Assembly (NCBI GenBank): GCA_022843945.1
Contig: JALHMR010000014.1
Coordinates: 1 to 64,000, forward strand
Source of the DNA: Rhodospirillaceae bacterium
GTDB taxonomy: Bacteria; Pseudomonadota; Alphaproteobacteria; CACIAM-22H2
Direction: 5' to 3'
Length of the DNA stretch: 64,000 nucleotides
The notes under the pieces were generated by a model. It was not told the DNA's origin and searched no databases. It was given only the letters and a program-made list of their open reading frames with translations. The position numbers were made by a program, and so were the translations under genes. Shown here in pieces: positions 1 to 64,000 of this stretch (position 1 is the first letter of the stretch; each line of letters begins with the position of its first letter).

Positions 1-719
1 GCGGCGATACCTCCGCCGGCTGCTGCGGGCGCCGCGCCAGCGCGCGGCTCCGCCGTTTCATCGGGGTCCTTCGCCGCTCCCGCCGAGGGTAGGCGCAGGC
101 GCGCGGCCGGCGTTTCGTCTACCTCGCTGCCAGGCAGGGCGCGGCTGCTGGTCTCGAAATCGCGCGGCGGCGGAAACTCCGGGCGGCGCTGTCCGGTCAA
201 GGTTGAACGCGCTGCGCCCCGCCTCTCCTCTTCCTCGACAGGACTCCCCTGCTCCTGGATCTCGGCACCCGCCGGGCGCACCAGCGCGGCCTCCTCGGTC
301 TCCTTCTTCACCGGCCACCACCACCAGGCGGCAACCGCGAGCGACAGGGCGACAACGCCCGCCATGGCGACGAGCAGGCCGCGCTTGCGCACCGGCTTGT
401 CTTCTCGTGGTCCCGCCTCGGCATCAGCAACGGCGACGGGTCCCTCTTCGCCCTTTATTTGCACAGGCGCGGGCTTGCCCAGCCGAGCCGCGATAAGGGC
501 GGCGAGATTGGGCGCTTCCTCGCCCAGGGCCTGCATGGGATCGCGGCGCAGACGATCAAGCCGGTTGCCGATGGCGCCGAACAGGAGCTGAGCCGCCGGG
601 TCGACGCGCCCTTCCGAGGCGTCGGCGATCTCCATCAGCTTGGTCGGATCGTCCCAGTAGACCTGGGCGAGGTTGATCAGCTGCTCGACGTTCAGCTTGC
701 GGTGAGAACTGACAGACAT
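1..719 (-). CDS. single-pass membrane protein, partial
   Basis: An open frame begins at the ATG on the complement of 717-719 and runs without a stop to the window edge, so at least 239 residues are present and the C-terminus is missing. The first ~120 residues look soluble and helical. One hydrophobic segment lies at about residues 124-143 and ends in four consecutive tryptophans; basic residues (KPVRKR) just before it suggest the N-terminus stays in the cytoplasm. What follows is a Pro/Glu/Arg-rich low-complexity stretch, probably periplasmic. I recognise no enzyme domain. Codon use is strongly GC3-biased in this frame, which supports it over the overlapping frames. Function unknown. Confidence 0.7.
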   Translation of the reverse strand, partial: MSVSSHRKLNVEQLINLAQVYWDDPTKLMEIADASEGRVDPAAQLLFGAIGNRLDRLRRDPMQALGEEAPNLAALIAARLGKPAPVQIKGEEGPVAVADAEAGPREDKPVRKRGLLVAMAGVVALSLAVAAWWWWPVKKETEEAALVRPAGAEIQEQGSPVEEEERRGAARSTLTGQRRPEFPPPRDFETSSRALPGSEVDETPAARLRLPSAGAAKDPDETAEPRAGAAPAAAGGGIA

Positions 720-773
720 CCGCCGGCCGCCCCCGTGGCCCGATACGACGCGAGAGCTATTCTAGCACGGGGG

Positions 774-1604
774 TTACTGGCTGGCGGTGATGCCGCCGTC
801 GACATAGAGGATCTGGCCGGTAACGAAATCGGAGGCCGGCGAGGCGAAGAACAACGCCGGGCCGACAATGTCCTTGGGATCGGCGATACGGCCGAGCGGG
901 ATACGGGCGTAGAGCTGCTTGCGGAACTTCGGGTTTTCCATCACGTGGCGGATCAGGTCCGTGTAGACGAAGGTCGGCGCAATGCCGTTGACCGTGATGT
1001 TGTGCGGCGCCAGCTCCATCGCGTGCTGCTTGATCAGGGTCACCAGCCCGCCCTTGGTGGCGCAATAGGCGGAGTAGCCGCGGTGACGCAGGCCGAGCTT
1101 GGAGCGCACCGACAGCAGGTGCATCTGCTTGCCGCCGCGCTTGCGGGCGATCTGCTGCTTGGCCACCGCCTGGGCGAGGAACATGGCCGAGCGGAGGTTC
1201 ACCCGGTAGACCGTGTCGAACGCCTCTTCCGTGACCTCGGTGATCGGCTGCTCGATCTGGGTGCCGACGCAATTGACCAGGATGTCGATGGCGCCGAAGC
1301 GCTTCACGACGGCCGCCACCGACCGGTTGATATCGGCGATCCTGGTTGCATCCATGGCGAGACCCAAAGCGTCATGCCCGGCGTCGCGCAGGCGTGCCGC
1401 CATGGCATCGGCCTTGTTCTTGTCTCTGCCCGATACGGCGATGGTTGCGCCCCGCATAGCGAGACCCCAGGCCATCGCCTCGCCGATCCCGCCATAGCCG
1501 CCGGGCAGGTAGGCAACCTTGCCCATGAGATCGAACAGCGGCGCCAGCGCGCGATGGAAATCGATCTTGGGCGTGATCGGCGCAGGCTTGGCTTTGCGAG
1601 GCAT
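774..1604 (-). CDS. SDR family NAD(P)-dependent oxidoreductase
   Basis: 276-residue short-chain dehydrogenase/reductase. The dinucleotide-binding turn is at residues 35-41 (GGYGGIG, with Pro in place of the usual Thr of TGxxxGxG). The NNAG motif reads NCVG at 111-114. The active site is Ser165, Tyr180 and Lys184 (YCATK). The C-terminal VDGG is at the usual place. The N-terminus carries a short basic stretch. It is the last gene of the minus-strand operon, 7 bp after the other SDR, downstream of the Liv-type importer, so it probably oxidises a hydroxyl on the imported compound or a derivative. The substrate cannot be read from sequence. Confidence 0.88.
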   Translation of the reverse strand: MPRKAKPAPITPKIDFHRALAPLFDLMGKVAYLPGGYGGIGEAMAWGLAMRGATIAVSGRDKNKADAMAARLRDAGHDALGLAMDATRIADINRSVAAVVKRFGAIDILVNCVGTQIEQPITEVTEEAFDTVYRVNLRSAMFLAQAVAKQQIARKRGGKQMHLLSVRSKLGLRHRGYSAYCATKGGLVTLIKQHAMELAPHNITVNGIAPTFVYTDLIRHVMENPKFRKQLYARIPLGRIADPKDIVGPALFFASPASDFVTGQILYVDGGITASQ

Positions 1605-1611
1605 GGCCCCC

Positions 1612-2340
1612 TCAGTCGAATTGCAGGCCGCCGTTGAGATCGAGGATCTCGCCGGTGATGAAGCCGGAGAGCGGCGAGACGAAGAAGCGCACGCAGTGCG
1701 CGAACTCCTCCGGCTCGCAGAAGCGGCCCACCGGGATCTGCTTGAGCAGCGCCTGGCGCTGCACCTCGGTCAGCTGCTCGGTGACCATCGGCGTGTTGAC
1801 GTGGGCCGGCGCGATACCGTTGACCGTGACGCCGAAGCCGGTTGATTCGCGCGCCAGCGAGAACGTCAGCCCCTGCAACGCGGCCTTGGACACGGTGTAA
1901 GCCGTGCCGGCGGTGAGGCCACCCGACTTCATGGCAAACGAACACGTATTCACGATACGTCCCCAGCGCCGCTCCTTCATGCCCGGCAGCAGGCGCTGCG
2001 ACAGCCAGAAGGCCCCATCGAGATTGATCGACAGGACCTTGCGCCATTCTTCCGGCGTCGTGGCAGCGGACTTGTTGTTCGACAGGATGCCGGCGTTGTT
2101 GACCAGGATATCGACAGGCCCCAGCTCCTTCTCGACCCGGTCGCAGGCGGCCAGCGCCGCCTGGCGATCGGCCACGTCGAGGACCACGGCATAGCCGCCG
2201 GTCTCCCTGGCCAGCCGCTCGATCTTCTCGCGGTTCATATCGGCCATGGCCACCTTGTGGCCCTCGGCCATCAGCGCCTGGGCGGTCGCCAGGCCCATTG
2301 GTCCCGCGGCTCCCGTCACCAGCGCGATACGCTTGGTCAT
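1612..2340 (-). CDS. SDR family NAD(P)-dependent oxidoreductase
   Basis: 242-residue classical SDR. The TGAAGPMG nucleotide-binding motif is at residues 9-16, NNAG at 81-84, and the catalytic set is Ser134, Tyr148 and Lys152. The frame stays open further upstream, but the start at 2340 gives the canonical SDR beginning (MTKRIALVTG). It also overlaps the stop of the upstream ABC ATPase gene as TGATG, implying translational coupling. FabG-like enzymes of this size reduce or oxidise many alcohols. Context points to catabolism of the Liv-importer substrate. It resembles the next SDR only at family level, so the two probably act on different intermediates. Confidence 0.9.
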   Translation of the reverse strand: MTKRIALVTGAAGPMGLATAQALMAEGHKVAMADMNREKIERLARETGGYAVVLDVADRQAALAACDRVEKELGPVDILVNNAGILSNNKSAATTPEEWRKVLSINLDGAFWLSQRLLPGMKERRWGRIVNTCSFAMKSGGLTAGTAYTVSKAALQGLTFSLARESTGFGVTVNGIAPAHVNTPMVTEQLTEVQRQALLKQIPVGRFCEPEEFAHCVRFFVSPLSGFITGEILDLNGGLQFD

Positions 2341-2960
2341 CAGGCCACCGCCATGACATCGCCGAGATAAGAGCGGAAGCGCGTGTCCTCCTTGAGGGCG
2401 TCGAGGCTCGGGGCCTCCTTGGCCTCGCCGCCGGCCACGAAGACGAAGCGTTCGCAAACTTCCTTGAGGATATCGAGATGATACTTGGCAGTCGGATGAA
2501 GGCAGATGAAGACCAGGCGGTTCTCCGAGCGCAGCTTGCGGAAGAAATCGAGCATGAAGCCTATGTATCCATCCTGGGTGTTGAACTGTGGCTCGTCGAA
2601 GAGATGGACCAGCGGGTAATCGGAGCCCGCGGACTCGAGCATGAACGACGGCTTGCGGCGGCGGAAGTGCCGTACCTGGTAGGACTGATGATAGTGGATC
2701 GCCAGACGGTCGCGCTCGCGATACTTCACCTGGTGGATATCCTTGCCCGAGCACAGGACCCGGCCGGCGGTGGGCACGTTTGAGCCGGTCATCATTTCGA
2801 ACAGCGTGGTCTTGCCGGCCCCGTTGGGCCCCATCATGCCGACGATGGCCGACTGGCCGAAGGTCAGGTCGGCGCGGACGCGGAAGGTCACCTGCTTGTT
2901 GATAAGGCCCCTGGTGTAGGCCTTTTCGACACGGTCGAGGATGAGAAGCGGTTCGGCCAT
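2340..2960 (-). CDS. atypical ABC ATPase lacking the LSGGQ helix
   Basis: 206-residue ABC-type ATPase, the third in this Liv-type operon. Walker A is GPNGAGKT at residues 44-51, Walker B ends in HLFDEP (to 124), the Q-loop glutamine is near 92 and the switch histidine is His155. Only about 30 residues separate the Q-loop from Walker B, where LivG and LivF have about 70. The stretch that should hold the alpha-helical subdomain and LSGGQ signature is missing, with an Arg-rich segment (about 97-103) in its place. The reading frame is intact, so this is not simple decay. Without a signature it could not form the usual sandwich with itself; pairing with LivF or LivG, or a regulatory role, is inference. 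Confidence 0.8.
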   Translation of the reverse strand: MAEPLLILDRVEKAYTRGLINKQVTFRVRADLTFGQSAIVGMMGPNGAGKTTLFEMMTGSNVPTAGRVLCSGKDIHQVKYRERDRLAIHYHQSYQVRHFRRRKPSFMLESAGSDYPLVHLFDEPQFNTQDGYIGFMLDFFRKLRSENRLVFICLHPTAKYHLDILKEVCERFVFVAGGEAKEAPSLDALKEDTRFRSYLGDVMAVA

Positions 2961-3659
2961 CTATGCCCCCAGCAGGTCGCGACGCTTCCCGGCATCGTCA
3001 CGCAGCGCCGCCGCCAGGCCGCTCCAGGCCACCGTGCCCCGGTCGAGGACGTAGACCCGGTCGGCGACCGACAGGGCTGTTTCGGCGTTCTGCTCGACGA
3101 TGATCACCGACAGACCCTCGTCCTTGAGGCGGCGGATGATAGCCAGCACGTCCTGTACGATCTTGGGTGCCAGACCCTGGCTCGGCTCGTCGAACAGCAC
3201 CAGGCCGGGCGAGCCGAGCAACGCGCGGGCGATGGCCACCATCTGCATCTCGCCGCCGGACAGGTTCTCCGCCTCGCGCTCGACCAGGTATTCGAGCGGC
3301 GAGAAGATGCCGAAGACCTCCTTCATGCTCCAGGGCCGGAAGCGGGTGCGCTTGAGGGCGATGGAGAGATTGCGCGCCACGGTCAGGGTCGGGCAGATGC
3401 GCCGGTCGTCGGGCACCCAGCCGACACCCATGCGGGCGATGTCGTGGGTCGGCTTGCGGCTGACATCCGCGCCGTCGAAGCGGATGGCACCGCGGCGCGG
3501 CCGCGTCAGGCCGAGGATCGAGCGCAGCGTCGTGGTCTTACCGGCCCCGTTGGGCCCGAGCAGCGCCACGACCTCGCCGGCATCGACGGAAAGCGAGACG
3601 CCAAACAGCGCCTGGGTCTCGCCGTAATAGGTGTCGATGGCGGTGACGTCGAGGATCAC
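2961..3659 (-). CDS. livF: branched-chain amino acid-type ABC ATPase (LivF)
   Basis: 232-residue LivF-type ATPase. Walker A GPNGAGKT is at residues 35-42, the signature LSGGE at 133-137 and Walker B LVLFDEP at 153-159. The frame is open further upstream, but the GTG at 3659 gives the normal LivF start (ILDVTAIDTYYG) and overlaps the livG stop as GTGA. It energises uptake with LivG through the LivHM pore in the inner membrane. The family transports branched amino acids but also amides, urea and aromatic acids, so the substrate is open. It abuts the signature-less ATPase gene directly. Confidence 0.92.
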   Translation of the reverse strand: MILDVTAIDTYYGETQALFGVSLSVDAGEVVALLGPNGAGKTTTLRSILGLTRPRRGAIRFDGADVSRKPTHDIARMGVGWVPDDRRICPTLTVARNLSIALKRTRFRPWSMKEVFGIFSPLEYLVEREAENLSGGEMQMVAIARALLGSPGLVLFDEPSQGLAPKIVQDVLAIIRRLKDEGLSVIIVEQNAETALSVADRVYVLDRGTVAWSGLAAALRDDAGKRRDLLGA

Positions 3660-4399
3660 TTGAGCCGCCCGAGGTTGGAGTTCTGCACCCAGGGATTGGC
3701 GCGCAGCTCGGCCGGCGTGCCGCGGCGGATCACCTGGCCCCAATGGATGACGGCGATCGAATCCGCGAGGCCGAACAGGAACTCCATGTCGTGCTCGATG
3801 GCCACGATGGTGATCTCGCCCTTGAGCTTGCGGATCAGGTGGCCGAGGCGCGCGATAGCATCGGTGCCGAGACCGGAGGTCGGCTCGTCGAGGAACAGCA
3901 CGCGCGGCTCGGCGGCCAGCGCCACGCCGATCTCCAGCGCCCGGCGGTCGCCGTAAGACAGGTTCTTGGCCAGCTCCGGCCCCTTGCCGGCGAGGCCGAC
4001 ACGCTCGAGCACGGCCTCGGCGCGCTCGCGCAAGTCCCGGTCGCCCATGGCGTCGCCGATCAGGTCGAAGCCGCGCTGGCGCATCGCCGGCAGCGCCACC
4101 AGCACGTTCTCCTCGGCGGTGAAGTCGTTGAACAGGTTCATCAGCTGGAAGGAGCGCGATACGCCCTTGCGGGCGATGGTGCGCGGCGGCAGGCCAGTGA
4201 TGTCCTCGCCGTCGAAGACGACGCGACCACGGGTCGGCTTGTAGCGACCGGTCAGCACGTTGAAGCAGGTGGTCTTGCCAGCGCCGTTGGGGCCCATGAT
4301 GCCGCTCAGGCGGCCTTCCGGAAAATCGAGGCTGATATCCTCGAGCACCACGCGGTCGCCGAAGCGCATGTGCAGGCCCTGGGCTTCGAACAGCGCCAT
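3656..4399 (-). CDS. livG: branched-chain amino acid-type ABC ATPase (LivG)
   Basis: 247-residue LivG-type ATPase. Walker A GPNGAGKT is at residues 36-43, the Q-loop near SFQLMNLF at about 83-90, signature LSYGD at 147-151 and Walker B VLFLDEP at 167-173. The LSYGD form of the signature is common in this family. It starts one base after the livM stop. With LivF it forms the two nucleotide-binding subunits of the importer. Confidence 0.92.
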   Translation of the reverse strand: MALFEAQGLHMRFGDRVVLEDISLDFPEGRLSGIMGPNGAGKTTCFNVLTGRYKPTRGRVVFDGEDITGLPPRTIARKGVSRSFQLMNLFNDFTAEENVLVALPAMRQRGFDLIGDAMGDRDLRERAEAVLERVGLAGKGPELAKNLSYGDRRALEIGVALAAEPRVLFLDEPTSGLGTDAIARLGHLIRKLKGEITIVAIEHDMEFLFGLADSIAVIHWGQVIRRGTPAELRANPWVQNSNLGRLK

Positions 4400-4400
4400 G

Positions 4401-5423
4401 TCAGCGCCCCCGCAGCATGACGAGCAGGTGCAGGGAGGCCGAGCTGCGCGGCTTCTGCTTGCGGTAGACGATGCCCTGCCAGATGCCGGCGAGGCCCTCC
4501 GGCTTGAACATCACCACCAGCATGAACAGCAGGCCGAACCAGAGCTGCCAGGTGTCGGTGTAGACGCCCAGCAGGTCGCGGGCGACGAAGTAGAGGACGA
4601 CGCCGAGCACCGGGCCCCAGAAGCTGACGAAGCCGCCGCCGATCAGCACCATCAGCACGACGACACCGGACCATTGCAGGTTCATCACCTGCACGAAGGC
4701 CCCGCCCTGGGCCATGGCGAACAGCGCCCCGGCGAAGCCGGCGACGGCGCAGGACAGCGTGAACACCGCCGCCTTGTAGAGTACCACGTTGTAGCCGAGG
4801 AATGCGGTGCGGGCCTCGTTCTGCTTGATTGCCTGCACGACCTTACCGAAGGGCGAGTTCACCACCCGCCAGAGCACGATGATGGTGACGACAAAGCAAC
4901 CGAAGACGAACCAGTAGAACGGTATGTTGCGCTGGATCGGATAGGCGGCGAAGCCGAAATCGGCCGGCAGGCGCAGGATATTGAGCAGGCCGTCTTCGCC
5001 CTTGGTCACCGAGGTCCATTTCGAGGCTATGAAGAAGAACATCTGCCCGAAGGCGATGGTCATCAGCGCGAAGTAGATGCCGCGCCTATGGGATATGAAA
5101 AGAGAAACGATGGCGCCGAAGAACGCCGCCGCCAGGATGGCGGCAACCAAGCACAGCCAGAGGCTAGAGCTGAGATTGAACTGGGCGAGACCGAAGGCAT
5201 AGGCGCCGATGCCGAAATACGCGCCATGCCCGAAGGACGGCAGGCCGCCGTAGCCGAGCAGCACGTTGTAGCCCAGCGCGTAGATGCAGAAGATCAGCAC
5301 CTCGGCGCCGAGATAGGGATAGAGCCCGATCTCGCTGATCCAGAAGGGCAGCGTGCCAAAAATCGCGAAGGCCACCAGCATCGGTGGCGTAATCCAGGAG
5401 CGCAGCCTGTCGATGCCTTGCAC
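4401..5423 (-). CDS. livM: branched-chain amino acid-type ABC permease (LivM)
   Basis: About 340-residue LivM-type inner-membrane permease with eight or more hydrophobic segments. It has the family's typical run GYGGLPSFGHGAYFGIGAY after the second or third segment and the EAA-like loop near the middle (NEARTAFLG). I chose the GTG at 5423, two bases after the livH stop; the frame is open 45 bases further up, but that stretch lies inside livH. It pairs with LivH to form the translocation pore. Confidence 0.9.
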   Translation of the reverse strand: MQGIDRLRSWITPPMLVAFAIFGTLPFWISEIGLYPYLGAEVLIFCIYALGYNVLLGYGGLPSFGHGAYFGIGAYAFGLAQFNLSSSLWLCLVAAILAAAFFGAIVSLFISHRRGIYFALMTIAFGQMFFFIASKWTSVTKGEDGLLNILRLPADFGFAAYPIQRNIPFYWFVFGCFVVTIIVLWRVVNSPFGKVVQAIKQNEARTAFLGYNVVLYKAAVFTLSCAVAGFAGALFAMAQGGAFVQVMNLQWSGVVVLMVLIGGGFVSFWGPVLGVVLYFVARDLLGVYTDTWQLWFGLLFMLVVMFKPEGLAGIWQGIVYRKQKPRSSASLHLLVMLRGR

Positions 5424-5424
5424 G

Positions 5425-6354
5425 TCAGAGCTCCAGCACGCTTTTCTTGCCGAGCAGGCCGCGGGCACGGAAAGTCACCACCAGGATCAGCAGGATGTAC
5501 ATGGCGATCAGCGACCAGTCGGTGGCATAGGCGCCGGTCAGGCCAACAACCATGCCGACAAGCAGGCCGGCGATCACCGCCCCCCAGAAACTCCCCACCC
5601 CGCCGAGCACGATGATGACAAAGGCCGGCACCACGGCATCGACGCCGACATGGGGCCGCACGCCCCAGATGGGCGCCATGACGATGCCGGCGATGGCGGC
5701 CAGCGCCGTGCCGAAACCGAAGACGAACAGCCGCAACCGGGTCAGATTGACGCCGAGCGCCCGCACCATCTCGCTGTCATGGGCGCCGGCCTTTATCAGG
5801 GCGCCGTAGGGCGTCTTCTCCAGGAACAGCCAGAGCAAGCCGATCATCAGGATAGCGAAACCCGAGGCGAAGAAGCGGTATTTGGAATAGATCAGGTCAC
5901 CGATGAACACCGCACCGGTGATCGACGGCGGCATGGGGATGAAGCGCTCGGTCGGTCCCCAGGTCAGGCGGATCAGCTCCTCGAGCACCAGGGCAGCGCC
6001 GAAGGTCAGCAGCAGGCCGTAGAGCGGATCCTTGCCGTAGGTGCGACGCAGGCAGACCTCCAGCCCCATGCCGACCACGGCAACGCCGATCGGCGCCAGG
6101 ATCAGGACGATGACATAGCGCCAGCCGATCGGCAGATCGAAGAGGAGCTGAGCGATGCCCAGCTTGAGCCCGCCGTCCGGCGTCATCAGCGACAGGGCGA
6201 AGTAGGCGCCCAACGCGAAGAGCGAACCATGCGCGAGGTTGATCACCTCCATCACGCCGATGATCAGCATGAAGCCCAGCGCGATGAGGGCAAACAGCAG
6301 GCCAAGCGCCACGCCGTTCAGCAGGTGCGGCAGCAGGTAGAGAAGAAAATCCAT
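5425..6354 (-). CDS. livH: branched-chain amino acid-type ABC permease (LivH)
   Basis: 309-residue LivH-type permease with about eight membrane segments. The N-terminal half carries the GVMEVINLAHGSLFALGAY motif typical of the family, and the C-terminal half the GGVGSFWGAVIAGLLVG run. It lies 68 bp after the binding-protein gene, and that gap holds a perfect 12-bp hairpin. It forms the membrane channel with LivM. Confidence 0.92.
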   Translation of the reverse strand: MDFLLYLLPHLLNGVALGLLFALIALGFMLIIGVMEVINLAHGSLFALGAYFALSLMTPDGGLKLGIAQLLFDLPIGWRYVIVLILAPIGVAVVGMGLEVCLRRTYGKDPLYGLLLTFGAALVLEELIRLTWGPTERFIPMPPSITGAVFIGDLIYSKYRFFASGFAILMIGLLWLFLEKTPYGALIKAGAHDSEMVRALGVNLTRLRLFVFGFGTALAAIAGIVMAPIWGVRPHVGVDAVVPAFVIIVLGGVGSFWGAVIAGLLVGMVVGLTGAYATDWSLIAMYILLILVVTFRARGLLGKKSVLEL

Positions 6355-6373
6355 GATGCGATGACGAAAGAAG

Positions 6374-6408
6374 AGGGCGGCGTCCGGGAGGAGGATGGAC
6401 GCCGCCCT
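6374..6408 (-). terminator. intercistronic hairpin between binding protein and livH
   Basis: Perfect 12-bp inverted repeat (AGGGCGGCGTCC at 6374-6385, GGACGCCGCCCT at 6397-6408) with an 11-base loop. In the direction of transcription no long T-run follows, so it is more likely a partial attenuator or 3'-end-stabilising hairpin than a full terminator. Such elements commonly let the binding protein be made in excess over the permease. Confidence 0.6.
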
Positions 6409-6422
6409 GCCCCAGCCCCGGC

Positions 6423-7709
6423 TTACATCTCGTAGCTGGGCGTCTTGTCGAGCGGCTGCAGCTTGCAGTCGGTGGCTTCGTTCTTGTCCTTCGCGTCGTC
6501 GGCCCCGACCCAGCTCAGGATCTTGAAGTAGTCGGTCTTGTCGACCGGCTTGTCGTTGCCCATCGCCATGTAAATCGTCTGCTGCACGTGGTGCGACACC
6601 GGATCGATATAAGCGTCGCCGTGCTGCAGGCGATCCCTGGCCGACATCTTGTGGCCTTCAAGGGCGCGAATGACCTTGAGGTTGTTGGTGCTGCCGGCGC
6701 GCTCGATGGCCTTGGCCAGCTCGTGCATCGCCATGTACCCGTTGTAGAAGACGTTGCCCGGCACATCGATGCGCGTATCGGGCCAGCGCGCCTGGTACTT
6801 CTTCACGAGGTCTTCGACGCCCGGCAGGTCGAGCTTGTGATACCAGGTCGTGCCGAAGACGCCGAACACGGAGTCGATGCCGAGGCCGTAGACGTCCGGC
6901 CAGTCCTGCTGGTTGTTGAGCCAGGCCGGCTTGCGGTCGAGCTTCATGTCGACGGTCTGCTGGCGCATGACCTTGAAGTCATCGCCGCCCACCGCCGCCG
7001 CGACCACGTCGGGCTTGGCCTGCTGGATCTTGAGCAGGATCGGCGAGAAATCGCGTGTCCCGACCGGCACCAGGATCTCGTCGAAGACATCCGCGCCGTA
7101 TTGCACGGCCGTGGTGCGCGTGGCCTTCGAGGTGTTGTGACCCCAGACATAGTCGTTGGTCAGCAGCAGCCACTTCTTGCCGAAGGTCTTGACCGCGTTG
7201 GCAGCCGCCGCGTTGGCGAAGTTGGCGCCGGTGCCGTCCCAGACGAACTTGACGCGCTGGCAATCCTTGCCCGCCTCGGTGGGCGAGCTCGAATTGGTGT
7301 TGAAGTAGACGACGCCGTACTTCTGCGCGACCTGGCCGATGGCGTTCGCGACGCCCGACTGGATGGCGCCGACGATGAAGGCCACCTCGTTGCGGTTGAT
7401 CATGCGCTCGGCGATGCGCGTGGCGGTCGACGGCGTGGTCTCGGTGTCGGCGACGATGTAGCTGAGCTTGCGGCCGAGCACGCCACCCTTGGCGTTGATC
7501 TCCTCGATCGCCATGATCGTGCCGCGCTGCTCGTCCTGGCCGGAATTGGCGAACTGGCCGCTGGCGTCGTGGGTCAGGCCGATGAGGATCGGCTTGTCGG
7601 TGCGTTGCGCCCAGACCCGGTTGTGCTTCCACGGTCCCGCGAACGCGGTCACGCCCGCCGTCGCGGCGGTGCCGGCGAGAAGCGCGCGGCGGGTGATCTT
7701 GATCTTCAT
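6423..7709 (-). CDS. ABC substrate-binding protein, LivJ/Peripla_BP_6 type
   Basis: 428-residue periplasmic binding protein of the branched-chain amino acid class. The start at 7709 gives a twin-arginine-like leader (KITRRALLAGTAA), ending near residue 34. The mature protein begins with the family pattern KPILIGLTHDASGQFANSGQDEQ, followed by the EINAKGGVLGRKL and ADTETTPSTA blocks. The frame is open well upstream but only by overlapping the cupin gene. It delivers the ligand to LivHM. Family members bind amino acids, amides, short-chain or aromatic acids; with SDRs, a cupin and a hydroxyacid dehydrogenase in the operon, a hydroxylated acid is possible but unproven. Confidence 0.9.
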   Translation of the reverse strand: MKIKITRRALLAGTAATAGVTAFAGPWKHNRVWAQRTDKPILIGLTHDASGQFANSGQDEQRGTIMAIEEINAKGGVLGRKLSYIVADTETTPSTATRIAERMINRNEVAFIVGAIQSGVANAIGQVAQKYGVVYFNTNSSSPTEAGKDCQRVKFVWDGTGANFANAAAANAVKTFGKKWLLLTNDYVWGHNTSKATRTTAVQYGADVFDEILVPVGTRDFSPILLKIQQAKPDVVAAAVGGDDFKVMRQQTVDMKLDRKPAWLNNQQDWPDVYGLGIDSVFGVFGTTWYHKLDLPGVEDLVKKYQARWPDTRIDVPGNVFYNGYMAMHELAKAIERAGSTNNLKVIRALEGHKMSARDRLQHGDAYIDPVSHHVQQTIYMAMGNDKPVDKTDYFKILSWVGADDAKDKNEATDCKLQPLDKTPSYEM

Positions 7710-7749
7710 CGTGCGTAACTCCCTCTCCGGTTGGTGATTGATCTTGCGC

Positions 7750-8247
7750 CTAGGGCGCGACGCTGACGGTCTCGAAATCCGCCGGAATCGTGATTTCGAT
7801 GACCGTGTAGTCGTTGGAATACTCAAGCACGCGGTGCTGGATGCCCGGCTCCTGATACATGCAGGAGCCTTCCTCGAAGCGGACTTCGCCCACACCGTCG
7901 AAATGGACGCGCGCCCAGCCCTTGAGCACGTAGACCATCTGGAAGTCGAGCGTGTGGAAATGCAGGTCGCCCGGCTTGTCGCAGGGCTTGGACGGGCGGA
8001 TGACATGGGCGCGCACCCGCCCGCCGGTGCGCTCGACCATGCCGAGATCGCGGTAGGCGAAGTACTCGCGCAGGCCCTCATCCCAGAAGGCACCCTTCTC
8101 GTGGGCGATATGGAGCTTGCCCTTGGCGAAGACATGGCCCTTGGCGGCGACGCGGACCGCAGGCTTCTTCGTTCGGCGCGGCACCTTGCGCCGGAGCGAG
8201 GTGACTTTTTTCTTCGATTTGGCTTTCGACTTTCGCTTGGCACTCAT
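7750..8247 (-). CDS. cupin-domain protein with basic N-terminal tail
   Basis: 165-residue single-domain cupin. Residues 1-37 are extremely rich in Lys and Arg (about half of the residues). The cupin core follows, with HFHTLDFQMVYVLKGWARV around residues 97-115 as motif 1 and GSCMYQEPGIQHRVLEYS as motif 2; His97, His99 and His138 are likely metal ligands. Its stop lies 40 bp before the binding-protein gene, and its start overlaps the upstream dehydrogenase stop as ATGA. It could be a small dioxygenase, isomerase or ligand sensor. The tail is not a signal peptide; it resembles nucleic-acid- or polyanion-binding tails. Confidence 0.85.
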   Translation of the reverse strand: MSAKRKSKAKSKKKVTSLRRKVPRRTKKPAVRVAAKGHVFAKGKLHIAHEKGAFWDEGLREYFAYRDLGMVERTGGRVRAHVIRPSKPCDKPGDLHFHTLDFQMVYVLKGWARVHFDGVGEVRFEEGSCMYQEPGIQHRVLEYSNDYTVIEITIPADFETVSVAP

Positions 8248-9155
8248 GCGGCATGACCTCCAGTTGCAAACTGGAGATTGTTGACCTTGGCCTGGGCCTC
8301 GATCAACGAGGCAATCAGCCCGTCCTTGAAGCCCAAGGCAGAGGCCTGCACGAAGCTCTGATGCACGGCCTCGCCCATCAGGCTGGGCAGCCCGCCATTC
8401 TCGGTCATGTGCGTGTAGTAGCGCAGGTCCTTGAGCGCATTGGCGATGCCGAACTGGAACCCGGTGAAATCGCCGGTCAGCGATTTGGGCACCATCATCT
8501 GGAAGATGCCGCTGTTGACGCCGCCGGCGGTGATCATCTTGTAGAACTGGTCGAGATCGACGCCGAGCTTGCGGCCAGCGACCAGCGCCTCGGCGATCGC
8601 CGCGGCCTGGCCCATGGCCAGGAAATTGTTGAGCAGCTTGATTTTGTGGCCGGCGCCAACCGGACCGACGTGGAAGATGTTCTCGGCGATCGCCTGCAGC
8701 GCCGGCTTGATCACGGCGAAGGTCGCCTCATCGGCGCCCACCATGACATTGAGCCGCCCCTCTTCCGCTTCCTTGGGCGTGCGGTTGAGCGGCGCGTCGA
8801 CCAGGGTGACACCCCTGGCTTGGCAGGCCTCGGCGAGCTTGAGCGTGGAATCCGGCTCGCTGGTGGAGCTGTCGATGACCACCAGGCCCCTCGGCGCGGC
8901 GGTGAGAATGTCGGCGACGATGGCTTCGACCTGCGGCGAGGTCGAGACGCAGATCCAGACGATGTCGGACTGGCGCGCCACCTCGGCGGCCGACTTGGCC
9001 TCCCTCGCCCCTTGCGCGACGAGGTCATCCACCGGCTTGCGGTTGCGATGGCCGACGACGGTGACCGCGAAACCCTTCTGCAGGAGGTTTCTGGCCATGC
9101 CATGGCCCATCAAGCCAACGCCGATGAAGCCGATCCGACGCGTCTGGGACGTCAC
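8244..9155 (-). CDS. 3-hydroxyisobutyrate dehydrogenase-like NAD(P)-dependent enzyme
   Basis: 303-residue beta-hydroxyacid dehydrogenase. The Rossmann motif GVGLMG is at residues 12-17, the SSTS substrate-binding segment is near 96-99, and the catalytic lysine is Lys173 in GAGHKIKLLNN. The usual DAPVSGG substrate-anchoring motif reads DAPLNRTPKEAEEG here (about 120-133), so the familiar SGG is absent. The GTG start at 9155 is preceded by a strong GGGGAGGG ribosome site. First gene of the operon, divergent from rpiR and next to the paired operator-like repeats. It probably oxidises a beta-hydroxyacid made from the imported compound. Confidence 0.88.
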   Translation of the reverse strand: MTSQTRRIGFIGVGLMGHGMARNLLQKGFAVTVVGHRNRKPVDDLVAQGAREAKSAAEVARQSDIVWICVSTSPQVEAIVADILTAAPRGLVVIDSSTSEPDSTLKLAEACQARGVTLVDAPLNRTPKEAEEGRLNVMVGADEATFAVIKPALQAIAENIFHVGPVGAGHKIKLLNNFLAMGQAAAIAEALVAGRKLGVDLDQFYKMITAGGVNSGIFQMMVPKSLTGDFTGFQFGIANALKDLRYYTHMTENGGLPSLMGEAVHQSFVQASALGFKDGLIASLIEAQAKVNNLQFATGGHAA

Positions 9156-9179
9156 GCCACCCTCCCCATTCCGCTCATA

Positions 9180-9223
9180 AGAACGTTTGTTCTATTTTTA
9201 TTACGTGATAGAATATTCGTTCT
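9180..9223. promoter_or_regulatory. paired RpiR-type operator candidates
   Basis: Two inverted repeats in the divergent intergenic region: AGAACGTTTGTTCT at 9180-9193 and AGAATATTCGTTCT at 9210-9223. They share AGAAN and GTTCT arms and are spaced 30 bp centre to centre, about three helical turns. The surrounding DNA is AT-rich compared with the genes. Placement between the dehydrogenase operon and rpiR suggests RpiR binds here and controls both directions. Confidence 0.6.
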
Positions 9224-9271
9224 AAACTTTCCTGTAAAGCGGAATCTGGGATACGCCTGCGGCAGACCCTC

Positions 9272-10123
9272 ATGGCCCGAGTCTCGACTCCCAATTCATT
9301 CGACGATCTGAAGCAGCTGATCAGCAGCCGTTACGGTGAGCTGTCGGGCCGGCTGCAGCAGATCGCCGAGTTCGCGCTCGAGCATCCCAACGACATGGCG
9401 CTCGGCACCGTCGCGGCGGTGGCGGCGCGGGCCGGCGTGCAGCCGTCCGCCATCATGCGCTTCGCCAGCTCGCTCGGTTACGATGGCTTCAGCGATCTGC
9501 AGCGGGTCTTCCGCGAGCGCCTGGTCGCCGGCAGCCCGAGCTACCGGGAGCGCATCGATTCCATGCGCAGCAAGGCGGAAACCAGCCGCAAGACGAACGG
9601 CATCGACCCGGTGCTCGGCCAGTTCGCCGATGACGGCATCGCGGCCCTCCAGCATCTGCGCGACACGGTCCGCCCCGCCGACCTCACTCGCGCCGTGACC
9701 CTGCTCGGGCGAGCCAGCGAAATCTACCTGCTCGGCCAGGGCCGCGCCTTCTCGGTCGCCTACTACCTCTACTACGCCATCGCCCGCCTCGACCTGCGCT
9801 GCCACCTGCTCGACGGCATCGGCGGCCTGCTGCACGAGGAAGCGCGCGCCGCCGCCCGCGACGACGCGCTGATCGCCGTCAGTTTCAAGGAGTACTCCCG
9901 CGACGTCGTCTCGATCGTCGACGAGGCGGCGGCAAGAGGCGTCAAGGTGGTGGCCATCACCGATAGCCCGCTGAGCCCGATCGCCCGCAACGCCGCCGTC
10001 AGTTTCGAGGTTGACCAGAGCCCCGCTTTGCCGTTCCGTTCGCTCGTCGCGCCGATGTGCCTCGGCCAGTCCCTGGTCGTGGCCCTCGGCCACCAGATCG
10101 CGGCGCGCGGAGGACATTCATGA
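9272..10123 (+). CDS. RpiR-family transcriptional regulator
   Basis: 283-residue MurR/RpiR regulator. An N-terminal HTH_6 domain spans about residues 12-85 (GTVAAVAARAGVQPSAIMRFASSLGYDGFSDLQ in part), and a C-terminal SIS sugar-phosphate-sensing domain spans about 125-260, with a GQGRAFSVAYYLYYA start. RpiR proteins read phosphosugars or sugar acids, and in inositol loci (IolR type) they repress iol genes. The stop overlaps iolB as ATGA, so it is cotranscribed with iolB-iolC. The upstream repeats at 9180-9223 are its likely operators. Confidence 0.88.
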   Translation: MARVSTPNSFDDLKQLISSRYGELSGRLQQIAEFALEHPNDMALGTVAAVAARAGVQPSAIMRFASSLGYDGFSDLQRVFRERLVAGSPSYRERIDSMRSKAETSRKTNGIDPVLGQFADDGIAALQHLRDTVRPADLTRAVTLLGRASEIYLLGQGRAFSVAYYLYYAIARLDLRCHLLDGIGGLLHEEARAAARDDALIAVSFKEYSRDVVSIVDEAAARGVKVVAITDSPLSPIARNAAVSFEVDQSPALPFRSLVAPMCLGQSLVVALGHQIAARGGHS

Positions 10124-10947
10124 CCCAGACCAACCCGCTTCACCTGACCGGCAACCGCAAAGGCTTCGGTCCCGGCCTCACCGCGGTGACGCGGTACGAT
10201 GATGCGAATGAGCCGACGGGGCTCGGCCTCGCCGTCCTCAATCTCAAGGCGGGCGAGAACTACCGCGAGACCACGCCGGTCGAAACCGCCTTCCTGCTGA
10301 TGGCAGGCGAGGCGACGGTGACCGCCGGCAACCAGCAGGTCCCGTTTGCCCGCAAGTCGCTGTTCGACGACTCGCCGAGCTGCGTGCATCTGCCGGCCGG
10401 CGCCGAGCTGCGCATCGAGGCGAAGACGGCGAGCGAGTTCACCGTCTATCGCTCGGCCAACAAGAAGCCCTTCGCGCCGCGTTTCTTCCTGCCGGAAGAC
10501 ACCAAGGACGAGCATCGCGGCCAGGGCCAGGTCGGCGGAGCCTGCCTGCGCCTGGTGCGCACCATCTTCGACCGCACCAACGCCGACCCGAATGCCGAGT
10601 TGGTATTGGGCGAGGTCGTCACCCTACCCGGCCGCTGGTCCAGCTACCCGCCGCACCACCATCCGCAGCCGGAGATCTATCACTACCGCTTCACCCATCC
10701 GCAGGGTTACGGCCATGCCGAACTCGGGGAGGACGTGCTGAAGATCAAGCAGTACGACACGGTGAAGATCCTCACAGGCAACGATCACGCCCAGACCGCG
10801 GCGCCCGGCTACGGCATGTACTACGCCTGGGTGATCCGCCACCTGCCCGACAACCCCTACACCGTGCCCGAGTTCACGGAAGAACACCGCTGGACCATGG
10901 AAAAGAACGCCACGGTCTGGCACCCCAAAGGACTGAAGAATGCCTGA
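10120..10947 (+). CDS. iolB: 5-deoxy-glucuronate isomerase
   Basis: 275-residue IolB, a bicupin. It converts 5-deoxy-D-glucuronate, the ring-opened product of IolD, to 2-deoxy-5-keto-D-gluconate. Diagnostic blocks are the N-terminal LHLTGNRKGFGPGLTAVTR-like start and the metal-binding run SSYPPHHHPQPEIYHYRF at about residues 177-194, whose His and Glu are the expected ligands. Length matches the family. The frame overlaps rpiR by ATGA and the 3' end overlaps iolC by 8 bp. A GGAGG lies just before the start. Confidence 0.93.
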   Translation: MTQTNPLHLTGNRKGFGPGLTAVTRYDDANEPTGLGLAVLNLKAGENYRETTPVETAFLLMAGEATVTAGNQQVPFARKSLFDDSPSCVHLPAGAELRIEAKTASEFTVYRSANKKPFAPRFFLPEDTKDEHRGQGQVGGACLRLVRTIFDRTNADPNAELVLGEVVTLPGRWSSYPPHHHPQPEIYHYRFTHPQGYGHAELGEDVLKIKQYDTVKILTGNDHAQTAAPGYGMYYAWVIRHLPDNPYTVPEFTEEHRWTMEKNATVWHPKGLKNA

Positions 10948-12889
10948 TAGCTTCCCCCCTTCTGATTCGGACGGGGGCCGCCCCTTCGATTTCATCGCCA
11001 TGGGCCGTGCCGCCGTCGACCTCTACGGCGAGCAGATCGGCGGCCGGCTGGAGGACATGCAGTCCTTCGCCAAGTATCTTGGCGGCTGCCCGGCCAATAT
11101 CTCGGTTGGCGCGGCGCGTCTCGGCCTGAAGCCGGCGATGCTCACCCGTGTGGGCGACGAGCATATGGGCCGCTTCGTGCGTGAAACACTCGCTGCCGAA
11201 GGCGTCGATGTCAGCCATGTGAAGACCGATCCCAAGCGCCTCACCGGGCTGGTGATCCTCGGCATCCGCGACCACGACACCTTCCCGCTGATCTTCGTGC
11301 GCACCGACTGCGCCGACATGGCGATCGCGCCCGAGGATTTCGACGCGGACTTCATCGCCCAGGCAAAGGCGCTGGTGGTCACCGGCACGCATTTCTCGCG
11401 GCCCGATATCGACGCCACCTGCCGCGCCGCCATCCGCCATGCCAAGGCCGCCGGCACCAAGGTGGTGCTCGACATCGATTACCGGCCAGTGCTCTGGGGC
11501 CTGACCAGCCCAGGGGCCGGCGAGAACCGCTTCGTCGCCTCCAGCAACGTCTCGGAGCACATCCAGACCATCGTGCCGCATTGCGACCTGATCGTCGGCA
11601 CCGAAGAAGAGGTGCACATCGCCGGCGGCAGCACCGACACGCTCGCCGCGTTGCGCAGGCTGCGCGACCTGTCCCAGGCGACAATCGTGCTCAAGCGCGG
11701 ACCGCAGGGCTGCGCCGTCTTCCCCGGCCCGATCCCCAACCGCATCGACGACGGCATCCTCGGCCCCGGTTTCCCGACCGAGGTGTTCAACGTGCTCGGA
11801 GCCGGTGACGGCTTCATGGCCGGGCTGCTGCGCGGCTGGCTGCGTGGCGCCGACTGGCCGGAAGCCTGCCGCATCGCCAACGCCTGCGGCGCCCTCGTGG
11901 TCTCGCGCCACGCCTGCGCCCCGGCCATGCCGAGCTGGACCGAGCTCGCCGATTTCCTGGAGCGCGCCAAGAAGGCCGATGGCGGACCGACGAAGCTCCA
12001 CGAGGATCCTCGCGTCGCCTACCTGCATCGCGTGACCACCGGCCGCAAGCCGTGGCCGCAGGTCGCAGCGCTGGCCTTCGACCATCGCTGGCAGTTCGAG
12101 GAGCTGGCGCAGAAGCACGGCAAGGGCGCCGAGCATATCCGGCGCTACAAGTCGCTGGTCGCCGAAGCGGCCAAGCGCATCGGCAAGGACGTGCCCGGCG
12201 CCGGAATCATCCTCGATGACAAGTTCGGCCGCGATGCGCTCTACGCCTCGACTGGCCAGAACCTGTGGATCGCGCGGCCCGTCGAGCTGCCGCGCAGCAT
12301 CCCGGTCGAGTACGAGCACGGGCCGGACATCATCCAGACGCTGCGGGCCTGGCCGCAGGAGCACATCGTCAAGGTGCTGATCTTCTACCAGCCCGACGAT
12401 CCGGCGGAGCTCAAGGCGGCGCACGAGAAGCGCATGCAGGAGCTGCAGCGCGCCTGCCATGCGACGGGCCACGAGTTCCTGCTCGAGGTCATTCCGCCGC
12501 GGGTCAAGCCCGGCGAGGGCGCCGATCTGATCATCGGCGCGGTCGAGCGCTTCTACCGCGTCGGCGTGATGCCGGACTGGTGGAAGCTGCCGCCCCTGCC
12601 CGACGCCAAGGCCTGGAAGCGGTTGGGCGACATCGTGCGCGCCCGCGATCCGCATTGCCGCGGCATCATCATCCTCGGCCAGGAAGTCTCCGATGCCGAG
12701 CTGCGGCTGGCCTTCGACGCGGCGGCGGACGAGAAGCTGGTGCGCGGCTTCGCCATCGGCCGCACCATCTTCTGGGGTCCGGCCGAGCAGTGGTTCGCCG
12801 GCAAGCTCACCGACGAGCAGGCCATCGCCGCGGTCGCCGAGAATTATGGCCGGGTCGCCGCCCTGTGGCGCGACCGTAAACACAGCTAA
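10940..12889 (+). CDS. iolC: IolC kinase fused to DUF2090 (probable IolJ-type aldolase)
   Basis: 649-residue fusion. Residues ~15-335 are a PfkB kinase: GGCPANISVGAARLG at 48-62 and the catalytic GAGDGF at 287-292. It phosphorylates 2-deoxy-5-keto-D-gluconate. Residues ~345-645 are DUF2090, a TIM-barrel domain related to class I aldolases and found fused to IolC in many proteobacteria, where it is annotated as the 5-dehydro-2-deoxyphosphogluconate aldolase. No separate iolJ is present, which fits. The aldolase role is from family knowledge, not shown by residues I can assign. The start overlaps iolB by 8 bp; the next gene follows 14 bp after the stop. Confidence 0.92.
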   Translation: MPDSFPPSDSDGGRPFDFIAMGRAAVDLYGEQIGGRLEDMQSFAKYLGGCPANISVGAARLGLKPAMLTRVGDEHMGRFVRETLAAEGVDVSHVKTDPKRLTGLVILGIRDHDTFPLIFVRTDCADMAIAPEDFDADFIAQAKALVVTGTHFSRPDIDATCRAAIRHAKAAGTKVVLDIDYRPVLWGLTSPGAGENRFVASSNVSEHIQTIVPHCDLIVGTEEEVHIAGGSTDTLAALRRLRDLSQATIVLKRGPQGCAVFPGPIPNRIDDGILGPGFPTEVFNVLGAGDGFMAGLLRGWLRGADWPEACRIANACGALVVSRHACAPAMPSWTELADFLERAKKADGGPTKLHEDPRVAYLHRVTTGRKPWPQVAALAFDHRWQFEELAQKHGKGAEHIRRYKSLVAEAAKRIGKDVPGAGIILDDKFGRDALYASTGQNLWIARPVELPRSIPVEYEHGPDIIQTLRAWPQEHIVKVLIFYQPDDPAELKAAHEKRMQELQRACHATGHEFLLEVIPPRVKPGEGADLIIGAVERFYRVGVMPDWWKLPPLPDAKAWKRLGDIVRARDPHCRGIIILGQEVSDAELRLAFDAAADEKLVRGFAIGRTIFWGPAEQWFAGKLTDEQAIAAVAENYGRVAALWRDRKHS

Positions 12890-12903
12890 CAGGCAGAACA
12901 TTC

Positions 12904-13686
12904 ATGTCACAACGCGGCGTCGAGACACGCTACCTGGCCGCCTGCGCGATGGCGCGCGAGGCGGGCGACCTCATGCGACGGCTCTACGAGAGCCGCGAGA
13001 TGGGCTCCTACAAGCTCAAAGGGCACCAGGATTACCTGACCGAGGCCGATGGCGAGGTCGAGAAGCTGATCGTCAAGCGCATCGCCGAGGCGTTCCCCGA
13101 TGACACGGTGTACGGCGAGGAAGGCGGCGGCAAGTTCAGCCCGCAGGTCTGGGTCATCGATCCGATCGACGGCACCGCTAACTTCGCCCGCGGTATCCCG
13201 CACTTCTGCGTCTCCATCGCCTACGTTCAGGAAGGCAGGATCGCCGCCGGCACGATGTGCAACCCGATGACCGGCGAGCTGTTCGCCGCGCGAATCGGCG
13301 GCGGCGCCACGCTCAACGGCAAGCCGATGAAGGTCAGCCGGACGCCGGACATGCGCTCGGCCACCCTCGAGCTCGGCTGGTCGACGCGCCGGCCGATGGA
13401 AGACTATGTCGCCATGCTCACCCGGGTGGTGAAGACCGGAGCCGGCATCCGCCGCTCGGGGTCCGGCGCGCTGGGTCTTGCCTATGTCGCCGACGGGCGG
13501 ACCGACGGCTACGCGGAATTGCACATCAATTCCTGGGACTGCCTGGCGGGCATCCTGATGGTCAACGAGGCCGGCGGCTGGACCAATGACTTTCTGGCCG
13601 GCGATGGGCTGACCCAAGGCAACCCCATCCTGGGCTGCACCCCGGCCTTGCGCGAGGCCATCGTCGCGGCCACCGGGGTCGGCTGA
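12904..13686 (+). CDS. inositol monophosphatase family protein
   Basis: 260-residue Mg-dependent phosphatase of the IMPase/CysQ/HisN superfamily. Metal-binding residues are the acidic pair at 72-73 (GEEG), Asp86, Asp89 and Gly90-Thr91 (DPIDGT at 86-91) and Asp212 (SWDCLAG). It hydrolyses a phosphate monoester; family members act on myo-inositol phosphate, histidinol phosphate or PAP. Placed directly after iolB-iolC and before an Afu/Fbp-type importer, inositol monophosphate is the natural guess, feeding inositol to IolG. HisN activity is the main alternative, but no his genes are nearby. Confidence 0.88.
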   Translation: MSQRGVETRYLAACAMAREAGDLMRRLYESREMGSYKLKGHQDYLTEADGEVEKLIVKRIAEAFPDDTVYGEEGGGKFSPQVWVIDPIDGTANFARGIPHFCVSIAYVQEGRIAAGTMCNPMTGELFAARIGGGATLNGKPMKVSRTPDMRSATLELGWSTRRPMEDYVAMLTRVVKTGAGIRRSGSGALGLAYVADGRTDGYAELHINSWDCLAGILMVNEAGGWTNDFLAGDGLTQGNPILGCTPALREAIVAATGVG

Positions 13687-13819
13687 AACGCCAAAAAAGC
13701 CGTTCCCGCGGGACTTGGGGACGTGCCAACGTAGTGCTAAGGTGACTGTTTAACACCACTGTTCCAAGCGCTCTCGGGCCCCGTGCCAAAGTGAGCGCGC
13801 CATACGAGGGAGGAGATCA

Positions 13820-14860
13820 ATGACGATGTCGATATTCGGCCGCGTTTCTATTGCGGCGGGGCTGGCTACTGCGGCGCTGACCGTTTCAGCGGCTGCCCAA
13901 GCGCAGAATCTGGTCCTGTACTGCACGGTGCAGGAGGAATGGTGCCGCGTGATGGTCACCGGCTTCGAGCGCGAAACCGGCATCAAGGTCGCGATGACGC
14001 GCAAGAGCTCGGGCGAGTTCTACGCCCAGCTCAAGGCCGAAGCCTCCAACCCGCGCGGCGACGTGTGGTGGGGCGGCACCGGCGATCCGCATCTCCAGGC
14101 GGCCGAGGAAGGCCTGACCCAGGAATACGAATCGCCGATGAACAAGGAGCTGCAGGACTGGGCGATCCGGCAGTGGAACGATTCGAAGAAGAAGACGATC
14201 GGCGTCTATGCCGGCGCGCTCGGCTACAGCTACAACACCGAGTTCATGAAGAAGAAGGGTGGCGCCGAACCGAAGTGCTGGTCCGACCTGCTCGACGCGC
14301 GCTTCAAGGATGAAGTGCAGGTCGCCGACCCGAACGCCTCGGGCACCTCCTACACCATGCTCGCCACGATGGTGCAGCTGATGGGCGAGGATAAGGGCTT
14401 CGACTACCTGAAGCGCATGCACAAGAACGTCAACCAGTACACCAAGTCGGGTGCCGCCCCGGCCAAGGCCGCCAGCCTCGGCGAATCGCTGATCGGCATC
14501 ACCTTCCAGCATGACGCCGTTGTCATGGCCGTGCAGGGCGCGCCGGTGAAGATCGTCTCCCCTTGCGAAGGCACGGGCTACGAGATCGGCTCGATGTCGC
14601 TGGTCAAGGGTGCACGCAATCCGGAGAGCGCCAAGAAGTGGTACGACTGGGCGCTGTCGAAGAACGCTCAGAGCCTCGGCCCCGATGCCAAGGTCTCCTA
14701 TCAGGTACCCTCGAACAAGGGGGCCGCCACGCCTCCGGGCGCGCCGAACCTCGCCGAGATCAAGCTGATCAACTACGACTTCGCCAAGTACGGCTCGTCG
14801 GCCGAGCGCCGCCGCCTGCTTTCGAAGTGGGACAATGAGGTCAAGAACCTGCCGAAGTGA
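13820..14860 (+). CDS. ABC substrate-binding protein, AfuA/FbpA class (copy 1)
   Basis: 346-residue periplasmic binding protein of the bacterial solute-binding family 1/8 type. A signal peptide ends near residue 29 (AAAQAQ). It has the family blocks LVLYCTVQEEWC, NPRGDVWWGG, NASGTSYT and GTGYEIGSMSLVKGARNPE. The paired tyrosines that bind iron in FbpA are not evident near the C-terminus, so iron is less likely; AfuA-type relatives bind sugar phosphates and others phosphonates. A Cys pair (C-x5-C, about 35-41) is shared with copy 2, 2.3 kb downstream. AGGGAGGAG precedes the ATG. A 40-bp gap leads to the permease. Confidence 0.87.
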   Translation: MTMSIFGRVSIAAGLATAALTVSAAAQAQNLVLYCTVQEEWCRVMVTGFERETGIKVAMTRKSSGEFYAQLKAEASNPRGDVWWGGTGDPHLQAAEEGLTQEYESPMNKELQDWAIRQWNDSKKKTIGVYAGALGYSYNTEFMKKKGGAEPKCWSDLLDARFKDEVQVADPNASGTSYTMLATMVQLMGEDKGFDYLKRMHKNVNQYTKSGAAPAKAASLGESLIGITFQHDAVVMAVQGAPVKIVSPCEGTGYEIGSMSLVKGARNPESAKKWYDWALSKNAQSLGPDAKVSYQVPSNKGAATPPGAPNLAEIKLINYDFAKYGSSAERRRLLSKWDNEVKNLPK

Positions 14861-14900
14861 CGTCGGCCGCGGCTGACGCAACAGACGCGCACACTCGCTC

Positions 14901-17096
14901 GTGAAACGAACTGCCGCCCTGTGGCTGGGCCTTGGGTGGGTAGGCTTTGCCGTCCTTCCCTGGTACCTGGTGGAGGGCGGCAGCCTTTCCCTCGATCTCC
15001 TGTCCGGCTGGCCGCGCGGTGCGGCCGGCGGCGGCCTGTTCCTGGGACTGCTCGAAGGCCGCTGGTGGCTTCTGCCGCTGGCTCTGCCCCTGCTCGCTGC
15101 CCTCATCGGGCTGCGGCTGCCGACTGACGACAGGCGCATCTCGGATATCCTGGTCTGGGCCGGCATTGCCGGGCTTGCCTGGTTCGTATTCCAGGGATTT
15201 GCCATCGGACTGCGCGGTTGGGGCGGAAATTGGCTTGTCGCGCTGTTCGGGGCACCCGGCCCGAAGCAGGAAGGTATGGGCTACGGCGCCTTCCTGACGG
15301 CGCTCTCTTTCCTGATGCTGCTTACGCACGGCTTGGCCGCGCGCGGCTTCTGCCGCGGCGATGCCTTCACTGTGTCGTCGATCGGCCTGATCATCGCGCT
15401 GATCACCGCTTTCGTCTTCTTCCCGATCTGGGAAATCCTGGTCAGCGCCTTCAAGGACAACGATGGCCGTTTCGCGCTGAATGAATTTGCGGCGAAATTC
15501 TTCGACAACTCGATCTGGGGCCTTGACTGCACCTATTCGAGCCTGCGCTGCGGTGTGGCCTGGAACACGCTGTTCCTCGCCATCCTCGTGGGGGTCGGCA
15601 CCACGGCGCTCGGCCTGGCCTTCGCGCTGATCGCCACGCGCACCGCCTTCCGCTTCAAGGGCCTGCTGCGCATCCTGACGGTGCTGCCGATCATCACTCC
15701 GCCTTTCGTCATCGGCCTGGCGGTCATCTTGCTGTTCGGGCGTTCGGGTGCGGTGTCGGCGATCCTCTACGAATGGTTCGACATCCCGCGCTCACGCTGG
15801 ATCTACGGCCTGCCCGGCATTTTCCTGGCCCAGATGCTGGCCTTCACGCCAATCGCCTTCCTGGTGATGATCGGCGTCGTCCAGGGTATTTCCCCCTCTC
15901 TCGAAGAGGCGTCGCAGACCCTGCGCGCCAAGAGCTGGACGACATTCTCGACGATCTCGTTGCCACTGATGCGCCCGGGCATCGCCAACGGCTTCCTGCT
16001 CGGCTTCATCGAGAGCATGGCCGATTTCGGCAATCCGCTGGTGCTGGGCGGCAATTTCGACGTGCTCTCGACCAAGATCTTCTTCGCCGTGGTCGGCGCC
16101 TCGCACGATCAGGGGCGAGCGGCCGTGCTGGCCATCATCCTGCTCGCCTTCACGCTCGGCGCCTTCTATGCGCAGCATCGCTGGCTCGGCAACAGGTCCT
16201 ACACCACGGTCACCGGCAAGGGTGATTCGGGCCTGCCGCTGCCGCTGCCCCGGCGCGTCGCCATCCTGTGCTACGGCACCGCCATTCCCTGGGCGGTTCT
16301 CACCATCGTCATCTACGTGACGATCCTGATCGGTGGCTTCGTCAAGACCATGGGCCGCGACTACACGCCGACTCTGCAGCACTACCTGACCGGCTTCGCC
16401 ATCGAGCGCGCGAGCTGGGGCATACACTTCTCTGGCTCGGCCTGGAACTCGTTCTTCACGACCATCCAGATCTCGGCCATCGCAGCGCCGCTCACCGCGA
16501 TCATCGGGTTGCTCACTGCCTATCTTCTGGCTCGTCAGCGCTTCGCCGGTCAGCGGGCCTTCGAGTTCGGCACCATGCTGAGCTTCGCCATTCCCGGCAC
16601 CGTAGTCGGCGTCAGTTACATCCTGGCCTACAACGTGCCTCCGATCGAGATCACGGGCACCGGCCTGATCCTCATCATCTGCTTCGTCTTCCGTAACATG
16701 CCGGTCGGTGTACGTTCCGGTATCGCCACCATGAGCCAGATCGACAAGAGCCTGGACGAAGCCTCGCTGACCCTGGGCGCGCGCACCTTCACCACTGTCT
16801 GGCGGGTGATCCTGCCGCTGCTGCGGCCGGCCATCGTCGCGGCCCTGGTCTACAGCTTCGTGCGCGCCATGACCGCCGTCAGCGCGATCATCTTCCTGGT
16901 CTCGGCCGAGTACAACATGGCCACGGCGTACATCGTCGGCCGCGTCGAGGCTGGTGAGTTCGGCCTCGCAATTGCCTATTCTTCGGTCCTGATCGCCGTG
17001 ATGCTGGTCGCGATCCTGATGATCCAGATTTCGGTGGGCGAGCGCCGCCTTGGGCGCCGCTCGACCAGCGATGTCGCCCTTCAGGGCGCCGGATAG
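14901..17096 (+). CDS. ABC permease, two fused MetI domains (AfuB/FbpB class)
   Basis: 731-residue inner-membrane permease made of two fused halves. Each has about six or more hydrophobic segments, and four extra N-terminal segments make it larger than the usual ~550-700 residues. EAA loops are seen in both halves: SLEEASQTLRAKSWTTF around 335 and SLDEASLTLGARTFTTV around 615. These contact the ATPase. It starts at GTG 14901 and lies between the two binding-protein genes. Fused permeases of this type serve Fe(III), phosphonate, thiamine and sugar-phosphate importers. Confidence 0.88.
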   Translation: MKRTAALWLGLGWVGFAVLPWYLVEGGSLSLDLLSGWPRGAAGGGLFLGLLEGRWWLLPLALPLLAALIGLRLPTDDRRISDILVWAGIAGLAWFVFQGFAIGLRGWGGNWLVALFGAPGPKQEGMGYGAFLTALSFLMLLTHGLAARGFCRGDAFTVSSIGLIIALITAFVFFPIWEILVSAFKDNDGRFALNEFAAKFFDNSIWGLDCTYSSLRCGVAWNTLFLAILVGVGTTALGLAFALIATRTAFRFKGLLRILTVLPIITPPFVIGLAVILLFGRSGAVSAILYEWFDIPRSRWIYGLPGIFLAQMLAFTPIAFLVMIGVVQGISPSLEEASQTLRAKSWTTFSTISLPLMRPGIANGFLLGFIESMADFGNPLVLGGNFDVLSTKIFFAVVGASHDQGRAAVLAIILLAFTLGAFYAQHRWLGNRSYTTVTGKGDSGLPLPLPRRVAILCYGTAIPWAVLTIVIYVTILIGGFVKTMGRDYTPTLQHYLTGFAIERASWGIHFSGSAWNSFFTTIQISAIAAPLTAIIGLLTAYLLARQRFAGQRAFEFGTMLSFAIPGTVVGVSYILAYNVPPIEITGTGLILIICFVFRNMPVGVRSGIATMSQIDKSLDEASLTLGARTFTTVWRVILPLLRPAIVAALVYSFVRAMTAVSAIIFLVSAEYNMATAYIVGRVEAGEFGLAIAYSSVLIAVMLVAILMIQISVGERRLGRRSTSDVALQGAG

Positions 17097-17111
17097 GGAC
17101 GGAGGAGCTTC

Positions 17112-18143
17112 ATGCGCCGCCTTGCCATAGCAGCTGCTACAGGCTTCGTCGTCTTACTGGCAGCCCCTTCAGCGCCTGTGCAAGCGCAAAGCGCCGTGAC
17201 CGTGTACTGCAGCGTGCTCGACGAGTGGTGCAATGTCATGCGCAACGAGTTCGAGCGGGCGAGTGGCTTGCGCGTTCTCCTGACGACAAAAAGTACTGGC
17301 GAGACGCTGGCCCAGCTGCGCGCGGAGGCCGCCAACCCACGCGCCGATGTCTGGTGGGGCGGCGGCGGCGACCAGCACCTGCAGGCGGCGGAGCTCGGCC
17401 TGACGGAAGAATACAGGTCGCCGACCCTGCCCAAGCTGCACGACTGGGCCCGCCGCCAGGCCGAACAGTCGGGGCACCGGACCGTTGGGATCTATGCCGG
17501 CACCCTCGGCATCGTGTGGAATACCGAGCAGCTGCAGAAACGCAACCTGGCGGCGCCGAAATGCTGGGCCGATCTGGTGAAGCCGGAGTATCGCAACGAG
17601 ATCCAGATGTCGAGCGCCGCCACCTCCGGCACCTCGTACACATTTCTTGCGACGCTGGCGCAAATCATGGGCGAAGATCAGGCCTTCGACTACCTGAAGC
17701 GCCTGCACCGCAACGTCAACCAGTATCCCCGGTCGGGTGCGGCGCCGATGCGCAACACCTCCGCCGGCGAAACCACCATCGCGATCACCTGGATGTTCGC
17801 CATCGTGCCGGAAGTGTTGCAGGGCTTCCCGGTGGCGACCACGGCCCCTTGCGAAGGGACCGGCTATGAGATCGGCTCGATGTCGATGATCAGGGGGGCC
17901 CGCAACCCCGAAAACGCCAAGCGCTGGTATGAGTACGCGCTCTCCCCGGAGGGTCAGGCCACCGGCGTGCGCGGCAAGTCGTTCCAGATTCCGTCCCACG
18001 TCGATGCGCCGCTGCCGCCCAACACGCCGCGCCTGTCGGACGTCAAGCTCATCGACTACGATTTCGCGCGCTATGGCTCGAACGAGGTCCGCACCCGGCT
18101 GATCAAGCGCTGGGAGACCGAGGTCGCGGCACTGCCGCGCTGA
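17112..18143 (+). CDS. ABC substrate-binding protein, AfuA/FbpA class (copy 2)
   Basis: 343-residue paralogue of the binding protein at 13820. It shares YCSVLDEWC, NPRADVWWGGGGDQHLQAAELGLTEEY (in part), SGTSYTFLA, NVNQYPRSGAAP and CEGTGYEIGSMSMIRGARNPE. A signal peptide ends near residue 26. The main visible differences are in the central region (ITWMFAIVPEVLQGF versus ITFQHDAVVMAVQGA), which in this fold lines the ligand cleft, so the two may bind different members of one compound class. GGAGGAG lies before the ATG. Confidence 0.87.
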   Translation: MRRLAIAAATGFVVLLAAPSAPVQAQSAVTVYCSVLDEWCNVMRNEFERASGLRVLLTTKSTGETLAQLRAEAANPRADVWWGGGGDQHLQAAELGLTEEYRSPTLPKLHDWARRQAEQSGHRTVGIYAGTLGIVWNTEQLQKRNLAAPKCWADLVKPEYRNEIQMSSAATSGTSYTFLATLAQIMGEDQAFDYLKRLHRNVNQYPRSGAAPMRNTSAGETTIAITWMFAIVPEVLQGFPVATTAPCEGTGYEIGSMSMIRGARNPENAKRWYEYALSPEGQATGVRGKSFQIPSHVDAPLPPNTPRLSDVKLIDYDFARYGSNEVRTRLIKRWETEVAALPR

Positions 18144-18170
18144 AGAAATTCTGGGGGATAGCCAGCAGCT

Positions 18171-19238
18171 ATGAGCAAGAACGGACCTGCTTCCGTCGAG
18201 TTTCGCTCCGTGGCCAAGCGCTACGGGACGGTGACGGCGGTCGACAATGTGACCTTCACCATCGAGCCCGGCAAGCTTGTGACGCTGCTCGGCCCTTCGG
18301 GTTGCGGCAAGACAACGACGCTGCGCCTGATCGCCGGTCTGGAGATGGCCAGCGAAGGCCAGATCCTCATCGGAGGCCGGGACGTGACGCGCCTGTCGGC
18401 CGCCGACCGGGACGTCTCGATGGTCTTCCAGTCATACGCGCTCTTCCCGCACATGACGGTCCTGGAGAACGCCGCCTACGGCCCGACCGTCTCAGGCGTG
18501 CCCAAGGCCAAGGCCAACGAGATGGCGGTGGAAAAGCTCGGTCTCGTCGGCCTCAAAGGCTACGAGAAGCGCCTGCCGTCCGAGCTCTCGGGTGGCCAGC
18601 AGCAGCGCGTAGCCGTCGCCCGCGCCCTGGTGCTGGAGCCGCAGGTTCTGCTCTTCGACGAGCCCCTGTCCAATCTGGATGCCAAGCTCCGTCGCCGGGT
18701 GCGCGAGGATATCCGCGAGCTGCAGCTCAAGCTCAATCTGACAGTCGCTTACGTGACCCATGACCAGCAGGAGGCGCTTGCGGTCTCCGACCGCATCATC
18801 GTCATGAGCAATGCGGCCATCGCCCAGGAGGGCGCCCCGCGCGACCTGTACGAAGAGCCGGCGAGCCTGTTCGTCGCCGACTTCATCGGCGATGCCAACC
18901 TGGTCGACGGCGAGCTCTCGGAGATACAGGGCGATCGTGCCCGTGTCCGCCTCGCCGATGTCGAATTGCAGCTGCGCCACCGCGGCGCACGTCCTGGGCC
19001 GATCAAGGTTGCCATCCGGCCCGAATCACTGGTGCTGGCAGCGCAGCGCCCGGCGCAACAGGCAGTCAGCGGCCGGATCGCCAAGGCGGCCTATCTCGGC
19101 ACGCACATGGAATACACGGTGGCCAGCCCGCTGGGCGAGCTGTTCATCGTCGACCGCCAGGTGACGCAGCCCTACGCCCCGCAATCGGCGGTCTGGATCA
19201 GCCTGGCCGATCATGGCGTGACGGTGGTGCCGGCCTAG
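18171..19238 (+). CDS. ABC ATPase, AfuC/PotA/FbpC class
   Basis: 355-residue ATPase. Walker A GPSGCGKT is at residues 41-48, the Q-loop at VFQSYALFPHM, the signature LSGGQ at about 140, Walker B LLFDEPLSNLDA, and a C-terminal TOBE domain follows from about residue 240. A stop-to-start gap of 27 bp with GGGGGATA joins it to the second binding protein. It powers the fused permease; no other ATPase belongs to this block. Substrate class is inferred only from its partners. Confidence 0.9.
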   Translation: MSKNGPASVEFRSVAKRYGTVTAVDNVTFTIEPGKLVTLLGPSGCGKTTTLRLIAGLEMASEGQILIGGRDVTRLSAADRDVSMVFQSYALFPHMTVLENAAYGPTVSGVPKAKANEMAVEKLGLVGLKGYEKRLPSELSGGQQQRVAVARALVLEPQVLLFDEPLSNLDAKLRRRVREDIRELQLKLNLTVAYVTHDQQEALAVSDRIIVMSNAAIAQEGAPRDLYEEPASLFVADFIGDANLVDGELSEIQGDRARVRLADVELQLRHRGARPGPIKVAIRPESLVLAAQRPAQQAVSGRIAKAAYLGTHMEYTVASPLGELFIVDRQVTQPYAPQSAVWISLADHGVTVVPA

Positions 19239-19259
19239 GCGCCGGCCTATCCTCCGGCC

Positions 19260-20456
19260 ATGGCCGATCTCCCGGCAGCCGGGGCCGTAGCGCCACGCCC
19301 GCCACCTCTTCCGGTTCTCGTTCTGATCACCGCACTCGGGCCGCTGGCGATGCATGCCGTGCTGCCCGCCTTGCCTCGCCTCGCCGAGGTTTTCGACATT
19401 CCCGATGACCGCATCGGCTATGCCGTGACCTCGTATCTCGCGGGCTTCGCCGCGGCCCAGCTGGTCGTCGGCCCGCTCTCTGATCGCTACGGCCGTCGCC
19501 CGGTGATCCTCGCCGGTCTCGGCCTGTTCCTGGCCGCCACCGTCGGCTGCCTTTTCGCCCCCTCTGCCCTCTGGCTGTTCGTCATCCGGACCCTGCAGGC
19601 CATCGGCGGCTGCGCCGGCATGGTGCTGGGGCGCGCCATCCTGCGCGACTGCTACAGCCGCGACGAAACCGCCAGCCAGATGGGCTATCTGGTCACAGCG
19701 ATGGCCGTCGGCACCATGCTCGCTCCCAGCGTCGGGGCCCTGGTCCTGGCGGTCAGCGGCTGGGAGGGAGTGTTCGTCTTCCTGGGCACGCTCGGGCTGG
19801 TGGCCTTTGCGCTGGCCATCTCTCTCCTGCCGGAAACCAACCTGACGCCGGTCGCCCGGCTGCATGTCGGTTTCATCGTTCGCGGCTATGTCGGGCTGCT
19901 GCGCTCGCGCGTATTCCTGGGCCATGCCCTCAACACGGCCTGCCAGAACGCCGTGTGGTTCGCCTTCGTGACCGCCATGCCCGTGGCCCTGGTTGCCGTC
20001 TACAGCCGCCCGGCGGCGGAATACGGATTCTGGGTGCTCGTGCCGATGTCGGGCTACGTGGTAGGCAGCTTTATTGCCGGCCGCCTCTCCATGCGGATCG
20101 GGACAAAGCGCATGATCCGCACCGGCATGGCGATCACGGCGCTTGGCCTCGCGGTGATCGCCGTTCTGGCCCTCGTCGACGCGCTGGAGCCGCGCACCCT
20201 CTTTGCCGCCATGACGATCTACGTCATCGGCAACGGCCTCGCGCTGCCCAGCCTGACCGCCACGGCGATCAGCGTCAATCCGGCAGCCACGGGCTCGGCC
20301 GCCGGATTGCTCGGCTTCGTGCAATGGACGGCCGGCATGGTGGCCACCGCCGCCGTCAGCATCGCCGGCCTGACCAACCTCGATTTCCTCTATGGCCTGA
20401 TGTTCGCCTTCGGCGCGGCCGCCTTCCTCACCCTGCTGATGACACGTGAGCGCTGA
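19260..20456 (+). CDS. MFS transporter, Bcr/CflA-like
   Basis: 398-residue major facilitator with about 12 membrane segments. The motif-A-like loop VGPLSDRYGRRPVILAG follows segment 2, and ALGPLAMHAVLPALPRLAEVF at the start is typical of the Bcr/CflA drug-export group. It is 21 bp after the ATPase gene and probably in the same transcript. It could export an excess intermediate or be an unrelated pump. Its TGA meets the dctM stop head-on as TGATCA. Confidence 0.83.
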   Translation: MADLPAAGAVAPRPPPLPVLVLITALGPLAMHAVLPALPRLAEVFDIPDDRIGYAVTSYLAGFAAAQLVVGPLSDRYGRRPVILAGLGLFLAATVGCLFAPSALWLFVIRTLQAIGGCAGMVLGRAILRDCYSRDETASQMGYLVTAMAVGTMLAPSVGALVLAVSGWEGVFVFLGTLGLVAFALAISLLPETNLTPVARLHVGFIVRGYVGLLRSRVFLGHALNTACQNAVWFAFVTAMPVALVAVYSRPAAEYGFWVLVPMSGYVVGSFIAGRLSMRIGTKRMIRTGMAITALGLAVIAVLALVDALEPRTLFAAMTIYVIGNGLALPSLTATAISVNPAATGSAAGLLGFVQWTAGMVATAAVSIAGLTNLDFLYGLMFAFGAAAFLTLLMTRER

Positions 20457-21746
20457 TCAGCGACCCAGGAAATAGGTGGGAATCCAGGACGCCAGGCCGG
20501 GGATCAGGATGATCAGAACCATGACCAGCGTCTCGGCGGCCATGAACCACCAGACATGGCGGTTGGTCTCGCTCAGCCTCGTCTTGGCGATGCTGGTGGT
20601 GACGAAGAGCAGCGGCGCGGTCGGCGGCGAGACGGCGCCGATCTGATTGCACATCACCATGACCAGGCCCATCTGGTAGGGGTCGATGCCGTAGACTTGG
20701 CTGATCTTGATCGCCACGGGCGCGAAGACCAGCAGGATGGCCAGCGAATCGACGAACGTGCCCAGAACGATCATGACGATGGCCATGACCAGGAGCATGA
20801 TCGTGCCGTTGTTCGAGATCGATAGAACGAACTGCAGCACCATGTTGTCGAACTGCATGTAATTGAGCAGCCAGCCCATGGCGCCCGAAACGGCGATGAT
20901 CCCGGAAACCATCGAGGTGGTGATCGCCGCGTCGACGAAGATCGGCACGAGGTGCTTGAGCCTGATCTCGCGATTTATGATGCCGACGACGAAGGCGTAG
21001 AGGCAGGCCACGACACCGGCCTCCGTGGCGGTGAAGACACCCGTCAGGATGCCGCCGACGATGATCACCGGGGCCACCAGCGCCGGCCAGACGCGCAAGG
21101 TCGCGTGCCACAGCGCGCAGAGGTCGAAGCGCCCGCTGACCTCGCGCAGCTCGGGATAGTTCGGGTGATAGCTGTAGGCTTTTACCGTCGCCATCAGGAA
21201 CAGGCCAACGAGGAATCCCGGGATGATGCCCCCAAGGAACAGTCCGCCGATAGAGACCTGGGCTATGGCGCCATAGACCACCATGGTCATGCTCGGTGGG
21301 ATGATGGCGCCGATGGTTCCCGCCACGGCGATCAGCGCCGCGGCGAAGCCCGGCTTGTAGCCGGACTTCTTCATGGTCGGGATGATGACCGAGGAGATCG
21401 CCGCGGCATCGGCAGTCGAGGAGCCCGAGATACCTGACATCACCATCGAGGCGACGATCGAGGCATGCGCCAGGCCGGCGCGCAGATGGCCAACCATCAG
21501 GCGCGCGAACTCGACCAGCTGCTGGCTAATGCCGCCGGCCGACATGATCGAGCCGGCCAGGATGAAATAGGGCAAGGCGAGCAGCGTGTAGGAATCGAGG
21601 GCCCCGAACATCTTCTGGGCGAAGAGCGGCATGACCAGGTTGGGTGTCGCCGCCATGCCGATGAAGCCGGTGAGCGCGATGCACAGCAGGATCGGGATGC
21701 CGGTCAGCATCGTCCCCAGCAGGAACGCCATCATGAACGAGATCAC
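20457..21746 (-). CDS. dctM: TRAP transporter large permease (DctM)
   Basis: 429-residue DctM-type subunit with 11-13 hydrophobic segments. Family blocks are PYFILAGSIMSAGGI, SGSSTADAAAI, AGTIGAIIPPS and NQIGAVSPPTAPLLFV. The frame is open far upstream, but the GTG at 21746 overlaps the dctQ stop as GTGA and gives the normal length. It uses the Na+ or H+ gradient to import a carboxylate delivered by DctP. Confidence 0.9.
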   Translation of the reverse strand: MISFMMAFLLGTMLTGIPILLCIALTGFIGMAATPNLVMPLFAQKMFGALDSYTLLALPYFILAGSIMSAGGISQQLVEFARLMVGHLRAGLAHASIVASMVMSGISGSSTADAAAISSVIIPTMKKSGYKPGFAAALIAVAGTIGAIIPPSMTMVVYGAIAQVSIGGLFLGGIIPGFLVGLFLMATVKAYSYHPNYPELREVSGRFDLCALWHATLRVWPALVAPVIIVGGILTGVFTATEAGVVACLYAFVVGIINREIRLKHLVPIFVDAAITTSMVSGIIAVSGAMGWLLNYMQFDNMVLQFVLSISNNGTIMLLVMAIVMIVLGTFVDSLAILLVFAPVAIKISQVYGIDPYQMGLVMVMCNQIGAVSPPTAPLLFVTTSIAKTRLSETNRHVWWFMAAETLVMVLIILIPGLASWIPTYFLGR

Positions 21747-22219
21747 GACGCGGACTTTCCGCCGACGAACCAGGCCCCGATGCGGCGCAGGGCGACGAAC
21801 AGCAGATAGATTCCTCCGACCACCATCCCGTAATAGGGATAGCTCATCGGGATCTCGAGGCCGGGAGATTCCTGCCAGGCGGCGACGATGGACACGCGGT
21901 AGGCGAGATAGGCCAGGGAAACGGCGAAACCCGCCCAGAGCAGCTCGATCAGCAGGTCGAAAACCCGGCCGGCGCGCTCGGGAAGCTTGGCGCGGAAGGC
22001 CTCGACATACATCTGCGAACCGCGCTGGTAGCCGATCGGGATGGAGAGGAAGACGATCCAGATATGGCCGAAGATCTGTGCCTCCTCGCTCCAGCTCAGC
22101 GAGGCGTTCAGCACGAAGCGGTTGAAGACCTGCATGAGGCCGATACAGCACATGCAGGCGAAGATCAGCGCGACCAGAAATTCCATGGCGCGGTCGACCT
22201 TCGCGAAGACTCGTTCCAT
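21743..22219 (-). CDS. dctQ: TRAP transporter small permease (DctQ)
   Basis: 158-residue small membrane subunit with four hydrophobic segments. It has the family run FNRFVLNASLSWSEEAQIF around residues 33-51 in the first loop and RGSQMYVEAF after the second segment. It pairs with DctM. A hairpin with a short T-run separates it from dctP. Confidence 0.88.
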   Translation of the reverse strand: MERVFAKVDRAMEFLVALIFACMCCIGLMQVFNRFVLNASLSWSEEAQIFGHIWIVFLSIPIGYQRGSQMYVEAFRAKLPERAGRVFDLLIELLWAGFAVSLAYLAYRVSIVAAWQESPGLEIPMSYPYYGMVVGGIYLLFVALRRIGAWFVGGKSAS

Positions 22220-22239
22220 ACGTCCCCCGGCAAGAAAAC

Positions 22240-22263
22240 GGAGCGGCCGCGACCGGCCGCTCC
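22240..22263 (-). terminator. intercistronic hairpin between dctP and dctQ
   Basis: Perfect 10-bp stem (GGAGCGGCCG at 22240-22249, CGGCCGCTCC at 22254-22263) with a 4-base loop. On the minus strand it is followed by GTTTTC, so it looks like a leaky intrinsic terminator that would lower dctQM relative to dctP. Confidence 0.6.
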
Positions 22264-22281
22264 GCCCCTCTTCGTCGCGCC

Positions 22282-23277
22282 TTATGGCGTCTTGCGGATC
22301 TGCGCGAGCAGCGCCTCGGCACCGAACTCCTTGGCCAGCTCGTCCTGGGCCGGCGTCGCCGCCTGGACCATCGAGCTCAGGTCGATCTCATTGACCTTCA
22401 TGCCGAGCTTGTTGACCGTCGCCAGGGCCTCCATCTCGCGCCGCGGGGCCATCGCCCGCACGATCTCGGCGCCGAGTGCGCCGCCTTTGGTCAACACCTG
22501 CTGCTCCTGGGCATTGAGCTTGCGCCATTCCGCCATCGAGAAGACCAGGAAGGTCGGGTCCATCAGGTGCTTGGTCAGCGCGATGCAGCACGAAACCTCG
22601 TTCATCTTGAACGAGATCACGGTCGCCGCCGTGTGCTCGAAGCCGTCGAGCACGCCGCTCTGCAACGAGGTGTAGATTTCGCCGAAGTTCATTGGCGTGG
22701 CGTTGGCGCCCATGGCGTTGAGGGCCGAGACGAAGACCTTGGTGGGGATGGTGCGGATCTTCAGACCCTTGAGGTCGGCATGCGTCTTCACCTCTTTCTT
22801 GGCGGTGACCACGTTGCGGTAGCCCCAGCTCACCGACCAGGCGAGGACCTTGAACCCGGCCTTCTCCATGTCCTGGTTAAGCTCCTGGCCGACCGGCCCG
22901 TCGAGCACGGCTGCGGCGTGGTCGTAGCTCTTCCAGATGAAGGGCAGGCCGAGCACGCCCAGGCGCTTGACGAACGAGGCATACTCCGCGGGGCCGCCCG
23001 TCGTGCCGGCCGCACCGGAGCCCAGACGCATCGCCTCAATGACCTCGCGGGTCTGGCCGAGCTGGCTGTTGGGGAAGAGCTTGACGTCCACCGTGTCGGA
23101 ATGCGTGTTGACGTAGTTGGTGAACACCCAGGCCAGCATCGTGTTGTCGACGCCAATGTCGTTCGGGCCGGCCGTGTGGATACGCATGATCTTCTTGGTC
23201 TGGGCCTCGGCCGGAAGCGCGCCAAGCGCCAGGACCGCCGTCATCGCCACGCTCACCAGTAGTTTGCCGTACTTCAT
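22282..23277 (-). CDS. dctP: TRAP transporter substrate-binding protein (DctP)
   Basis: 331-residue periplasmic DctP-type protein. A signal peptide ends near residue 25 (LPAEA). Family blocks are VKLFPNSQLGQTREVIEAMRLG in part, LAWSVSWGYRNVVTAKKEVKT, LKGLKIRTIPTKVF (whose Arg normally pairs with the ligand carboxylate) and MNFGEIYTSLQSGVLDGFEH. The ligand is therefore probably an organic acid. It is the first TRAP gene after the FadR-type regulator and is separated from it by 27 bp. Confidence 0.9.
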   Translation of the reverse strand: MKYGKLLVSVAMTAVLALGALPAEAQTKKIMRIHTAGPNDIGVDNTMLAWVFTNYVNTHSDTVDVKLFPNSQLGQTREVIEAMRLGSGAAGTTGGPAEYASFVKRLGVLGLPFIWKSYDHAAAVLDGPVGQELNQDMEKAGFKVLAWSVSWGYRNVVTAKKEVKTHADLKGLKIRTIPTKVFVSALNAMGANATPMNFGEIYTSLQSGVLDGFEHTAATVISFKMNEVSCCIALTKHLMDPTFLVFSMAEWRKLNAQEQQVLTKGGALGAEIVRAMAPRREMEALATVNKLGMKVNEIDLSSMVQAATPAQDELAKEFGAEALLAQIRKTP

Positions 23278-23304
23278 CGTTCCCTCCTTGCTTGTCGTTT
23301 CACA

Positions 23305-24096
23305 TCAAGCCCGCTTCCTGGTGGGCGGGTTTCTTGTTCGTTCGCTGCTCTCACGCCGTGCCGGATGGTCGAAGGCCGGGGCCAGATCGCGGGCGGTGCC
23401 CTCCAGCAGCACGCGCATGGCCTGCTCCGCCTCCGCCGGCGCCCGCTTGCGGATCGCCGCGGCGACCGCGCCGTGCTCCTTCAGCGAGTTCTCGTAGGAT
23501 TCCCGGGCATCCGTGCTGATGCGCACGACGGACATCAGGGCCGCGCGGATGGCGCTGGCCAGGCGACTGAGCAGCACGTTGCCCGCCGCGGCGATGATCT
23601 CCTCGTGGAAGGCAAGGTCGTGCTGGCAGCAGGCGTCGACGTCGTCCGGCAGCGAGTTCGCCATGCCGCGATAAGCCTGCTCGATGGCCAGGATCTGCGC
23701 TGGCGTGGCGCGCTGCGCGGCCAGCCGCGCCGCGGCCGGCTCGAAGATCGTGCGGGCCTCGAGGACCCCGATCAAGAATTCCTGGTCCGGCGCTCCGGCC
23801 ATCCAGCGGAGAACATCGGGGTCCAGCACGTCCCAACGCCGGCGCGGCAGCGTCGTCGTGCCCCGGCGGGTGCGCGATTCGACGAGCCCCTTGCCGGCAA
23901 GAGCCTTCAGCGCTTCACGGATGGAGGGTCGGCTGATCTTGAGCTTGCGGCCCAGCTCTTCCTCGGTTGGCAGCCGGTCCCCGGGAGCGAACTGCCCCCC
24001 GACGATCTGGGGTCCGAGCCAATCGAGGACGCCGGACGCCTTGCTGCGCAAGGCACCGCGATCCAGAGGCCGTGGCATGGGCCGGCTCTTCTTCAC
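23305..24096 (-). CDS. FadR-family (GntR/FCD) transcriptional regulator
   Basis: 263-residue GntR regulator. The winged helix lies at about residues 25-90 (LPTEEELGRKLKISRPSIREALKAL in part), and an FCD ligand domain at about 105-235 has the usual metal/ligand residues (LEARTIFEP, HDLAFHEEI). FCD regulators sense organic acids. The frame starts with GTG at 24096; an ATG at 24078 is the alternative. It precedes dctPQM in the same direction, so it probably regulates them and itself through the paired sites at 24141-24170. Confidence 0.86.
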   Translation of the reverse strand: MKKSRPMPRPLDRGALRSKASGVLDWLGPQIVGGQFAPGDRLPTEEELGRKLKISRPSIREALKALAGKGLVESRTRRGTTTLPRRRWDVLDPDVLRWMAGAPDQEFLIGVLEARTIFEPAAARLAAQRATPAQILAIEQAYRGMANSLPDDVDACCQHDLAFHEEIIAAAGNVLLSRLASAIRAALMSVVRISTDARESYENSLKEHGAVAAAIRKRAPAEAEQAMRVLLEGTARDLAPAFDHPARRESSERTRNPPTRKRA

Positions 24097-24140
24097 TCGG
24101 GCGTCCCCCCAGACAGGTGGGCGGAATCGCCTTCCCGTCT

Positions 24141-24170
24141 ATGTCAGACATAAACTATTAATTGTCCGAC
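24141..24170. promoter_or_regulatory. paired TGTCNGAC operator candidates
   Basis: ATGTCAGACAT at 24141-24151 is a perfect palindrome around the A at 24146. TTGTCCGAC at 24162-24170 repeats the TGTCNGAC core around 24167, 21 bp away, which is two helical turns. The region is AT-rich and sits just upstream of the GntR gene. TGTCNGAC-like palindromes are typical for the FadR group. Confidence 0.6.
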
Positions 24171-24208
24171 CAATGGACGTCAATCGCAACCGGCACTCGT
24201 GCTGCGGT

Positions 24209-24922
24209 TTAGCGCTCGGCCTTGATGCGCTCCAGGGCCTTCTTGCGCCACAAGTCCCAGGCGCGCGCGTAATCCTGGCGGGGGACCGAGGCTTTGACCT
24301 CCGCGGCATCGAACCAGGTGATCTTGCCGCGCGGACCGGCGATCAGCATGGCCTGCATCTGCAACCGGGCGCTGGTCTCCAGGTACATGCTGCGTCCGAC
24401 GGCACGCTGCAGGTCCTCGCCAACCACGACCGAGCCATGGCCACGCATCAGCGCCGCCGGCTTGGGTCCGAGGCTCCTGGCCAGGGCGGCGCCCAGCCTG
24501 GGTGTGCGGATCAGCATGTCGCTGCCCTTCTGCGTCTTGCGGATCTCGAAGGTCGGGATGCCGACACCGATGAACGCCGCCATGTGGAAGATCGGCTTTA
24601 ACGGCACGCTGGTGACGCCGAACGGAATGACCGACGGCGAATGGTTATGGACGACGGCGTTGACCTCCGGCCGGCTCTTGTAGATCTCGCCGTGGATGAA
24701 GCGCTCGAGATAGAGCGGCTGGTTGCCGGCAGTGACCGGGTTGCTATCGAGGTCGAATTCCAGGATGTCATTTTCGGTCACCAGCTCGGGCGCCAGCGAA
24801 CGCGACAGGTAGTAACGCTTGGGATCGCGCTCGGAGCGGACGCTGACATGGCCGTAGCCATCGATCACTCCATGCTCGGCCAGGATGCGATAGGACGCGA
24901 CGAGATCTTCGATCAGGCTCAT
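24209..24922 (-). CDS. class II aldolase/adducin family protein
   Basis: 237-residue class II aldolase-fold enzyme. Zn ligands are His92 and His94 (HNHSP) and His162 (RGHGS), with Glu73 as the probable catalytic base. Family reactions include cleavage of phosphorylated sugars, decarboxylation and non-phosphorylated hydroxyacid cleavage. I start it at the ATG 24922 behind GGGAG rather than the TTG two codons earlier. The neighbouring TctC-type protein, TRAP system and FCD regulator suggest a non-phosphorylated organic acid. Confidence 0.86.
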   Translation of the reverse strand: MSLIEDLVASYRILAEHGVIDGYGHVSVRSERDPKRYYLSRSLAPELVTENDILEFDLDSNPVTAGNQPLYLERFIHGEIYKSRPEVNAVVHNHSPSVIPFGVTSVPLKPIFHMAAFIGVGIPTFEIRKTQKGSDMLIRTPRLGAALARSLGPKPAALMRGHGSVVVGEDLQRAVGRSMYLETSARLQMQAMLIAGPRGKITWFDAAEVKASVPRQDYARAWDLWRKKALERIKAER

Positions 24923-24942
24923 GTGCAATGGCTCCCTGTGAA

Positions 24943-25941
24943 CTAGTCCGCCCGGATGCCGGCGCTATCGACCACCCGGGTCCAGCGCGCGAGCTCGGCC
25001 TTGATCAGCTCGCCGAGGCGCGACGGCGGAGCGCTGGCCGGCGACATTCCCTGCTTGGCGAGTGCCTCGACGATGTCGGGCTCGCGGGTCACTGCGTTCA
25101 ATTCGGCGTTTAGTCGCTCGACGATCGGCGCCCGCGTTCCCGCCGGGGCCAGCACGCCGTACCAGGTTTCGACCTCCAGCCCGGGAAAGCCCGCCTCACG
25201 GATGGTCGGCACGTCGGGAAAGGCCGCGACGCGCTCGGGCCCGAGGATGGCCAGCATGCGCAGGCTGCCGCCATGCACGAACGGGCCGGCCGTCTGTGGC
25301 GGCGCGATCATCGCCTGGACATGGGCGCCAGCGACGTCGGCCATGGCGCTGCCGGACGAGCGGTGCGGCACGTGAACCATATCGGTCCGCGTCTCCAGCT
25401 TGAGCAACTCCATGGCGAGGTGCTGCGGCGTGCCGTTGCCGGGCGATGAATAGTTGAGCGTCCCGGGCCGCCGGCGCGCCAGTTCGACGAATTCGCGCAC
25501 GGTCCGGGCCGGCACCGGCGCTGCGACCAGGACGGACATGGCGCTGGTCGCCACCAGAGCAACGGGCGCGAAACCGTCGACCGGATGGAAGGGCAGGCGC
25601 CGGTTGAGCGCCGGGTTGGTGCCGAAGGCGGTGGCCGTGAACAGCAGGGTGTGGCCGTCCGGCGGGGCGTTGGCCACGGCTTCAGCGCCGATGTTGCCGC
25701 TCGCGCCCGGCCGGTTGTCGGTGACGACCGCGACCTTCCAGCGCTCCGCCAGCTTGGGCCCGACCAGCCGTGACAGGATATCGGCGCCGGTCCCTGGCGA
25801 ATAAGGAACCACGAAGCGGATGACCCGACCCGGCACCGGGTAGGCATCCTGCGCCGAGGCGGGGCACGGGCCCGCGAAGGCCATGCCGCAGAGACCCAAG
25901 ACAAGACCGGCAAGACTGGCGTCGCGGCCGTGCTTGGACAT
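24943..25941 (-). CDS. Bug/TctC-family tripartite tricarboxylate binding protein
   Basis: 332-residue periplasmic Bug protein. A signal peptide ends near residue 30. Blocks IRFVVPYSPGTGADILSRLV, NRPGASGNIGAE and LFTATAFGTNPALNRRLPF are diagnostic. No TctA or TctB genes are in the window, so it is an orphan receptor or shares a distant pore. It is the promoter-proximal gene of the minus-strand block with the aldolase, 69 bp from the divergent Rieske oxygenase gene. Confidence 0.9.
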   Translation of the reverse strand: MSKHGRDASLAGLVLGLCGMAFAGPCPASAQDAYPVPGRVIRFVVPYSPGTGADILSRLVGPKLAERWKVAVVTDNRPGASGNIGAEAVANAPPDGHTLLFTATAFGTNPALNRRLPFHPVDGFAPVALVATSAMSVLVAAPVPARTVREFVELARRRPGTLNYSSPGNGTPQHLAMELLKLETRTDMVHVPHRSSGSAMADVAGAHVQAMIAPPQTAGPFVHGGSLRMLAILGPERVAAFPDVPTIREAGFPGLEVETWYGVLAPAGTRAPIVERLNAELNAVTREPDIVEALAKQGMSPASAPPSRLGELIKAELARWTRVVDSAGIRAD

Positions 25942-26010
25942 CGGCGTATCTCCCGGTTATCGTTCCGTCTACGGATGACAGTGTAATCGCAGCCCCGCCG
26001 ATAGGCCACG

Positions 26011-27318
26011 ATGCCGGTACGGTCAGAACAAGCCCATTCCGCGCTCGTCATCGACGATGCGGCCACGCAGGATTTCCGCGTTCACCGCTCCGTGCTCGTC
26101 GACCCGGCCATTCTTGAGCGCGAGCGGCGCGCCGTCTTCGATGTCTGCTGGCTCTATGCCGGTCACGAGTCGGAAATCCCGCAACCCGGCGATTTCCGAA
26201 CCCGCTCGGTCGCCGGACGGCCGATCCTGTTCTCCCGCGACAGCCAGGGCCGCGCCCGGGTCTTCCTCAATACCTGCCGCCACCGCGGCGCCACTGTGTG
26301 CCGCGAAAGCCAGGGCAACGCCCGGCTCTATTTCTGCTTCTATCATGGCTGGAGCTACAACCGGGACGGCGAGCTGGTCGGTGTGCCCGGGGCCGACGCC
26401 TACCCGGCCGGTTTCGACAAAAAGGCCCACGGCCTCGCCGAGCCGCCGCGCACGGAGTCTTACCGCGGCTTCGTCTTCGTCAATTTCGACGCTAGCGCCA
26501 TGCCGCTCGACGAGTATCTCGCGGGGGCCAAGGAGTACATCGACCTGGTTCTCGACCAGTCTCCGTCCGGCGAGATGGAGATCATCCGCGGCACCCAGGA
26601 CTACGACATCAAGGCCAACTGGAAGCTGCTGGTCGAGAATAGCTTCGACGACTATCACCTGCTGACCACCCACAAGACCTGGCTCGACTATCTGCGCAAG
26701 TCGGGGGTCGAGATGAAACCGCCGGAGCAAGGCCACCTGCTTCCCACGCACGGCGTCGGCAAGGCGCTGGGCAACGGCCATGCGGTGATCGACAACGTCA
26801 ATTTCCGCGGCCGGCCGGTGGCCCGCTGGATTCCGATCTACGGAGAACAGGCGAAGCCGGAAATCGAGCGCCTGCGGGCCGAGCTCGTCGCCCGCCTGGG
26901 CGAAGCCCGGGCCGCGCGCGTCGCCGATACCAACCGCAACCTGGTGATCTTTCCGAACCTGGTCATCAACGACGGATCGTCGGTGACGGTCCGCACCTTC
27001 CATCCGGTCTCCGCCGACCTGATGCGCGTGCGGGCCTGGGCGCTGGGCCCAAGGGACGAAACGCCGGCGGCGCGGGCCGTCCGGCTCGACAGCTTCCTGA
27101 CCTTCTATGGCCCGGGCGGCTTCGCCACGCCGGACGACGTCGAGGCCCTGGAAGCCGTGCAGGCGGGGATCAGCGCCACCTGGCGCGAGGTGCCGTGGTC
27201 GGTGATGACCCGGGGCATTGCCAAGCCGGGGGAGCAGCTCAACACCGACGAGTTGCACCTGCGCGCCTTCTGGAAGCAATGGGACCGGCTGATGAACGGC
27301 GCGAGGCCGGGACCGTGA
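26011..27318 (+). CDS. aromatic-ring-hydroxylating dioxygenase alpha subunit
   Basis: 435-residue Rieske non-haem iron oxygenase large subunit. The [2Fe-2S] ligands are Cys89, His91, Cys109 and His112 (CRH...CFYH). Mononuclear iron ligands His216 and His221 follow the bridging Asp213 (DDYHLLTTH). The N-terminal half is the Rieske domain, the C-terminal half the catalytic domain. It overlaps the beta-subunit gene by GTGA. No ferredoxin or reductase gene is adjacent, so electrons must come from elsewhere. The substrate is an aromatic acid or amine by family. Confidence 0.92.
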   Translation: MPVRSEQAHSALVIDDAATQDFRVHRSVLVDPAILERERRAVFDVCWLYAGHESEIPQPGDFRTRSVAGRPILFSRDSQGRARVFLNTCRHRGATVCRESQGNARLYFCFYHGWSYNRDGELVGVPGADAYPAGFDKKAHGLAEPPRTESYRGFVFVNFDASAMPLDEYLAGAKEYIDLVLDQSPSGEMEIIRGTQDYDIKANWKLLVENSFDDYHLLTTHKTWLDYLRKSGVEMKPPEQGHLLPTHGVGKALGNGHAVIDNVNFRGRPVARWIPIYGEQAKPEIERLRAELVARLGEARAARVADTNRNLVIFPNLVINDGSSVTVRTFHPVSADLMRVRAWALGPRDETPAARAVRLDSFLTFYGPGGFATPDDVEALEAVQAGISATWREVPWSVMTRGIAKPGEQLNTDELHLRAFWKQWDRLMNGARPGP

Positions 27319-27818
27319 CGCCGCCCCGACCTCCCGACGCCGATCTGCGGTCGCGGGTCGAAAATTTTCTTTATGCCGAGGCGGCCCTGCTCGATGCCTG
27401 GCAGCTGGAGGACTGGCTGGCCCTGCTGACGGAGGATGCCCGCTATCACGTGCCGTCCAACGATCAGCCCGATACGAACCCCGCCGAGACGCTGTTCATG
27501 ATCGCCGACGATATCCACCGCCTGCGGGCGCGCGTGGCCCGTCTTCAGGATCGCAGCGCGCACGCCGAATTTCCCCACTCGCGGACGCGGCGGATGATCA
27601 GCAACGTGCGCATCGTGGCCCAGACGGGAGTGGAGTTCGACGTCGAAGCCAACTTCTTGGTCTGCCATTTCCGGCGCGAGGGCCGGCAGCGGGACTACGT
27701 GGGCCGCTACCGCTATCGCCTGCGCCGCACGGGAGAAAGCTTCCTGATCGCCCGGCGCGAGGCCGTCCTGGATGCCTGGGAACTGGGACAACTGGGCTCC
27801 GTCAGCTTCATTCTTTGA
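27315..27818 (+). CDS. aromatic-ring-hydroxylating dioxygenase beta subunit
   Basis: 167-residue small subunit with the SnoaL-like cone fold. Blocks FLYAEAALLDAWQLEDWLALLTEDARYHVP and HSRTRRMISNVRI are typical. The GTG at 27315 overlaps the alpha-subunit stop; an earlier start would bury the N-terminus in the alpha gene. It stabilises the alpha3beta3 hexamer. Last gene of a two-gene operon. Confidence 0.9.
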   Translation: MTPPRPPDADLRSRVENFLYAEAALLDAWQLEDWLALLTEDARYHVPSNDQPDTNPAETLFMIADDIHRLRARVARLQDRSAHAEFPHSRTRRMISNVRIVAQTGVEFDVEANFLVCHFRREGRQRDYVGRYRYRLRRTGESFLIARREAVLDAWELGQLGSVSFIL

Positions 27819-27956
27819 TTTTTTCGCGATTCTTTTGGGGTATCCCCGCGCAGCGCCTGTGACCACGACGCGACAGCCAAGCTTTAATCTTGTCACCCCC
27901 GAGAGACGGCGGCCCTCGATACAGTGAAGGTGCTGTCGGGGACGGAGGTCCGTCCC

Positions 27957-28214
27957 ATGGTTCGTGTACCCGCTATCGATCGCTCCCTCGGCTCGCTGCC
28001 GCGTTCGCATTCGCGCCGTGACGTAGCCCCCACCCGCCGGCGGGGCCCGGCCGATTTCGATATTCCGACCCGCGGCTTTGCCCGCGAGCTCGCCGAGATC
28101 GATCCGAGCCGGCTGCCGGCCGAGATTTCCGAGACGAAACGCGACTGGCGCGCGGAGGCCTACGACGCCCCGCGCCGTCGCAACCCCTGGAAGCTCCTCG
28201 ACATCCTGGTCTGA
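27957..28214 (+). CDS. small basic protein, 85 residues, unknown
   Basis: Short frame with a clear GGAGGT ribosome site 7 bp before the ATG at 27957 and a strong terminator 24 bp after its stop, so it is very probably expressed. It is rich in Arg, Asp and Pro, has no membrane segment, and ends in RRNPWKLLDILV. I recognise no family. It stands alone between the Rieske operon and the phasin gene. Confidence 0.6.
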   Translation: MVRVPAIDRSLGSLPRSHSRRDVAPTRRRGPADFDIPTRGFARELAEIDPSRLPAEISETKRDWRAEAYDAPRRRNPWKLLDILV

Positions 28215-28237
28215 CCTTCCCGGGATCAGCCCAAATA

Positions 28238-28265
28238 AAAACGCCGCCCGTCAGGGCGGCGTTTT
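28238..28265. terminator. bidirectional intrinsic terminator
   Basis: Perfect 12-bp stem AAAACGCCGCCC (28238-28249) and GGGCGGCGTTTT (28254-28265) with loop GTCA. A-run on the left and T-run on the right let it stop the 85-residue gene on the plus strand and the phasin gene on the minus strand. Confidence 0.88.
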
Positions 28266-28278
28266 CGTTTGCGAAGTT

Positions 28279-28322
28279 GGCGGGCGGTGGTTTGGCGGGG
28301 GGTTGCCTTACCACCGCCCGCC
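28279..28322. repeat. 13-bp inverted repeat beside the terminator
   Basis: GGCGGGCGGTGGT at 28279-28291 pairs perfectly with ACCACCGCCCGCC at 28310-28322 across an 18-base loop. No T-run follows on either strand. It lies in the 3' region of the phasin transcript, so a processing or stability role is possible. Confidence 0.6.
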
Positions 28323-28379
28323 CGCAGACGCCGACCCGTGGGGTCGCGGGAGGGCGCCTTCTCGCTGGTTCGCCGGGGG

Positions 28380-28781
28380 TCAGTCGCCCGCGGCAGCCGA
28401 ACGCATCGGCGACACGTTGGCGGATTCGCTCGTGGCGTCGCGCCCGCCGAGCATCGGCCCCATGTCGATCTGGTAGAGCTTGAACATCATCTGCGCCATG
28501 TCACGGCCGTCGGCGATCATCGCGTCGCGACGCTCGTTCATCCACTGGCGGTACGTCTGCATCGCATCGCCGGGATTGCCGGTGCGGCCGAGGGCCATGC
28601 AAAGATCCCAGCTGGAGTCGACGGTCCGCTGCATGCTGGTCATCCACATGCGGCTCAGATCCTGGGCCTGAACCGCCGCCTTCTCATAAGCCGCGAACAC
28701 CTGCTGCGGCTGCATGGCTTCGAAGCCCGGCAGCATGGCCGCGGTGCGGCTCATGACGTCGTCGTGTGCGGTTTTTGCCAT
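28380..28781 (-). CDS. phasin-family protein
   Basis: 133-residue helical, Met- and Gln-rich protein without membrane segments, resembling Phasin_2-type granule proteins: blocks FEAMQPQQVFAAYEKAAVQAQDLSRMW in part and MQTYRQWMNERRDAM. Such proteins coat polyhydroxyalkanoate granules or act as chaperone-like helices. The ATG at 28781 has GGAGGG seven bases upstream; the frame is open further up but without a comparable site. Transcription ends at the bidirectional terminator. Confidence 0.7.
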   Translation of the reverse strand: MAKTAHDDVMSRTAAMLPGFEAMQPQQVFAAYEKAAVQAQDLSRMWMTSMQRTVDSSWDLCMALGRTGNPGDAMQTYRQWMNERRDAMIADGRDMAQMMFKLYQIDMGPMLGGRDATSESANVSPMRSAAAGD

Positions 28782-28864
28782 CGTTCCCTCCATGGGGTCT
28801 TGTCTGCGGGGTTTCTTGGACACGTGGTATCTCCCAGCCGAAGAGACGACACGGGATGAGCTCT

Positions 28865-29026
28865 CTACGCCGCGAGCGGCTGCGCCTCATACCGGTCGCG
28901 CATCGTGCGAATGAGTTCGATGATCGCCAGGCGCTCGACATTGTCGCGCGTCATCACCGCCTGGATGACGGGGTCGTCGAGCATCTCGACGAGGCATGGC
29001 TCGCGGTGAAGATCGTGCTTAAGCAT
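28865..29026 (-). CDS. small protein, 53 residues, unknown
   Basis: A 53-residue frame starting at ATG 29026, overlapping the stop of the DUF3572-type gene by 8 bp, and ending 83 bp before the phasin start. It is charged and helical (DNVERLAIIELIRTMRDRYEAQ), with alphaproteobacterial-style GC3 codon use. The coupled position suggests cotranslation with the upstream gene. No family recognised. Confidence 0.5.
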   Translation of the reverse strand: MLKHDLHREPCLVEMLDDPVIQAVMTRDNVERLAIIELIRTMRDRYEAQPLAA

Positions 29027-29330
29027 AGGCGGGCACCCCCTTGGTGCGGGCGCCGAACAGGCGCCGGGCTTCGTAGGCCGCTTCAGGTGGCAGGTCGACG
29101 GCGCGCGCGAACTTCAGCAACGCACTCTCGTCGGCGATCAGAAAATCGAGAATGGCCGCGAGGTGGTTGCGCGGCAGCGGCCGCTGCCGCAGGTCGGCGG
29201 ACGACAGGCCGGTGCGCGCCAGGAAACGCTTCAGCTCGCGTTGATCGTTACTGACGAACCCAAGCGCCCGAACGGCCACGGCTTCGCCGTGATCAAGGCC
29301 GCCCATCCAGGCGAACTGCGAGGCAAACAT
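29019..29330 (-). CDS. DUF3572-type protein
   Basis: 103-residue protein resembling the alphaproteobacterial DUF3572 family: AVAVRALGFVSNDQRELKRFL, LAILDFLIADESALLKFA-like run and PPEAAYEARRLFG. Function unknown. I place the start at ATG 29330 behind GGGAGGG; the upstream extension is Cys-rich and lacks a ribosome site. The downstream 53-residue gene overlaps it. Confidence 0.72.
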   Translation of the reverse strand: MFASQFAWMGGLDHGEAVAVRALGFVSNDQRELKRFLARTGLSSADLRQRPLPRNHLAAILDFLIADESALLKFARAVDLPPEAAYEARRLFGARTKGVPAYA

Positions 29331-29828
29331 CCGGAACCCTCCCTGAAGAGCGGCGGTACTGCTGTATGGAAGCAGGCACCTCCCCCGCTCCCTAACGCAC
29401 TGTGTTGGCTTGGGTTCCAACGACAGCTGGGGCACTCTACCGGCAGGTCCTTTTGCGGGTTATCGGGGGCAACCCGGAGATCGGCACTGGAATCCACCTA
29501 ATCCCCGGGGAGTACCTCTTCGCGGTGTCGCTACAGGCGGAGGGCCACTGCAAATTCGCCACTAGGGGCTGACAAATTCGGAAATGCGAGCGCCGGCCTC
29601 ATCCTGCGCGCCATATAAATGTCACGTCGGACCGAACGCTTCATGCTCGCAGGCTGCCCCGCCTTATGGTCATTTGAACCCACAATTCTCCTGCCAAGCT
29701 CAGTATTTTCCCCGCTATCGGGATCAGCCGCCGCCGTCTACCGTTCCTCACAGGTCATCCAACCGTGGTGCGCGGTGTTCTGGTTCTACTCTGTTCGCCA
29801 CCGTACGGCTGTCGACGATCTCCGAGAC
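29331..29828. other. non-coding stretch, no gene recognised
   Basis: About 500 bases with no convincing coding frame. It includes the leader of the DUF3572 gene and short self-complementary runs, for example GTTGG and CCAAC around 29404-29421. I searched by eye for SRP RNA, 6S and tRNA hallmarks and saw none. Base composition from about 29580 on is more AT-rich than in flanking genes. It may contain the promoter of the transcript that ends at 29901. Confidence 0.4.
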
Positions 29829-29901
29829 GCAGCTTGACCCTCTCCAGTGTGAAGCTGCAAGACTGCGCGACGTGCCCATTCCGGGCACGTCGCGCCTTTT
29901 T
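29829..29901 (+). ncRNA. candidate small RNA 3' end with strong terminator
   Basis: Two successive hairpins on the plus strand. GCAGCTT (29829-29835) pairs with AAGCTGC (29852-29858). Then GCGCGACGTGCCC (29865-29877) pairs perfectly with GGGCACGTCGCGC (29883-29895), followed by CTTTTTAT. No believable protein frame ends here on the plus strand, so the terminator implies a non-coding transcript whose 5' end I cannot place. The alternative is a terminator serving the disrupted minus-strand gene, but its T-run is on the plus side. Confidence 0.5.
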
Positions 29902-29916
29902 ATCCGTCTCGATTTT

Positions 29917-30137
29917 CTAAGCCTGTTGGGCGGCGGAACGCCGCCGGGCAAGCAGCCGGCCCAGGCGTGCGGGCAGCCGGGCAACCCAGAACATGGCATC
30001 GGCGATCAGCCCGCCGAGCATCAGCGAGCGCTCGGCGCGCGCCAGCTGTTCCATCTGGTAGGGCGACAGACGCCGCGGATATCCAGGCTCGGAGGATCAC
30101 CGAAAAAGGCCCGGTGAAGATAGTCATGAGACCGCAT
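29917..30137 (-). pseudogene. small gene apparently broken by a frameshift
   Basis: On the minus strand an ATG at 30137 has a good AGGGAG site and begins MRSHDYLHRAFFGDPPSLDI, but the frame stops after 39 codons. A frame offset by one base carries a coherent C-terminal part from about 30075 (SPYQMEQLARAERSLMLG, then a hydrophobic helix and a basic tail LARRRSAAQQA) ending in TAG at 29917. Together they would make a ~73-residue membrane-associated protein. A one-base deletion in the DNA or assembly would explain it. The downstream part could alternatively start at ATG 30054 (45 residues), which lacks a ribosome site. Confidence 0.4.
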
Positions 30138-30268
30138 GAGCAGCTCCCTTCACGCAGCCTTCGATGACAGCGAGGCTGCAAATTCATCATCGCACGGTTG
30201 CAGCGCACGCAGTCGTTTCCAGCGGCATGTGCTTCAGTAAATGCCTGCGCGCTGCCCAGCGGCGTACG

Positions 30269-31231
30269 TCAACCGCCTTTGCGTAACACGGCCGTCATCA
30301 TCTCGATGACCCGCTGCGTCGTCTGGCCCGAAGGATCGGCCGTCGGGCTGTGCTCCATCAGGTCGAACGAGCCGACCAGGCCGGTCTGCAGCGCGGCGCT
30401 CAGGGCTGCCGTGGTCTCCGCGAAGTTCGTGCCGTCCGCCTCGGGCAGGCCAACCCCGGGCGCCTCCCCGGGATCAAGGACATCGAGATCGAAACTCACG
30501 TGGACATGCGCCCCGACATGCACAGCCTCGGCGAGCGCCTGCTTGGCCAGTTTCGCCATGCCCTGCCGGCGGATCTCGTCCATGGTGAACACCCGCAGGC
30601 CGCGCCCCGCCACCCGCGGCACCTCGAGCGGATCGACGGAGCGAACCCCAATGAGCGCGATGCGCGAGATATCGACGATCGGCCGGCCATGGCCGAGGGC
30701 GAGCAGCGACGGATGTCCCTCGCCGGAGATGATGGCGACCGGCATGCCGTAGACACAGCCGCTGGGCGAGGATTGGGGCGTGTTGAAGTCGGCATGGGCA
30801 TCGAACCACAGGACGAAAAGCGGCCGGCCCTGTCGGGCGCAATGCTGCGCTACCGCCGCGATCGAGCCGATGGCCAGCGAATGGTCGCCGCCCAAGAGAA
30901 GGGGAAACTGCCCTTTGGCCAGCGCGGCACCGGTCGCCTCGCGCACGGCGCGGCAGGCGGCGACGACGGCATCGAGATTGCGGCAGCCGTCCACGGTGGC
31001 GGCCGGAAGATTGGTGAGGCCGGGGACATCGCCGCTCTCGCTAACTTCCCAGCCGCCCTGGCGCAGGGCCCCGGCAAGGCTCGCGCGCAACGCCGCCGGC
31101 CCTCCCGCGGAGCCGCGATATCCGGAGCCGAGATCGAACGGTGCTCCGATCAGCGCCAGCGACGAGCATTCGCTCGCCGCCGTTTCGGCTGCTTCGGGCT
31201 GCAGATCGGACGGCCGGTGGCGCTCATCCAT
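30269..31231 (-). CDS. arginase/agmatinase family hydrolase
   Basis: 320-residue ureohydrolase. Mn ligands are His117 (GGDHS), Asp144, His146 and Asp148 (WFDAHADFN), and Asp248 and Asp250 (SFDLDVLDP). The APGVG run after the last motif is typical of arginase rather than agmatinase, so L-arginine to ornithine and urea is the first guess. GGAGGCGG precedes the ATG. It stands alone; a guanidino-acid hydrolase role cannot be excluded. Confidence 0.88.
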   Translation of the reverse strand: MDERHRPSDLQPEAAETAASECSSLALIGAPFDLGSGYRGSAGGPAALRASLAGALRQGGWEVSESGDVPGLTNLPAATVDGCRNLDAVVAACRAVREATGAALAKGQFPLLLGGDHSLAIGSIAAVAQHCARQGRPLFVLWFDAHADFNTPQSSPSGCVYGMPVAIISGEGHPSLLALGHGRPIVDISRIALIGVRSVDPLEVPRVAGRGLRVFTMDEIRRQGMAKLAKQALAEAVHVGAHVHVSFDLDVLDPGEAPGVGLPEADGTNFAETTAALSAALQTGLVGSFDLMEHSPTADPSGQTTQRVIEMMTAVLRKGG

Positions 31232-31402
31232 GAAACCGCCTCCACGACTGACGCGGCTGCATTCGCCGCGACTCCGACAACCGTCTTCTACACAGGTAAT
31301 CCTGCCTCATGACAATCACAAGGCGGAGCACAAAGGGAGCGCCGTTTTCCCCGCAGTGACGCTTCGTGATAAAACGCCACAAGGCTGACGGAAGGCGTTC
31401 CC

Positions 31403-32521
31403 ATGGCACAACAGTCACCGCGGATCGCACTGGCCCTGCAGGGCGGCGGCGCCCATGGCGCCTTCACCTGGGGCGTGCTCGACCGTCTGCTCGAGGAAGT
31501 GGCGGCTGACCGCCTGAAGATCACGGCCGTCAGTGGCGCCAGTGCCGGGGCACTGAATGCGGCCACGCTCGGCGCCGGCCTGGCGCACAGCCCAGAAGTG
31601 GCGCGCACCGATCTGCGTGCGCTGTGGCAGACCATCGACCGGCGCGCCAATGCGTTCTCCGTGCCTGCACCGACTTCATGGTTGCCCGGCACGCTCCCGA
31701 CGCCGTTCAATATCGACTGGACGCCCGGCGCCTTCTGGCGCGAGGTCTGGCGCCTCGTCTATTCGCCTTACGACATGTGGTGGTATGACAACCCGCTGAA
31801 GGGCATCGTTTCCGGGTCGATCGATTTCGCCGCCCTCAATGACACCAGCCGGGCTCCGCCGGTCTATATCAGCGCCACCGAGGTACGCGACACGCGTCGT
31901 GACATCTTCACGCAACCGGACCTTTCCGTAGACCACATCCTCGCCTCGGCCTGCATCCCGGAGATATTCCGCGCCATCGAGATCGGCAGCAACGTCTATT
32001 GGGACGGCGGGTTCCTGGGCAATCCGCCGCTCGAGCCGCTCTTCGATCATGCGGACGATCTGGTCGTTGTCTGGATCAATCCCCTGCATCGGCCAGGGGG
32101 CGCGCCCCAGAGTGCCCGTGACATCCTCGACCGCCTCAACGAGATCACCTTCAACATCTCTCTGGTGGCCGAGCTGCGCGGCATCGACCTGATCAATCGC
32201 CTGATCGCGGCGGGCACGCTCATCGATCCGCGCTATCGGCCGATCCGCGTCCACTTCATCCAGGACGAAGGGGCGTTGAGCGGCCTGGGTCTCGCCTCAA
32301 AGGCCACGCCGCCGCCCGGCCTGATCGACGAGCTTCACCGTGTCGGCCGGGCCGCCGCCGACAGCTGGGTCACCGGCGATCTGCCGGCACTCCACCAGCG
32401 CTCGGCAGCCGAGACCGGACGTGAAATGTTCGATCGGCTGATCGGCCGGATTCGCTACCGCGACAAGCCGGCGGCGCCTCCCGGCCGCGACACTCCGCCC
32501 ATCACCCGACGGAACCATTGA
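31403..32521 (+). CDS. patatin-like phospholipase
   Basis: 372-residue patatin-fold acyl hydrolase. The oxyanion-hole glycines are GGGAHG at 14-19, the nucleophile is Ser47 in GASAG (45-49), and the catalytic aspartate is Asp201 in DGG. No signal peptide, so cytosolic or exported by other means. Some bacterial patatins are PHA depolymerases or effectors. The stop overlaps the aminotransferase start as TGATG. Confidence 0.88.
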   Translation: MAQQSPRIALALQGGGAHGAFTWGVLDRLLEEVAADRLKITAVSGASAGALNAATLGAGLAHSPEVARTDLRALWQTIDRRANAFSVPAPTSWLPGTLPTPFNIDWTPGAFWREVWRLVYSPYDMWWYDNPLKGIVSGSIDFAALNDTSRAPPVYISATEVRDTRRDIFTQPDLSVDHILASACIPEIFRAIEIGSNVYWDGGFLGNPPLEPLFDHADDLVVVWINPLHRPGGAPQSARDILDRLNEITFNISLVAELRGIDLINRLIAAGTLIDPRYRPIRVHFIQDEGALSGLGLASKATPPPGLIDELHRVGRAAADSWVTGDLPALHQRSAAETGREMFDRLIGRIRYRDKPAAPPGRDTPPITRRNH

Positions 32522-33714
32522 TGACCGTACGCTTCTCTCCCCTTGTCGACCGTATCGCCGGACGCGGCTCCAGCGCCTGGCGCATCCATTTTGAGGCCGT
32601 CCAGCGGCGGGACAAGGACGGCCAGGACGTCATCCTGCTGACCGTGGGCGATCCCGACCAGTCGCCGCCCGCGGCGATGGTCGAGGCCCTGGTGACATCG
32701 CTGCGCCAGGGCCACACCGGCTACGCCGCCATCGTTGGCCCGATGCCGCTGCGTGAGGCGGTTGCGGCGCGGGTCACGGCGCGCACCGGCACGCCGTGCA
32801 CGGCGGAGAACGTGGTCATCGTGCCCGGCGCCCAGGCTGGCCTCTACTGCGCCCTGCAATGCCTGGCTGGGCCCGACGACGAGGTGCTGGTGGCCGAACC
32901 GCTCTACGCCACCTACGAGGCCGTAGTCGGGGCCTGCGGAGCGACGCTGGTCACCGTAGCGCTGCGGCCGGAGAAAAATTTCCACCCTGATCTCGAGGCT
33001 CTCGCCGCGGCGATCACCCCGCGCACGCGCGTGCTGTGGATCAACAGCCCGCACAATCCGACCGGTGCGGTGCTCGACCGCCGCGAGATCGAGGTGATTG
33101 CCGAACTCTGCCACCGGCACGATCTCTGGCTGCTCTCCGACGAGGTCTACGAGGACCTGGCCTTCGCCCGGCCACATGTCAGCCCGCGCGCCCTGCCCGG
33201 CATGGCCGAGCGCACCATCGTCGTCTCCAGCCTGTCGAAATCGCACGCCGTGCCCGGTTTCCGCACCGGCTGGATCATCGGCCCGGCGGCGATGACGCCG
33301 CACCTGTTCAACCTGATCCTGTGCATGACCTATGGCGGGCCGCCCTTCATCCATGACGGTGCCCTGCCCGCCCTGACGCAGGAACTGCCCGAAGCGGCGA
33401 CCTTGCGGGCGGACTATCAACGCCGAGCCGCGCTGCTCGGCGGCGTCCTGGCGGCGGCGCGAAACTGCCGGGTCCGCATGCCGGAGGGCGGCATGTTCCT
33501 GTTGCTCGATGTACGCCAAACCGGCCTCGGCGCCAGCGACTTCGCGCGCGGGCTGCTCAAGGCCGAGAATGTCGCCCTGCTGCCCGCCGACGGCTTCGGA
33601 CCCAGCCTCGCGGGCCATCTGCGCGTGTCGCTGACGGCCGCCGATGAGCGGCTGCGCGAGGCAGGCGAGCGCGTGGTGCGCTTCGCCGGGCAGCTCGCCT
33701 CGACGAAAGTCTGA
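32521..33714 (+). CDS. class I/II pyridoxal-phosphate aminotransferase
   Basis: 397-residue fold-type I aminotransferase. The PLP lysine is Lys240 (SSLSKSHAVPGFRTG). Asn/Pro residues of INSPHNPTGAV (174-184) and Asp/Tyr of LSDEVYEDL (205-213) contact the cofactor, and Arg248 or the C-terminal arginine binds the carboxylate. It resembles aspartate/branched-chain-type enzymes, but the substrate is unclear. Coupled to the patatin gene by TGATG. It ends 3 bp from the convergent Na/Pi cotransporter stop. Confidence 0.9.
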   Translation: MTVRFSPLVDRIAGRGSSAWRIHFEAVQRRDKDGQDVILLTVGDPDQSPPAAMVEALVTSLRQGHTGYAAIVGPMPLREAVAARVTARTGTPCTAENVVIVPGAQAGLYCALQCLAGPDDEVLVAEPLYATYEAVVGACGATLVTVALRPEKNFHPDLEALAAAITPRTRVLWINSPHNPTGAVLDRREIEVIAELCHRHDLWLLSDEVYEDLAFARPHVSPRALPGMAERTIVVSSLSKSHAVPGFRTGWIIGPAAMTPHLFNLILCMTYGGPPFIHDGALPALTQELPEAATLRADYQRRAALLGGVLAAARNCRVRMPEGGMFLLLDVRQTGLGASDFARGLLKAENVALLPADGFGPSLAGHLRVSLTAADERLREAGERVVRFAGQLASTKV

Positions 33715-33716
33715 TT

Positions 33717-35480
33717 TTAGCCGGCGGCCTGGGGCTCGCCGGGCGGCGTGTCGGGTGTGCCGTTGGCCGGCGACGCCGCCTTGGCGCGCCGCGCGCGCGC
33801 CGACTTCTTGGCGCGCAGGCGGCTCTCGCTGAGCTCGCCGGCAGCCTCAAGGATGGGATAGGCGACGCTGGTCAGGTGCGAGTTGATGCGCTTGAGGTCG
33901 CGCAGGATGTCGAGATGCAGCGAGCTGGTCTCGATGCTCTCGGCCCGCCCGCTGCGCAGGCGCAGCAGGTGCTTCTCGGTCAGCTCGCGCTCGCGGTCGC
34001 GGAACTCGATCTTCTCCGAGAGCAGCTTGCGCGCCATGGTGATGTCGCCGGAGATGAACACGCTCATCGCCAGCTGCAGATGCTCCATCGCCTCGGCGTG
34101 CAGGGTGCAGATCTCCTGGAAGCCCTCGGACGAGAAATGCAGGCGGTTCTTGATCTTCTTGACCGCCATCTCCATGAGGTTCTTGTCGATGATGTCGCCG
34201 ACATGCTCGAGATTGGTGGTGAAGGCGATGATGTCCATCGCCCGCTTGCCGTCGACCTCGCCCAGCGGCTCGCGGCTCACCTGGGTCAGGTAAAGCTTGA
34301 TCGCCTCGTGCAGCCGGTCGACCACGTCGTCGCGGCGGATGATCTCGGAGGCCAGCCGGCGATCGTCGGTCTGGAAAACGGTTAGCGTGTCGCGCAGCAT
34401 GCCTTCCAGCACGTCGCCCATGCGCAAGGTCTCGCGGGCCGCGGCGGCGATGGCGAGCGGCGGTGATTCCAGCGCGGCCTGGTCGAGGTAGCGCGGCTTG
34501 GCCGGATCCTCGGCGCCGGGCGCGTCGACCACCTTGCGCTCGATCAGCCGGGCGACCGGACCGGTGAAGGGCAGGAAGAACAGCGCCAGCGCCACGTTGA
34601 AGGCCAAGTGGAAATTGACCACCATCCGCGCCGCATCGGCATCAAAGGAGGCCAGGGCCCGGGCCACCGGTTCGAGCAACGGCAAGACAACGATGCAGCC
34701 AGCCAGCCGAAACACGAGGTTGCCGATCGTCACCCGGCGCGCCGCGGCGTCGCCGTGCCAGGTCGCCGCCAGCGCCGGGAACGCACCGCCCAGATTAGCG
34801 CCGACGACCAGGGCCAGGGCCAGCGCCGGCGAGGCCACGCCGATCGAGGCCAGCGACATGACCAACAGGACGACCGCCAGGCTCGAATGGGCCAGCCAGG
34901 TCAGGCCGGCGGCGACAAGCACGGCGATCACCCGCTCACCCGCCAGGCCGGCAAACAGCACATCGATCGTCGACGACAGGCGGATCGGGCCCGACGCTTC
35001 GACGATCAGGCGCAGGGCCAGCAGCATGAGGCCGAGCCCGACCGCCGTGCGGCCGAGGTCGCGCTGGCGCGTGGTGGTACCGGCCATGAAGGCGACGACG
35101 CCAACGAAGATCAGCAGCGGCGAGATCCAATCGACGCGCAGGGACAGGGCCTGGGCGACGAGCGCCGTGCCGACATCGGCACCGAGCATCACCGCTAGCG
35201 CCGCGCCGGTGGCCAGCAGGCCGCGCTCGGCAAACGAGGCGGTCATCAGCGCCGTCGCCGTGCTCGATTGCAGGACCGCGGTGACGCCGAGGCCGGCGGC
35301 AAAGGCCGACAGGCGGTTACGCAGGCCGCGGCCGATCACGCGACGCAAATCCGCACCGTAGGCGCGCATCACGCCGGTGCGGACCATGCGCAAGCCCCAG
35401 AGAAGAAGTGCGACGCCACCGAGCAAGTGGAGAAGAATCGTCGTAGCGGAGATGGCCCTTAACTCCGAGCCGTGGCGCAC
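33717..35480 (-). CDS. Na/Pi cotransporter family protein with PhoU domain
   Basis: 587-residue NptA-type protein. Two PNaS repeats are marked by QSST at 71-74 and the AHSSLAVVLL run near 196-205, with about eight to ten membrane segments. A cytoplasmic PhoU-like helical domain follows at ~350-555, then a Lys/Ala/Pro-rich tail. It moves phosphate with sodium, possibly outward. The start is a GTG at 35480; a later start before the first membrane segment is possible. A PHO-box-like sequence lies 29 bp upstream. Confidence 0.87.
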   Translation of the reverse strand: MRHGSELRAISATTILLHLLGGVALLLWGLRMVRTGVMRAYGADLRRVIGRGLRNRLSAFAAGLGVTAVLQSSTATALMTASFAERGLLATGAALAVMLGADVGTALVAQALSLRVDWISPLLIFVGVVAFMAGTTTRQRDLGRTAVGLGLMLLALRLIVEASGPIRLSSTIDVLFAGLAGERVIAVLVAAGLTWLAHSSLAVVLLVMSLASIGVASPALALALVVGANLGGAFPALAATWHGDAAARRVTIGNLVFRLAGCIVVLPLLEPVARALASFDADAARMVVNFHLAFNVALALFFLPFTGPVARLIERKVVDAPGAEDPAKPRYLDQAALESPPLAIAAAARETLRMGDVLEGMLRDTLTVFQTDDRRLASEIIRRDDVVDRLHEAIKLYLTQVSREPLGEVDGKRAMDIIAFTTNLEHVGDIIDKNLMEMAVKKIKNRLHFSSEGFQEICTLHAEAMEHLQLAMSVFISGDITMARKLLSEKIEFRDRERELTEKHLLRLRSGRAESIETSSLHLDILRDLKRINSHLTSVAYPILEAAGELSESRLRAKKSARARRAKAASPANGTPDTPPGEPQAAG

Positions 35481-35508
35481 ATCGCGGCGCCGACGTCATC
35501 ACGGGTGG

Positions 35509-35526
35509 GTGTCATAAATCTGTAAC
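35509..35526 (+). promoter_or_regulatory. PHO-box-like sequence near the Na/Pi gene
   Basis: GTGTCATAAATCTGTAAC matches the enterobacterial PHO box CTGTCATAWAWCTGTCAY at 16 of 18 positions as I align it. The direct repeats read on the plus strand, away from the Na/Pi gene, and a CATAAT at 35532-35537 lies closer than the usual 10-11 bp. It may drive the plus-strand transcript toward DoxX, or act on the minus-strand gene in reverse orientation. Confidence 0.45.
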
Positions 35527-35592
35527 TGACTCATAATGAGCCAGCGCCTTGCCAATGCAAGGATAAATCGCAGTTCGTTAACGGAGTCTTGA

Positions 35593-35614
35593 GGGCCCGG
35601 TTCCGGCCGGGCCC
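35593..35614 (+). terminator. GC hairpin upstream of DoxX gene
   Basis: GGGCCCGG (35593-35600) and CCGGGCCC (35607-35614) pair perfectly, followed by TCTCTC. It lies about 70 bases after the PHO-box-like promoter and before the DoxX start, so it could attenuate that transcript. No pure T-run follows, so termination is uncertain. Confidence 0.35.
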
Positions 35615-35696
35615 TCTCTCGCCGCGCCCCGGACGGCGCGCTATGCTGTGGCTTGCGAGTCCCGCCAACGGGGCCGCGAAGACGGGGGAGGAACCG

Positions 35697-36149
35697 ATGT
35701 CAGATGCCGCCGAGCCTCGGCTGCTGTTTCCGCAACTCAAGCCGTTTTACGACAAGGTCGAGCCACTCTCCTGGCTCCTGATTCGCCTCGCGGCGGGCCT
35801 GATCATCATTCCGCATGGCTGGCCAAAGTTGATGATGGGCATCCAAGCGACGGCCCAGATGGCCCTCGTGCGTCGCGGCATCGAGCCGGCGATCCCGCTG
35901 GCTATCGGCCTGATCACCCTGGAGACCGTCGGCGGCCTGTGCGTGGCGCTCGGCCTATTCACCCGCTTCTGGGCGGCGGCAATCGCCATCGAGATGGCGG
36001 TGATCGTCTATCACCATCTCGGCGGCGGCTTCGGCTGGACCAACCGGGGCTACGAGTATCCGCTGATGTGGGGCCTGATCATGCTGGCCATCGCGCTGCG
36101 CGGCGGCGGCCCCTACTCCCTCGACCGCCGGCTCGGGCGCGAGCTCTAG
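35697..36149 (+). CDS. DoxX family membrane protein
   Basis: 150-residue protein with four hydrophobic segments. RLAAGLIIIPHGWPKLM, GIEPAIPLAIGLITLETVGGLCVALGLFTR in part and a Gly-rich loop before the last segment are DoxX/DoxD-like. Family members are small quinone-linked or oxidative-stress membrane proteins of poorly known role. ATG 35697 follows GGGGGAGG. It is convergent with the histidine kinase gene 11 bp away. Confidence 0.85.
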   Translation: MSDAAEPRLLFPQLKPFYDKVEPLSWLLIRLAAGLIIIPHGWPKLMMGIQATAQMALVRRGIEPAIPLAIGLITLETVGGLCVALGLFTRFWAAAIAIEMAVIVYHHLGGGFGWTNRGYEYPLMWGLIMLAIALRGGGPYSLDRRLGREL

Positions 36150-36160
36150 TCAGCCCAATC

Positions 36161-37363
<1,203 letters not shown>

Positions 37364-37531
37364 GCCCTCGGTCCCCCAACCGCGATCCCGGACCTTAGAC
37401 GGGGTGATACGCGCTGTAAATCGCCTATAAAGTCTAATTATTTGATTTTTATACGCTATTTAGAGATTGCCGGACAGAAACGGGGCAGGTTGATGTTTCG
37501 TTGGGCATGGCGAATCACATGCAGCGGGCGC

Positions 37532-37612
37532 ATTGCTGCATCGCAGCAATCGAGGCCCTCAGTCGCCCGACGCGCTCTATCCTTATCCGCTCACCGCTGT
37601 CACGGGACAGCG
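37532..37612 (+). promoter_or_regulatory. structured 5' leader of the RRM gene
   Basis: Two perfect hairpins in the ~140 bases before the RRM start: ATTGCTGC/GCAGCAAT (37532-37539 with 37543-37550, loop ATC) and CGCTGTC/GACAGCG (37595-37601 with 37606-37612, loop ACGG). The upstream 37380-37460 stretch is strikingly AT-rich and probably holds the promoter. RNA-binding-protein leaders are often sites of autoregulation. Confidence 0.45.
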
Positions 37613-37638
37613 ATCAGGGAGTCGTCTTCGAGGAATTC

Positions 37639-38037
37639 ATGAGACCGAACAACAAGTTTCGCGGCAACGTCTTCGTCGCCAATCTGCCGCATGGTTACAC
37701 CGATGAAGAGCTGGCACAGGCTTTCGACGAGCACGGCCTAGTGCTGGGCGCGCATCTGGCGCGCGATCCGATCACCGGCGCAACCAAGGGCTACGGTCTC
37801 GTGAACCTGGCGCCCGATCGCGCGGCCGCCGCTGCCGCTGCCGCCCTCAATGGTACCGAGATCGGCGGGCGGCGCATTGAAGCCCGCGTGGCCGATCCCG
37901 ACATGGCGATCAATCTGCCCCGCCCCCAGCGCGCGGAGACGCCGTTCGAAGCCCCGACGCGCCCGCATTTCCCGGCCAGCGCCGCGCCGGCCCGCCGGCC
38001 GGTCGTCGTCGAATACCGGACCCGCCGCTTCTCCTAG
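37639..38037 (+). CDS. RRM-domain RNA-binding protein
   Basis: 132-residue protein with one RNA recognition motif. RNP2 VFVANL is at residues 11-16 and RNP1 KGYGLVNL at 50-57; the second aromatic of RNP1 is replaced by Leu/Val. An Ala-rich helix follows, then a Pro/Arg-rich tail from about 92. Bacterial RRM proteins bind mRNAs, often in cold response. ATG 37639 behind AGGA gives a start right before the RRM; the frame is open to 37501 but that part overlaps the leader hairpins. Its TAG and the potC-type stop share the same CTAG. Confidence 0.85.
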   Translation: MRPNNKFRGNVFVANLPHGYTDEELAQAFDEHGLVLGAHLARDPITGATKGYGLVNLAPDRAAAAAAAALNGTEIGGRRIEARVADPDMAINLPRPQRAETPFEAPTRPHFPASAAPARRPVVVEYRTRRFS

Positions 38038-38858
38038 ATTTTGGCGGTGCGGTTGGTGCGCGCGATCAGCACCACCGCCAGTGTCACGCACAGGCCCGCG
38101 GCGATAACAAAGAGCGTCGCCAGGGCATTCACCTGCGGCGACAGGCCGAGCCGCACGCTGGCGAAGACCACCATCGGCAGGGTGGTGGCCCCCGGCCCGG
38201 CGGTGAAGCTGGCGATCACCAGGTCATCGAGCGACAGCGTGAAGGCCAGCAGCCAGCCCGCGGCGAGAGCCGGCGCGAGCAGCGGCAGCGTGACGTTGAA
38301 AAACGCCCGGGCCGGCGGCGCGCCAAGATCGTGGGCGGCTTCTTCAAGTGCTGGATCGAGGAGCCTGACGCGGGCCTGGACGACCACCGCGACATAGGCG
38401 AGCGAGAACGTCGTGTGGGCGATGACAATGGTGGTGAAGCCGCGCTCGCCCGGCCAACCGATGATGTTGTCCAGCGAGACGAAGAGCAGCAGCAGCGACA
38501 GGCCGGTGATGACTTCGGGCAGCACGAGCGGCGCCGCGAACAGAAAGCCGAGCAACGCCGCCGCGACGGGCCGGATGCGGAAACCCTTGATCCGGCCGAG
38601 CGCCAATCCGCCCAGCCCGCCCAGGATGGTCGCCAGCGTGGCGCTGGCGGCAGCAACCGCGACACTGAGCCCGGCAGCCTCGATGATGCGCTCATTGTTG
38701 AGGAGCTCGACGTACCAGCGCGTCGAGAACCCGGCCCAGACGGTCACCAATCGAGACCCGTTGAACGAGAAAACGATCAGCAGCAGCACCGGCAAATAGA
38801 GGAACGCGTAGCCGAGTCCCAGCCAGGTGAGCAGCAGAGGCGAGCGCCGGCCTGTCAT
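38034..38858 (-). CDS. potC: ABC permease, PotC type
   Basis: 274-residue inner-membrane permease of the spermidine/putrescine family with six hydrophobic segments and an EAA loop (LEEAAHDLGAPPARAFFNVTLP) around residue 190. ATG 38858 overlaps the potB-type stop as ATGA. It pairs with the upstream permease. Family members carry polyamines, but without a binding protein in the operon the substrate is uncertain. Confidence 0.88.
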   Translation of the reverse strand: MTGRRSPLLLTWLGLGYAFLYLPVLLLIVFSFNGSRLVTVWAGFSTRWYVELLNNERIIEAAGLSVAVAAASATLATILGGLGGLALGRIKGFRIRPVAAALLGFLFAAPLVLPEVITGLSLLLLFVSLDNIIGWPGERGFTTIVIAHTTFSLAYVAVVVQARVRLLDPALEEAAHDLGAPPARAFFNVTLPLLAPALAAGWLLAFTLSLDDLVIASFTAGPGATTLPMVVFASVRLGLSPQVNALATLFVIAAGLCVTLAVVLIARTNRTAKI

Positions 38859-39700
38859 GGCGCACCCCGGCGCTCGAGTGTCTGGAAGGCGACCATCGGC
38901 GCCACCAGCACGGCGAGCAAAGCGATGGCGACGGCCGAGGCGGCGGGCCAGTCCCGGTTGGAGAAGAACTCGGTCCACAGCACCTTGCCGATCATCGGTG
39001 AATCAGGCCCACCCAGCAGATCGGGAATGACGAACTCTCCACACGCCGGAATAAAGACGAGCAGCGAACCCGCGATGATGCCGGGACGCGAGAGCGGCAG
39101 GGTGACCGACAGGAAAGCCCGGAACGGCCGCGCCCCCAGGTCGTAAGCCGCCTCCACCAGCCCCGAATCGAGCCGTTCGAGCGCCGCGTAGAGCGGCAAC
39201 ACCATGAACGGCAGATACGAGTAGACGATGCCGAGATGCACGGCGAACTCGTTGGCGATGAGCGGCAGCGGTTCGCTGATCAGGCCGAGGCCGATCAGCG
39301 CCTCGTTGATCAACCCGGTAGGGCGGAGCAGCACCATCCAGGCGTAGACGCGCACCAGGAAAGACGTCCAGAACGGCAGGATGACCAGCATCAGCAGCAG
39401 CAGGCGTGTCTGTTCACCGGCACGCGCGATCGCGTAAGCCATCGGATAGCCGATCACCAGGCAGATCAGCGTCGCAGTCGCCGCGATGCGCGCTGCATTG
39501 AAGAAGGCCGCGGCGTAGAGATCGTCGCCGACCAGGACACGGTAGGAATCGGCGGTCCAGTTGCGCGGATCGAGCGGCGAGGCGAAGGGCGGCTGGCCGT
39601 CGACGGCCGGCACGAGACTGATGGCCAGCACGATGACCAGCGGTGCGACCAGAAACAGCAGGAGCCAGGCCAGCGGTAGACCGAGGACAAAACGACGCAA
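38855..39700 (-). CDS. potB: ABC permease, PotB type
   Basis: 281-residue permease with six membrane segments. The EAA loop is LVEAAYDLGARPFRAFLSVTLP near residue 180 and the ending is LLGGPDSPMIG then the last helix. The start is a TTG at 39700 preceded by GGAGAG. It is 12 bp after the Cache-HWE kinase gene. Forms a heterodimeric pore with the PotC-type subunit. Confidence 0.88.
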   Translation of the reverse strand: MRRFVLGLPLAWLLLFLVAPLVIVLAISLVPAVDGQPPFASPLDPRNWTADSYRVLVGDDLYAAAFFNAARIAATATLICLVIGYPMAYAIARAGEQTRLLLLMLVILPFWTSFLVRVYAWMVLLRPTGLINEALIGLGLISEPLPLIANEFAVHLGIVYSYLPFMVLPLYAALERLDSGLVEAAYDLGARPFRAFLSVTLPLSRPGIIAGSLLVFIPACGEFVIPDLLGGPDSPMIGKVLWTEFFSNRDWPAASAVAIALLAVLVAPMVAFQTLERRGAP

Positions 39701-39712
39701 GCGGGCTCTCCG

Positions 39713-41440
39713 TTACCTGACCTTGGGACTGTCCGCGGCCGCCTTATCCGCCAGAGCGGCAAGCTCGTCGGGCGGCGCCAGGGGAAACTCTATACGACAG
39801 ACGAATCCCGAAGGCTCGAACCGGATATCGGTCGTCCCCTGCAAGCCCCCCGAAAGCTGGCGCAGCAGGCGCATGCCAAAGCCTTCGGTGGCGGGCTTGG
39901 ACACCGTCGGCCCCCCGCTTTCGACCCAGCTGACGGCCAGCCGCGGGCGGGTTTCCTCCGTCAGCAGGACGCTCCATTCCAGCCGGACCCGGCCCTCGTT
40001 CACCGAAAGCGCGCCGTACTTTACCGCGTTGGTCGCCAGCTCGCCGAGCCACAGGGCGAGCGACAGCGCAGTCGGCGGATTGAGTGACACGTCGGGGCCG
40101 ATCAACTCCACCCGCTCAGACCTCTCGGCGCCGAACGGCGACAACAGCAGGGCCTCGGCCAGGCTGCGCATCGGTGTAGCCTGCCAGCGGTTCTCCGCCA
40201 GCAGCTCATGGGCGCGCGAGTAGGCGAAGAGGCGCGCTTCGAAAGCCGGCACGAAAGCCTGGAGCGTGGTCACCGAGCGCGCCGTCTGGCGGGCCATGGC
40301 CTGCATGGTGGCCAGCGAGTTCTTGGTCCGGTGGTTGAGCTCGTTGATCAGGATGCGGAACTGCTCGATCGACCGGTGATGCTCGGCTTCCCGCGCCTCC
40401 AGCGACGTCGCCAGGGTGTTGAACGCCCGGGCGAGCTGGGCGAACTCGCTGCCCGGCACCTCGCCGACGACACGAGCGTGAAGATCGCCCTCGGTCCAGC
40501 GGCGGGCGGCATCGCGCAGGCGCTCGATGGGGCCGACGATGAGGCCGCGACCGATGAACCATGCGGCGAGCAGCGCCAGCACCAAACCGGCGGTGGAGAT
40601 CACCATGCCCCAGATCAGGACGCCGCGCCCGACCGCGTCGCTGGGCTCGGCAATGCCGACCGCGACAAAGACGTCTCGCGGCGGTACACGCAAAGGAACG
40701 TAGCCGACGACGCGCGAAACCCCGTCCAGCGTCTGGCCACCACCGATGGCGGCGGCACCGGCTAGGTCAGCGCGCAGCATGGCCTGCATGTACGCCGGCG
40801 CTGACCTCCCTACCCACTGGGAATCGGGCACGCGGCCGATGATCGTCCCCTGCCGATCGACGAGGGTGATCGTCGAATCCTCCGGCAGACCTTTGGCAAT
40901 GAACTGCTGTTGGAGCCAGTCCAGGCGAAGCGGAGCCACCAGCACGCCGCCCGGCTGCCCGTCAGGGCCGAGAAACCGTAAAGACAGCGGCAGAACCGGC
41001 GCGCCCTGCTGCCGCCCGATCGTGAAGGTTCCGACCACCAGGTCGCTGTTGTTCAAGGCCTCGATGAAATAAGACCGATCGGCGATATTGAGATCGGAGT
41101 TGAAATCGTCGATCGCGCAGAACGGGCGGCCGTCCTTGCCGATCACCCCTATGCCGTAGAGATAAGGGTACTGACCGCGGAATTCGCGCAGAAGCGTGTT
41201 ACAGGCCTGGCCGTCCCGATCGCGAACCGCCGGCAGGGCCGCCAGGGTCACCATGACTCCGCGTATGCCCTCGAATATTCGCTCCAGCTCGGTGTTGGCA
41301 AACTGGGCGAAATCCAAGGCGATGGCGTGCGCCGTGTGCTCACGGTCGCGCTGCAGCTCGTAGGCTCCATAGAGCTGCGCGACGATCGCCGGAACCACCG
41401 CGACGACGACGAGCGCGAACAGACGCACCAGGAGGGACAA
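39713..41440 (-). CDS. HWE-type sensor histidine kinase with dCache and HAMP
   Basis: 575-residue membrane kinase. A first membrane segment at ~5-25 and a second at ~275-298 enclose a ~245-residue periplasmic double-Cache domain with a DRSYF run. HAMP follows at ~298-350, then a HWE/HisKA_2 domain with His370 (ELNHRTKNSLA) and an HATPase of that type. dCache domains bind amino acids, polyamines or carboxylates. Start is TTG 41440. It sits between the ATPase and permease genes of a Pot-type importer that has no binding protein, so its ligand may be the transported compound. Confidence 0.88.
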   Translation of the reverse strand: MSLLVRLFALVVVAVVPAIVAQLYGAYELQRDREHTAHAIALDFAQFANTELERIFEGIRGVMVTLAALPAVRDRDGQACNTLLREFRGQYPYLYGIGVIGKDGRPFCAIDDFNSDLNIADRSYFIEALNNSDLVVGTFTIGRQQGAPVLPLSLRFLGPDGQPGGVLVAPLRLDWLQQQFIAKGLPEDSTITLVDRQGTIIGRVPDSQWVGRSAPAYMQAMLRADLAGAAAIGGGQTLDGVSRVVGYVPLRVPPRDVFVAVGIAEPSDAVGRGVLIWGMVISTAGLVLALLAAWFIGRGLIVGPIERLRDAARRWTEGDLHARVVGEVPGSEFAQLARAFNTLATSLEAREAEHHRSIEQFRILINELNHRTKNSLATMQAMARQTARSVTTLQAFVPAFEARLFAYSRAHELLAENRWQATPMRSLAEALLLSPFGAERSERVELIGPDVSLNPPTALSLALWLGELATNAVKYGALSVNEGRVRLEWSVLLTEETRPRLAVSWVESGGPTVSKPATEGFGMRLLRQLSGGLQGTTDIRFEPSGFVCRIEFPLAPPDELAALADKAAADSPKVR

Positions 41441-41526
41441 ACCCGGATCCTCATCGCCACACGGAGCAAAGCCGGAGCATAGCGTAAGGCGCTAGCGGAA
41501 GGCAGCAACCCTCCTCGAAAGAATCA

Positions 41527-42615
41527 TCATTCTGTCAGAACGACCCCGGCCTCGGCTGGCCAGGACACCTGCACCGGCGCGCCGCGTGCGGGGCGCGGCG
41601 CGCTCTCGCCATGGCGGTTCGGCAGCACGGCGCGCAAGGTCAGGGTGCCGCCGATCTCGATTTCATAACGTGAAACGTCGCCGGCATAGGCGCTCTCACG
41701 CACGACGCCCGGCAACCGGTTTGCCTGCTCGCTGGCGTCCAGGGAAAGGTTCTCCGGCCGCACCGCAAGCCAAAGTGGTGTGCCGTCGCCGATGGACCTC
41801 TCGTCGCGGGCCCGCAGCGTCACCCCGGGAATGTCCGTGTCGATGCGCAGGAAGGCTCCATCCCGTCCTCCGGCGCGCCCGGCAATGACATTGGCGCGGC
41901 CCAGGAAGTCGGCGATGTAGCGCGAGCTCGGGCGCTCGTAGACCTCGCGCGGCGTGCCGACCTGCATGAGCACGCCGTCGCGCATAATCGCCAGGCGATC
42001 GGCCAGGCTCATCGCCTCCTCCTGGTCGTGAGTCACGAAGATGAAGGCGATGCCGAGCCGGCGCTGGATGGCGGCGAGTTCGCTGCGCACCTGGTCGCGC
42101 AGGCGGCGATCGAGGGCCGCGAGCGGCTCGTCGAGCAGCAGCGCCTTGGGCCGCTTGGCCAGCGCCCGGGCCAGCGCCACGCGCTGCCGCTGGCCGCCGG
42201 AAAGCTGGTGCGGCTTGCGCCCGCCCAGCCCCTCGAGCTCGACCAGGGTCAGCATCTCGGCGACGCGGGCCTCGATCTCCGTCCTGGGCAGGCCTTCCTG
42301 CTTGAGCCCGAAGGCGATGTTCGAGGCCACGCTGAGATGCGGAAACAGCGCGTAGGATTGAAACACCGTGTTGACCGGCCGCTCCCAGGGCGGCACGGCG
42401 GTCATCTCGGCGCCGTCGATGGCGATACTGCCGGCATCCGGCGCTTCGAGACCGGCGATCATCCGCAGTAGCGTCGTCTTGCCGCAGCCCGAGGGGCCGA
42501 GCAGCGCGAAGAACTCTCCGGCCCCGATCTCCAGGCTGACATCGGCGACGGCGGCCGTGGCGCCGAAGAAGCGCGAAACGCCGTCGATCCGAATCAGAGT
42601 GCTACCCCCGCTCAC
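41527..42615 (-). CDS. potA: ABC ATPase, PotA type
   Basis: ~362-residue ATPase. Walker A GPSGCGKT, Q-loop FQSYALFPHL, signature LSGGQRQR, Walker B ALLLDEPLAALD and a C-terminal TOBE domain are all present. I prefer GTG 42615, which starts just before STLIRIDGV. A TTG at 42666 would add 17 residues overlapping a T-rich, promoter-like stretch. It energises the PotBC-type permeases downstream, with the kinase gene inserted between. Confidence 0.87.
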   Translation of the reverse strand: MSGGSTLIRIDGVSRFFGATAAVADVSLEIGAGEFFALLGPSGCGKTTLLRMIAGLEAPDAGSIAIDGAEMTAVPPWERPVNTVFQSYALFPHLSVASNIAFGLKQEGLPRTEIEARVAEMLTLVELEGLGGRKPHQLSGGQRQRVALARALAKRPKALLLDEPLAALDRRLRDQVRSELAAIQRRLGIAFIFVTHDQEEAMSLADRLAIMRDGVLMQVGTPREVYERPSSRYIADFLGRANVIAGRAGGRDGAFLRIDTDIPGVTLRARDERSIGDGTPLWLAVRPENLSLDASEQANRLPGVVRESAYAGDVSRYEIEIGGTLTLRAVLPNRHGESAPRPARGAPVQVSWPAEAGVVLTE

Positions 42616-42679
42616 GGGCCGCACTATAGCGGGGCTTGGTAGCAATCGCCCACGGCGTTCTGACAAAAAAACGAGACGG

Positions 42680-43228
42680 TCAGTACATCGTACGGATCAG
42701 TTTTCCGTCGCGATCAAGGGGCGTGGAGACGACCATCAGCCGCGCCAGGCTGCCGTCCTCGTCGACCAATGGCAGCACAAGCCGTTCCCAGAGGCTCGTA
42801 TCCTGCGCTCCGACGGGACGGCGGACGGTGTAGACCGGCGCGCGGCGGCGGACGGCGGCGCGACCGACCGCAAGGCTGAACTCAGTGACATAGGCGCTCG
42901 CCGGGTGTTCGGAGAGCCGCTTTCCCGTCATGTCGAAGCCGGACACTCTGCCGATCGTGCTGCCAAAGAGCCGGTAGCTGAAATCCTGGCCGCCTTCCAG
43001 GACATCGAGGAGCAGCACGTAACCCAGCGCCGGACGCAGATCTACGGGATCCACCTGCTGATAACCCGGCAGGCGGGAGCCTGCGGCCAGAGCCGACCAG
43101 TGGGCGAGCGCATGCCGCGGCGGCTCGCTCATCAACTGCTCCTGGCTCGGGTTCCAGATGACGATCGGCGCCTCAGCGCCGTGTTCGGCAAAGACCTCGG
43201 CGATTTCGTACAAGTTCTCGCTCAACAC
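42680..43228 (-). CDS. PAS_5-type protein
   Basis: 182-residue PAS-fold protein of the alphaproteobacterial PAS_5 type: Trp/Pro-rich start, LGYVLLLDVLEGGQDFSYRLFGSTIGRVSGFDMTG in part, and WERLVLPLVDEDGSLARLMV near the end. Probably a stand-alone sensor or adapter. The start is uncertain: GTG 43228, or a non-ATG start about 45 bases further up behind GAGGAG. It precedes the Pot-type operon in the same direction. Confidence 0.7.
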   Translation of the reverse strand: MLSENLYEIAEVFAEHGAEAPIVIWNPSQEQLMSEPPRHALAHWSALAAGSRLPGYQQVDPVDLRPALGYVLLLDVLEGGQDFSYRLFGSTIGRVSGFDMTGKRLSEHPASAYVTEFSLAVGRAAVRRRAPVYTVRRPVGAQDTSLWERLVLPLVDEDGSLARLMVVSTPLDRDGKLIRTMY

Positions 43229-43309
43229 CGCCTCGGTCCAGGCGGCGACGCGGATCCAGTCGATCGCTGATGCGGCCGGTGTCAGTCGTTACTCCTCAGT
43301 CGCCAGTCC

Positions 43310-44089
43310 TCAATCGTACGCGCCCATGACATTCTGGTCGAAGTCGATGACCGAGCCGGTCATCATCTCCGAGGCGTCAGAGAGAAGATAGACCGCGGCC
43401 GTGGCCACGTCGTGCGGCTTGATCAGCCGTCCGAAGGGCTGCCGGGGCTCCGCCTTCTCCAGCCAGTCCTTGGGATTACCGTCGCGGCCCTGGATCACGT
43501 GCTCACCCGGCGTATCGGTCCAGCCGATGTTGAGACCGTTGACCCGGATGCGCGACTTGCGCAGCGCATGCGCCGTGTTCTTGGTCAGGATGACCAACGC
43601 GCCTTTCGACGAGGAATAGGCGGTCAGGAACGGCTGTCCGCCATGGCTCGACATCGTGATGATGTTGACGATGCTGGCCGGACGCTTGTCCGCCTTGGCG
43701 CGGCGCACGACTTCCTGGGTCAGCAGGAATGGCGCCCGGGCGTTGACCGCGAACAGCCGGTCCCACAGCTCGGCGGTCGTGTCGTCGATCGTGCCGCGGT
43801 CGGTGAGGCCGGCGGCGTTGACCAGGCCGTCGACCCGGCCGAACTTCCTGTCGGTCTCGGCGATGATGTTGCGGCACTGCTTCTCGTCGCCCAGCTCGGC
43901 AGCGACGAAGATCGTCGGGGTCTTCTTGGAGATATCGGCGGCCACCTTGTCGCCGCGCTCCTTGTTGCGGCCGGTGACGCAGATGCCGGCCGCACCCGCC
44001 TCGGCGGCGGCGCGGGCGATCGCCTCGCCGACACCTTGCGTGCCGCCGGTGACGACGACGACCTTGTCCTTGAGCGACAGGCTGATCAC
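43310..44089 (-). CDS. SDR family oxidoreductase, iolG-linked
   Basis: 259-residue SDR. The TGGTQGVG nucleotide motif is at 14-21, NAAG replaces NNAG, and the catalytic Ser is in TMSS with Tyr-x3-Lys in YSSSK. It starts with GTG overlapping the iolG-type stop as GTGA. In this setting it may oxidise a second inositol isomer or a keto-inositol, but no residues prove it. Confidence 0.87.
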   Translation of the reverse strand: MISLSLKDKVVVVTGGTQGVGEAIARAAAEAGAAGICVTGRNKERGDKVAADISKKTPTIFVAAELGDEKQCRNIIAETDRKFGRVDGLVNAAGLTDRGTIDDTTAELWDRLFAVNARAPFLLTQEVVRRAKADKRPASIVNIITMSSHGGQPFLTAYSSSKGALVILTKNTAHALRKSRIRVNGLNIGWTDTPGEHVIQGRDGNPKDWLEKAEPRQPFGRLIKPHDVATAAVYLLSDASEMMTGSVIDFDQNVMGAYD

Positions 44090-45096
44090 TTCGCACCTCC
44101 CGTGATCTCGGCCACCTTCACCGGGCGCTTCTGCTTGTGCGAGCGCAGTGACGCCTCGGCGAGGACGAGGGCCATGCGGCCGTCTTCGGCGCCGACCGGC
44201 ATTTTCCTTTTCTTAGTCACCGCCTCGACGAAGGCCGCGAGCTCGGCCTTGTAGGCCTCGGCATAGCGCTCGAGGAAGAAGTAGAGCGGCTTGTCGGCGC
44301 TGACTGCGTCGCCGTTGGCGAGCTCGACCGTGGTTGGCGTCATGTTGCCGGCCATCAGCCGGCCCTTGGCGCCATGGACCTCGATGCGCTGGTCGTAGCC
44401 GTAAGAGGCGCGGCGGCTGTTGTTGATGTGGCAGAGCTTGCCCGAGGCCGTGCGCATGACGATCATCGTCGAATCGATGTCGCCCGCCTTGGCCACCGCC
44501 TTGTCGACCAGGCAGGAGCCGTAGGCGAAGACCTCTGCCGGCTCCTCACCCAACAGGAAGCGCGCCATGTCGAAGTCATGGATGGTCATGTCGCGGAACT
44601 GGCCGCCCGAGACCTTGAGATAGGAGAGCGGCGGCAGGCCGGGATCGCGGCTGGAGATGATGACCTGCTCGACCGCGCCGATATCCCCCTTGGCGATTCG
44701 GCTTTGGAGCGCCTTGAAGTTCGGGTCGAAGCGCCGGTTGAAGCCGACGAACATCGGCACGCCGGCCTTCTTCACGGCGGCGAGGCAGGCATCGACGCGC
44801 TTGAGCGACAGATCGATCGGCTTCTCGCAGAAGATCGCCTTGCCGGCCTTGGCCGAGGCGATGGCAAGATCGGCATGGGTAACGGTCGAGGAGGCGATGA
44901 TCACCGCATCCACACCCTTGTCGGCCAGCGCCGTCTTCACGTCGACGACCTTGGCGCCGTGCCTCTTGGCGAGGGCCTTGGCGGCGTCGGTGTTGACGTC
45001 GACGACATAGCGGATGGCGGTCCCGCCGCTGGCGGCAAGGTTGGCGGCATGGATCTGGCCGATACGGCCGGCGCCGAACTGGGCAAACGTGAGCAT
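44086..45096 (-). CDS. iolG: inositol 2-dehydrogenase-like Gfo/Idh/MocA protein
   Basis: 336-residue Gfo/Idh/MocA dehydrogenase. NAD motif GAGRIG is at 8-13, the EKP block with catalytic Lys92 at 91-93, and Asp169 and His173 (GGQFRDMTIHDFD) match the D-x3-H spacing of IolG. It oxidises myo-inositol, or an isomer, to an inosose. ATG 45096 gives the normal start; the frame is open to 45186 but that part lies in the promoter region. Divergent from iolD and coupled to the downstream SDR. Confidence 0.88.
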   Translation of the reverse strand: MLTFAQFGAGRIGQIHAANLAASGGTAIRYVVDVNTDAAKALAKRHGAKVVDVKTALADKGVDAVIIASSTVTHADLAIASAKAGKAIFCEKPIDLSLKRVDACLAAVKKAGVPMFVGFNRRFDPNFKALQSRIAKGDIGAVEQVIISSRDPGLPPLSYLKVSGGQFRDMTIHDFDMARFLLGEEPAEVFAYGSCLVDKAVAKAGDIDSTMIVMRTASGKLCHINNSRRASYGYDQRIEVHGAKGRLMAGNMTPTTVELANGDAVSADKPLYFFLERYAEAYKAELAAFVEAVTKKRKMPVGAEDGRMALVLAEASLRSHKQKRPVKVAEITGGAK

Positions 45097-45151
45097 GGGG
45101 ATTCCTGGCTGAGGCCGCCGGTGAATCCGGCTTGGGGCCTGCTTGTTGGGG

Positions 45152-45169
45152 CTGTCATAAATCCGTAAT
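45152..45169 (+). promoter_or_regulatory. PHO-box-like sequence between iolG and iolD
   Basis: CTGTCATAAATCCGTAAT matches CTGTCATAWAWCTGTCAY at 16 of 18 positions and is nearly identical to the sequence at 35509-35526. It reads toward iolD. No clear -10 follows at the usual distance, and a TTGACG on the opposite strand could instead make part of it an iolG promoter. Confidence 0.45.
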
Positions 45170-45237
45170 GTGCGGCGGCGCGTCAACTGCTAAACAACGC
45201 GCCAGCACGCTTATCGCATTATAGGGGAAACGCCCGA

Positions 45238-47076
45238 ATGGCGAGTATCCGCCTGACCGCGGCCGAGGCCACGGTCCGCTTTCTTGCCGCCCAGGAGACC
45301 GAGATCGACGGCCGGACGGTACCGCTGTTCGGCGGGGTCTGGGCCATCTTCGGCCATGGCAATGTCGCCGGGCTGGGGCCCGCCCTGCACGGCATCCGCC
45401 AGGACCTGCCGACCTTCCGGGCCCATAACGAGCAGGCCATGGCCCATGCCGCCATCGCCTATGCCAAGACCCATGCCCGCCGGCGGATGATGGCCTGCAC
45501 GACCTCCATCGGCCCCGGCGCGACCAACATGGTGACCGCCGCCGCCGTAGCCCACGTTAACCGTCTGCCGGTGCTGTTCCTGCCCGGGGACGTCTTCGCC
45601 AACCGGCGGCCAGACCCGGTGCTGCAGCAGATTGAGGATTTCGCCGACGGCACGATCTCGGCCAACGACTGCTTCCGCCCGGTCTCACGCTACTGGGACC
45701 GCATCACCCGGCCGGAACAGCTGCTGGGCGCCCTGCCCGCCACCCTGCGGGTGCTGACCGATCCCGTGGAATGCGGCCCGGTCACCCTAGCCTTCCCGCA
45801 GGACGTCCAGGCCGAGAGCCATGACTACCCGGCCGAGTTCTTCCGCCGCCGCGTCCACCGCCTGCGCCGGCCGGAGCCGGACGCCAGGGAGCTGCGCGCG
45901 GCTATCAAGGCGCTTAAGGGCGCACGCAAGCCGCTGATCCTGGCCGGTGGTGGCGTCAAGTATTCGCGGGCCGAAACTGCCCTGGCCGAGTTCGCCAGCC
46001 GGCGCGGCGTGCCCGTCTGCGAGACCCAGGCCGGCAAGGGCTCGCTCGCCTGGGACCACGCGATGAATGTCGGCTCGATCGGCGTCACCGGCTCGGCCGC
46101 GGCCAACGCCCTGGCCGCCGAGGCGGATGTGGTGGTGGTCGCCGGCAGCCGGCTCAGCGATTTCGCCTCGGCCTCGCGTACCGTGTTCCCGAAGGCCGAA
46201 CTGATCGGCCTCAATGTCGGCGGGTTCGATGCGATCAAGCACGGCGCCCGGCCGCTGGTCGCCGACGCGCGCGCCGGATTGGAGGCGCTGAATGGCGGCT
46301 TAGGCGGCTGGAAGGCCAGCAATAGCTGGACGGCCAAGGCCAGGGACCTGACGCGCAAGTGGAACACCGTCGTCGACAAGGTGACGGCGGCCCCGGCGCG
46401 CAAGGCCAACACCCTGCCGACCGACGCGCAGGTGTTGGGCGCGGTCAACCGCCAAGCTGGCAAGGACGCCATCGTGGTCTGCGCCGCCGGCGGCCTGCCC
46501 GGCGAGCTGCACAAGCTGTGGCGGGCCCCCGACGCCGCCGGCTATCACCTCGAATACGGCTATTCCTGCATGGGCTATGAGATCGCCGGCGGGCTGGGCG
46601 TGAAGCTGGCGGCCCCCGAGCGCGAGGTCATCGTCCTGGTCGGCGACGGCAGCTACCTGATGATGAACTCGGAGATCGCCACCTCGGTGGCGCTCGATGC
46701 CCGGCTGACCATCGTGCTTTTAGACAATCGCGGCTTTGGCTGCATCAACCGCCTGCAGAAGGGCACGGGCGGCGAGCCCTTCAACAACCTGCTCGACGAG
46801 GCGGCCCCGCAAGTCGACTTCGCCGCCCATGCCCACGCGCTGGGCGCCGAGGCGGTGAAAGTTGGCTCGATCGCCGAGCTCGAGCCCGCCGTGCGGCGCG
46901 CGCGCCAGGGCCGGCGCACCACCGTGATCGTCATCGACACCGATCCTCAGGTCTCGACCGCCGAGGGTGGCACCTGGTGGGACGTGCCGGTGACCGAAGC
47001 CCCGCGCTCGGCCGCCCAGCGCAAGGCCCGCAAGGCCTACGAGACCAACCGCCGCCGTCAACGCCTCGGAGTTTGA
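45238..47076 (+). CDS. iolD: 3D-(3,5/4)-trihydroxycyclohexane-1,2-dione hydrolase
   Basis: 612-residue ThDP-dependent ring-opening enzyme. It has the IolD start RLTAAEATVRFLAAQETEIDG in part, a glutamate-containing pyrimidine-domain block AHNEQAMAHAAIAYAK, and the ThDP/Mg motif GDGSYLMMNSEIATS with DNRGFG after it. It cuts the cyclic dione made by IolE to 5-deoxy-glucuronate, the IolB substrate. GGGGAAA precedes the ATG. Followed 9 bp later by iolE. Confidence 0.94.
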   Translation: MASIRLTAAEATVRFLAAQETEIDGRTVPLFGGVWAIFGHGNVAGLGPALHGIRQDLPTFRAHNEQAMAHAAIAYAKTHARRRMMACTTSIGPGATNMVTAAAVAHVNRLPVLFLPGDVFANRRPDPVLQQIEDFADGTISANDCFRPVSRYWDRITRPEQLLGALPATLRVLTDPVECGPVTLAFPQDVQAESHDYPAEFFRRRVHRLRRPEPDARELRAAIKALKGARKPLILAGGGVKYSRAETALAEFASRRGVPVCETQAGKGSLAWDHAMNVGSIGVTGSAAANALAAEADVVVVAGSRLSDFASASRTVFPKAELIGLNVGGFDAIKHGARPLVADARAGLEALNGGLGGWKASNSWTAKARDLTRKWNTVVDKVTAAPARKANTLPTDAQVLGAVNRQAGKDAIVVCAAGGLPGELHKLWRAPDAAGYHLEYGYSCMGYEIAGGLGVKLAAPEREVIVLVGDGSYLMMNSEIATSVALDARLTIVLLDNRGFGCINRLQKGTGGEPFNNLLDEAAPQVDFAAHAHALGAEAVKVGSIAELEPAVRRARQGRRTTVIVIDTDPQVSTAEGGTWWDVPVTEAPRSAAQRKARKAYETNRRRQRLGV

Positions 47077-47085
47077 ACCTTTCCC

Positions 47086-47973
47086 ATGTCTGTCCGCATC
47101 GGTATCAACCCCCTCACCTGGACCAACGACGACATGCCGGAGCTCGGCGGCGACACGCCGCTCGAGACCTGCCTGAAAGAGGCCAAGCAGGCCGGCTATG
47201 CCGGCGTCGAGCTGGGCAACAAGTTCCCGCGCAAGGCGCCGGAGCTGCGGCCGATCCTCGCCCGCCACGATCTCGACCTGGTCTCCGGCTGGTATTCGTC
47301 CCGTCTCCTGGAGCGCACGGTCGAGGCGGAGAAGGAGGCGATCGTCCCGCACCTGACGCTGCTCGCCGACATGAACTGCCCGGTGATGGTCTATGCCGAG
47401 GTCAGCCGCTGCGTGCATGGCGAGCGCAAGGTGCCGCTGTCCAAGCGCCCGGTGCTGGCCGAGAGCGAGTGGAAGGAGTTCGGCCGCCGCCTGACCGAGA
47501 TGGGCCGCTACCTCGAGCGCCGGGGCCTGCGCCTCGCCTATCACCACCACATGGGCACGGTGATCGAGACCGAGGCCGAGATCGACCGGCTGATGGCCGA
47601 GACCGGGCCCGAGGTCGGCCTGCTGCTCGACACCGGGCACCTGACCTATGCCGGGGGCGATCCCGTCGCCACGGCGCGGCGCCACGCCCAGCGTATCGTC
47701 CATGTCCATTGCAAGGACGTGCGGCCCGCCATCCTCAAGGCGGCGCGGGCGCGCGACGCTAGCTTCCTCGATTCGGTGCTCGACGGCGTGTTTACCGTGC
47801 CCGGCGACGGCTGCGTCGAATACCGCCAGGTGCTGAAAGAGGTCGCCGAGGCCGGCTACAACGGCTGGCTGGTGGTCGAGGCCGAGCAGGACCCGGCCAA
47901 GGCCCACCCCCTGACCTATGCCCGCATGGGCTTCGACAACCTCTCGGCCCTGGCCCGCGGGGCGGGGTTATAG
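47086..47973 (+). CDS. iolE: inosose dehydratase
   Basis: 295-residue TIM-barrel protein of the AP-endonuclease-2-like family. IGINPLTWTNDDMPELGGDTP at the start is diagnostic of IolE, as are LAYHHHMGTVIE, LLLDTGHLTYAGGD and HVHCKDVRP, which supply metal ligands. It dehydrates 2-keto-myo-inositol to the diketone used by IolD. Cotranscribed with iolD. Confidence 0.93.
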   Translation: MSVRIGINPLTWTNDDMPELGGDTPLETCLKEAKQAGYAGVELGNKFPRKAPELRPILARHDLDLVSGWYSSRLLERTVEAEKEAIVPHLTLLADMNCPVMVYAEVSRCVHGERKVPLSKRPVLAESEWKEFGRRLTEMGRYLERRGLRLAYHHHMGTVIETEAEIDRLMAETGPEVGLLLDTGHLTYAGGDPVATARRHAQRIVHVHCKDVRPAILKAARARDASFLDSVLDGVFTVPGDGCVEYRQVLKEVAEAGYNGWLVVEAEQDPAKAHPLTYARMGFDNLSALARGAGL

Positions 47974-47987
47974 GTCGAAGCACCGAC

Positions 47988-48485
47988 GTGCCCGAAAACC
48001 ATCGTTTCGCCTCGGATGCGGAGTATCTGCCGGAATTGCGGCGCCTGATTCTTGCAAACGACGTACGCATCGATTTCGACGCTGGGCATCTGCGCGGCAT
48101 GGACAGCCCGGTGGCGATCGAGGCGGAGGTGATGTGGTGGGCGATGTTTATTCTAGCCGCGACCGGCCTCGCATTCTGGTGGCAAGGCTGGGAGTTTGCG
48201 GCTGGAGTCGCGGTCGCCGCCGGTCTCGTCTATGCCACTCTCGGCAGGCGCTGGCTGGCGCGTAACCTGCGCTCGCGTGTCATGGGCAAAGCGCTTGCGG
48301 ATATTGGTATCTGGCGCAAGCTCTGGCGGCATGGCGGCGTGTCCTTGCATTGCACGGCGGCTGGACCGGCTCCCGCGCTAGAGTGCCGCGCGTCGAACGA
48401 GAGCTGGGTACGATTTGTCGAGGCGATTCTTCAATCCAGGCAGGGCACTGCGCTGGGCTCCGAGGACATAGCTGCCGAGCGTTGA
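47988..48485 (+). CDS. two-segment membrane protein, unknown
   Basis: 165-residue frame starting at GTG 47988, 15 bp after iolE. Two hydrophobic segments lie at about residues 48-65 and 70-84, with Trp-rich ends (WWAMFILAATGLAFWWQGWEF) and basic flanks on the following loop. The rest is cytosolic, with no domain I recognise. It may be cotranscribed with iolDE. Its codon use is less biased than that of iolE. Confidence 0.55.
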   Translation: MPENHRFASDAEYLPELRRLILANDVRIDFDAGHLRGMDSPVAIEAEVMWWAMFILAATGLAFWWQGWEFAAGVAVAAGLVYATLGRRWLARNLRSRVMGKALADIGIWRKLWRHGGVSLHCTAAGPAPALECRASNESWVRFVEAILQSRQGTALGSEDIAAER

Positions 48486-48582
48486 GCGGCGCGACTCTCG
48501 GCCCTTGCCCGCGGTGCCGGTCTATAAGACTTTAGGAGTGGCCGGTCCTTATCGGTTCAATGCTGACGCCATAGGAGCAGGC

Positions 48583-50544
48583 GTGGACGCCGACAAACTC
48601 ATCGCCATCCTGCAGCGTGGCGTCGCAATGCATCGCGATGGGAAAACCGTCGAAGCGGCGGCGGCCTACGCAGAGGCGTTGCGGATCAGCCCTGGCAATC
48701 CGGATGCCCTCAACCTGCTGGGCGTCGCCAAGGGCGCACTAGGCCTTGCCAGTGAAGCAGCGGCGCTTATACGGCAGGCGATAGCTGCAAGTCCGTCGAA
48801 CGCAGCTTATTACGTCAATCTCGGCAAAGCTCTTGCTGACGGCGGCGATCTCGATGGGGCTACGGCGGCTTATCAACAAGCGGCGCAACTGGCACCTGAA
48901 AACCCTCTCGTTGCCTACAATCTCGGCGTCACGCTGAAGGAAGCCGGCAGCCTCGGTGATGCCGTCTCGGCACTCCGGCGCGCCACGGAGCTTGATCGAG
49001 GCTTTGTCGAGGCGTGGTTCGCGCTAGGCACGACCTGTCGGGCCAACGAGGACGTCGCGGCGGCGATCGAAGCTTATCGTCACCTGCTTTCTCTTGAGCC
49101 CCGCCATACGCGCGCTGCCTTCAATCTAGCAAACGCGCTGCGCGATGCCGGCAACGTTGACGCCGCTATAGTAACCTACAATCAGGTCATAGCCCTTGAT
49201 CCGGCCAATGCCGGAGCCCACGTGAACCTAGCCAACCTTCTTCTTGCCGCGGGGCGGATCGGCGACGCCCTGACCGAATACCGGCGCGCGTTGACCATCG
49301 ATCCCACCCTCGCAATCGCACACAGCAATTTGATCTTCGCTCTCGACCACGATGCGACAGCAACAGTCACAGAACAGCAGGCTGAGCGCACCCGATGGTT
49401 CGAGCGCCACGGGCGTGGCCTGGCGATGTCCGTGTCGGCGGAGTGCTCGCGCGAGCCGTCGCGCCGACTCCGGCTTGGTTATGTCGGTGATTTCAGGCCG
49501 CACTCGGCGTCGCGTTGTTTCGGCCCGATCCTGCGGGCACACGATCGCAATCAGTTCGATGTGGTGTGCTATTCAACCAGCCGCAGCGAACGCGATATCC
49601 TACCCGAGCTTCGGGCCGCAGCGTCCACCTGGCACCATGTCACCCCGCTCAGCGACGAGACGCTAGCCGAGCGCATCCGCGCCGATGAAGTGGATATTCT
49701 CATCGATCTCTGCGGCCATGCGGAAGGGAATCGCCTGGTTACCTTCGCGCGCAAGCCGGCCCCTATCCAGGTAACCGCCTGGGGTCACGCAACCGGCACG
49801 GGCTTGTCCACCATGGACTATTTCTTGGCCGACCCAGTCGCCGTGCCACAATCCGAACGAACTCTATTCGCCGAATCGATTTGGGACCTGCCCTGCGCGA
49901 TCGTCTGCGATCCGCCGGACAGACTCCCGCCGCTGGTGCCGCGACCGGTCGGATACTCACAACTGACGTTCGGATGTCTCAACCGCGCTTCGAAAATCTC
50001 ATCTCAGGTCTGGGCCACTTGGGCACGCATTCTCGGCGCAATCCCTGGCTCCCGGCTTCTGCTGAAGGATTGGCAATTCAATCTGCCGGAGCAACGGGAC
50101 CGGGCGAGCGCTTATCTCCGCCAGTTCGGCGTGTCGCCGGAACGTCTGACCCTGTTGGGCGGGACGACCCATCAGGAGCATCTTTCTGCCTATAACATGA
50201 TCGATATCGCCCTGGACCCGTTTCCTTTGGGCGGCGGCATCAGCACGGCCGAAGCATTGTGGATGGGCGTTCCCGTGGTGGCCTGCCGCGGCAAGACCGT
50301 CGCCGGCCGAATGTCGGCAAGCGTTCTCACCGCTCTTGGCCTCTCTGACTGGATCGCTGAAGACAAAGAACAATATGTCATTCTCGCCCTACGTCGAGCT
50401 CGCGACACGGCAGGACTCGCCCGACTATCCGCCGAACTGCGCCAACGCCTGGCCGCTGCGCCGGTCGGCAGCGCGGCGCTCTACACCCGCGCGGTCGAAG
50501 CGGCTTACCGTGAGATGTGGCGGCGCTGGTGCGCCAACCCATAG
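48583..50544 (+). CDS. TPR-GT41 (OGT-like) glycosyltransferase
   Basis: 653-residue protein. Residues ~5-260 hold about seven tetratricopeptide repeats with the usual N-P-A and LG-A-L spacing. Residues ~295-640 are an O-GlcNAc-transferase-like catalytic region: LGYVGDFRPHSASRCFGPILR in part, PAPIQVTAWGHATGTG, a LTFGCLNRASKIS block, and DIALDPFPLGGGISTAEALWMGVPVVA near the sugar-nucleotide site. It should glycosylate Ser/Thr of proteins in the cytoplasm. GTG 48583 has AGGAG just upstream; the frame opens to 48505. DNA is visibly lower in GC than iolE. Confidence 0.85.
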   Translation: MDADKLIAILQRGVAMHRDGKTVEAAAAYAEALRISPGNPDALNLLGVAKGALGLASEAAALIRQAIAASPSNAAYYVNLGKALADGGDLDGATAAYQQAAQLAPENPLVAYNLGVTLKEAGSLGDAVSALRRATELDRGFVEAWFALGTTCRANEDVAAAIEAYRHLLSLEPRHTRAAFNLANALRDAGNVDAAIVTYNQVIALDPANAGAHVNLANLLLAAGRIGDALTEYRRALTIDPTLAIAHSNLIFALDHDATATVTEQQAERTRWFERHGRGLAMSVSAECSREPSRRLRLGYVGDFRPHSASRCFGPILRAHDRNQFDVVCYSTSRSERDILPELRAAASTWHHVTPLSDETLAERIRADEVDILIDLCGHAEGNRLVTFARKPAPIQVTAWGHATGTGLSTMDYFLADPVAVPQSERTLFAESIWDLPCAIVCDPPDRLPPLVPRPVGYSQLTFGCLNRASKISSQVWATWARILGAIPGSRLLLKDWQFNLPEQRDRASAYLRQFGVSPERLTLLGGTTHQEHLSAYNMIDIALDPFPLGGGISTAEALWMGVPVVACRGKTVAGRMSASVLTALGLSDWIAEDKEQYVILALRRARDTAGLARLSAELRQRLAAAPVGSAALYTRAVEAAYREMWRRWCANP

Positions 50545-50548
50545 CTCT

Positions 50549-51550
50549 CTATCGCCATATTTTTGTATAGCGCGACTGGACCGGCTTGCGGTCCGCTGTC
50601 GATTGCGCGGTCTTCCTGGCGATGATCACGAAATCATAGATCGCGTTGTCGAGGCCACCATACGACACCGCATCCAGATCACCCGGCCGGTAATCGCGCC
50701 CTTCCCAGGGTTCGGTCAAATGCCTGATGGTATGCCGATAGAGCTTCATCGCGGCGATATCGTAGCCGTTCGCCGAGTAGTAGTCGTGAAACAGCGTCGG
50801 CGAGAGTTGATAGAACCCGTGATCGATGTAGTTGTTGGACGGCGCGATGTGGATGACATAGCCGCCGATAGCCAGCGAATGAAAGATATTGCGGAATACG
50901 GCTGGCACATCGAAGCAATGCTCGGTGGTGCCGGAGTCGATCAACAGATCGTAGGGCTGCCCGAGATGCCGGGACAAACCCTCTTCGTTGAGATCGAAGA
51001 CGTGCGTCGCGCCTTCGAAGCCACTGGCATCGACGCTATGCGCCTCCTTGAAGCCGAGCCCGGCAAAAAAGAGCTGGTCCGTTATCCAGCCATAGGCGCG
51101 AAACGCCTCCGCCGTCGTGAGGTGTTGCCCCGCACCGATCACGCGGTTGATCCGCGCCATGCTGGCCGGCGACCCGACCAGCGCCCCCTTGTCGTCCTTC
51201 CGCTGTACGATGTTGTGGCGCACCAGAAGCTCGACGAAGTCGTGCATCGTCAATTGGATATCCTGCCGGCCCAGGGTCAGGCAACGACCCGAAAGGCGCC
51301 GAGCAGCGCAAAACTCCGCGATCAGGTCAGCAACAGGCGGGGCAATTCCCAATTCCAACTCCCGGAAGGCCGGATATCTCTGGTGGAGGAGAAGTGAGCT
51401 TGAGGCTGAAGTCAACTTGCGATGCGGTACGCGGCACAAGCGCGGCCTATGAGTACCCTTTTTATTTGTGGCGGGTGTGGTTGCATCACGGCGATGCCAA
51501 ATCACTTCGACATTCCAGCACCTTGCCGCCGGGCGAGCCTCGGATTTCAC
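50549..51550 (-). CDS. methyltransferase-like protein
   Basis: Up to 333 residues, SAM-methyltransferase-like: a strand-turn at LTLGRQDIQL, LLIDSGTTEHCFD in the place of motif II, and GGYVIHIAPSNNYIDHGFYQLSP after it, as in surface-polysaccharide methyltransferases. The classical GxGxG is not clear. The first ~45 residues look unlike protein, so the real start may be a TTG near 51415. It lies between the tail-collar gene and the convergent glycosyltransferase, in lower-GC DNA. Confidence 0.65.
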   Translation of the reverse strand: MKSEARPAARCWNVEVIWHRRDATTPATNKKGTHRPRLCRVPHRKLTSASSSLLLHQRYPAFRELELGIAPPVADLIAEFCAARRLSGRCLTLGRQDIQLTMHDFVELLVRHNIVQRKDDKGALVGSPASMARINRVIGAGQHLTTAEAFRAYGWITDQLFFAGLGFKEAHSVDASGFEGATHVFDLNEEGLSRHLGQPYDLLIDSGTTEHCFDVPAVFRNIFHSLAIGGYVIHIAPSNNYIDHGFYQLSPTLFHDYYSANGYDIAAMKLYRHTIRHLTEPWEGRDYRPGDLDAVSYGGLDNAIYDFVIIARKTAQSTADRKPVQSRYTKIWR

Positions 51551-51569
51551 AAACCAGTTTCACTCGTGA

Positions 51570-53033
51570 TCAAGCCTTAACGATGAAGTTCGAGATGATA
51601 GTCGGCTGGGTGTTCTGATGCGTGCCGCTACCGCCTGCACTGCTTGTGAACACCCCTGCGAAAGCCTGAGTGTTTGGCGGCTCATTGTATGTGCCATCAG
51701 TCATAAGTGTCAGCGCACTCTGAGCAGTGCTAGTGCCCTTTACGATGCTGTGACTATGTGAGGGCATTTCCGTCATAGACAGCGTATGCGTCTGGCTCCC
51801 CCCGCTCGCCCCCAGCGTCGTGCCTGCAACCCCCGCCCCGCCCACCGTCAGCCGGTTCGCCGCGCTCGCCCCGCCCATGTCGTCCTTGCCGGCCTTCACC
51901 CGGCCGCGGTCGTCGCGCACGTTGAAGGTCGTGCTGCCGTCCCCGGCGCCGTAGGTCGTGCCCCATTCGTCGAACAGGCCGCGATAGTCGGTGCGGCTCA
52001 GCGCCTGGGCGTTGAGCCAGGCGAAGCCGCCTTCCGGCAGGGTGTTGCTGCCCCACTCGATCACCTGGCCGACCCTGCCGCTCGGCCGCTTGCTCACCGC
52101 CCAGGCGCCGGAGGCCGTGCGGGTGACCTCGACCTCCTCCCGGCCCGGCACACGCAGGCTCGTCTGCCCGTCGATCGTATCGCTCGCGGCGCGCAGGAGC
52201 CGCACCCCCTTCCCGTCCGTCTGGTTCTTCACCCGGACAAAGAAGCCGTCGGCCACGGACGAGGCGGCCGGCAGGGTGCAGTCCGCCGAGGCGCCGGCGG
52301 GCGTCACGACGTAGAGCACGTTGCTGGCGGCATTGCCGGCGGTGAAGTCGGCGGTCTGGGCTGAGACGGCCGGGCTGACCGCGACCAGCGCGAGCACATC
52401 GGCGGCCAGCGCCACCTTGATCGCATCGCCGTCGCTGGTGTCGCCGAGCAGGATCTTGTCGCCCGACGCCGGCGTTACCGAACCAAGGGTCGATGGAGCG
52501 AGGCGGATCGTGCTGCCGTCGATGGCGATGCCGTCATCGGCGACCAGGACCTGCCCGCTGACCGTCGCGGCCTCCGGATCTCCCGTCGCCGCATTGAAGC
52601 CGAGGATCTTGCCCTTGCGCGTGTCCCGGGCCGGCAGGGCGGCGATGGCGGTCGCGTCGGCCAGCGGCTGGCGCAGGGAGCGCAGGCTGGCATCGATGAG
52701 CTGCTGGACCAGCACGGTGAGGCGGTCGAGCGCCTTCTCGTTCTCCTCGGCGGGAAAGCTGCCGAGCGCGACAAGGTCGAGCCCCTGGGTCGCTGGCACG
52801 TCGCGCACCAGCACGACCGGGGCCTCATCGGCCGGGGCGACGGCGAACAGGACCTGGCCGCCGCCGGGCTGGCCAATCCCGGTCAGCGTGTAATCGCTGC
52901 CCAGGCTCTTCAGCCCATCGGCCACGTAGACCTTGAGGTCCGCCGCGGCGAAGATCCGGTTGTCATAGGTGAAGGAGACGCTCTCCCCGTCGCCGGCGTA
53001 GGCCCAGCGGTTGGTGGTCGACGAGACGGTCAT
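51570..53033 (-). CDS. phage-type tail fibre/collar protein
   Basis: 487-residue protein. The N-terminus (TVSSTTNRWAYAGDG...FAAADLKVYV) resembles the podovirus tail-fibre attachment domain. The central part is Ala/Gly-rich. A phage tail-collar domain lies at ~325-390 (LPEGGFAWLNAQALSRTDYRGLF in part), and a Ser/Thr/Gly-rich tip follows with an HSHS motif. The last ~70 codons, below about 51785, are clearly less GC-rich than the rest, so the tip may have been exchanged. No other phage genes surround it. Confidence 0.85.
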   Translation of the reverse strand: MTVSSTTNRWAYAGDGESVSFTYDNRIFAAADLKVYVADGLKSLGSDYTLTGIGQPGGGQVLFAVAPADEAPVVLVRDVPATQGLDLVALGSFPAEENEKALDRLTVLVQQLIDASLRSLRQPLADATAIAALPARDTRKGKILGFNAATGDPEAATVSGQVLVADDGIAIDGSTIRLAPSTLGSVTPASGDKILLGDTSDGDAIKVALAADVLALVAVSPAVSAQTADFTAGNAASNVLYVVTPAGASADCTLPAASSVADGFFVRVKNQTDGKGVRLLRAASDTIDGQTSLRVPGREEVEVTRTASGAWAVSKRPSGRVGQVIEWGSNTLPEGGFAWLNAQALSRTDYRGLFDEWGTTYGAGDGSTTFNVRDDRGRVKAGKDDMGGASAANRLTVGGAGVAGTTLGASGGSQTHTLSMTEMPSHSHSIVKGTSTAQSALTLMTDGTYNEPPNTQAFAGVFTSSAGGSGTHQNTQPTIISNFIVKA

Positions 53034-53085
53034 GCAAGCCTCCAGCGGATTTTCACGCCAGGAGATATGGCCGACTATCCATTTC

Positions 53086-53121
53086 GTCTAGAGGTCATTT
53101 TGTCTATAGACATTTGTAGAC
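53086..53121. promoter_or_regulatory. GTCTA/TAGAC cluster upstream of the tail-collar gene
   Basis: GTCTAGAG at 53086-53093, the perfect palindrome TGTCTATAGACA at 53101-53112 and GTAGAC at 53116-53121 lie 50-90 bp before the tail-collar start, in an AT-rich pocket. It could be an operator. No candidate repressor gene adjoins it. Confidence 0.4.
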
Positions 53122-53304
53122 TTGCCCGGGTGGCAAGCGGAGCCCGTTTACCGGTGAACCGGGGTTGGGTAACCGGCTGCACCCCGGCCTGTGACGGAAG
53201 CGGGACCATATCCACATTTTCCTGTCACATAGCCCTTATGGCCCGGCCGGCGGCCCGTCACTTTCGGGTAAGGTGGCTCCAGGCACTCACCCTGGAGGGG
53301 CAGA

Positions 53305-53553
53305 ATGCAACGCGAACCGCACCGAACCATGACCGCGCTGATGGGTGAGAACACCGGCGACCCGGGAGAGGACGCCTTCGGCCGCATCGTCAAGAATGCG
53401 ATCCGCAACGGCCGCCTGACCGCGGCCGAGATCCTTGAGCTGCGCTCCGTGATCGCGGCGGCCTTCCAGCTCGATCCGCTCGACGACGCACCGGCCAGCG
53501 ACACCGACTGGCGGGAGACCAAGGCGGCACCGCCCGTCACGACGCTGCATTAG
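53305..53553 (+). CDS. small protein, 82 residues, unknown
   Basis: Frame starting at ATG 53305 behind GGAGGGG. The central part (DAFGRIVKNAIRNGRLTAAEILELRSVIAAAF) is predicted helical and the ends are charged and disordered. No membrane segment and no recognised family. It faces the methyltransferase gene, with 25 bp between the stops. Confidence 0.5.
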   Translation: MQREPHRTMTALMGENTGDPGEDAFGRIVKNAIRNGRLTAAEILELRSVIAAAFQLDPLDDAPASDTDWRETKAAPPVTTLH

Positions 53554-53578
53554 CCCCGCGCCCCTGGATCCGCCCTCC

Positions 53579-54814
53579 CTATATCCGCAGGGTGACCAGG
53601 CCGAAACGCCAGAGCGATTCGAAAAAGGCGCGGCCGAACTCGCGCGCCTGGCCCGGGGCCGGAAAGACCCGGGCGGCGATCTGGCCGATCGTGGCCCGAC
53701 CGTCGATTAGGCGGCAGGCGGCGGCCATCTCCGGCCCGAGATGAAAGACGTTGCCCAGCCGCTCGATCGAGAGCGGTGTGGCCGGATGGTCCGGATTCTT
53801 CGCAAGGCGCAGCGAGCGTCGGAGATGCGGCACGTAGGCGAAGCAGCGCTCGCCGGAAAAATCGATCGTGTAGCTGGCCCTCGCCCGGTCGGGCCGGCAG
53901 GCAATGAAGAAGTGCCGGGCGATATCGGCCGAGAACAGCTCGGCCGCCGACCACAGCTCGGGAAGGGAGAGACGGCCGATCGCCTGGACCGCCCGGCTGT
54001 CCGCCGGCAGCCGGGCCCGCGGGTCATAGCGGCCGCTCTCCAGCCAGCCCTGGAAAACCAGGCCCGCCCCAGCGACGAAATCGAGGCAGTCGCGCACCGT
54101 GTAGCTGCGCTCGCGCTCGTGCAGGAAGAGATCGACCATGCCGGCGTCGAACTGCGTGTCGCGCGAGCCAAGCGCCGCCTTCACCGGATGCTGGGCCGGC
54201 ATGCGCTCCAGGAGCTCGCGCGCCAGGGCGATCGAGCGGGGGCTCTGGTCCAGCCCCAGGAGCCTGAACAGCGCCTGCGCCGCCTCGACACCCTGCCGCG
54301 CGTGCTTGCCATACAGCATGAGCACGACCACCCCGTCGCGGCGCAGCAGCGGGACAAGCGCCCGCAAGCCGGTGAGCGGATCGGCAAGATGGTGGAGAAC
54401 ACCAGTGGAAATGATGAGATCGAAGTCGCGGCCGAGAGTGCCGGCGGCCTCGATCGGCAGCCGCGCGAGATCGAGATTGTCGAGCCGATGCCTGTCCTTG
54501 AGCCGCCGCTCGTGCGCCAGCGAGGCCTCGCTGACGTCGATGCCAGTGACCCGGGCCGTGGGGTTGCCGAAGGCGATGGCTGCGGCCTGGTTGGCGCCGC
54601 AGCCGGCCACCAGGATCTCCAGCCCTTCAGGATACTCGCGGTCCGGCCAGTAGAGGCGGTGGTTCACCGACGGGTCGGCCTGCTCGTAACTCTCGCGCGA
54701 CGCCGCCTCGAGATCCTCGATCGGATTGGGATAGATCCAGCGCTCGTACTGCCGGGCGACGTCGTCCTCCAGCGGATCGGCGGACGGCATGCCGCGGGAC
54801 AAAGACAGACTCAT
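53579..54814 (-). CDS. class I SAM methyltransferase with C-terminal winged-helix-like part
   Basis: 411-residue protein. Motif I is ILVAGCGANQAAAIAFG at ~66-82, the acidic motif II is TGIDVSE and motif IV is DLIISTGVLHHLADP. The last ~70 residues (IDGRATIGQIAARVFP then a helix) resemble a PqqD-like small domain. Possibly a peptide- or protein-directed methyltransferase. Monocistronic on the minus strand, beside the 82-residue protein. Confidence 0.78.
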   Translation of the reverse strand: MSLSLSRGMPSADPLEDDVARQYERWIYPNPIEDLEAASRESYEQADPSVNHRLYWPDREYPEGLEILVAGCGANQAAAIAFGNPTARVTGIDVSEASLAHERRLKDRHRLDNLDLARLPIEAAGTLGRDFDLIISTGVLHHLADPLTGLRALVPLLRRDGVVVLMLYGKHARQGVEAAQALFRLLGLDQSPRSIALARELLERMPAQHPVKAALGSRDTQFDAGMVDLFLHERERSYTVRDCLDFVAGAGLVFQGWLESGRYDPRARLPADSRAVQAIGRLSLPELWSAAELFSADIARHFFIACRPDRARASYTIDFSGERCFAYVPHLRRSLRLAKNPDHPATPLSIERLGNVFHLGPEMAAACRLIDGRATIGQIAARVFPAPGQAREFGRAFFESLWRFGLVTLRI

Positions 54815-54852
54815 GGGCGGGCGTCAGGCTAAAGCAACCAACACGGGATACT

Positions 54853-54866
54853 GTGACAGTCGTCAC
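54853..54866. promoter_or_regulatory. GTGAC-N4-GTCAC inverted repeat
   Basis: GTGAC at 54853-54857 and GTCAC at 54862-54866 sit in the divergent region between the methyltransferase and racemase-fold genes, followed by 60 bases of strongly AT-rich DNA that probably holds promoters. Confidence 0.35.
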
Positions 54867-55001
54867 TCGTATAACGCATATAAATATAGAATCTAATATC
54901 GTTTAGCAATTTTACTTATAAAAAATGCGGGTGCTCTGGCCGATGCTATTTGACGACCGATCTGCGATAAGCAGGCCGTTTCAGGCGGAACGGAGGCGGC
55001 A

Positions 55002-55778
55002 ATGCCGAAAGCGCGGATCTGGTACCAGAGCTTCGTCCACCCGGTGGAGCAGGCGCCGTATATCGAGCGCCTGCAGCGGCTCCTGGACAGCGTTGCCGCG
55101 CCGGACGTGAAATTCGAGGTCCACGGCCTGTCGCCGCCCGACCACCTCTTCCATCCGTTGACCGAATTTCGCTGCGCCGCGCAGACTATCCGCGCGGCGC
55201 TCTCGGCAGAGAAGACTGGCTACGACGCCTTCGTCATCGGCCATTTCCAGGAGCCCGGCCTGCTCGAATGCCGCGGCGCGCTCGGCATCCCGGTGATCGG
55301 GCTGGGCGAGGCGAACCTTCTCGCCGCCTGTGCGATGGGTCGTAAGATCGGGCTGGTGACCATCGACCCACTGTTCATTCCCTGGCACGAACGCCAGGTG
55401 GCGGCGCATGGGCTGGGCGAGCGCGTAGTTGGCGTGCGCGCCATCCAGGCCGACCTGCCCGCCTTCATGCGCGCCTTCACCGAGGAGGGCGCCTATGCCG
55501 CGACCCGGACCGCGTTCATCGAGCAGGTGCGCCCGCTGGTGAGGGCCGGCGCCGAGGTTCTGATCCCCGCTGGCGGGCTGCCGATGCTGCTCTTCGCGCG
55601 CGAGCGACCGTTCACCATCGATGACGCCCTGGTGCTCAGCGGCATCCCGGTAGTCGCCAAGGCGGCCGAGATGGCGCTGTCGCTGCACCGTCTGACCGGC
55701 TCGGTGGTCAGCCGGCGCGGCACCTACGCCAAGGCCCCGCCGGCCGCCATCGAGGAGTATCTCGGCAGCCGCTGGTAA
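55002..55778 (+). CDS. Asp/Glu/hydantoin racemase-fold protein without catalytic cysteines
   Basis: 258-residue protein with the two-domain aspartate/glutamate racemase fold. The first active-site cysteine position (CFGDPG in hydantoin racemase) reads HFQEPG, giving His81; the second (GCAGM) reads PAGGL, giving Ala190. Cys58, Cys90 and Cys110 lie elsewhere. A two-base racemase mechanism is therefore unlikely; it may be a lyase, decarboxylase or isomerase of the family. GGAGGCGG precedes the ATG. It is convergent with the alpha/beta hydrolase gene. Confidence 0.82.
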   Translation: MPKARIWYQSFVHPVEQAPYIERLQRLLDSVAAPDVKFEVHGLSPPDHLFHPLTEFRCAAQTIRAALSAEKTGYDAFVIGHFQEPGLLECRGALGIPVIGLGEANLLAACAMGRKIGLVTIDPLFIPWHERQVAAHGLGERVVGVRAIQADLPAFMRAFTEEGAYAATRTAFIEQVRPLVRAGAEVLIPAGGLPMLLFARERPFTIDDALVLSGIPVVAKAAEMALSLHRLTGSVVSRRGTYAKAPPAAIEEYLGSRW

Positions 55779-55800
55779 TCGGCGGACCGCCGCGCCAAGA

Positions 55801-56820
55801 CTAGCCCCGGTAGACTGGCTCCGGCTGGGCAAACCAATTCAGCAGCATGTGATGGGCGATCGCGTAGTTCTTGCCCTGGAAGCTGGCGTGGCTGATGCCC
55901 GGCATGACGGCGAAGGTCTTGTCGGGATTGGGCAGCTTGGCGAAGAACTTGACCAGGTCCTCGAAGCTGGCGATGCCGTCCCACTGGCCGCGCATGATGA
56001 TGGTGGGGGCGGTGATCTTCTCCGGATCGCAGACCGGCAGGTTGGCGCACATGTCGACATAGGTGCCGGTGGGCACGGAGTCGTCAAGCTTGAGGATGGC
56101 GTCGGCGAAGGCGTTGATCACCGCCTCGTCGGCCGAGCCGGGGTGGTCGCGGTTGAAGATCGAATGCACGAAGGCGCGGTCGATCGGCCGGCGGTTCTTG
56201 GCGCGGAACTCGTCGAGGCGCTTGGCCCGCTGCTCGAGGGTCGGGCTGCCCTCGCCGGTCCACACCATGGCGTCGAGCGCCAGGCGGGAGACGAGATCGG
56301 GATTGCGCTGGGCGAACAGGGCGGCGCGCAAGGCGCCCGAGGAGATGCCGTAGGTCAGCAGCTTCCTAGACCCGCGCAGCTTGCGGATATAGGTGGCGGC
56401 GGCCAGGCAGTCATCGGCGCCCTGGCTGATCAGGGCCTTGTTGTCGCGACCCTTCTCGGACTTGCCGTAGCCCTCCATGTCGACGCACCAGACGTCGTAG
56501 CCGGCCCGGGCCAGCACATCCATGATCGAGGAATCGCTGCGCCCGGGGACCTGCAGATCGAAGGTCGGCGTCGAGGCCATCGACGAGCCGTGGACCAGCA
56601 GCACCGTGCCGCGCGTCTTCTTCGGGTCGCCTACCACCTTGTTGAACAGGTAGAGCTTCACCTTCTCGCCGTTGTCGATCTTGTACGTCCAGTGCTCGGT
56701 GCCCTTCGGCTTCACCAGGCCGGCGGACTTGGTGGCGGGCTTTTTCGCCGCCTTGCGCGGTGCGGTGCGGCGCAGCGCGGCGCCCTTTTTCTTGGCGGTC
56801 TTCTTCCTGGCTTTGGCCAT
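55801..56820 (-). CDS. alpha/beta hydrolase with Lys/Ala-rich N-terminal tail
   Basis: 339-residue hydrolase. Residues 1-40 are a Lys/Arg/Ala/Pro tail like histone H1 or PHA-linked tails. The fold starts with VLLVHGSS (oxyanion region), the nucleophile is Ser160 (GISSG), the acid is probably the Asp of MRGQWDGIAS and the histidine that of GISHAS near the end. ATG 56820 follows CAGGAGACC. It ends 32 bp after the ABC ATPase gene in transcription order. Substrate unknown; an ester or lactone is likely. Confidence 0.83.
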   Translation of the reverse strand: MAKARKKTAKKKGAALRRTAPRKAAKKPATKSAGLVKPKGTEHWTYKIDNGEKVKLYLFNKVVGDPKKTRGTVLLVHGSSMASTPTFDLQVPGRSDSSIMDVLARAGYDVWCVDMEGYGKSEKGRDNKALISQGADDCLAAATYIRKLRGSRKLLTYGISSGALRAALFAQRNPDLVSRLALDAMVWTGEGSPTLEQRAKRLDEFRAKNRRPIDRAFVHSIFNRDHPGSADEAVINAFADAILKLDDSVPTGTYVDMCANLPVCDPEKITAPTIIMRGQWDGIASFEDLVKFFAKLPNPDKTFAVMPGISHASFQGKNYAIAHHMLLNWFAQPEPVYRG

Positions 56821-56852
56821 GGTGGTCTCCTGCTGAATTAACCGAACGTGTT

Positions 56853-57944
56853 CTAGCCGGCCTGGCGGCCGAATACCGTGCACTGACGCGGATCGAACTC
56901 TAGCGCGACGGAATCGCCGACGCCAAACAGCACGGTCGGATGGGTCTGGACGCGCAGGCGCGCCTCGTTGGCGCCGGCGACGACGTACTCGTTCATGTTG
57001 CCGAGAAAGGTGAGCTCGGCCACGCGCGCGGGCATCGAGGCGCCGTTGCCGCTGCCGGCCGCGCCCAAACGGATATTCTCCGGCCGGATGGCCACGTCCA
57101 CCGCATCGCCGTGCGCCATGCCCGCCGGCACATCGACCGGCAGCTGCGGTCCGCCGTCGAGAGCCACGCGGCCGCGCGCCTCGCCCGTCCCAACGACGCG
57201 CCCCGGCACGAAATTGACCTGGCCCATGAAGTCGGCGACCACCCGGTTGGCGGGTCGCGAGTAGATGTCGCGCGGGCTGCCGTACTGCTGCAGCACGCCC
57301 AGATGCATGACCGCGATCTCGTCCGACAGGGCCAGCGCCTCGGACTGGTCGTGGGTGACGTAGACGAAGGTGATGCCGGTGCGGCGCTGGATCTGCTTGA
57401 GCTCGCTGCGCATGCGCTCGCGCAGCTTGGCGTCGAGGTTGGAGAGCGGCTCGTCGAGCAGCAGGATGCCCGGCTCGACCACCAGCGAGCGGGCCAGGGC
57501 CACGCGCTGCTGCTGGCCGCCGGAGAGCTGGCTGGGCAGCCGGTCCTCGTAGCCCTGCAGGCCGACGAGATCGAGCATGGCCATGACCTTGGTCCTGATC
57601 TCCGCCGAGCCCAGGCGGCGGATCATCAGCCCGAAGGAGACGTTCTCGAACACCGTCTTATGCGGCCAGACGGCGTAGTTCTGAAAGACCATGCCCATGC
57701 CGCGCTTGTCGGGCGGCGTCACGCCTTCCGGCGAGGAGACCACCGTGCCGTCGACCTGGATCGTGCCGGTGTCGGGCTTCAGGTAGCCGGCGATCAGGCG
57801 CAGGGTGGTCGTCTTGCCGCAGCCCGAGGGCCCCAGCAGCGTGACGAAGCGGTTGTCGGCGATGTCGAGCGAGAAGGTCTGCACCGCCGCCAACTGGCCG
57901 CCGGCGTAGTGCTTCGACAGATTGTCGATCTGGATGCGCGCCAT
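56853..57944 (-). CDS. ABC ATPase, FbpC/PotA class
   Basis: 363-residue ATPase: GPSGCGKT Walker A near 38-45, FQNYAVWPHK Q-loop, LSGGQQQR signature, LLLDEPLSNLDA Walker B and a TOBE domain from about 240. It is 6 bp after the permease gene. With the next two genes it forms a Fe(III)- or small-anion-type importer. The alpha/beta hydrolase gene follows. Confidence 0.9.
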   Translation of the reverse strand: MARIQIDNLSKHYAGGQLAAVQTFSLDIADNRFVTLLGPSGCGKTTTLRLIAGYLKPDTGTIQVDGTVVSSPEGVTPPDKRGMGMVFQNYAVWPHKTVFENVSFGLMIRRLGSAEIRTKVMAMLDLVGLQGYEDRLPSQLSGGQQQRVALARSLVVEPGILLLDEPLSNLDAKLRERMRSELKQIQRRTGITFVYVTHDQSEALALSDEIAVMHLGVLQQYGSPRDIYSRPANRVVADFMGQVNFVPGRVVGTGEARGRVALDGGPQLPVDVPAGMAHGDAVDVAIRPENIRLGAAGSGNGASMPARVAELTFLGNMNEYVVAGANEARLRVQTHPTVLFGVGDSVALEFDPRQCTVFGRQAG

Positions 57945-57950
57945 GCCCTG

Positions 57951-59657
57951 CTAATCCGATGTTGTGGCGCGCTGGCCGCCCAGCCGGTTGGCGATCAGGA
58001 TCGCGACGCCGATGATGATCATGTTGATGTTGGCGAGCGCCGAGACCGGCTCGATATAGCCGGTCTCGTAGAGATTGAAGATGGCCACGGCGACGGTGAT
58101 CGAGCTCGAGCTGAAGAGCAGGATCGAGGCGCTGAGCTCCTGGATCGCCGGCACGAAGACCAGCAGCCAGCCGGCGAACAGGCCTGGCCGGATCAGCGGC
58201 AGGGTGATGTGGCGCATGGTCTGCAGCCACGAAGCGCCGAGGATATGGGCACTCTCCTCCAGCGAGGAGTCGACCTGGCGCAAGGAGGCGTTGGCGGCGC
58301 GCACGCCCAGCGGGATGTAGCGGCCGGTATAGGCGAGCAGCAGGATGGCGATGGTGCCGTAGAGCGCGAACGGCGTGGCCAGCCAGAACTGGATCAGCGC
58401 CACCGCCATGACGATGCCCGGCAAGCCCAAGGGAATAAGAGAAGCATAGTCAAGGAAGCGGCGACCGGTGAGCTGGGTCCGCAGGTCGATCCAGCCGATG
58501 ATCGCCCCGATCAGCACGGCGAGCGACGCCGCCAGCGCGGCCAGAAGAAGCGAGTTGCCGATGGCGCGCTGGGTCACGTCGTACTGGAACAGCACGAAGC
58601 GGTAGTGCTGGAGCGTGACGTTCTCCCACGACCACAAGCCCACCGACTTGATGAACGAGACGCCGATCAGCGAGGCGTACGGAGCGGCGATGGCCACCAG
58701 GAACACCACCACGGTGAAGCCGAACATCACCCAGCGGAAGGGCCCGAGGTCGATGAGCTGCGGCCGGCTGCCCTTGCCGCCCAGCGTCACATAGGAGCGC
58801 CGCGCCAGATAGCCGCGCTGCAGGAACAGCGCGATCACGGTGATGGCCACGAAGATCAGCGACAGCGCCGAGGCCAGGCCGTATTGCGGCGGATAGTCGA
58901 ACAACGCGTAGATGCGCGTCGGCAGCGTGTAAATGCGGCCCGGGATGCCGACGATGGCCTGGCTGCCGAACAGCGCGATGGCATTGACGAAGGCCAGCAG
59001 GGTGCCCGAGAGCACCGCCGGCGCCACCAGGGGTGCGGTGATCTGCAGCGCCGTGCGCCACTTCCCCGCCCCCAGGATCTGCGCCGACTCCTCGTAGGAC
59101 GCGTCCACCGATTCGAGCGCACTCGTCGCCAGAAGGTAGACGAAGGGGAAGGTGTGCAGCACCGTGACCACCACCAGCCCGGCCATCGAGAAGATGTTGA
59201 AGGTCAGGAAATCGAGCCCGGCGCTGCGCAGGGCGGCGTTGATGAGCCCGGCGTTCGGCCCGAACAGGTTGACGAAGGCGATGGCGGTCAGGAACGGCGG
59301 CGTCAGGTACGACAGGCTGGCGGTCAGCCGGATGAAGCCCTTGAAGGGCGTGTTGGTGCGGCTCACCGCCCAGGCCAGCGGCAGGCCGATGAGCAGGCTG
59401 AACAGCCCGGTCCACGCCCCGAGCACCAGGGAATTGATCAGCGCCCGGTAATAGAGCGGCCGCTCCATGGCGCGCACGAAATTGCCGACCGAGAAGCCCT
59501 CGTCCTCGCTGCTCACGCTGCCGAGGATGAGCGAAGCCAGCGGCAGCACGACCAGCACGATGAGCGAAGCGATGGCCCCGCCCATGACGATGTGCTCTAG
59601 GCGGATCCCCCCGGTCTTCGGCCGGGCAAGCGTGGCGGGCGCGGCTATGGTGACCAT
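57951..59657 (-). CDS. ABC permease, two fused MetI domains (FbpB class)
   Basis: 568-residue fused permease with about 12 membrane segments. EAA loops are ASYEESAQILGAGKWRTALQITAP around 195-218 and SSLEESAHILGASWLQTMRHITLP around 470-493. Starts at ATG 59657. It is separated from the binding-protein gene by the REP-like pair at 59679-59779. Confidence 0.9.
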   Translation of the reverse strand: MVTIAAPATLARPKTGGIRLEHIVMGGAIASLIVLVVLPLASLILGSVSSEDEGFSVGNFVRAMERPLYYRALINSLVLGAWTGLFSLLIGLPLAWAVSRTNTPFKGFIRLTASLSYLTPPFLTAIAFVNLFGPNAGLINAALRSAGLDFLTFNIFSMAGLVVVTVLHTFPFVYLLATSALESVDASYEESAQILGAGKWRTALQITAPLVAPAVLSGTLLAFVNAIALFGSQAIVGIPGRIYTLPTRIYALFDYPPQYGLASALSLIFVAITVIALFLQRGYLARRSYVTLGGKGSRPQLIDLGPFRWVMFGFTVVVFLVAIAAPYASLIGVSFIKSVGLWSWENVTLQHYRFVLFQYDVTQRAIGNSLLLAALAASLAVLIGAIIGWIDLRTQLTGRRFLDYASLIPLGLPGIVMAVALIQFWLATPFALYGTIAILLLAYTGRYIPLGVRAANASLRQVDSSLEESAHILGASWLQTMRHITLPLIRPGLFAGWLLVFVPAIQELSASILLFSSSSITVAVAIFNLYETGYIEPVSALANINMIIIGVAILIANRLGGQRATTSD

Positions 59658-59678
59658 GCGTCTTCTTACGGAGGGTCA

Positions 59679-59779
59679 CCCCCACCCCACCCTCCCCCGT
59701 CGAGGGGGAGGGAGAAGACGGGAATGGCTCGCCTCTTAAAGTCCCCTCCTCCCTTGCGGGGGAGGGTTAGGGTGGGGAG
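59679..59779. repeat. REP-like palindrome pair
   Basis: Two GC-rich palindromic units in opposite orientation: CCCCCACCCCACCCTCCCCC plus its partner GGGGGAGGG at 59679-59712, and CCCTCCTCCC...GGGGGAGGG...GGTGGGGAG at 59742-59779. Units of this CCCTCCCCC/GGGGGAGGG type are common intergenic repeats in alphaproteobacteria. It lies between binding-protein and permease genes. Confidence 0.75.
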
Positions 59780-59809
59780 TGCTGCTTCACGCACCGGGAC
59801 TACTGTCAG

Positions 59810-60865
59810 TTACTGGAAGATCTCGTTGAAGCGGTCCTTGATCTTCTTCGATTCCTTCTCGATGTAGTCGTAGTCCACGGCGATCAGCTTGAGGGTCGAG
59901 AGTTGCGGATTGCCCTCCGGCGGCTGCACGTCGCTGCGCGACGAGTAGATGCCCTCGGCGGGGAACATCTTCTGTACCGCGTCGCTGATCATGAACTCGG
60001 CGAACAGCTTCGCCGCGTTGGGGTTCGGGCTCTTGCCGACGATCGCCGTCGGCGAGGGCACGACGAAGGTGCCATCGGCCGGGAAGAGCGTGCGCATCTT
60101 GTGGCCGGCCTTGCGGTCATCATAGGCGTACTGGTCGGCACCTTCGGCCGCGATCATGCGCTCGCCGCGCTTCAACATGTCCGAGACCTGCTGGTGCCCC
60201 TGCACGATCATCGTGTCGTTCTTGCGCAGCTTCTCGTAGAAGTCCCAGCCGTAGCGCTTGGAGAGCGTGCCGACGACCATCAACTGCAGTGCGGTGAAGC
60301 TCGGATCCGGCATCACCAGCTTGCCCTTGTATTTGGGGTTGGTGAGGTCGGTCCACGACTTGGGCATATCGGCCTCGGCGACCTTATCGTCGCGCGCGAT
60401 CATCACCATCATGTTGAGGCGCTGGGCGATGTACTGCCCCTGCGGATGCTTCGCCTCATCGGGGATCTTGTCGAAGTTCTTGGGCCGGAAGGGAATGAAC
60501 AGCCCCTTCTTGGCGAAGGCTTCGGAGGCGGCCGGGTCGGACGTGGTCAGCACGTCGACGGCGAAGCGTCCGGCATCGGTTTCCTGGGCGAATCGACGGA
60601 TGACGGCGGAGCCGCCGGAGCGGAACAGCTCGACGCGGACGCCGTAGGCTTCCTCGAACAGCTTGCCGATTTTCTGCGCCGCCTCGACCGGCGTCGAGGT
60701 GTACCAGACGACCTTGCCGTCGCGCTTGGCGGCGGCGGGGTCGGCGGTATCGGGCGTGAAGCCCTGGGCCCCTGCACCGGGGATTAGGGCGAGGCTGGCG
60801 GTCGCCAGCGATAGTGTCGCGGCCAAAACAAGGCGGCGCGTCACCGCTTGCACGGTTCCGGTCAT
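59810..60865 (-). CDS. ABC substrate-binding protein, FbpA class
   Basis: 351-residue binding protein. A signal peptide ends near residue 34 (GAGAQ) after a basic TRR start. Family blocks are KVVWYTSTPVEAAQKI, FAVDVLTTSDPAA and LTNPKYKGKLVMPDPSFT. The tyrosine pair of iron-binding members is not clear, though several Tyr lie near the C-terminus. ATG 60865 gives a normal signal peptide; the frame is open far upstream only because of shadow coding in the MFS gene. Confidence 0.88.
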   Translation of the reverse strand: MTGTVQAVTRRLVLAATLSLATASLALIPGAGAQGFTPDTADPAAAKRDGKVVWYTSTPVEAAQKIGKLFEEAYGVRVELFRSGGSAVIRRFAQETDAGRFAVDVLTTSDPAASEAFAKKGLFIPFRPKNFDKIPDEAKHPQGQYIAQRLNMMVMIARDDKVAEADMPKSWTDLTNPKYKGKLVMPDPSFTALQLMVVGTLSKRYGWDFYEKLRKNDTMIVQGHQQVSDMLKRGERMIAAEGADQYAYDDRKAGHKMRTLFPADGTFVVPSPTAIVGKSPNPNAAKLFAEFMISDAVQKMFPAEGIYSSRSDVQPPEGNPQLSTLKLIAVDYDYIEKESKKIKDRFNEIFQ

Positions 60866-61009
60866 GGATCTCCTCCCTTTGCCAGCGCGCCGGTTCCGGC
60901 TGCGCGGTTTCCTCGGATCTGAGTATCGGGCCCAACCGCGCTCGTTGGCAAGGCCACGCCGCAAGCCTAAGATATGAGCAGCACCGTCATCCCCGGCGAA
61001 TAACACCTT

Positions 61010-62257
61010 ATGACGCCTGATAATTCCGCGACGACCCCGGCGACGCCGCGCTCCACCGCCTTCGTTCAGACGCTGATCGGCTCGGGCCATGGCCTCAGCC
61101 ATTTCTACCAGCTCGCCCTGCCGCCCCTGTTCCCGCTGATCCAGCAGGAATTCGACGTCAGCTACGCGGCCCTCGGCCTGCTCCTGACGCTGTTCGCGGC
61201 GACTACCGGCGGCTTCCAGGTCGTCGCCGGCTTCCTGGTCGACAAGATGGGGGCGCGTCCGCTGCTGATCGCCGGCCTGGCGCTGTCCGGCGCGGCCATG
61301 GGGTCCATCGGCTTCGTCGACACCTATTGGGCGATGGCCGTGCTGGTGACCATCGCCGGCATCGGCAACGCCGTGTTTCACCCGGCCGACTACGTGATCC
61401 TCAACGCCTCGGTGCCGCGCTCCAAGCTCGGCCAGGCCTTCAGCATCCATACCTTCACCGGCAACGTGGGCTTCGTGCTCGCCCCGCCGACGATGATCCT
61501 GCTGACCGCGCTTTACGGCTGGCGCATGGCGCTGATCTGCGTCGGCGCGCTCGCCTTCGCGGTCATGATCTTCGTCATCAGCTTCGGCCACGTCCTGCAC
61601 GACCGTCGCGCGCCCAAGAAAGCCGCCGCCAACGAGGCGCCCGGCGGCAAGACCGGCTGGCGCCTGCTGCTTTCCGGCCCGATCCTCATCATGTTCGCCT
61701 TCTACATGATGCTGGCGATGGCCTCGTCGGGACTGCAGAGCTTCCTGGTTACGGCGCTGGTCGAGGTGCACAGCATCACGCTCAACATCGCCAATGTCGT
61801 GCTGACGGCGCTGCTGGCGGCCGGCGCGGTCGGCATTCTGCTCGGCGGCCATATCGCCGACCGTACCTCGCGCCACGCCCCCATCGTCTGCGTCCTGCTG
61901 CTCGTCTGCGGCGGCCTGTCAGCCATCGCCGGCTACCTGCCGCTGGGCGCGGCGGCGCTGATCGCCTTGTTCAGCCTCGTCGGCTTCCTGCAGGGCACGA
62001 CGCGTTCGCCGCGCGACATGATGCTGCGCGAGATCACCCCGGACCGCGATGTCGGCAAGGCTTTCGCCTTCGTCACCACCGGCATCAATCTCGGTAGTGC
62101 CATCGCGCCCTTCATCTTCGGGCTGATCCTCGACCACGGCGAGCCGCGCTGGATCTTCCTGGCGCTCGGCCTGTTCTTCGTGATGGGTATCGCGACGGTT
62201 GGCACGTCGCGCATGTACGCCAAGCCGGCTCCGGTGGCCAGCGCGGCGGCAGACTAG
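61010..62257 (+). CDS. MFS transporter, fosmidomycin-resistance-like
   Basis: 415-residue major facilitator with 12 membrane segments. HGLSHFYQLALPPLFPLIQQEF near the start and VDKMGARPLLIAGLALS after the second segment resemble the Fsr-type group. Exports an unknown compound. Divergent from the binding-protein gene; its TAG shares a CTAG with the HDAC-family stop. Confidence 0.85.
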   Translation: MTPDNSATTPATPRSTAFVQTLIGSGHGLSHFYQLALPPLFPLIQQEFDVSYAALGLLLTLFAATTGGFQVVAGFLVDKMGARPLLIAGLALSGAAMGSIGFVDTYWAMAVLVTIAGIGNAVFHPADYVILNASVPRSKLGQAFSIHTFTGNVGFVLAPPTMILLTALYGWRMALICVGALAFAVMIFVISFGHVLHDRRAPKKAAANEAPGGKTGWRLLLSGPILIMFAFYMMLAMASSGLQSFLVTALVEVHSITLNIANVVLTALLAAGAVGILLGGHIADRTSRHAPIVCVLLLVCGGLSAIAGYLPLGAAALIALFSLVGFLQGTTRSPRDMMLREITPDRDVGKAFAFVTTGINLGSAIAPFIFGLILDHGEPRWIFLALGLFFVMGIATVGTSRMYAKPAPVASAAAD

Positions 62258-63177
62258 TTCCGCGCCGCCAGCAGCGCCTTCACATGCGCAGCTGAAGAAG
62301 CCGCCAGTGCGCCAAGATCGTAGCCGCCCTCGAGCGCCGAGACTATACGGCCCTTGGCATGGGTCTTGGCGACCTCAGCCAGCGCCGCGGTGACCCACTC
62401 GTAATCGTCCTCGTGCAGCATCAGGCTGGCCAGCGGATCGTCCTCGTGGGCGTCGAACCCGGCCGAGATGATCACCAGCTCGGGCGCGAACTTGTCGAGC
62501 GCCGGCAGGATCTTCGTCTCAAAGGCATCGCGAAACTCCCGGCCGCCGCTGTTGGGGCGCAGCGGCGCGTTGACGATGTTGCCGACCCCGGTCTCCTTTT
62601 CGCTGCCCGTGCCGGGATAGAGCGGCCATTGGTGGCTCGAAGCATAGAAGAGGTGCGGGTCGCGCTCGAACATGTGCTGCGTGCCGTTGCCGTGATGGAC
62701 GTCGAAGTCGATCACCGCCACGCGGCTCAGCCCATGCGCCTGGCGGGCATGCAGCGCGCCGATCGCCACGTTGTTGAACAGGCAGAAGCCCATCGCCTGC
62801 ATGGCCTCGGCGTGATGGCCTGGCGGGCGCACCGCGCAGAAAGCATTCTTCGCCTTGCCGGTGCACACCGCGTCCACCGCCGCGACCACCGCCCCCGCGG
62901 CGCGCAGCGCCGCCTCGCCCGACCCCGGGCTCACCGCGGTATCGCCGTCGAGATGCTGGCGCCCTTGCGGGGGGATGGTGCCCATCACCGCCTCAACATG
63001 CGAGGCGGGGTGGACCAGCATCAGATGCTTGTCCTCGGCCCGGGGCGCCAGCAGCCGCTCCAGCTTGATCTCCGCGAGGCCGCTGAGTACCGCTTTCAAC
63101 CGATCGGGGCGTTCAGGATGGAAGACGCCGGGATCATGGTCGATGCAGGCTTCGTGCGTCAGCAGCAAGGTCGACAT
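62254..63177 (-). CDS. histone deacetylase-family amidohydrolase
   Basis: 307-residue HDAC-superfamily enzyme. Catalytic histidines are in RPPGHHAEAMQAMGFC, Zn ligands are the Asp and His of DFDVHHGNGT and the later Asp in SAGFDAHEDDP, and the transition-state Tyr position is in EGGYDL. Bacterial members deacetylate acetylpolyamines, acetoin or small amides. ATG 63177 gives the typical LLLTHEACIDHD start. Confidence 0.9.
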   Translation of the reverse strand: MSTLLLTHEACIDHDPGVFHPERPDRLKAVLSGLAEIKLERLLAPRAEDKHLMLVHPASHVEAVMGTIPPQGRQHLDGDTAVSPGSGEAALRAAGAVVAAVDAVCTGKAKNAFCAVRPPGHHAEAMQAMGFCLFNNVAIGALHARQAHGLSRVAVIDFDVHHGNGTQHMFERDPHLFYASSHQWPLYPGTGSEKETGVGNIVNAPLRPNSGGREFRDAFETKILPALDKFAPELVIISAGFDAHEDDPLASLMLHEDDYEWVTAALAEVAKTHAKGRIVSALEGGYDLGALAASSAAHVKALLAARN

Positions 63178-63352
63178 GGAACGAGTTCTCCGCCGGGCTC
63201 GCGTTACGCAGATATTGTGGCAGGCGGCCTCCCAGCCAACAAGCGGCGCGCGCGGACCGCAGCAGTAAACGCTTGCACCGGTGGCCGGCCGGCGGCAACA
63301 TCCGGCCCAGGGAACGCCCGTGCGGGCGTCATGCATTTCGGGGGATTATCTC

Positions 63353-63742
63353 GTGTTTCGTCGTCTGGTACTCGTCCTGGGTCTGACCGTCAGCCTGGCC
63401 GCGCCGCTGCGCGCCCAACCCCTCGATTTCGATGTCGAGCTCATGCTGGCGCAGGCGCCGGTTGCCGCGCCTTCGAACTGGGCGCGCGAGCCGGAGACCG
63501 GCCGGATCACCGCACTCGCCGTCGGCGCTCTCGCCGGCGTCGTAGCGCTCAACTTCTACATGGGCGGCCTCGCCTATCTGCCGTTCACGGGTGTCGTGGC
63601 GACGACCCCGCTCGCCACCGCCGAAAGCATCGTGGCGATCAGCCGCGTCTATGCGGTCGGCGCCGCCGGTGCCGGCGCCCTGATCGGCAACTACATCTAC
63701 GAGCGCCAGCAGCGGCGACAGGATGCTTCGTACGGCCGCTGA
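63353..63742 (+). CDS. exported membrane protein, unknown
   Basis: 129-residue protein starting at GTG 63353 behind GGGGGA. A signal peptide ends near residue 21 (APLRAQ). Two hydrophobic segments lie at about 59-77 and 96-113, separated by a Gly-rich loop, then a basic tail (YERQQRRQ). No family recognised; possibly an inner-membrane or outer-membrane-linked small protein. Confidence 0.6.
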   Translation: MFRRLVLVLGLTVSLAAPLRAQPLDFDVELMLAQAPVAAPSNWAREPETGRITALAVGALAGVVALNFYMGGLAYLPFTGVVATTPLATAESIVAISRVYAVGAAGAGALIGNYIYERQQRRQDASYGR

Positions 63743-63748
63743 GCGCCG

Positions 63749-64000
63749 CTAGTCGATCTTCGCGCCTGAATCGCGGATCACCTTCGCCCATTTGGCGATC
63801 TCCGCCCGGATGTGATCGCCGAACGCCACGGCACTCGCCGTGGTCACTTCGAACCCCTGCGCCGCGAGCGTACGACGCGACTCTTCCGCCTGTGCCGCCT
63901 TCACGGTTTCCTGGCTGAGCCGGGTAACGATATCCACCGGCGTGCCGGCCGGCGCCAGCAACCCGAACCAGGCGTCGGCAACGAAACCGGGGAAGCCCGA
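63749..64000 (-). CDS. Bug/TctC-family binding protein, C-terminal part
   Basis: The last 83 residues of a Bug protein, open at the window edge. WFGLLAPAGTPVDIVTRL and the ending HIRAEIAKWAKVIRDSGAKID are diagnostic of the family. It lies 7 bp from the convergent exported-protein gene. It is the second Bug protein in the window, and the ligand is unknown. Confidence 0.88.
   Translation of the reverse strand, partial: SGFPGFVADAWFGLLAPAGTPVDIVTRLSQETVKAAQAEESRRTLAAQGFEVTTASAVAFGDHIRAEIAKWAKVIRDSGAKID

Follow-up and report, generated by a model that had tools for sequence, protein, structure and literature searches.

Among the described systems closest to the one analysed here is RcGTA, a siphovirus-type particle that has a tail-fibre gene, rcc00171, among its unlinked genes. 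The RcGTA genes lie at five loci, and a shared palindromic box is not described in the part of the source drawn on here (PMC11409702). In Caulobacter, loss of RogA or an excess of GafYZ induces the CcGTA cluster together with several distant loci, which include the tail-fibre homolog ccna_02456, and the operator of RogA is a dyad, GGAA-N4-TTCC (PMC9632790, from the portion available). R-M controller (C) proteins, which appear to be the subject of PMC5282649, are a further point of comparison.

Here we describe an orphan tail-fibre gene in a window of 64,000 nt, the whole stretch of DNA analysed, on contig C14 of a 5.38-Mb draft genome in 82 contigs (Table 1). Our favoured reading, in which we place moderate confidence, is that it is an unlinked, co-regulated tail-fibre gene of the podovirus-type element resident on contig C42 of the same genome, with a recombined tip. 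As far as the cited portion of the CcGTA source allows, and judging from genes alone, the two systems look alike in a phage-like structural cluster with distant loci that include a fibre, in few regulators and in dyad operators (putative ones here), but ours is an element of podovirus type (PF12236 connector) with another box and dyad, and its box-linked genes are dominated by HNH_repeat and Mrr proteins. RcGTA, in the part of PMC11409702 mentioned above, likewise has cell-recognition genes away from the head-tail cluster, although its particle is not of the podovirus type. The arrangement of a structural cluster on C42 with seemingly co-regulated unlinked genes (the fibre, one gene on C29 and one on C36) looks like that of a GTA.

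Table 1. Features of the orphan fibre locus, in positions of the window.
Feature	Position	Strand	Remarks
TPR-GT41 glycosyltransferase gene, convergent, no box	48505..50544	+	PF13844, 9e-41
Methyltransferase-like gene, downstream of fibre	50549..51550	-	PF13489 and PF08242 matches, weak and below cut-off
Orphan tail-fibre gene, 487 aa	51570..53033	-	ORF; phrog_1640, phrog_9116; Collar over cut-off
Low-GC C-terminal tip, codons 416-487	51573..51788	-	GC3 0.597 vs expected 0.905 +/- 0.032
Phage Tail Collar domain PF07484, residues 322-379	51897..52070	-	E 9e-11
Predicted N-terminal docking domain, residues 1-155	52569..53033	-	60% identity to C42 element fibre
-10-like hexamer CATATC, 43 nt from box start	53064..53069	-	
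Imperfect dyad AGACGAAATGGAT, operator-like	53077..53089	-	2 mismatches to AGACN5GTCT
Putative regulatory box, core palindrome TGTCTATAGACA at 53101-53112	53094..53122	-	Recurs at 14 other genome places

A sequence-only reading had claimed a tail-collar gene at this place, and an ORF is present there whose Collar match scores 42 bits against a curated cut-off of 24, the only such match in the genome. Residues 1 to 124 of the product matched phrog_1640 'tail protein' (E 1.3e-31), tail-fibre PHROGs matched as well, and residues 1 to 119 were similar to T7-type podovirus fibres and tailspikes such as Dpo31 (PDB 28lx, E 3e-12), all of which points to a T7-type tail-docking domain. Pfam PF03906 does not reach the orphan fibre and stays under its cut-off for the copy on C42. 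Unlike in Dpo31, the distal part is made of the Collar and a histidine-containing tip, not of a depolymerase. The GC content lay between 0.70 and 0.79 across the segments of codons 1 to 415 and was 0.528 in codons 416 to 487, while GC3 was 0.87 to 0.96 (about 0.93) before the step; the expected value for the tip comes from 400 re-codings in which its residues were kept and codons were drawn from the usage of seven neighbouring genes (GC3 0.87-0.94). The computed profile therefore bears out the GC-rich N-terminal and collar parts, the low-GC last ~70 codons and, within a few bases, the boundary that had been placed near 51785. Since the step lies at synonymous sites and related collar tips (42-50% identity) are carried in other genomes by otherwise different proteins, the proposal of an exchangeable receptor-binding tip is supported, and the last ~72 codons would be a recombination product from a lower-GC source. 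Full conservation of the gene across the genus is excluded because the one congener compared, G001, has no fibre match, and the genes that flank the fibre have distant relatives only.

The gene also deserves the name of orphan. With 15 proteins of the C42 element as queries (E 1e-4), no phage gene besides the fibre was found in the window or in C14:60001-100000; part of the window ORFs were scanned against family libraries, and a very divergent phage gene could escape. Tail-tube genes, which stand beside the C42 copy and relatives, are absent beside the orphan in the same two stretches, and in this it differs from typical T7-type fibres of podoviruses. A second copy of its N-terminus, 60% identical, was the one at C42:20745-21206 (61 genomes searched). 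In the class as a whole, 53 of 385 genomes had matches (E 1e-12), the C42 fibre being the closest and the next one reaching 46% identity. A tree built from 39 N-termini placed the orphan and its C42 counterpart together as sisters, with moderate support (83/95). Of 20 stretches fetched around N-terminus relatives, 12 had tail-tube matches, as podoviral clusters do; several of the other eight end at contig ends and two contain just the collar part. Over the part shared with the C42 fibre, the frame of the orphan is open, with dN 0.35 and dS 0.66 (dN/dS ~0.53). Two of the N-terminus relatives, G017:C70 and G023:C101, look orphan at first, but phage-like ORFs surround them (by eye), so that a recurrent class of orphan fibres is not claimed.

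The C42 element comprises terminase small- and large-like genes, a head-tail connector (PF12236, 8e-122), a capsid gene (PF19821, 3e-64), tail-tube-like genes, named from gene position and our own reading since Pfam gave nothing useful, a fibre, a radical-SAM protein and a 3TM holin of GTA type (PF11351), a domain known from phages too. Its portal is 37 to 42% identical to those of Pelagibacter podoviruses. Neither an integrase nor a replication gene was seen on C42, a contig that starts beside the XRE gene described below. A tRNA-Val adjoins the element and no duplicate of its 3' end was found on C42, so no att pair is claimed. Possibly, the element has been domesticated.

What the sequence-only reading missed is a putative promoter/operator by which the orphan is connected with the C42 element and with a family of nuclease-like genes. 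It came from a DNA comparison of positions 45000-60000 with C42, which gave two short extra matches upstream of the fibre. Exact copies of the palindrome TGTCTATAGACA, which lies 67 nt ahead of the fibre ATG, stand upstream of the C42 portal unit and of the C42 capsid unit, and the fibre thus has its own putative promoter region with a box common to both. A 17-mer of the box, with up to two mismatches, was located at 14 distinct places of the genome (24 hits, since a palindrome is matched on either strand); a control read backwards gave none. A sequence profile made from these 14 sites, and therefore bound to match them, added one more to make 15. The first genes after the box are, besides this fibre and the portal and capsid units of C42, those of eight HNH_repeat proteins, a C29 gene like C42 ORF12322, a C36 gene resembling small terminases (phrog_4044, E 3e-6), an Mrr-type nuclease (PF04471) and a transposase. 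The site added by the profile (L141:6757-6777) is the one before the transposase gene, which is of IS1595 type. Each of the 15 boxes is followed by an ORF of the same strand, with 33 to 81 nt to the start codon in 13 of them (the start used for C11b is probably too early); the distances on C42 are larger, 234 nt for the capsid and ~600 nt, with small ORFs between, for the portal. Among 61 genomes, the 17-mer with one mismatch occurred only in this one and in G001. A looser two-box pattern gave one match in each of four other genomes, two of them identical in sequence, which we take as chance, and a degenerate pattern in three contigs (two of Bacteroidetes, one of Alcaligenaceae) was set aside for the same reason. 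Searches of a limited set of open-access literature listed no description of such a box-linked system.

When the 14 own promoters were aligned on the box, the highest 6-mer information fell at offset 43 (CCATAT-like), a value reached by none of 2000 shifted sets, and offset 21 gave another peak (TTGAAA/CTGGAA-like). Adding the G001 sites moved the top peak to offset 21 (TTGAAA-like), followed by offset 43, in a set that is not clean, for it holds both strands of each palindrome. The two hexamers, with ~17 nt between them, resemble -35 and -10 elements. No motif was preselected in this positional test, which makes it the sole unbiased test of the promoter layout; the list of hexamers and the dyad were picked after inspection. 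Of the 11 box stretches of this genome that were fetched from contigs other than C14 and C42, eight contain one perfect AGACN5GTCT dyad each, near the gene; the window plus C14:60001-100000 contain none, with about 0.66 expected per 64 kb. The layout suggests activation at an upstream site and repression at a downstream one, both made from AGAC/GTCT half-sites. In three of five G001 sites examined (L234, L235, L147) the DnaA-box-like sequence GTGGATAA precedes the box by exactly 61 nt, and the 84 kb of G001 sequence that were fetched contain it four times; it is absent at all 14 own sites, and a DnaA-box explanation of the box was rejected.

Concerning the regulator, the XRE gene at C42:449-769 encodes 106 aa and is flanked by two perfect AGACN5GTCT dyads plus the variant GGACAAAATGTCC. 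Over 79 aa its product shares 87% identity with a protein of G001; it finds matches of 24 to 37% in 23 other genomes and weakly resembles PADLOC Control_protein (E 4.5e-4). A small ORF divergent from the XRE gene (L032:853-1077) has a weak GcrA match under the cut-off (E 0.002). The HNH_repeat family was found at nine places here and at seven in G001, two of them fragments, with one weak match in the 23 others. All six members scanned exceeded the 26-bit cut-off of PF18780, and those from C26 and C40 were assigned by alignment; the ninth paralog (C29:5317-6075) has a half-dyad and no box. The box precedes each of the five intact G001 members and the G001 Mrr gene in a similar layout. As box, HNH_repeat family and small XRE occur together here and in G001 alone, a combination shown by none of 23 further relatives in which each of them was sought, they appear to travel together, and since G001 keeps them without a fibre match, the regulon would not need the fibre. 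In the C-terminal domain of the family (for example, L135:9764-10603) the motifs FPD, RIE.E and CDLIVCW are invariant and look PD-(D/E)XK-like, which makes it a putative nuclease; no related solved structure was found. The protein had no match in 50,697 phage and 72,556 plasmid records, and viral contigs gave neither its relatives, nor those of the fibre, nor the exact box.

On account of this co-occurrence and of the sites beside its gene, we take the XRE protein as the candidate binder of the AGAC/GTCT-built sites, and it is predicted to switch the element, the fibre and the nuclease-like genes together. The orphan fibre would then dock on the short tail of C42 type, present a different, collar-type receptor-binding tip and give C42 particles a second receptor specificity. 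As the C42 fibre itself is intact, the orphan may also be redundant or silent. Like R-M controller proteins, this system seems to join a small XRE protein with paired dyads (upstream of the -35 and near the start) and putative nuclease targets, but its targets are dispersed in the genome and include phage structural genes. The half-sites differ too, AGAC/GTCT here against GACT/AGTC in the C-box of R-M controllers.

Tail fibres that stand alone are commonly written off as leftovers of prophages, and the alternative that survives best is of this kind: a further podoviral prophage of the same lineage, now mostly deleted, of which the fibre would be a fossil that keeps its phage promoter by chance. 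Its phage origin is certain, and the low-GC stretch with the adjoining methyltransferase-like gene and the lack of any further phage gene nearby would suit such foreign debris, yet the frame is open and dN is on average below dS relative to C42. On C42 the homologous fibre stands within a row of genes and has no box to itself, the nearest being 6 kb upstream, so a simple remnant would not carry one as the orphan does; besides, the unit of a stand-alone box plus gene is found at 12 other unlinked places, mostly with non-virion genes. We regard a remnant as unlikely. Less probable still is a mobile unit of box and gene (MITE- or homing-like), where the box would be a hitch-hiking repeat or an insertion target scattered by transposition. 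The 15 dispersed copies, the one before the IS1595-type transposase and the predominance of HNH_repeat, a repeat named for homing endonucleases, are in its favour, but the sequences from box to gene are unrelated among sites, with just the fixed-offset hexamers and the AGAC/GTCT dyad recurring, the HNH_repeat paralogs are only 39 to 57% identical to each other despite near-identical boxes, and the layout recurs in G001.

The neighbours of the fibre had been described as lower in GC, and they are: GC 0.590 and GC3 0.725 for the methyltransferase-like gene and 0.628 and 0.679 for the GT41 gene, against a GC3 of 0.87-0.94 in the reference genes. The methyltransferase-like frame starts 20 bp past the fibre on the same strand, its first ~90 codons are low in GC3 and may be non-coding, and its true start is probably internal. 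One distant match outside its own genome was found among the 61 genomes, and the shared box is absent before either gene. In spite of their low GC and of the closeness of the methyltransferase-like frame, it is very improbable that the fibre is an exchangeable receptor-binding or surface protein decorated by these two enzymes, a proposal left unsupported by the phage tail-docking domain at its N-terminus, by a methyltransferase family nearly absent from the 61 genomes and by five tip relatives with no modifying enzyme apparent beside them (ORFs judged by eye in flanks of ~1.5 kb on each side).

The reading of the orphan as a co-regulated fibre gene of C42 has a parallel in the box-preceded gene of C29 (L139:9715-11178). 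Residues 1 to 256 of its product are 83% identical to those of C42 ORF12322 (L032:12322-14076), with a dN/dS of ~0.23 over the shared part, and the remainder is unrelated. In both this gene and the fibre the N-terminus is kept from a C42 protein (83% and 60%, respectively) and GC3 is near 0.9 over most of that part, while the C-termini are unrelated to the C42 counterparts and lower in GC3. The dN/dS ratios (~0.53 for the fibre and ~0.23 for the C29 gene) are consistent with constraint rather than free decay, and a kept docking end with a swapped business end is what we would expect interchangeable particle parts to look like. As an observation apart, the common N-terminus, unrelated C-termini and GC3 drop of the C29/C42 pair also follow a polymorphic-toxin-like design.

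Tentatively, one may go further and see here a dispersed, domesticated podoviral system with an XRE switch, the C42 particle, unlinked spare parts and an HNH_repeat and Mrr battery, though we think this rather doubtful. The spare parts would be two virion genes, the C14 fibre and the C29 ORF12322-like gene, whose docking N-termini are conserved and whose C-termini are swapped; the terminase-small-like protein would be a further unlinked component, and the battery would consist of the eight scattered HNH_repeat genes with Mrr. If true, it would be a gene-transfer or killing particle with specificity modules and DNA-cutting enzymes spread over the chromosome. In either case a signature ties an orphan fibre to an element and a nuclease-like family, with XRE as candidate regulator and 15 sites as candidate regulon, and it becomes testable whether, beyond the known GTAs of siphovirus type, spare parts of phage-derived particles are maintained in bacteria as unlinked genes under common control.

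Other features of C42 deserve mention. Two of its ORFs, L032:810-2405 and L032:3755-4249, have an N-terminal stretch in common (by eye), and the longer one contains LPD3 (PF18798, 2e-15). A 122-aa protein at C42:22237-22605 (L033:2237-2605) has the C-terminal end NCNCNCANCDCSTCP, and ~2 kb past it lies the radical SAM/SPASM protein (C42:24759-26090, L033:4759-6090; phrog_1802 6e-50, SPASM TIGR04085), which might modify it as a virion-associated peptide.
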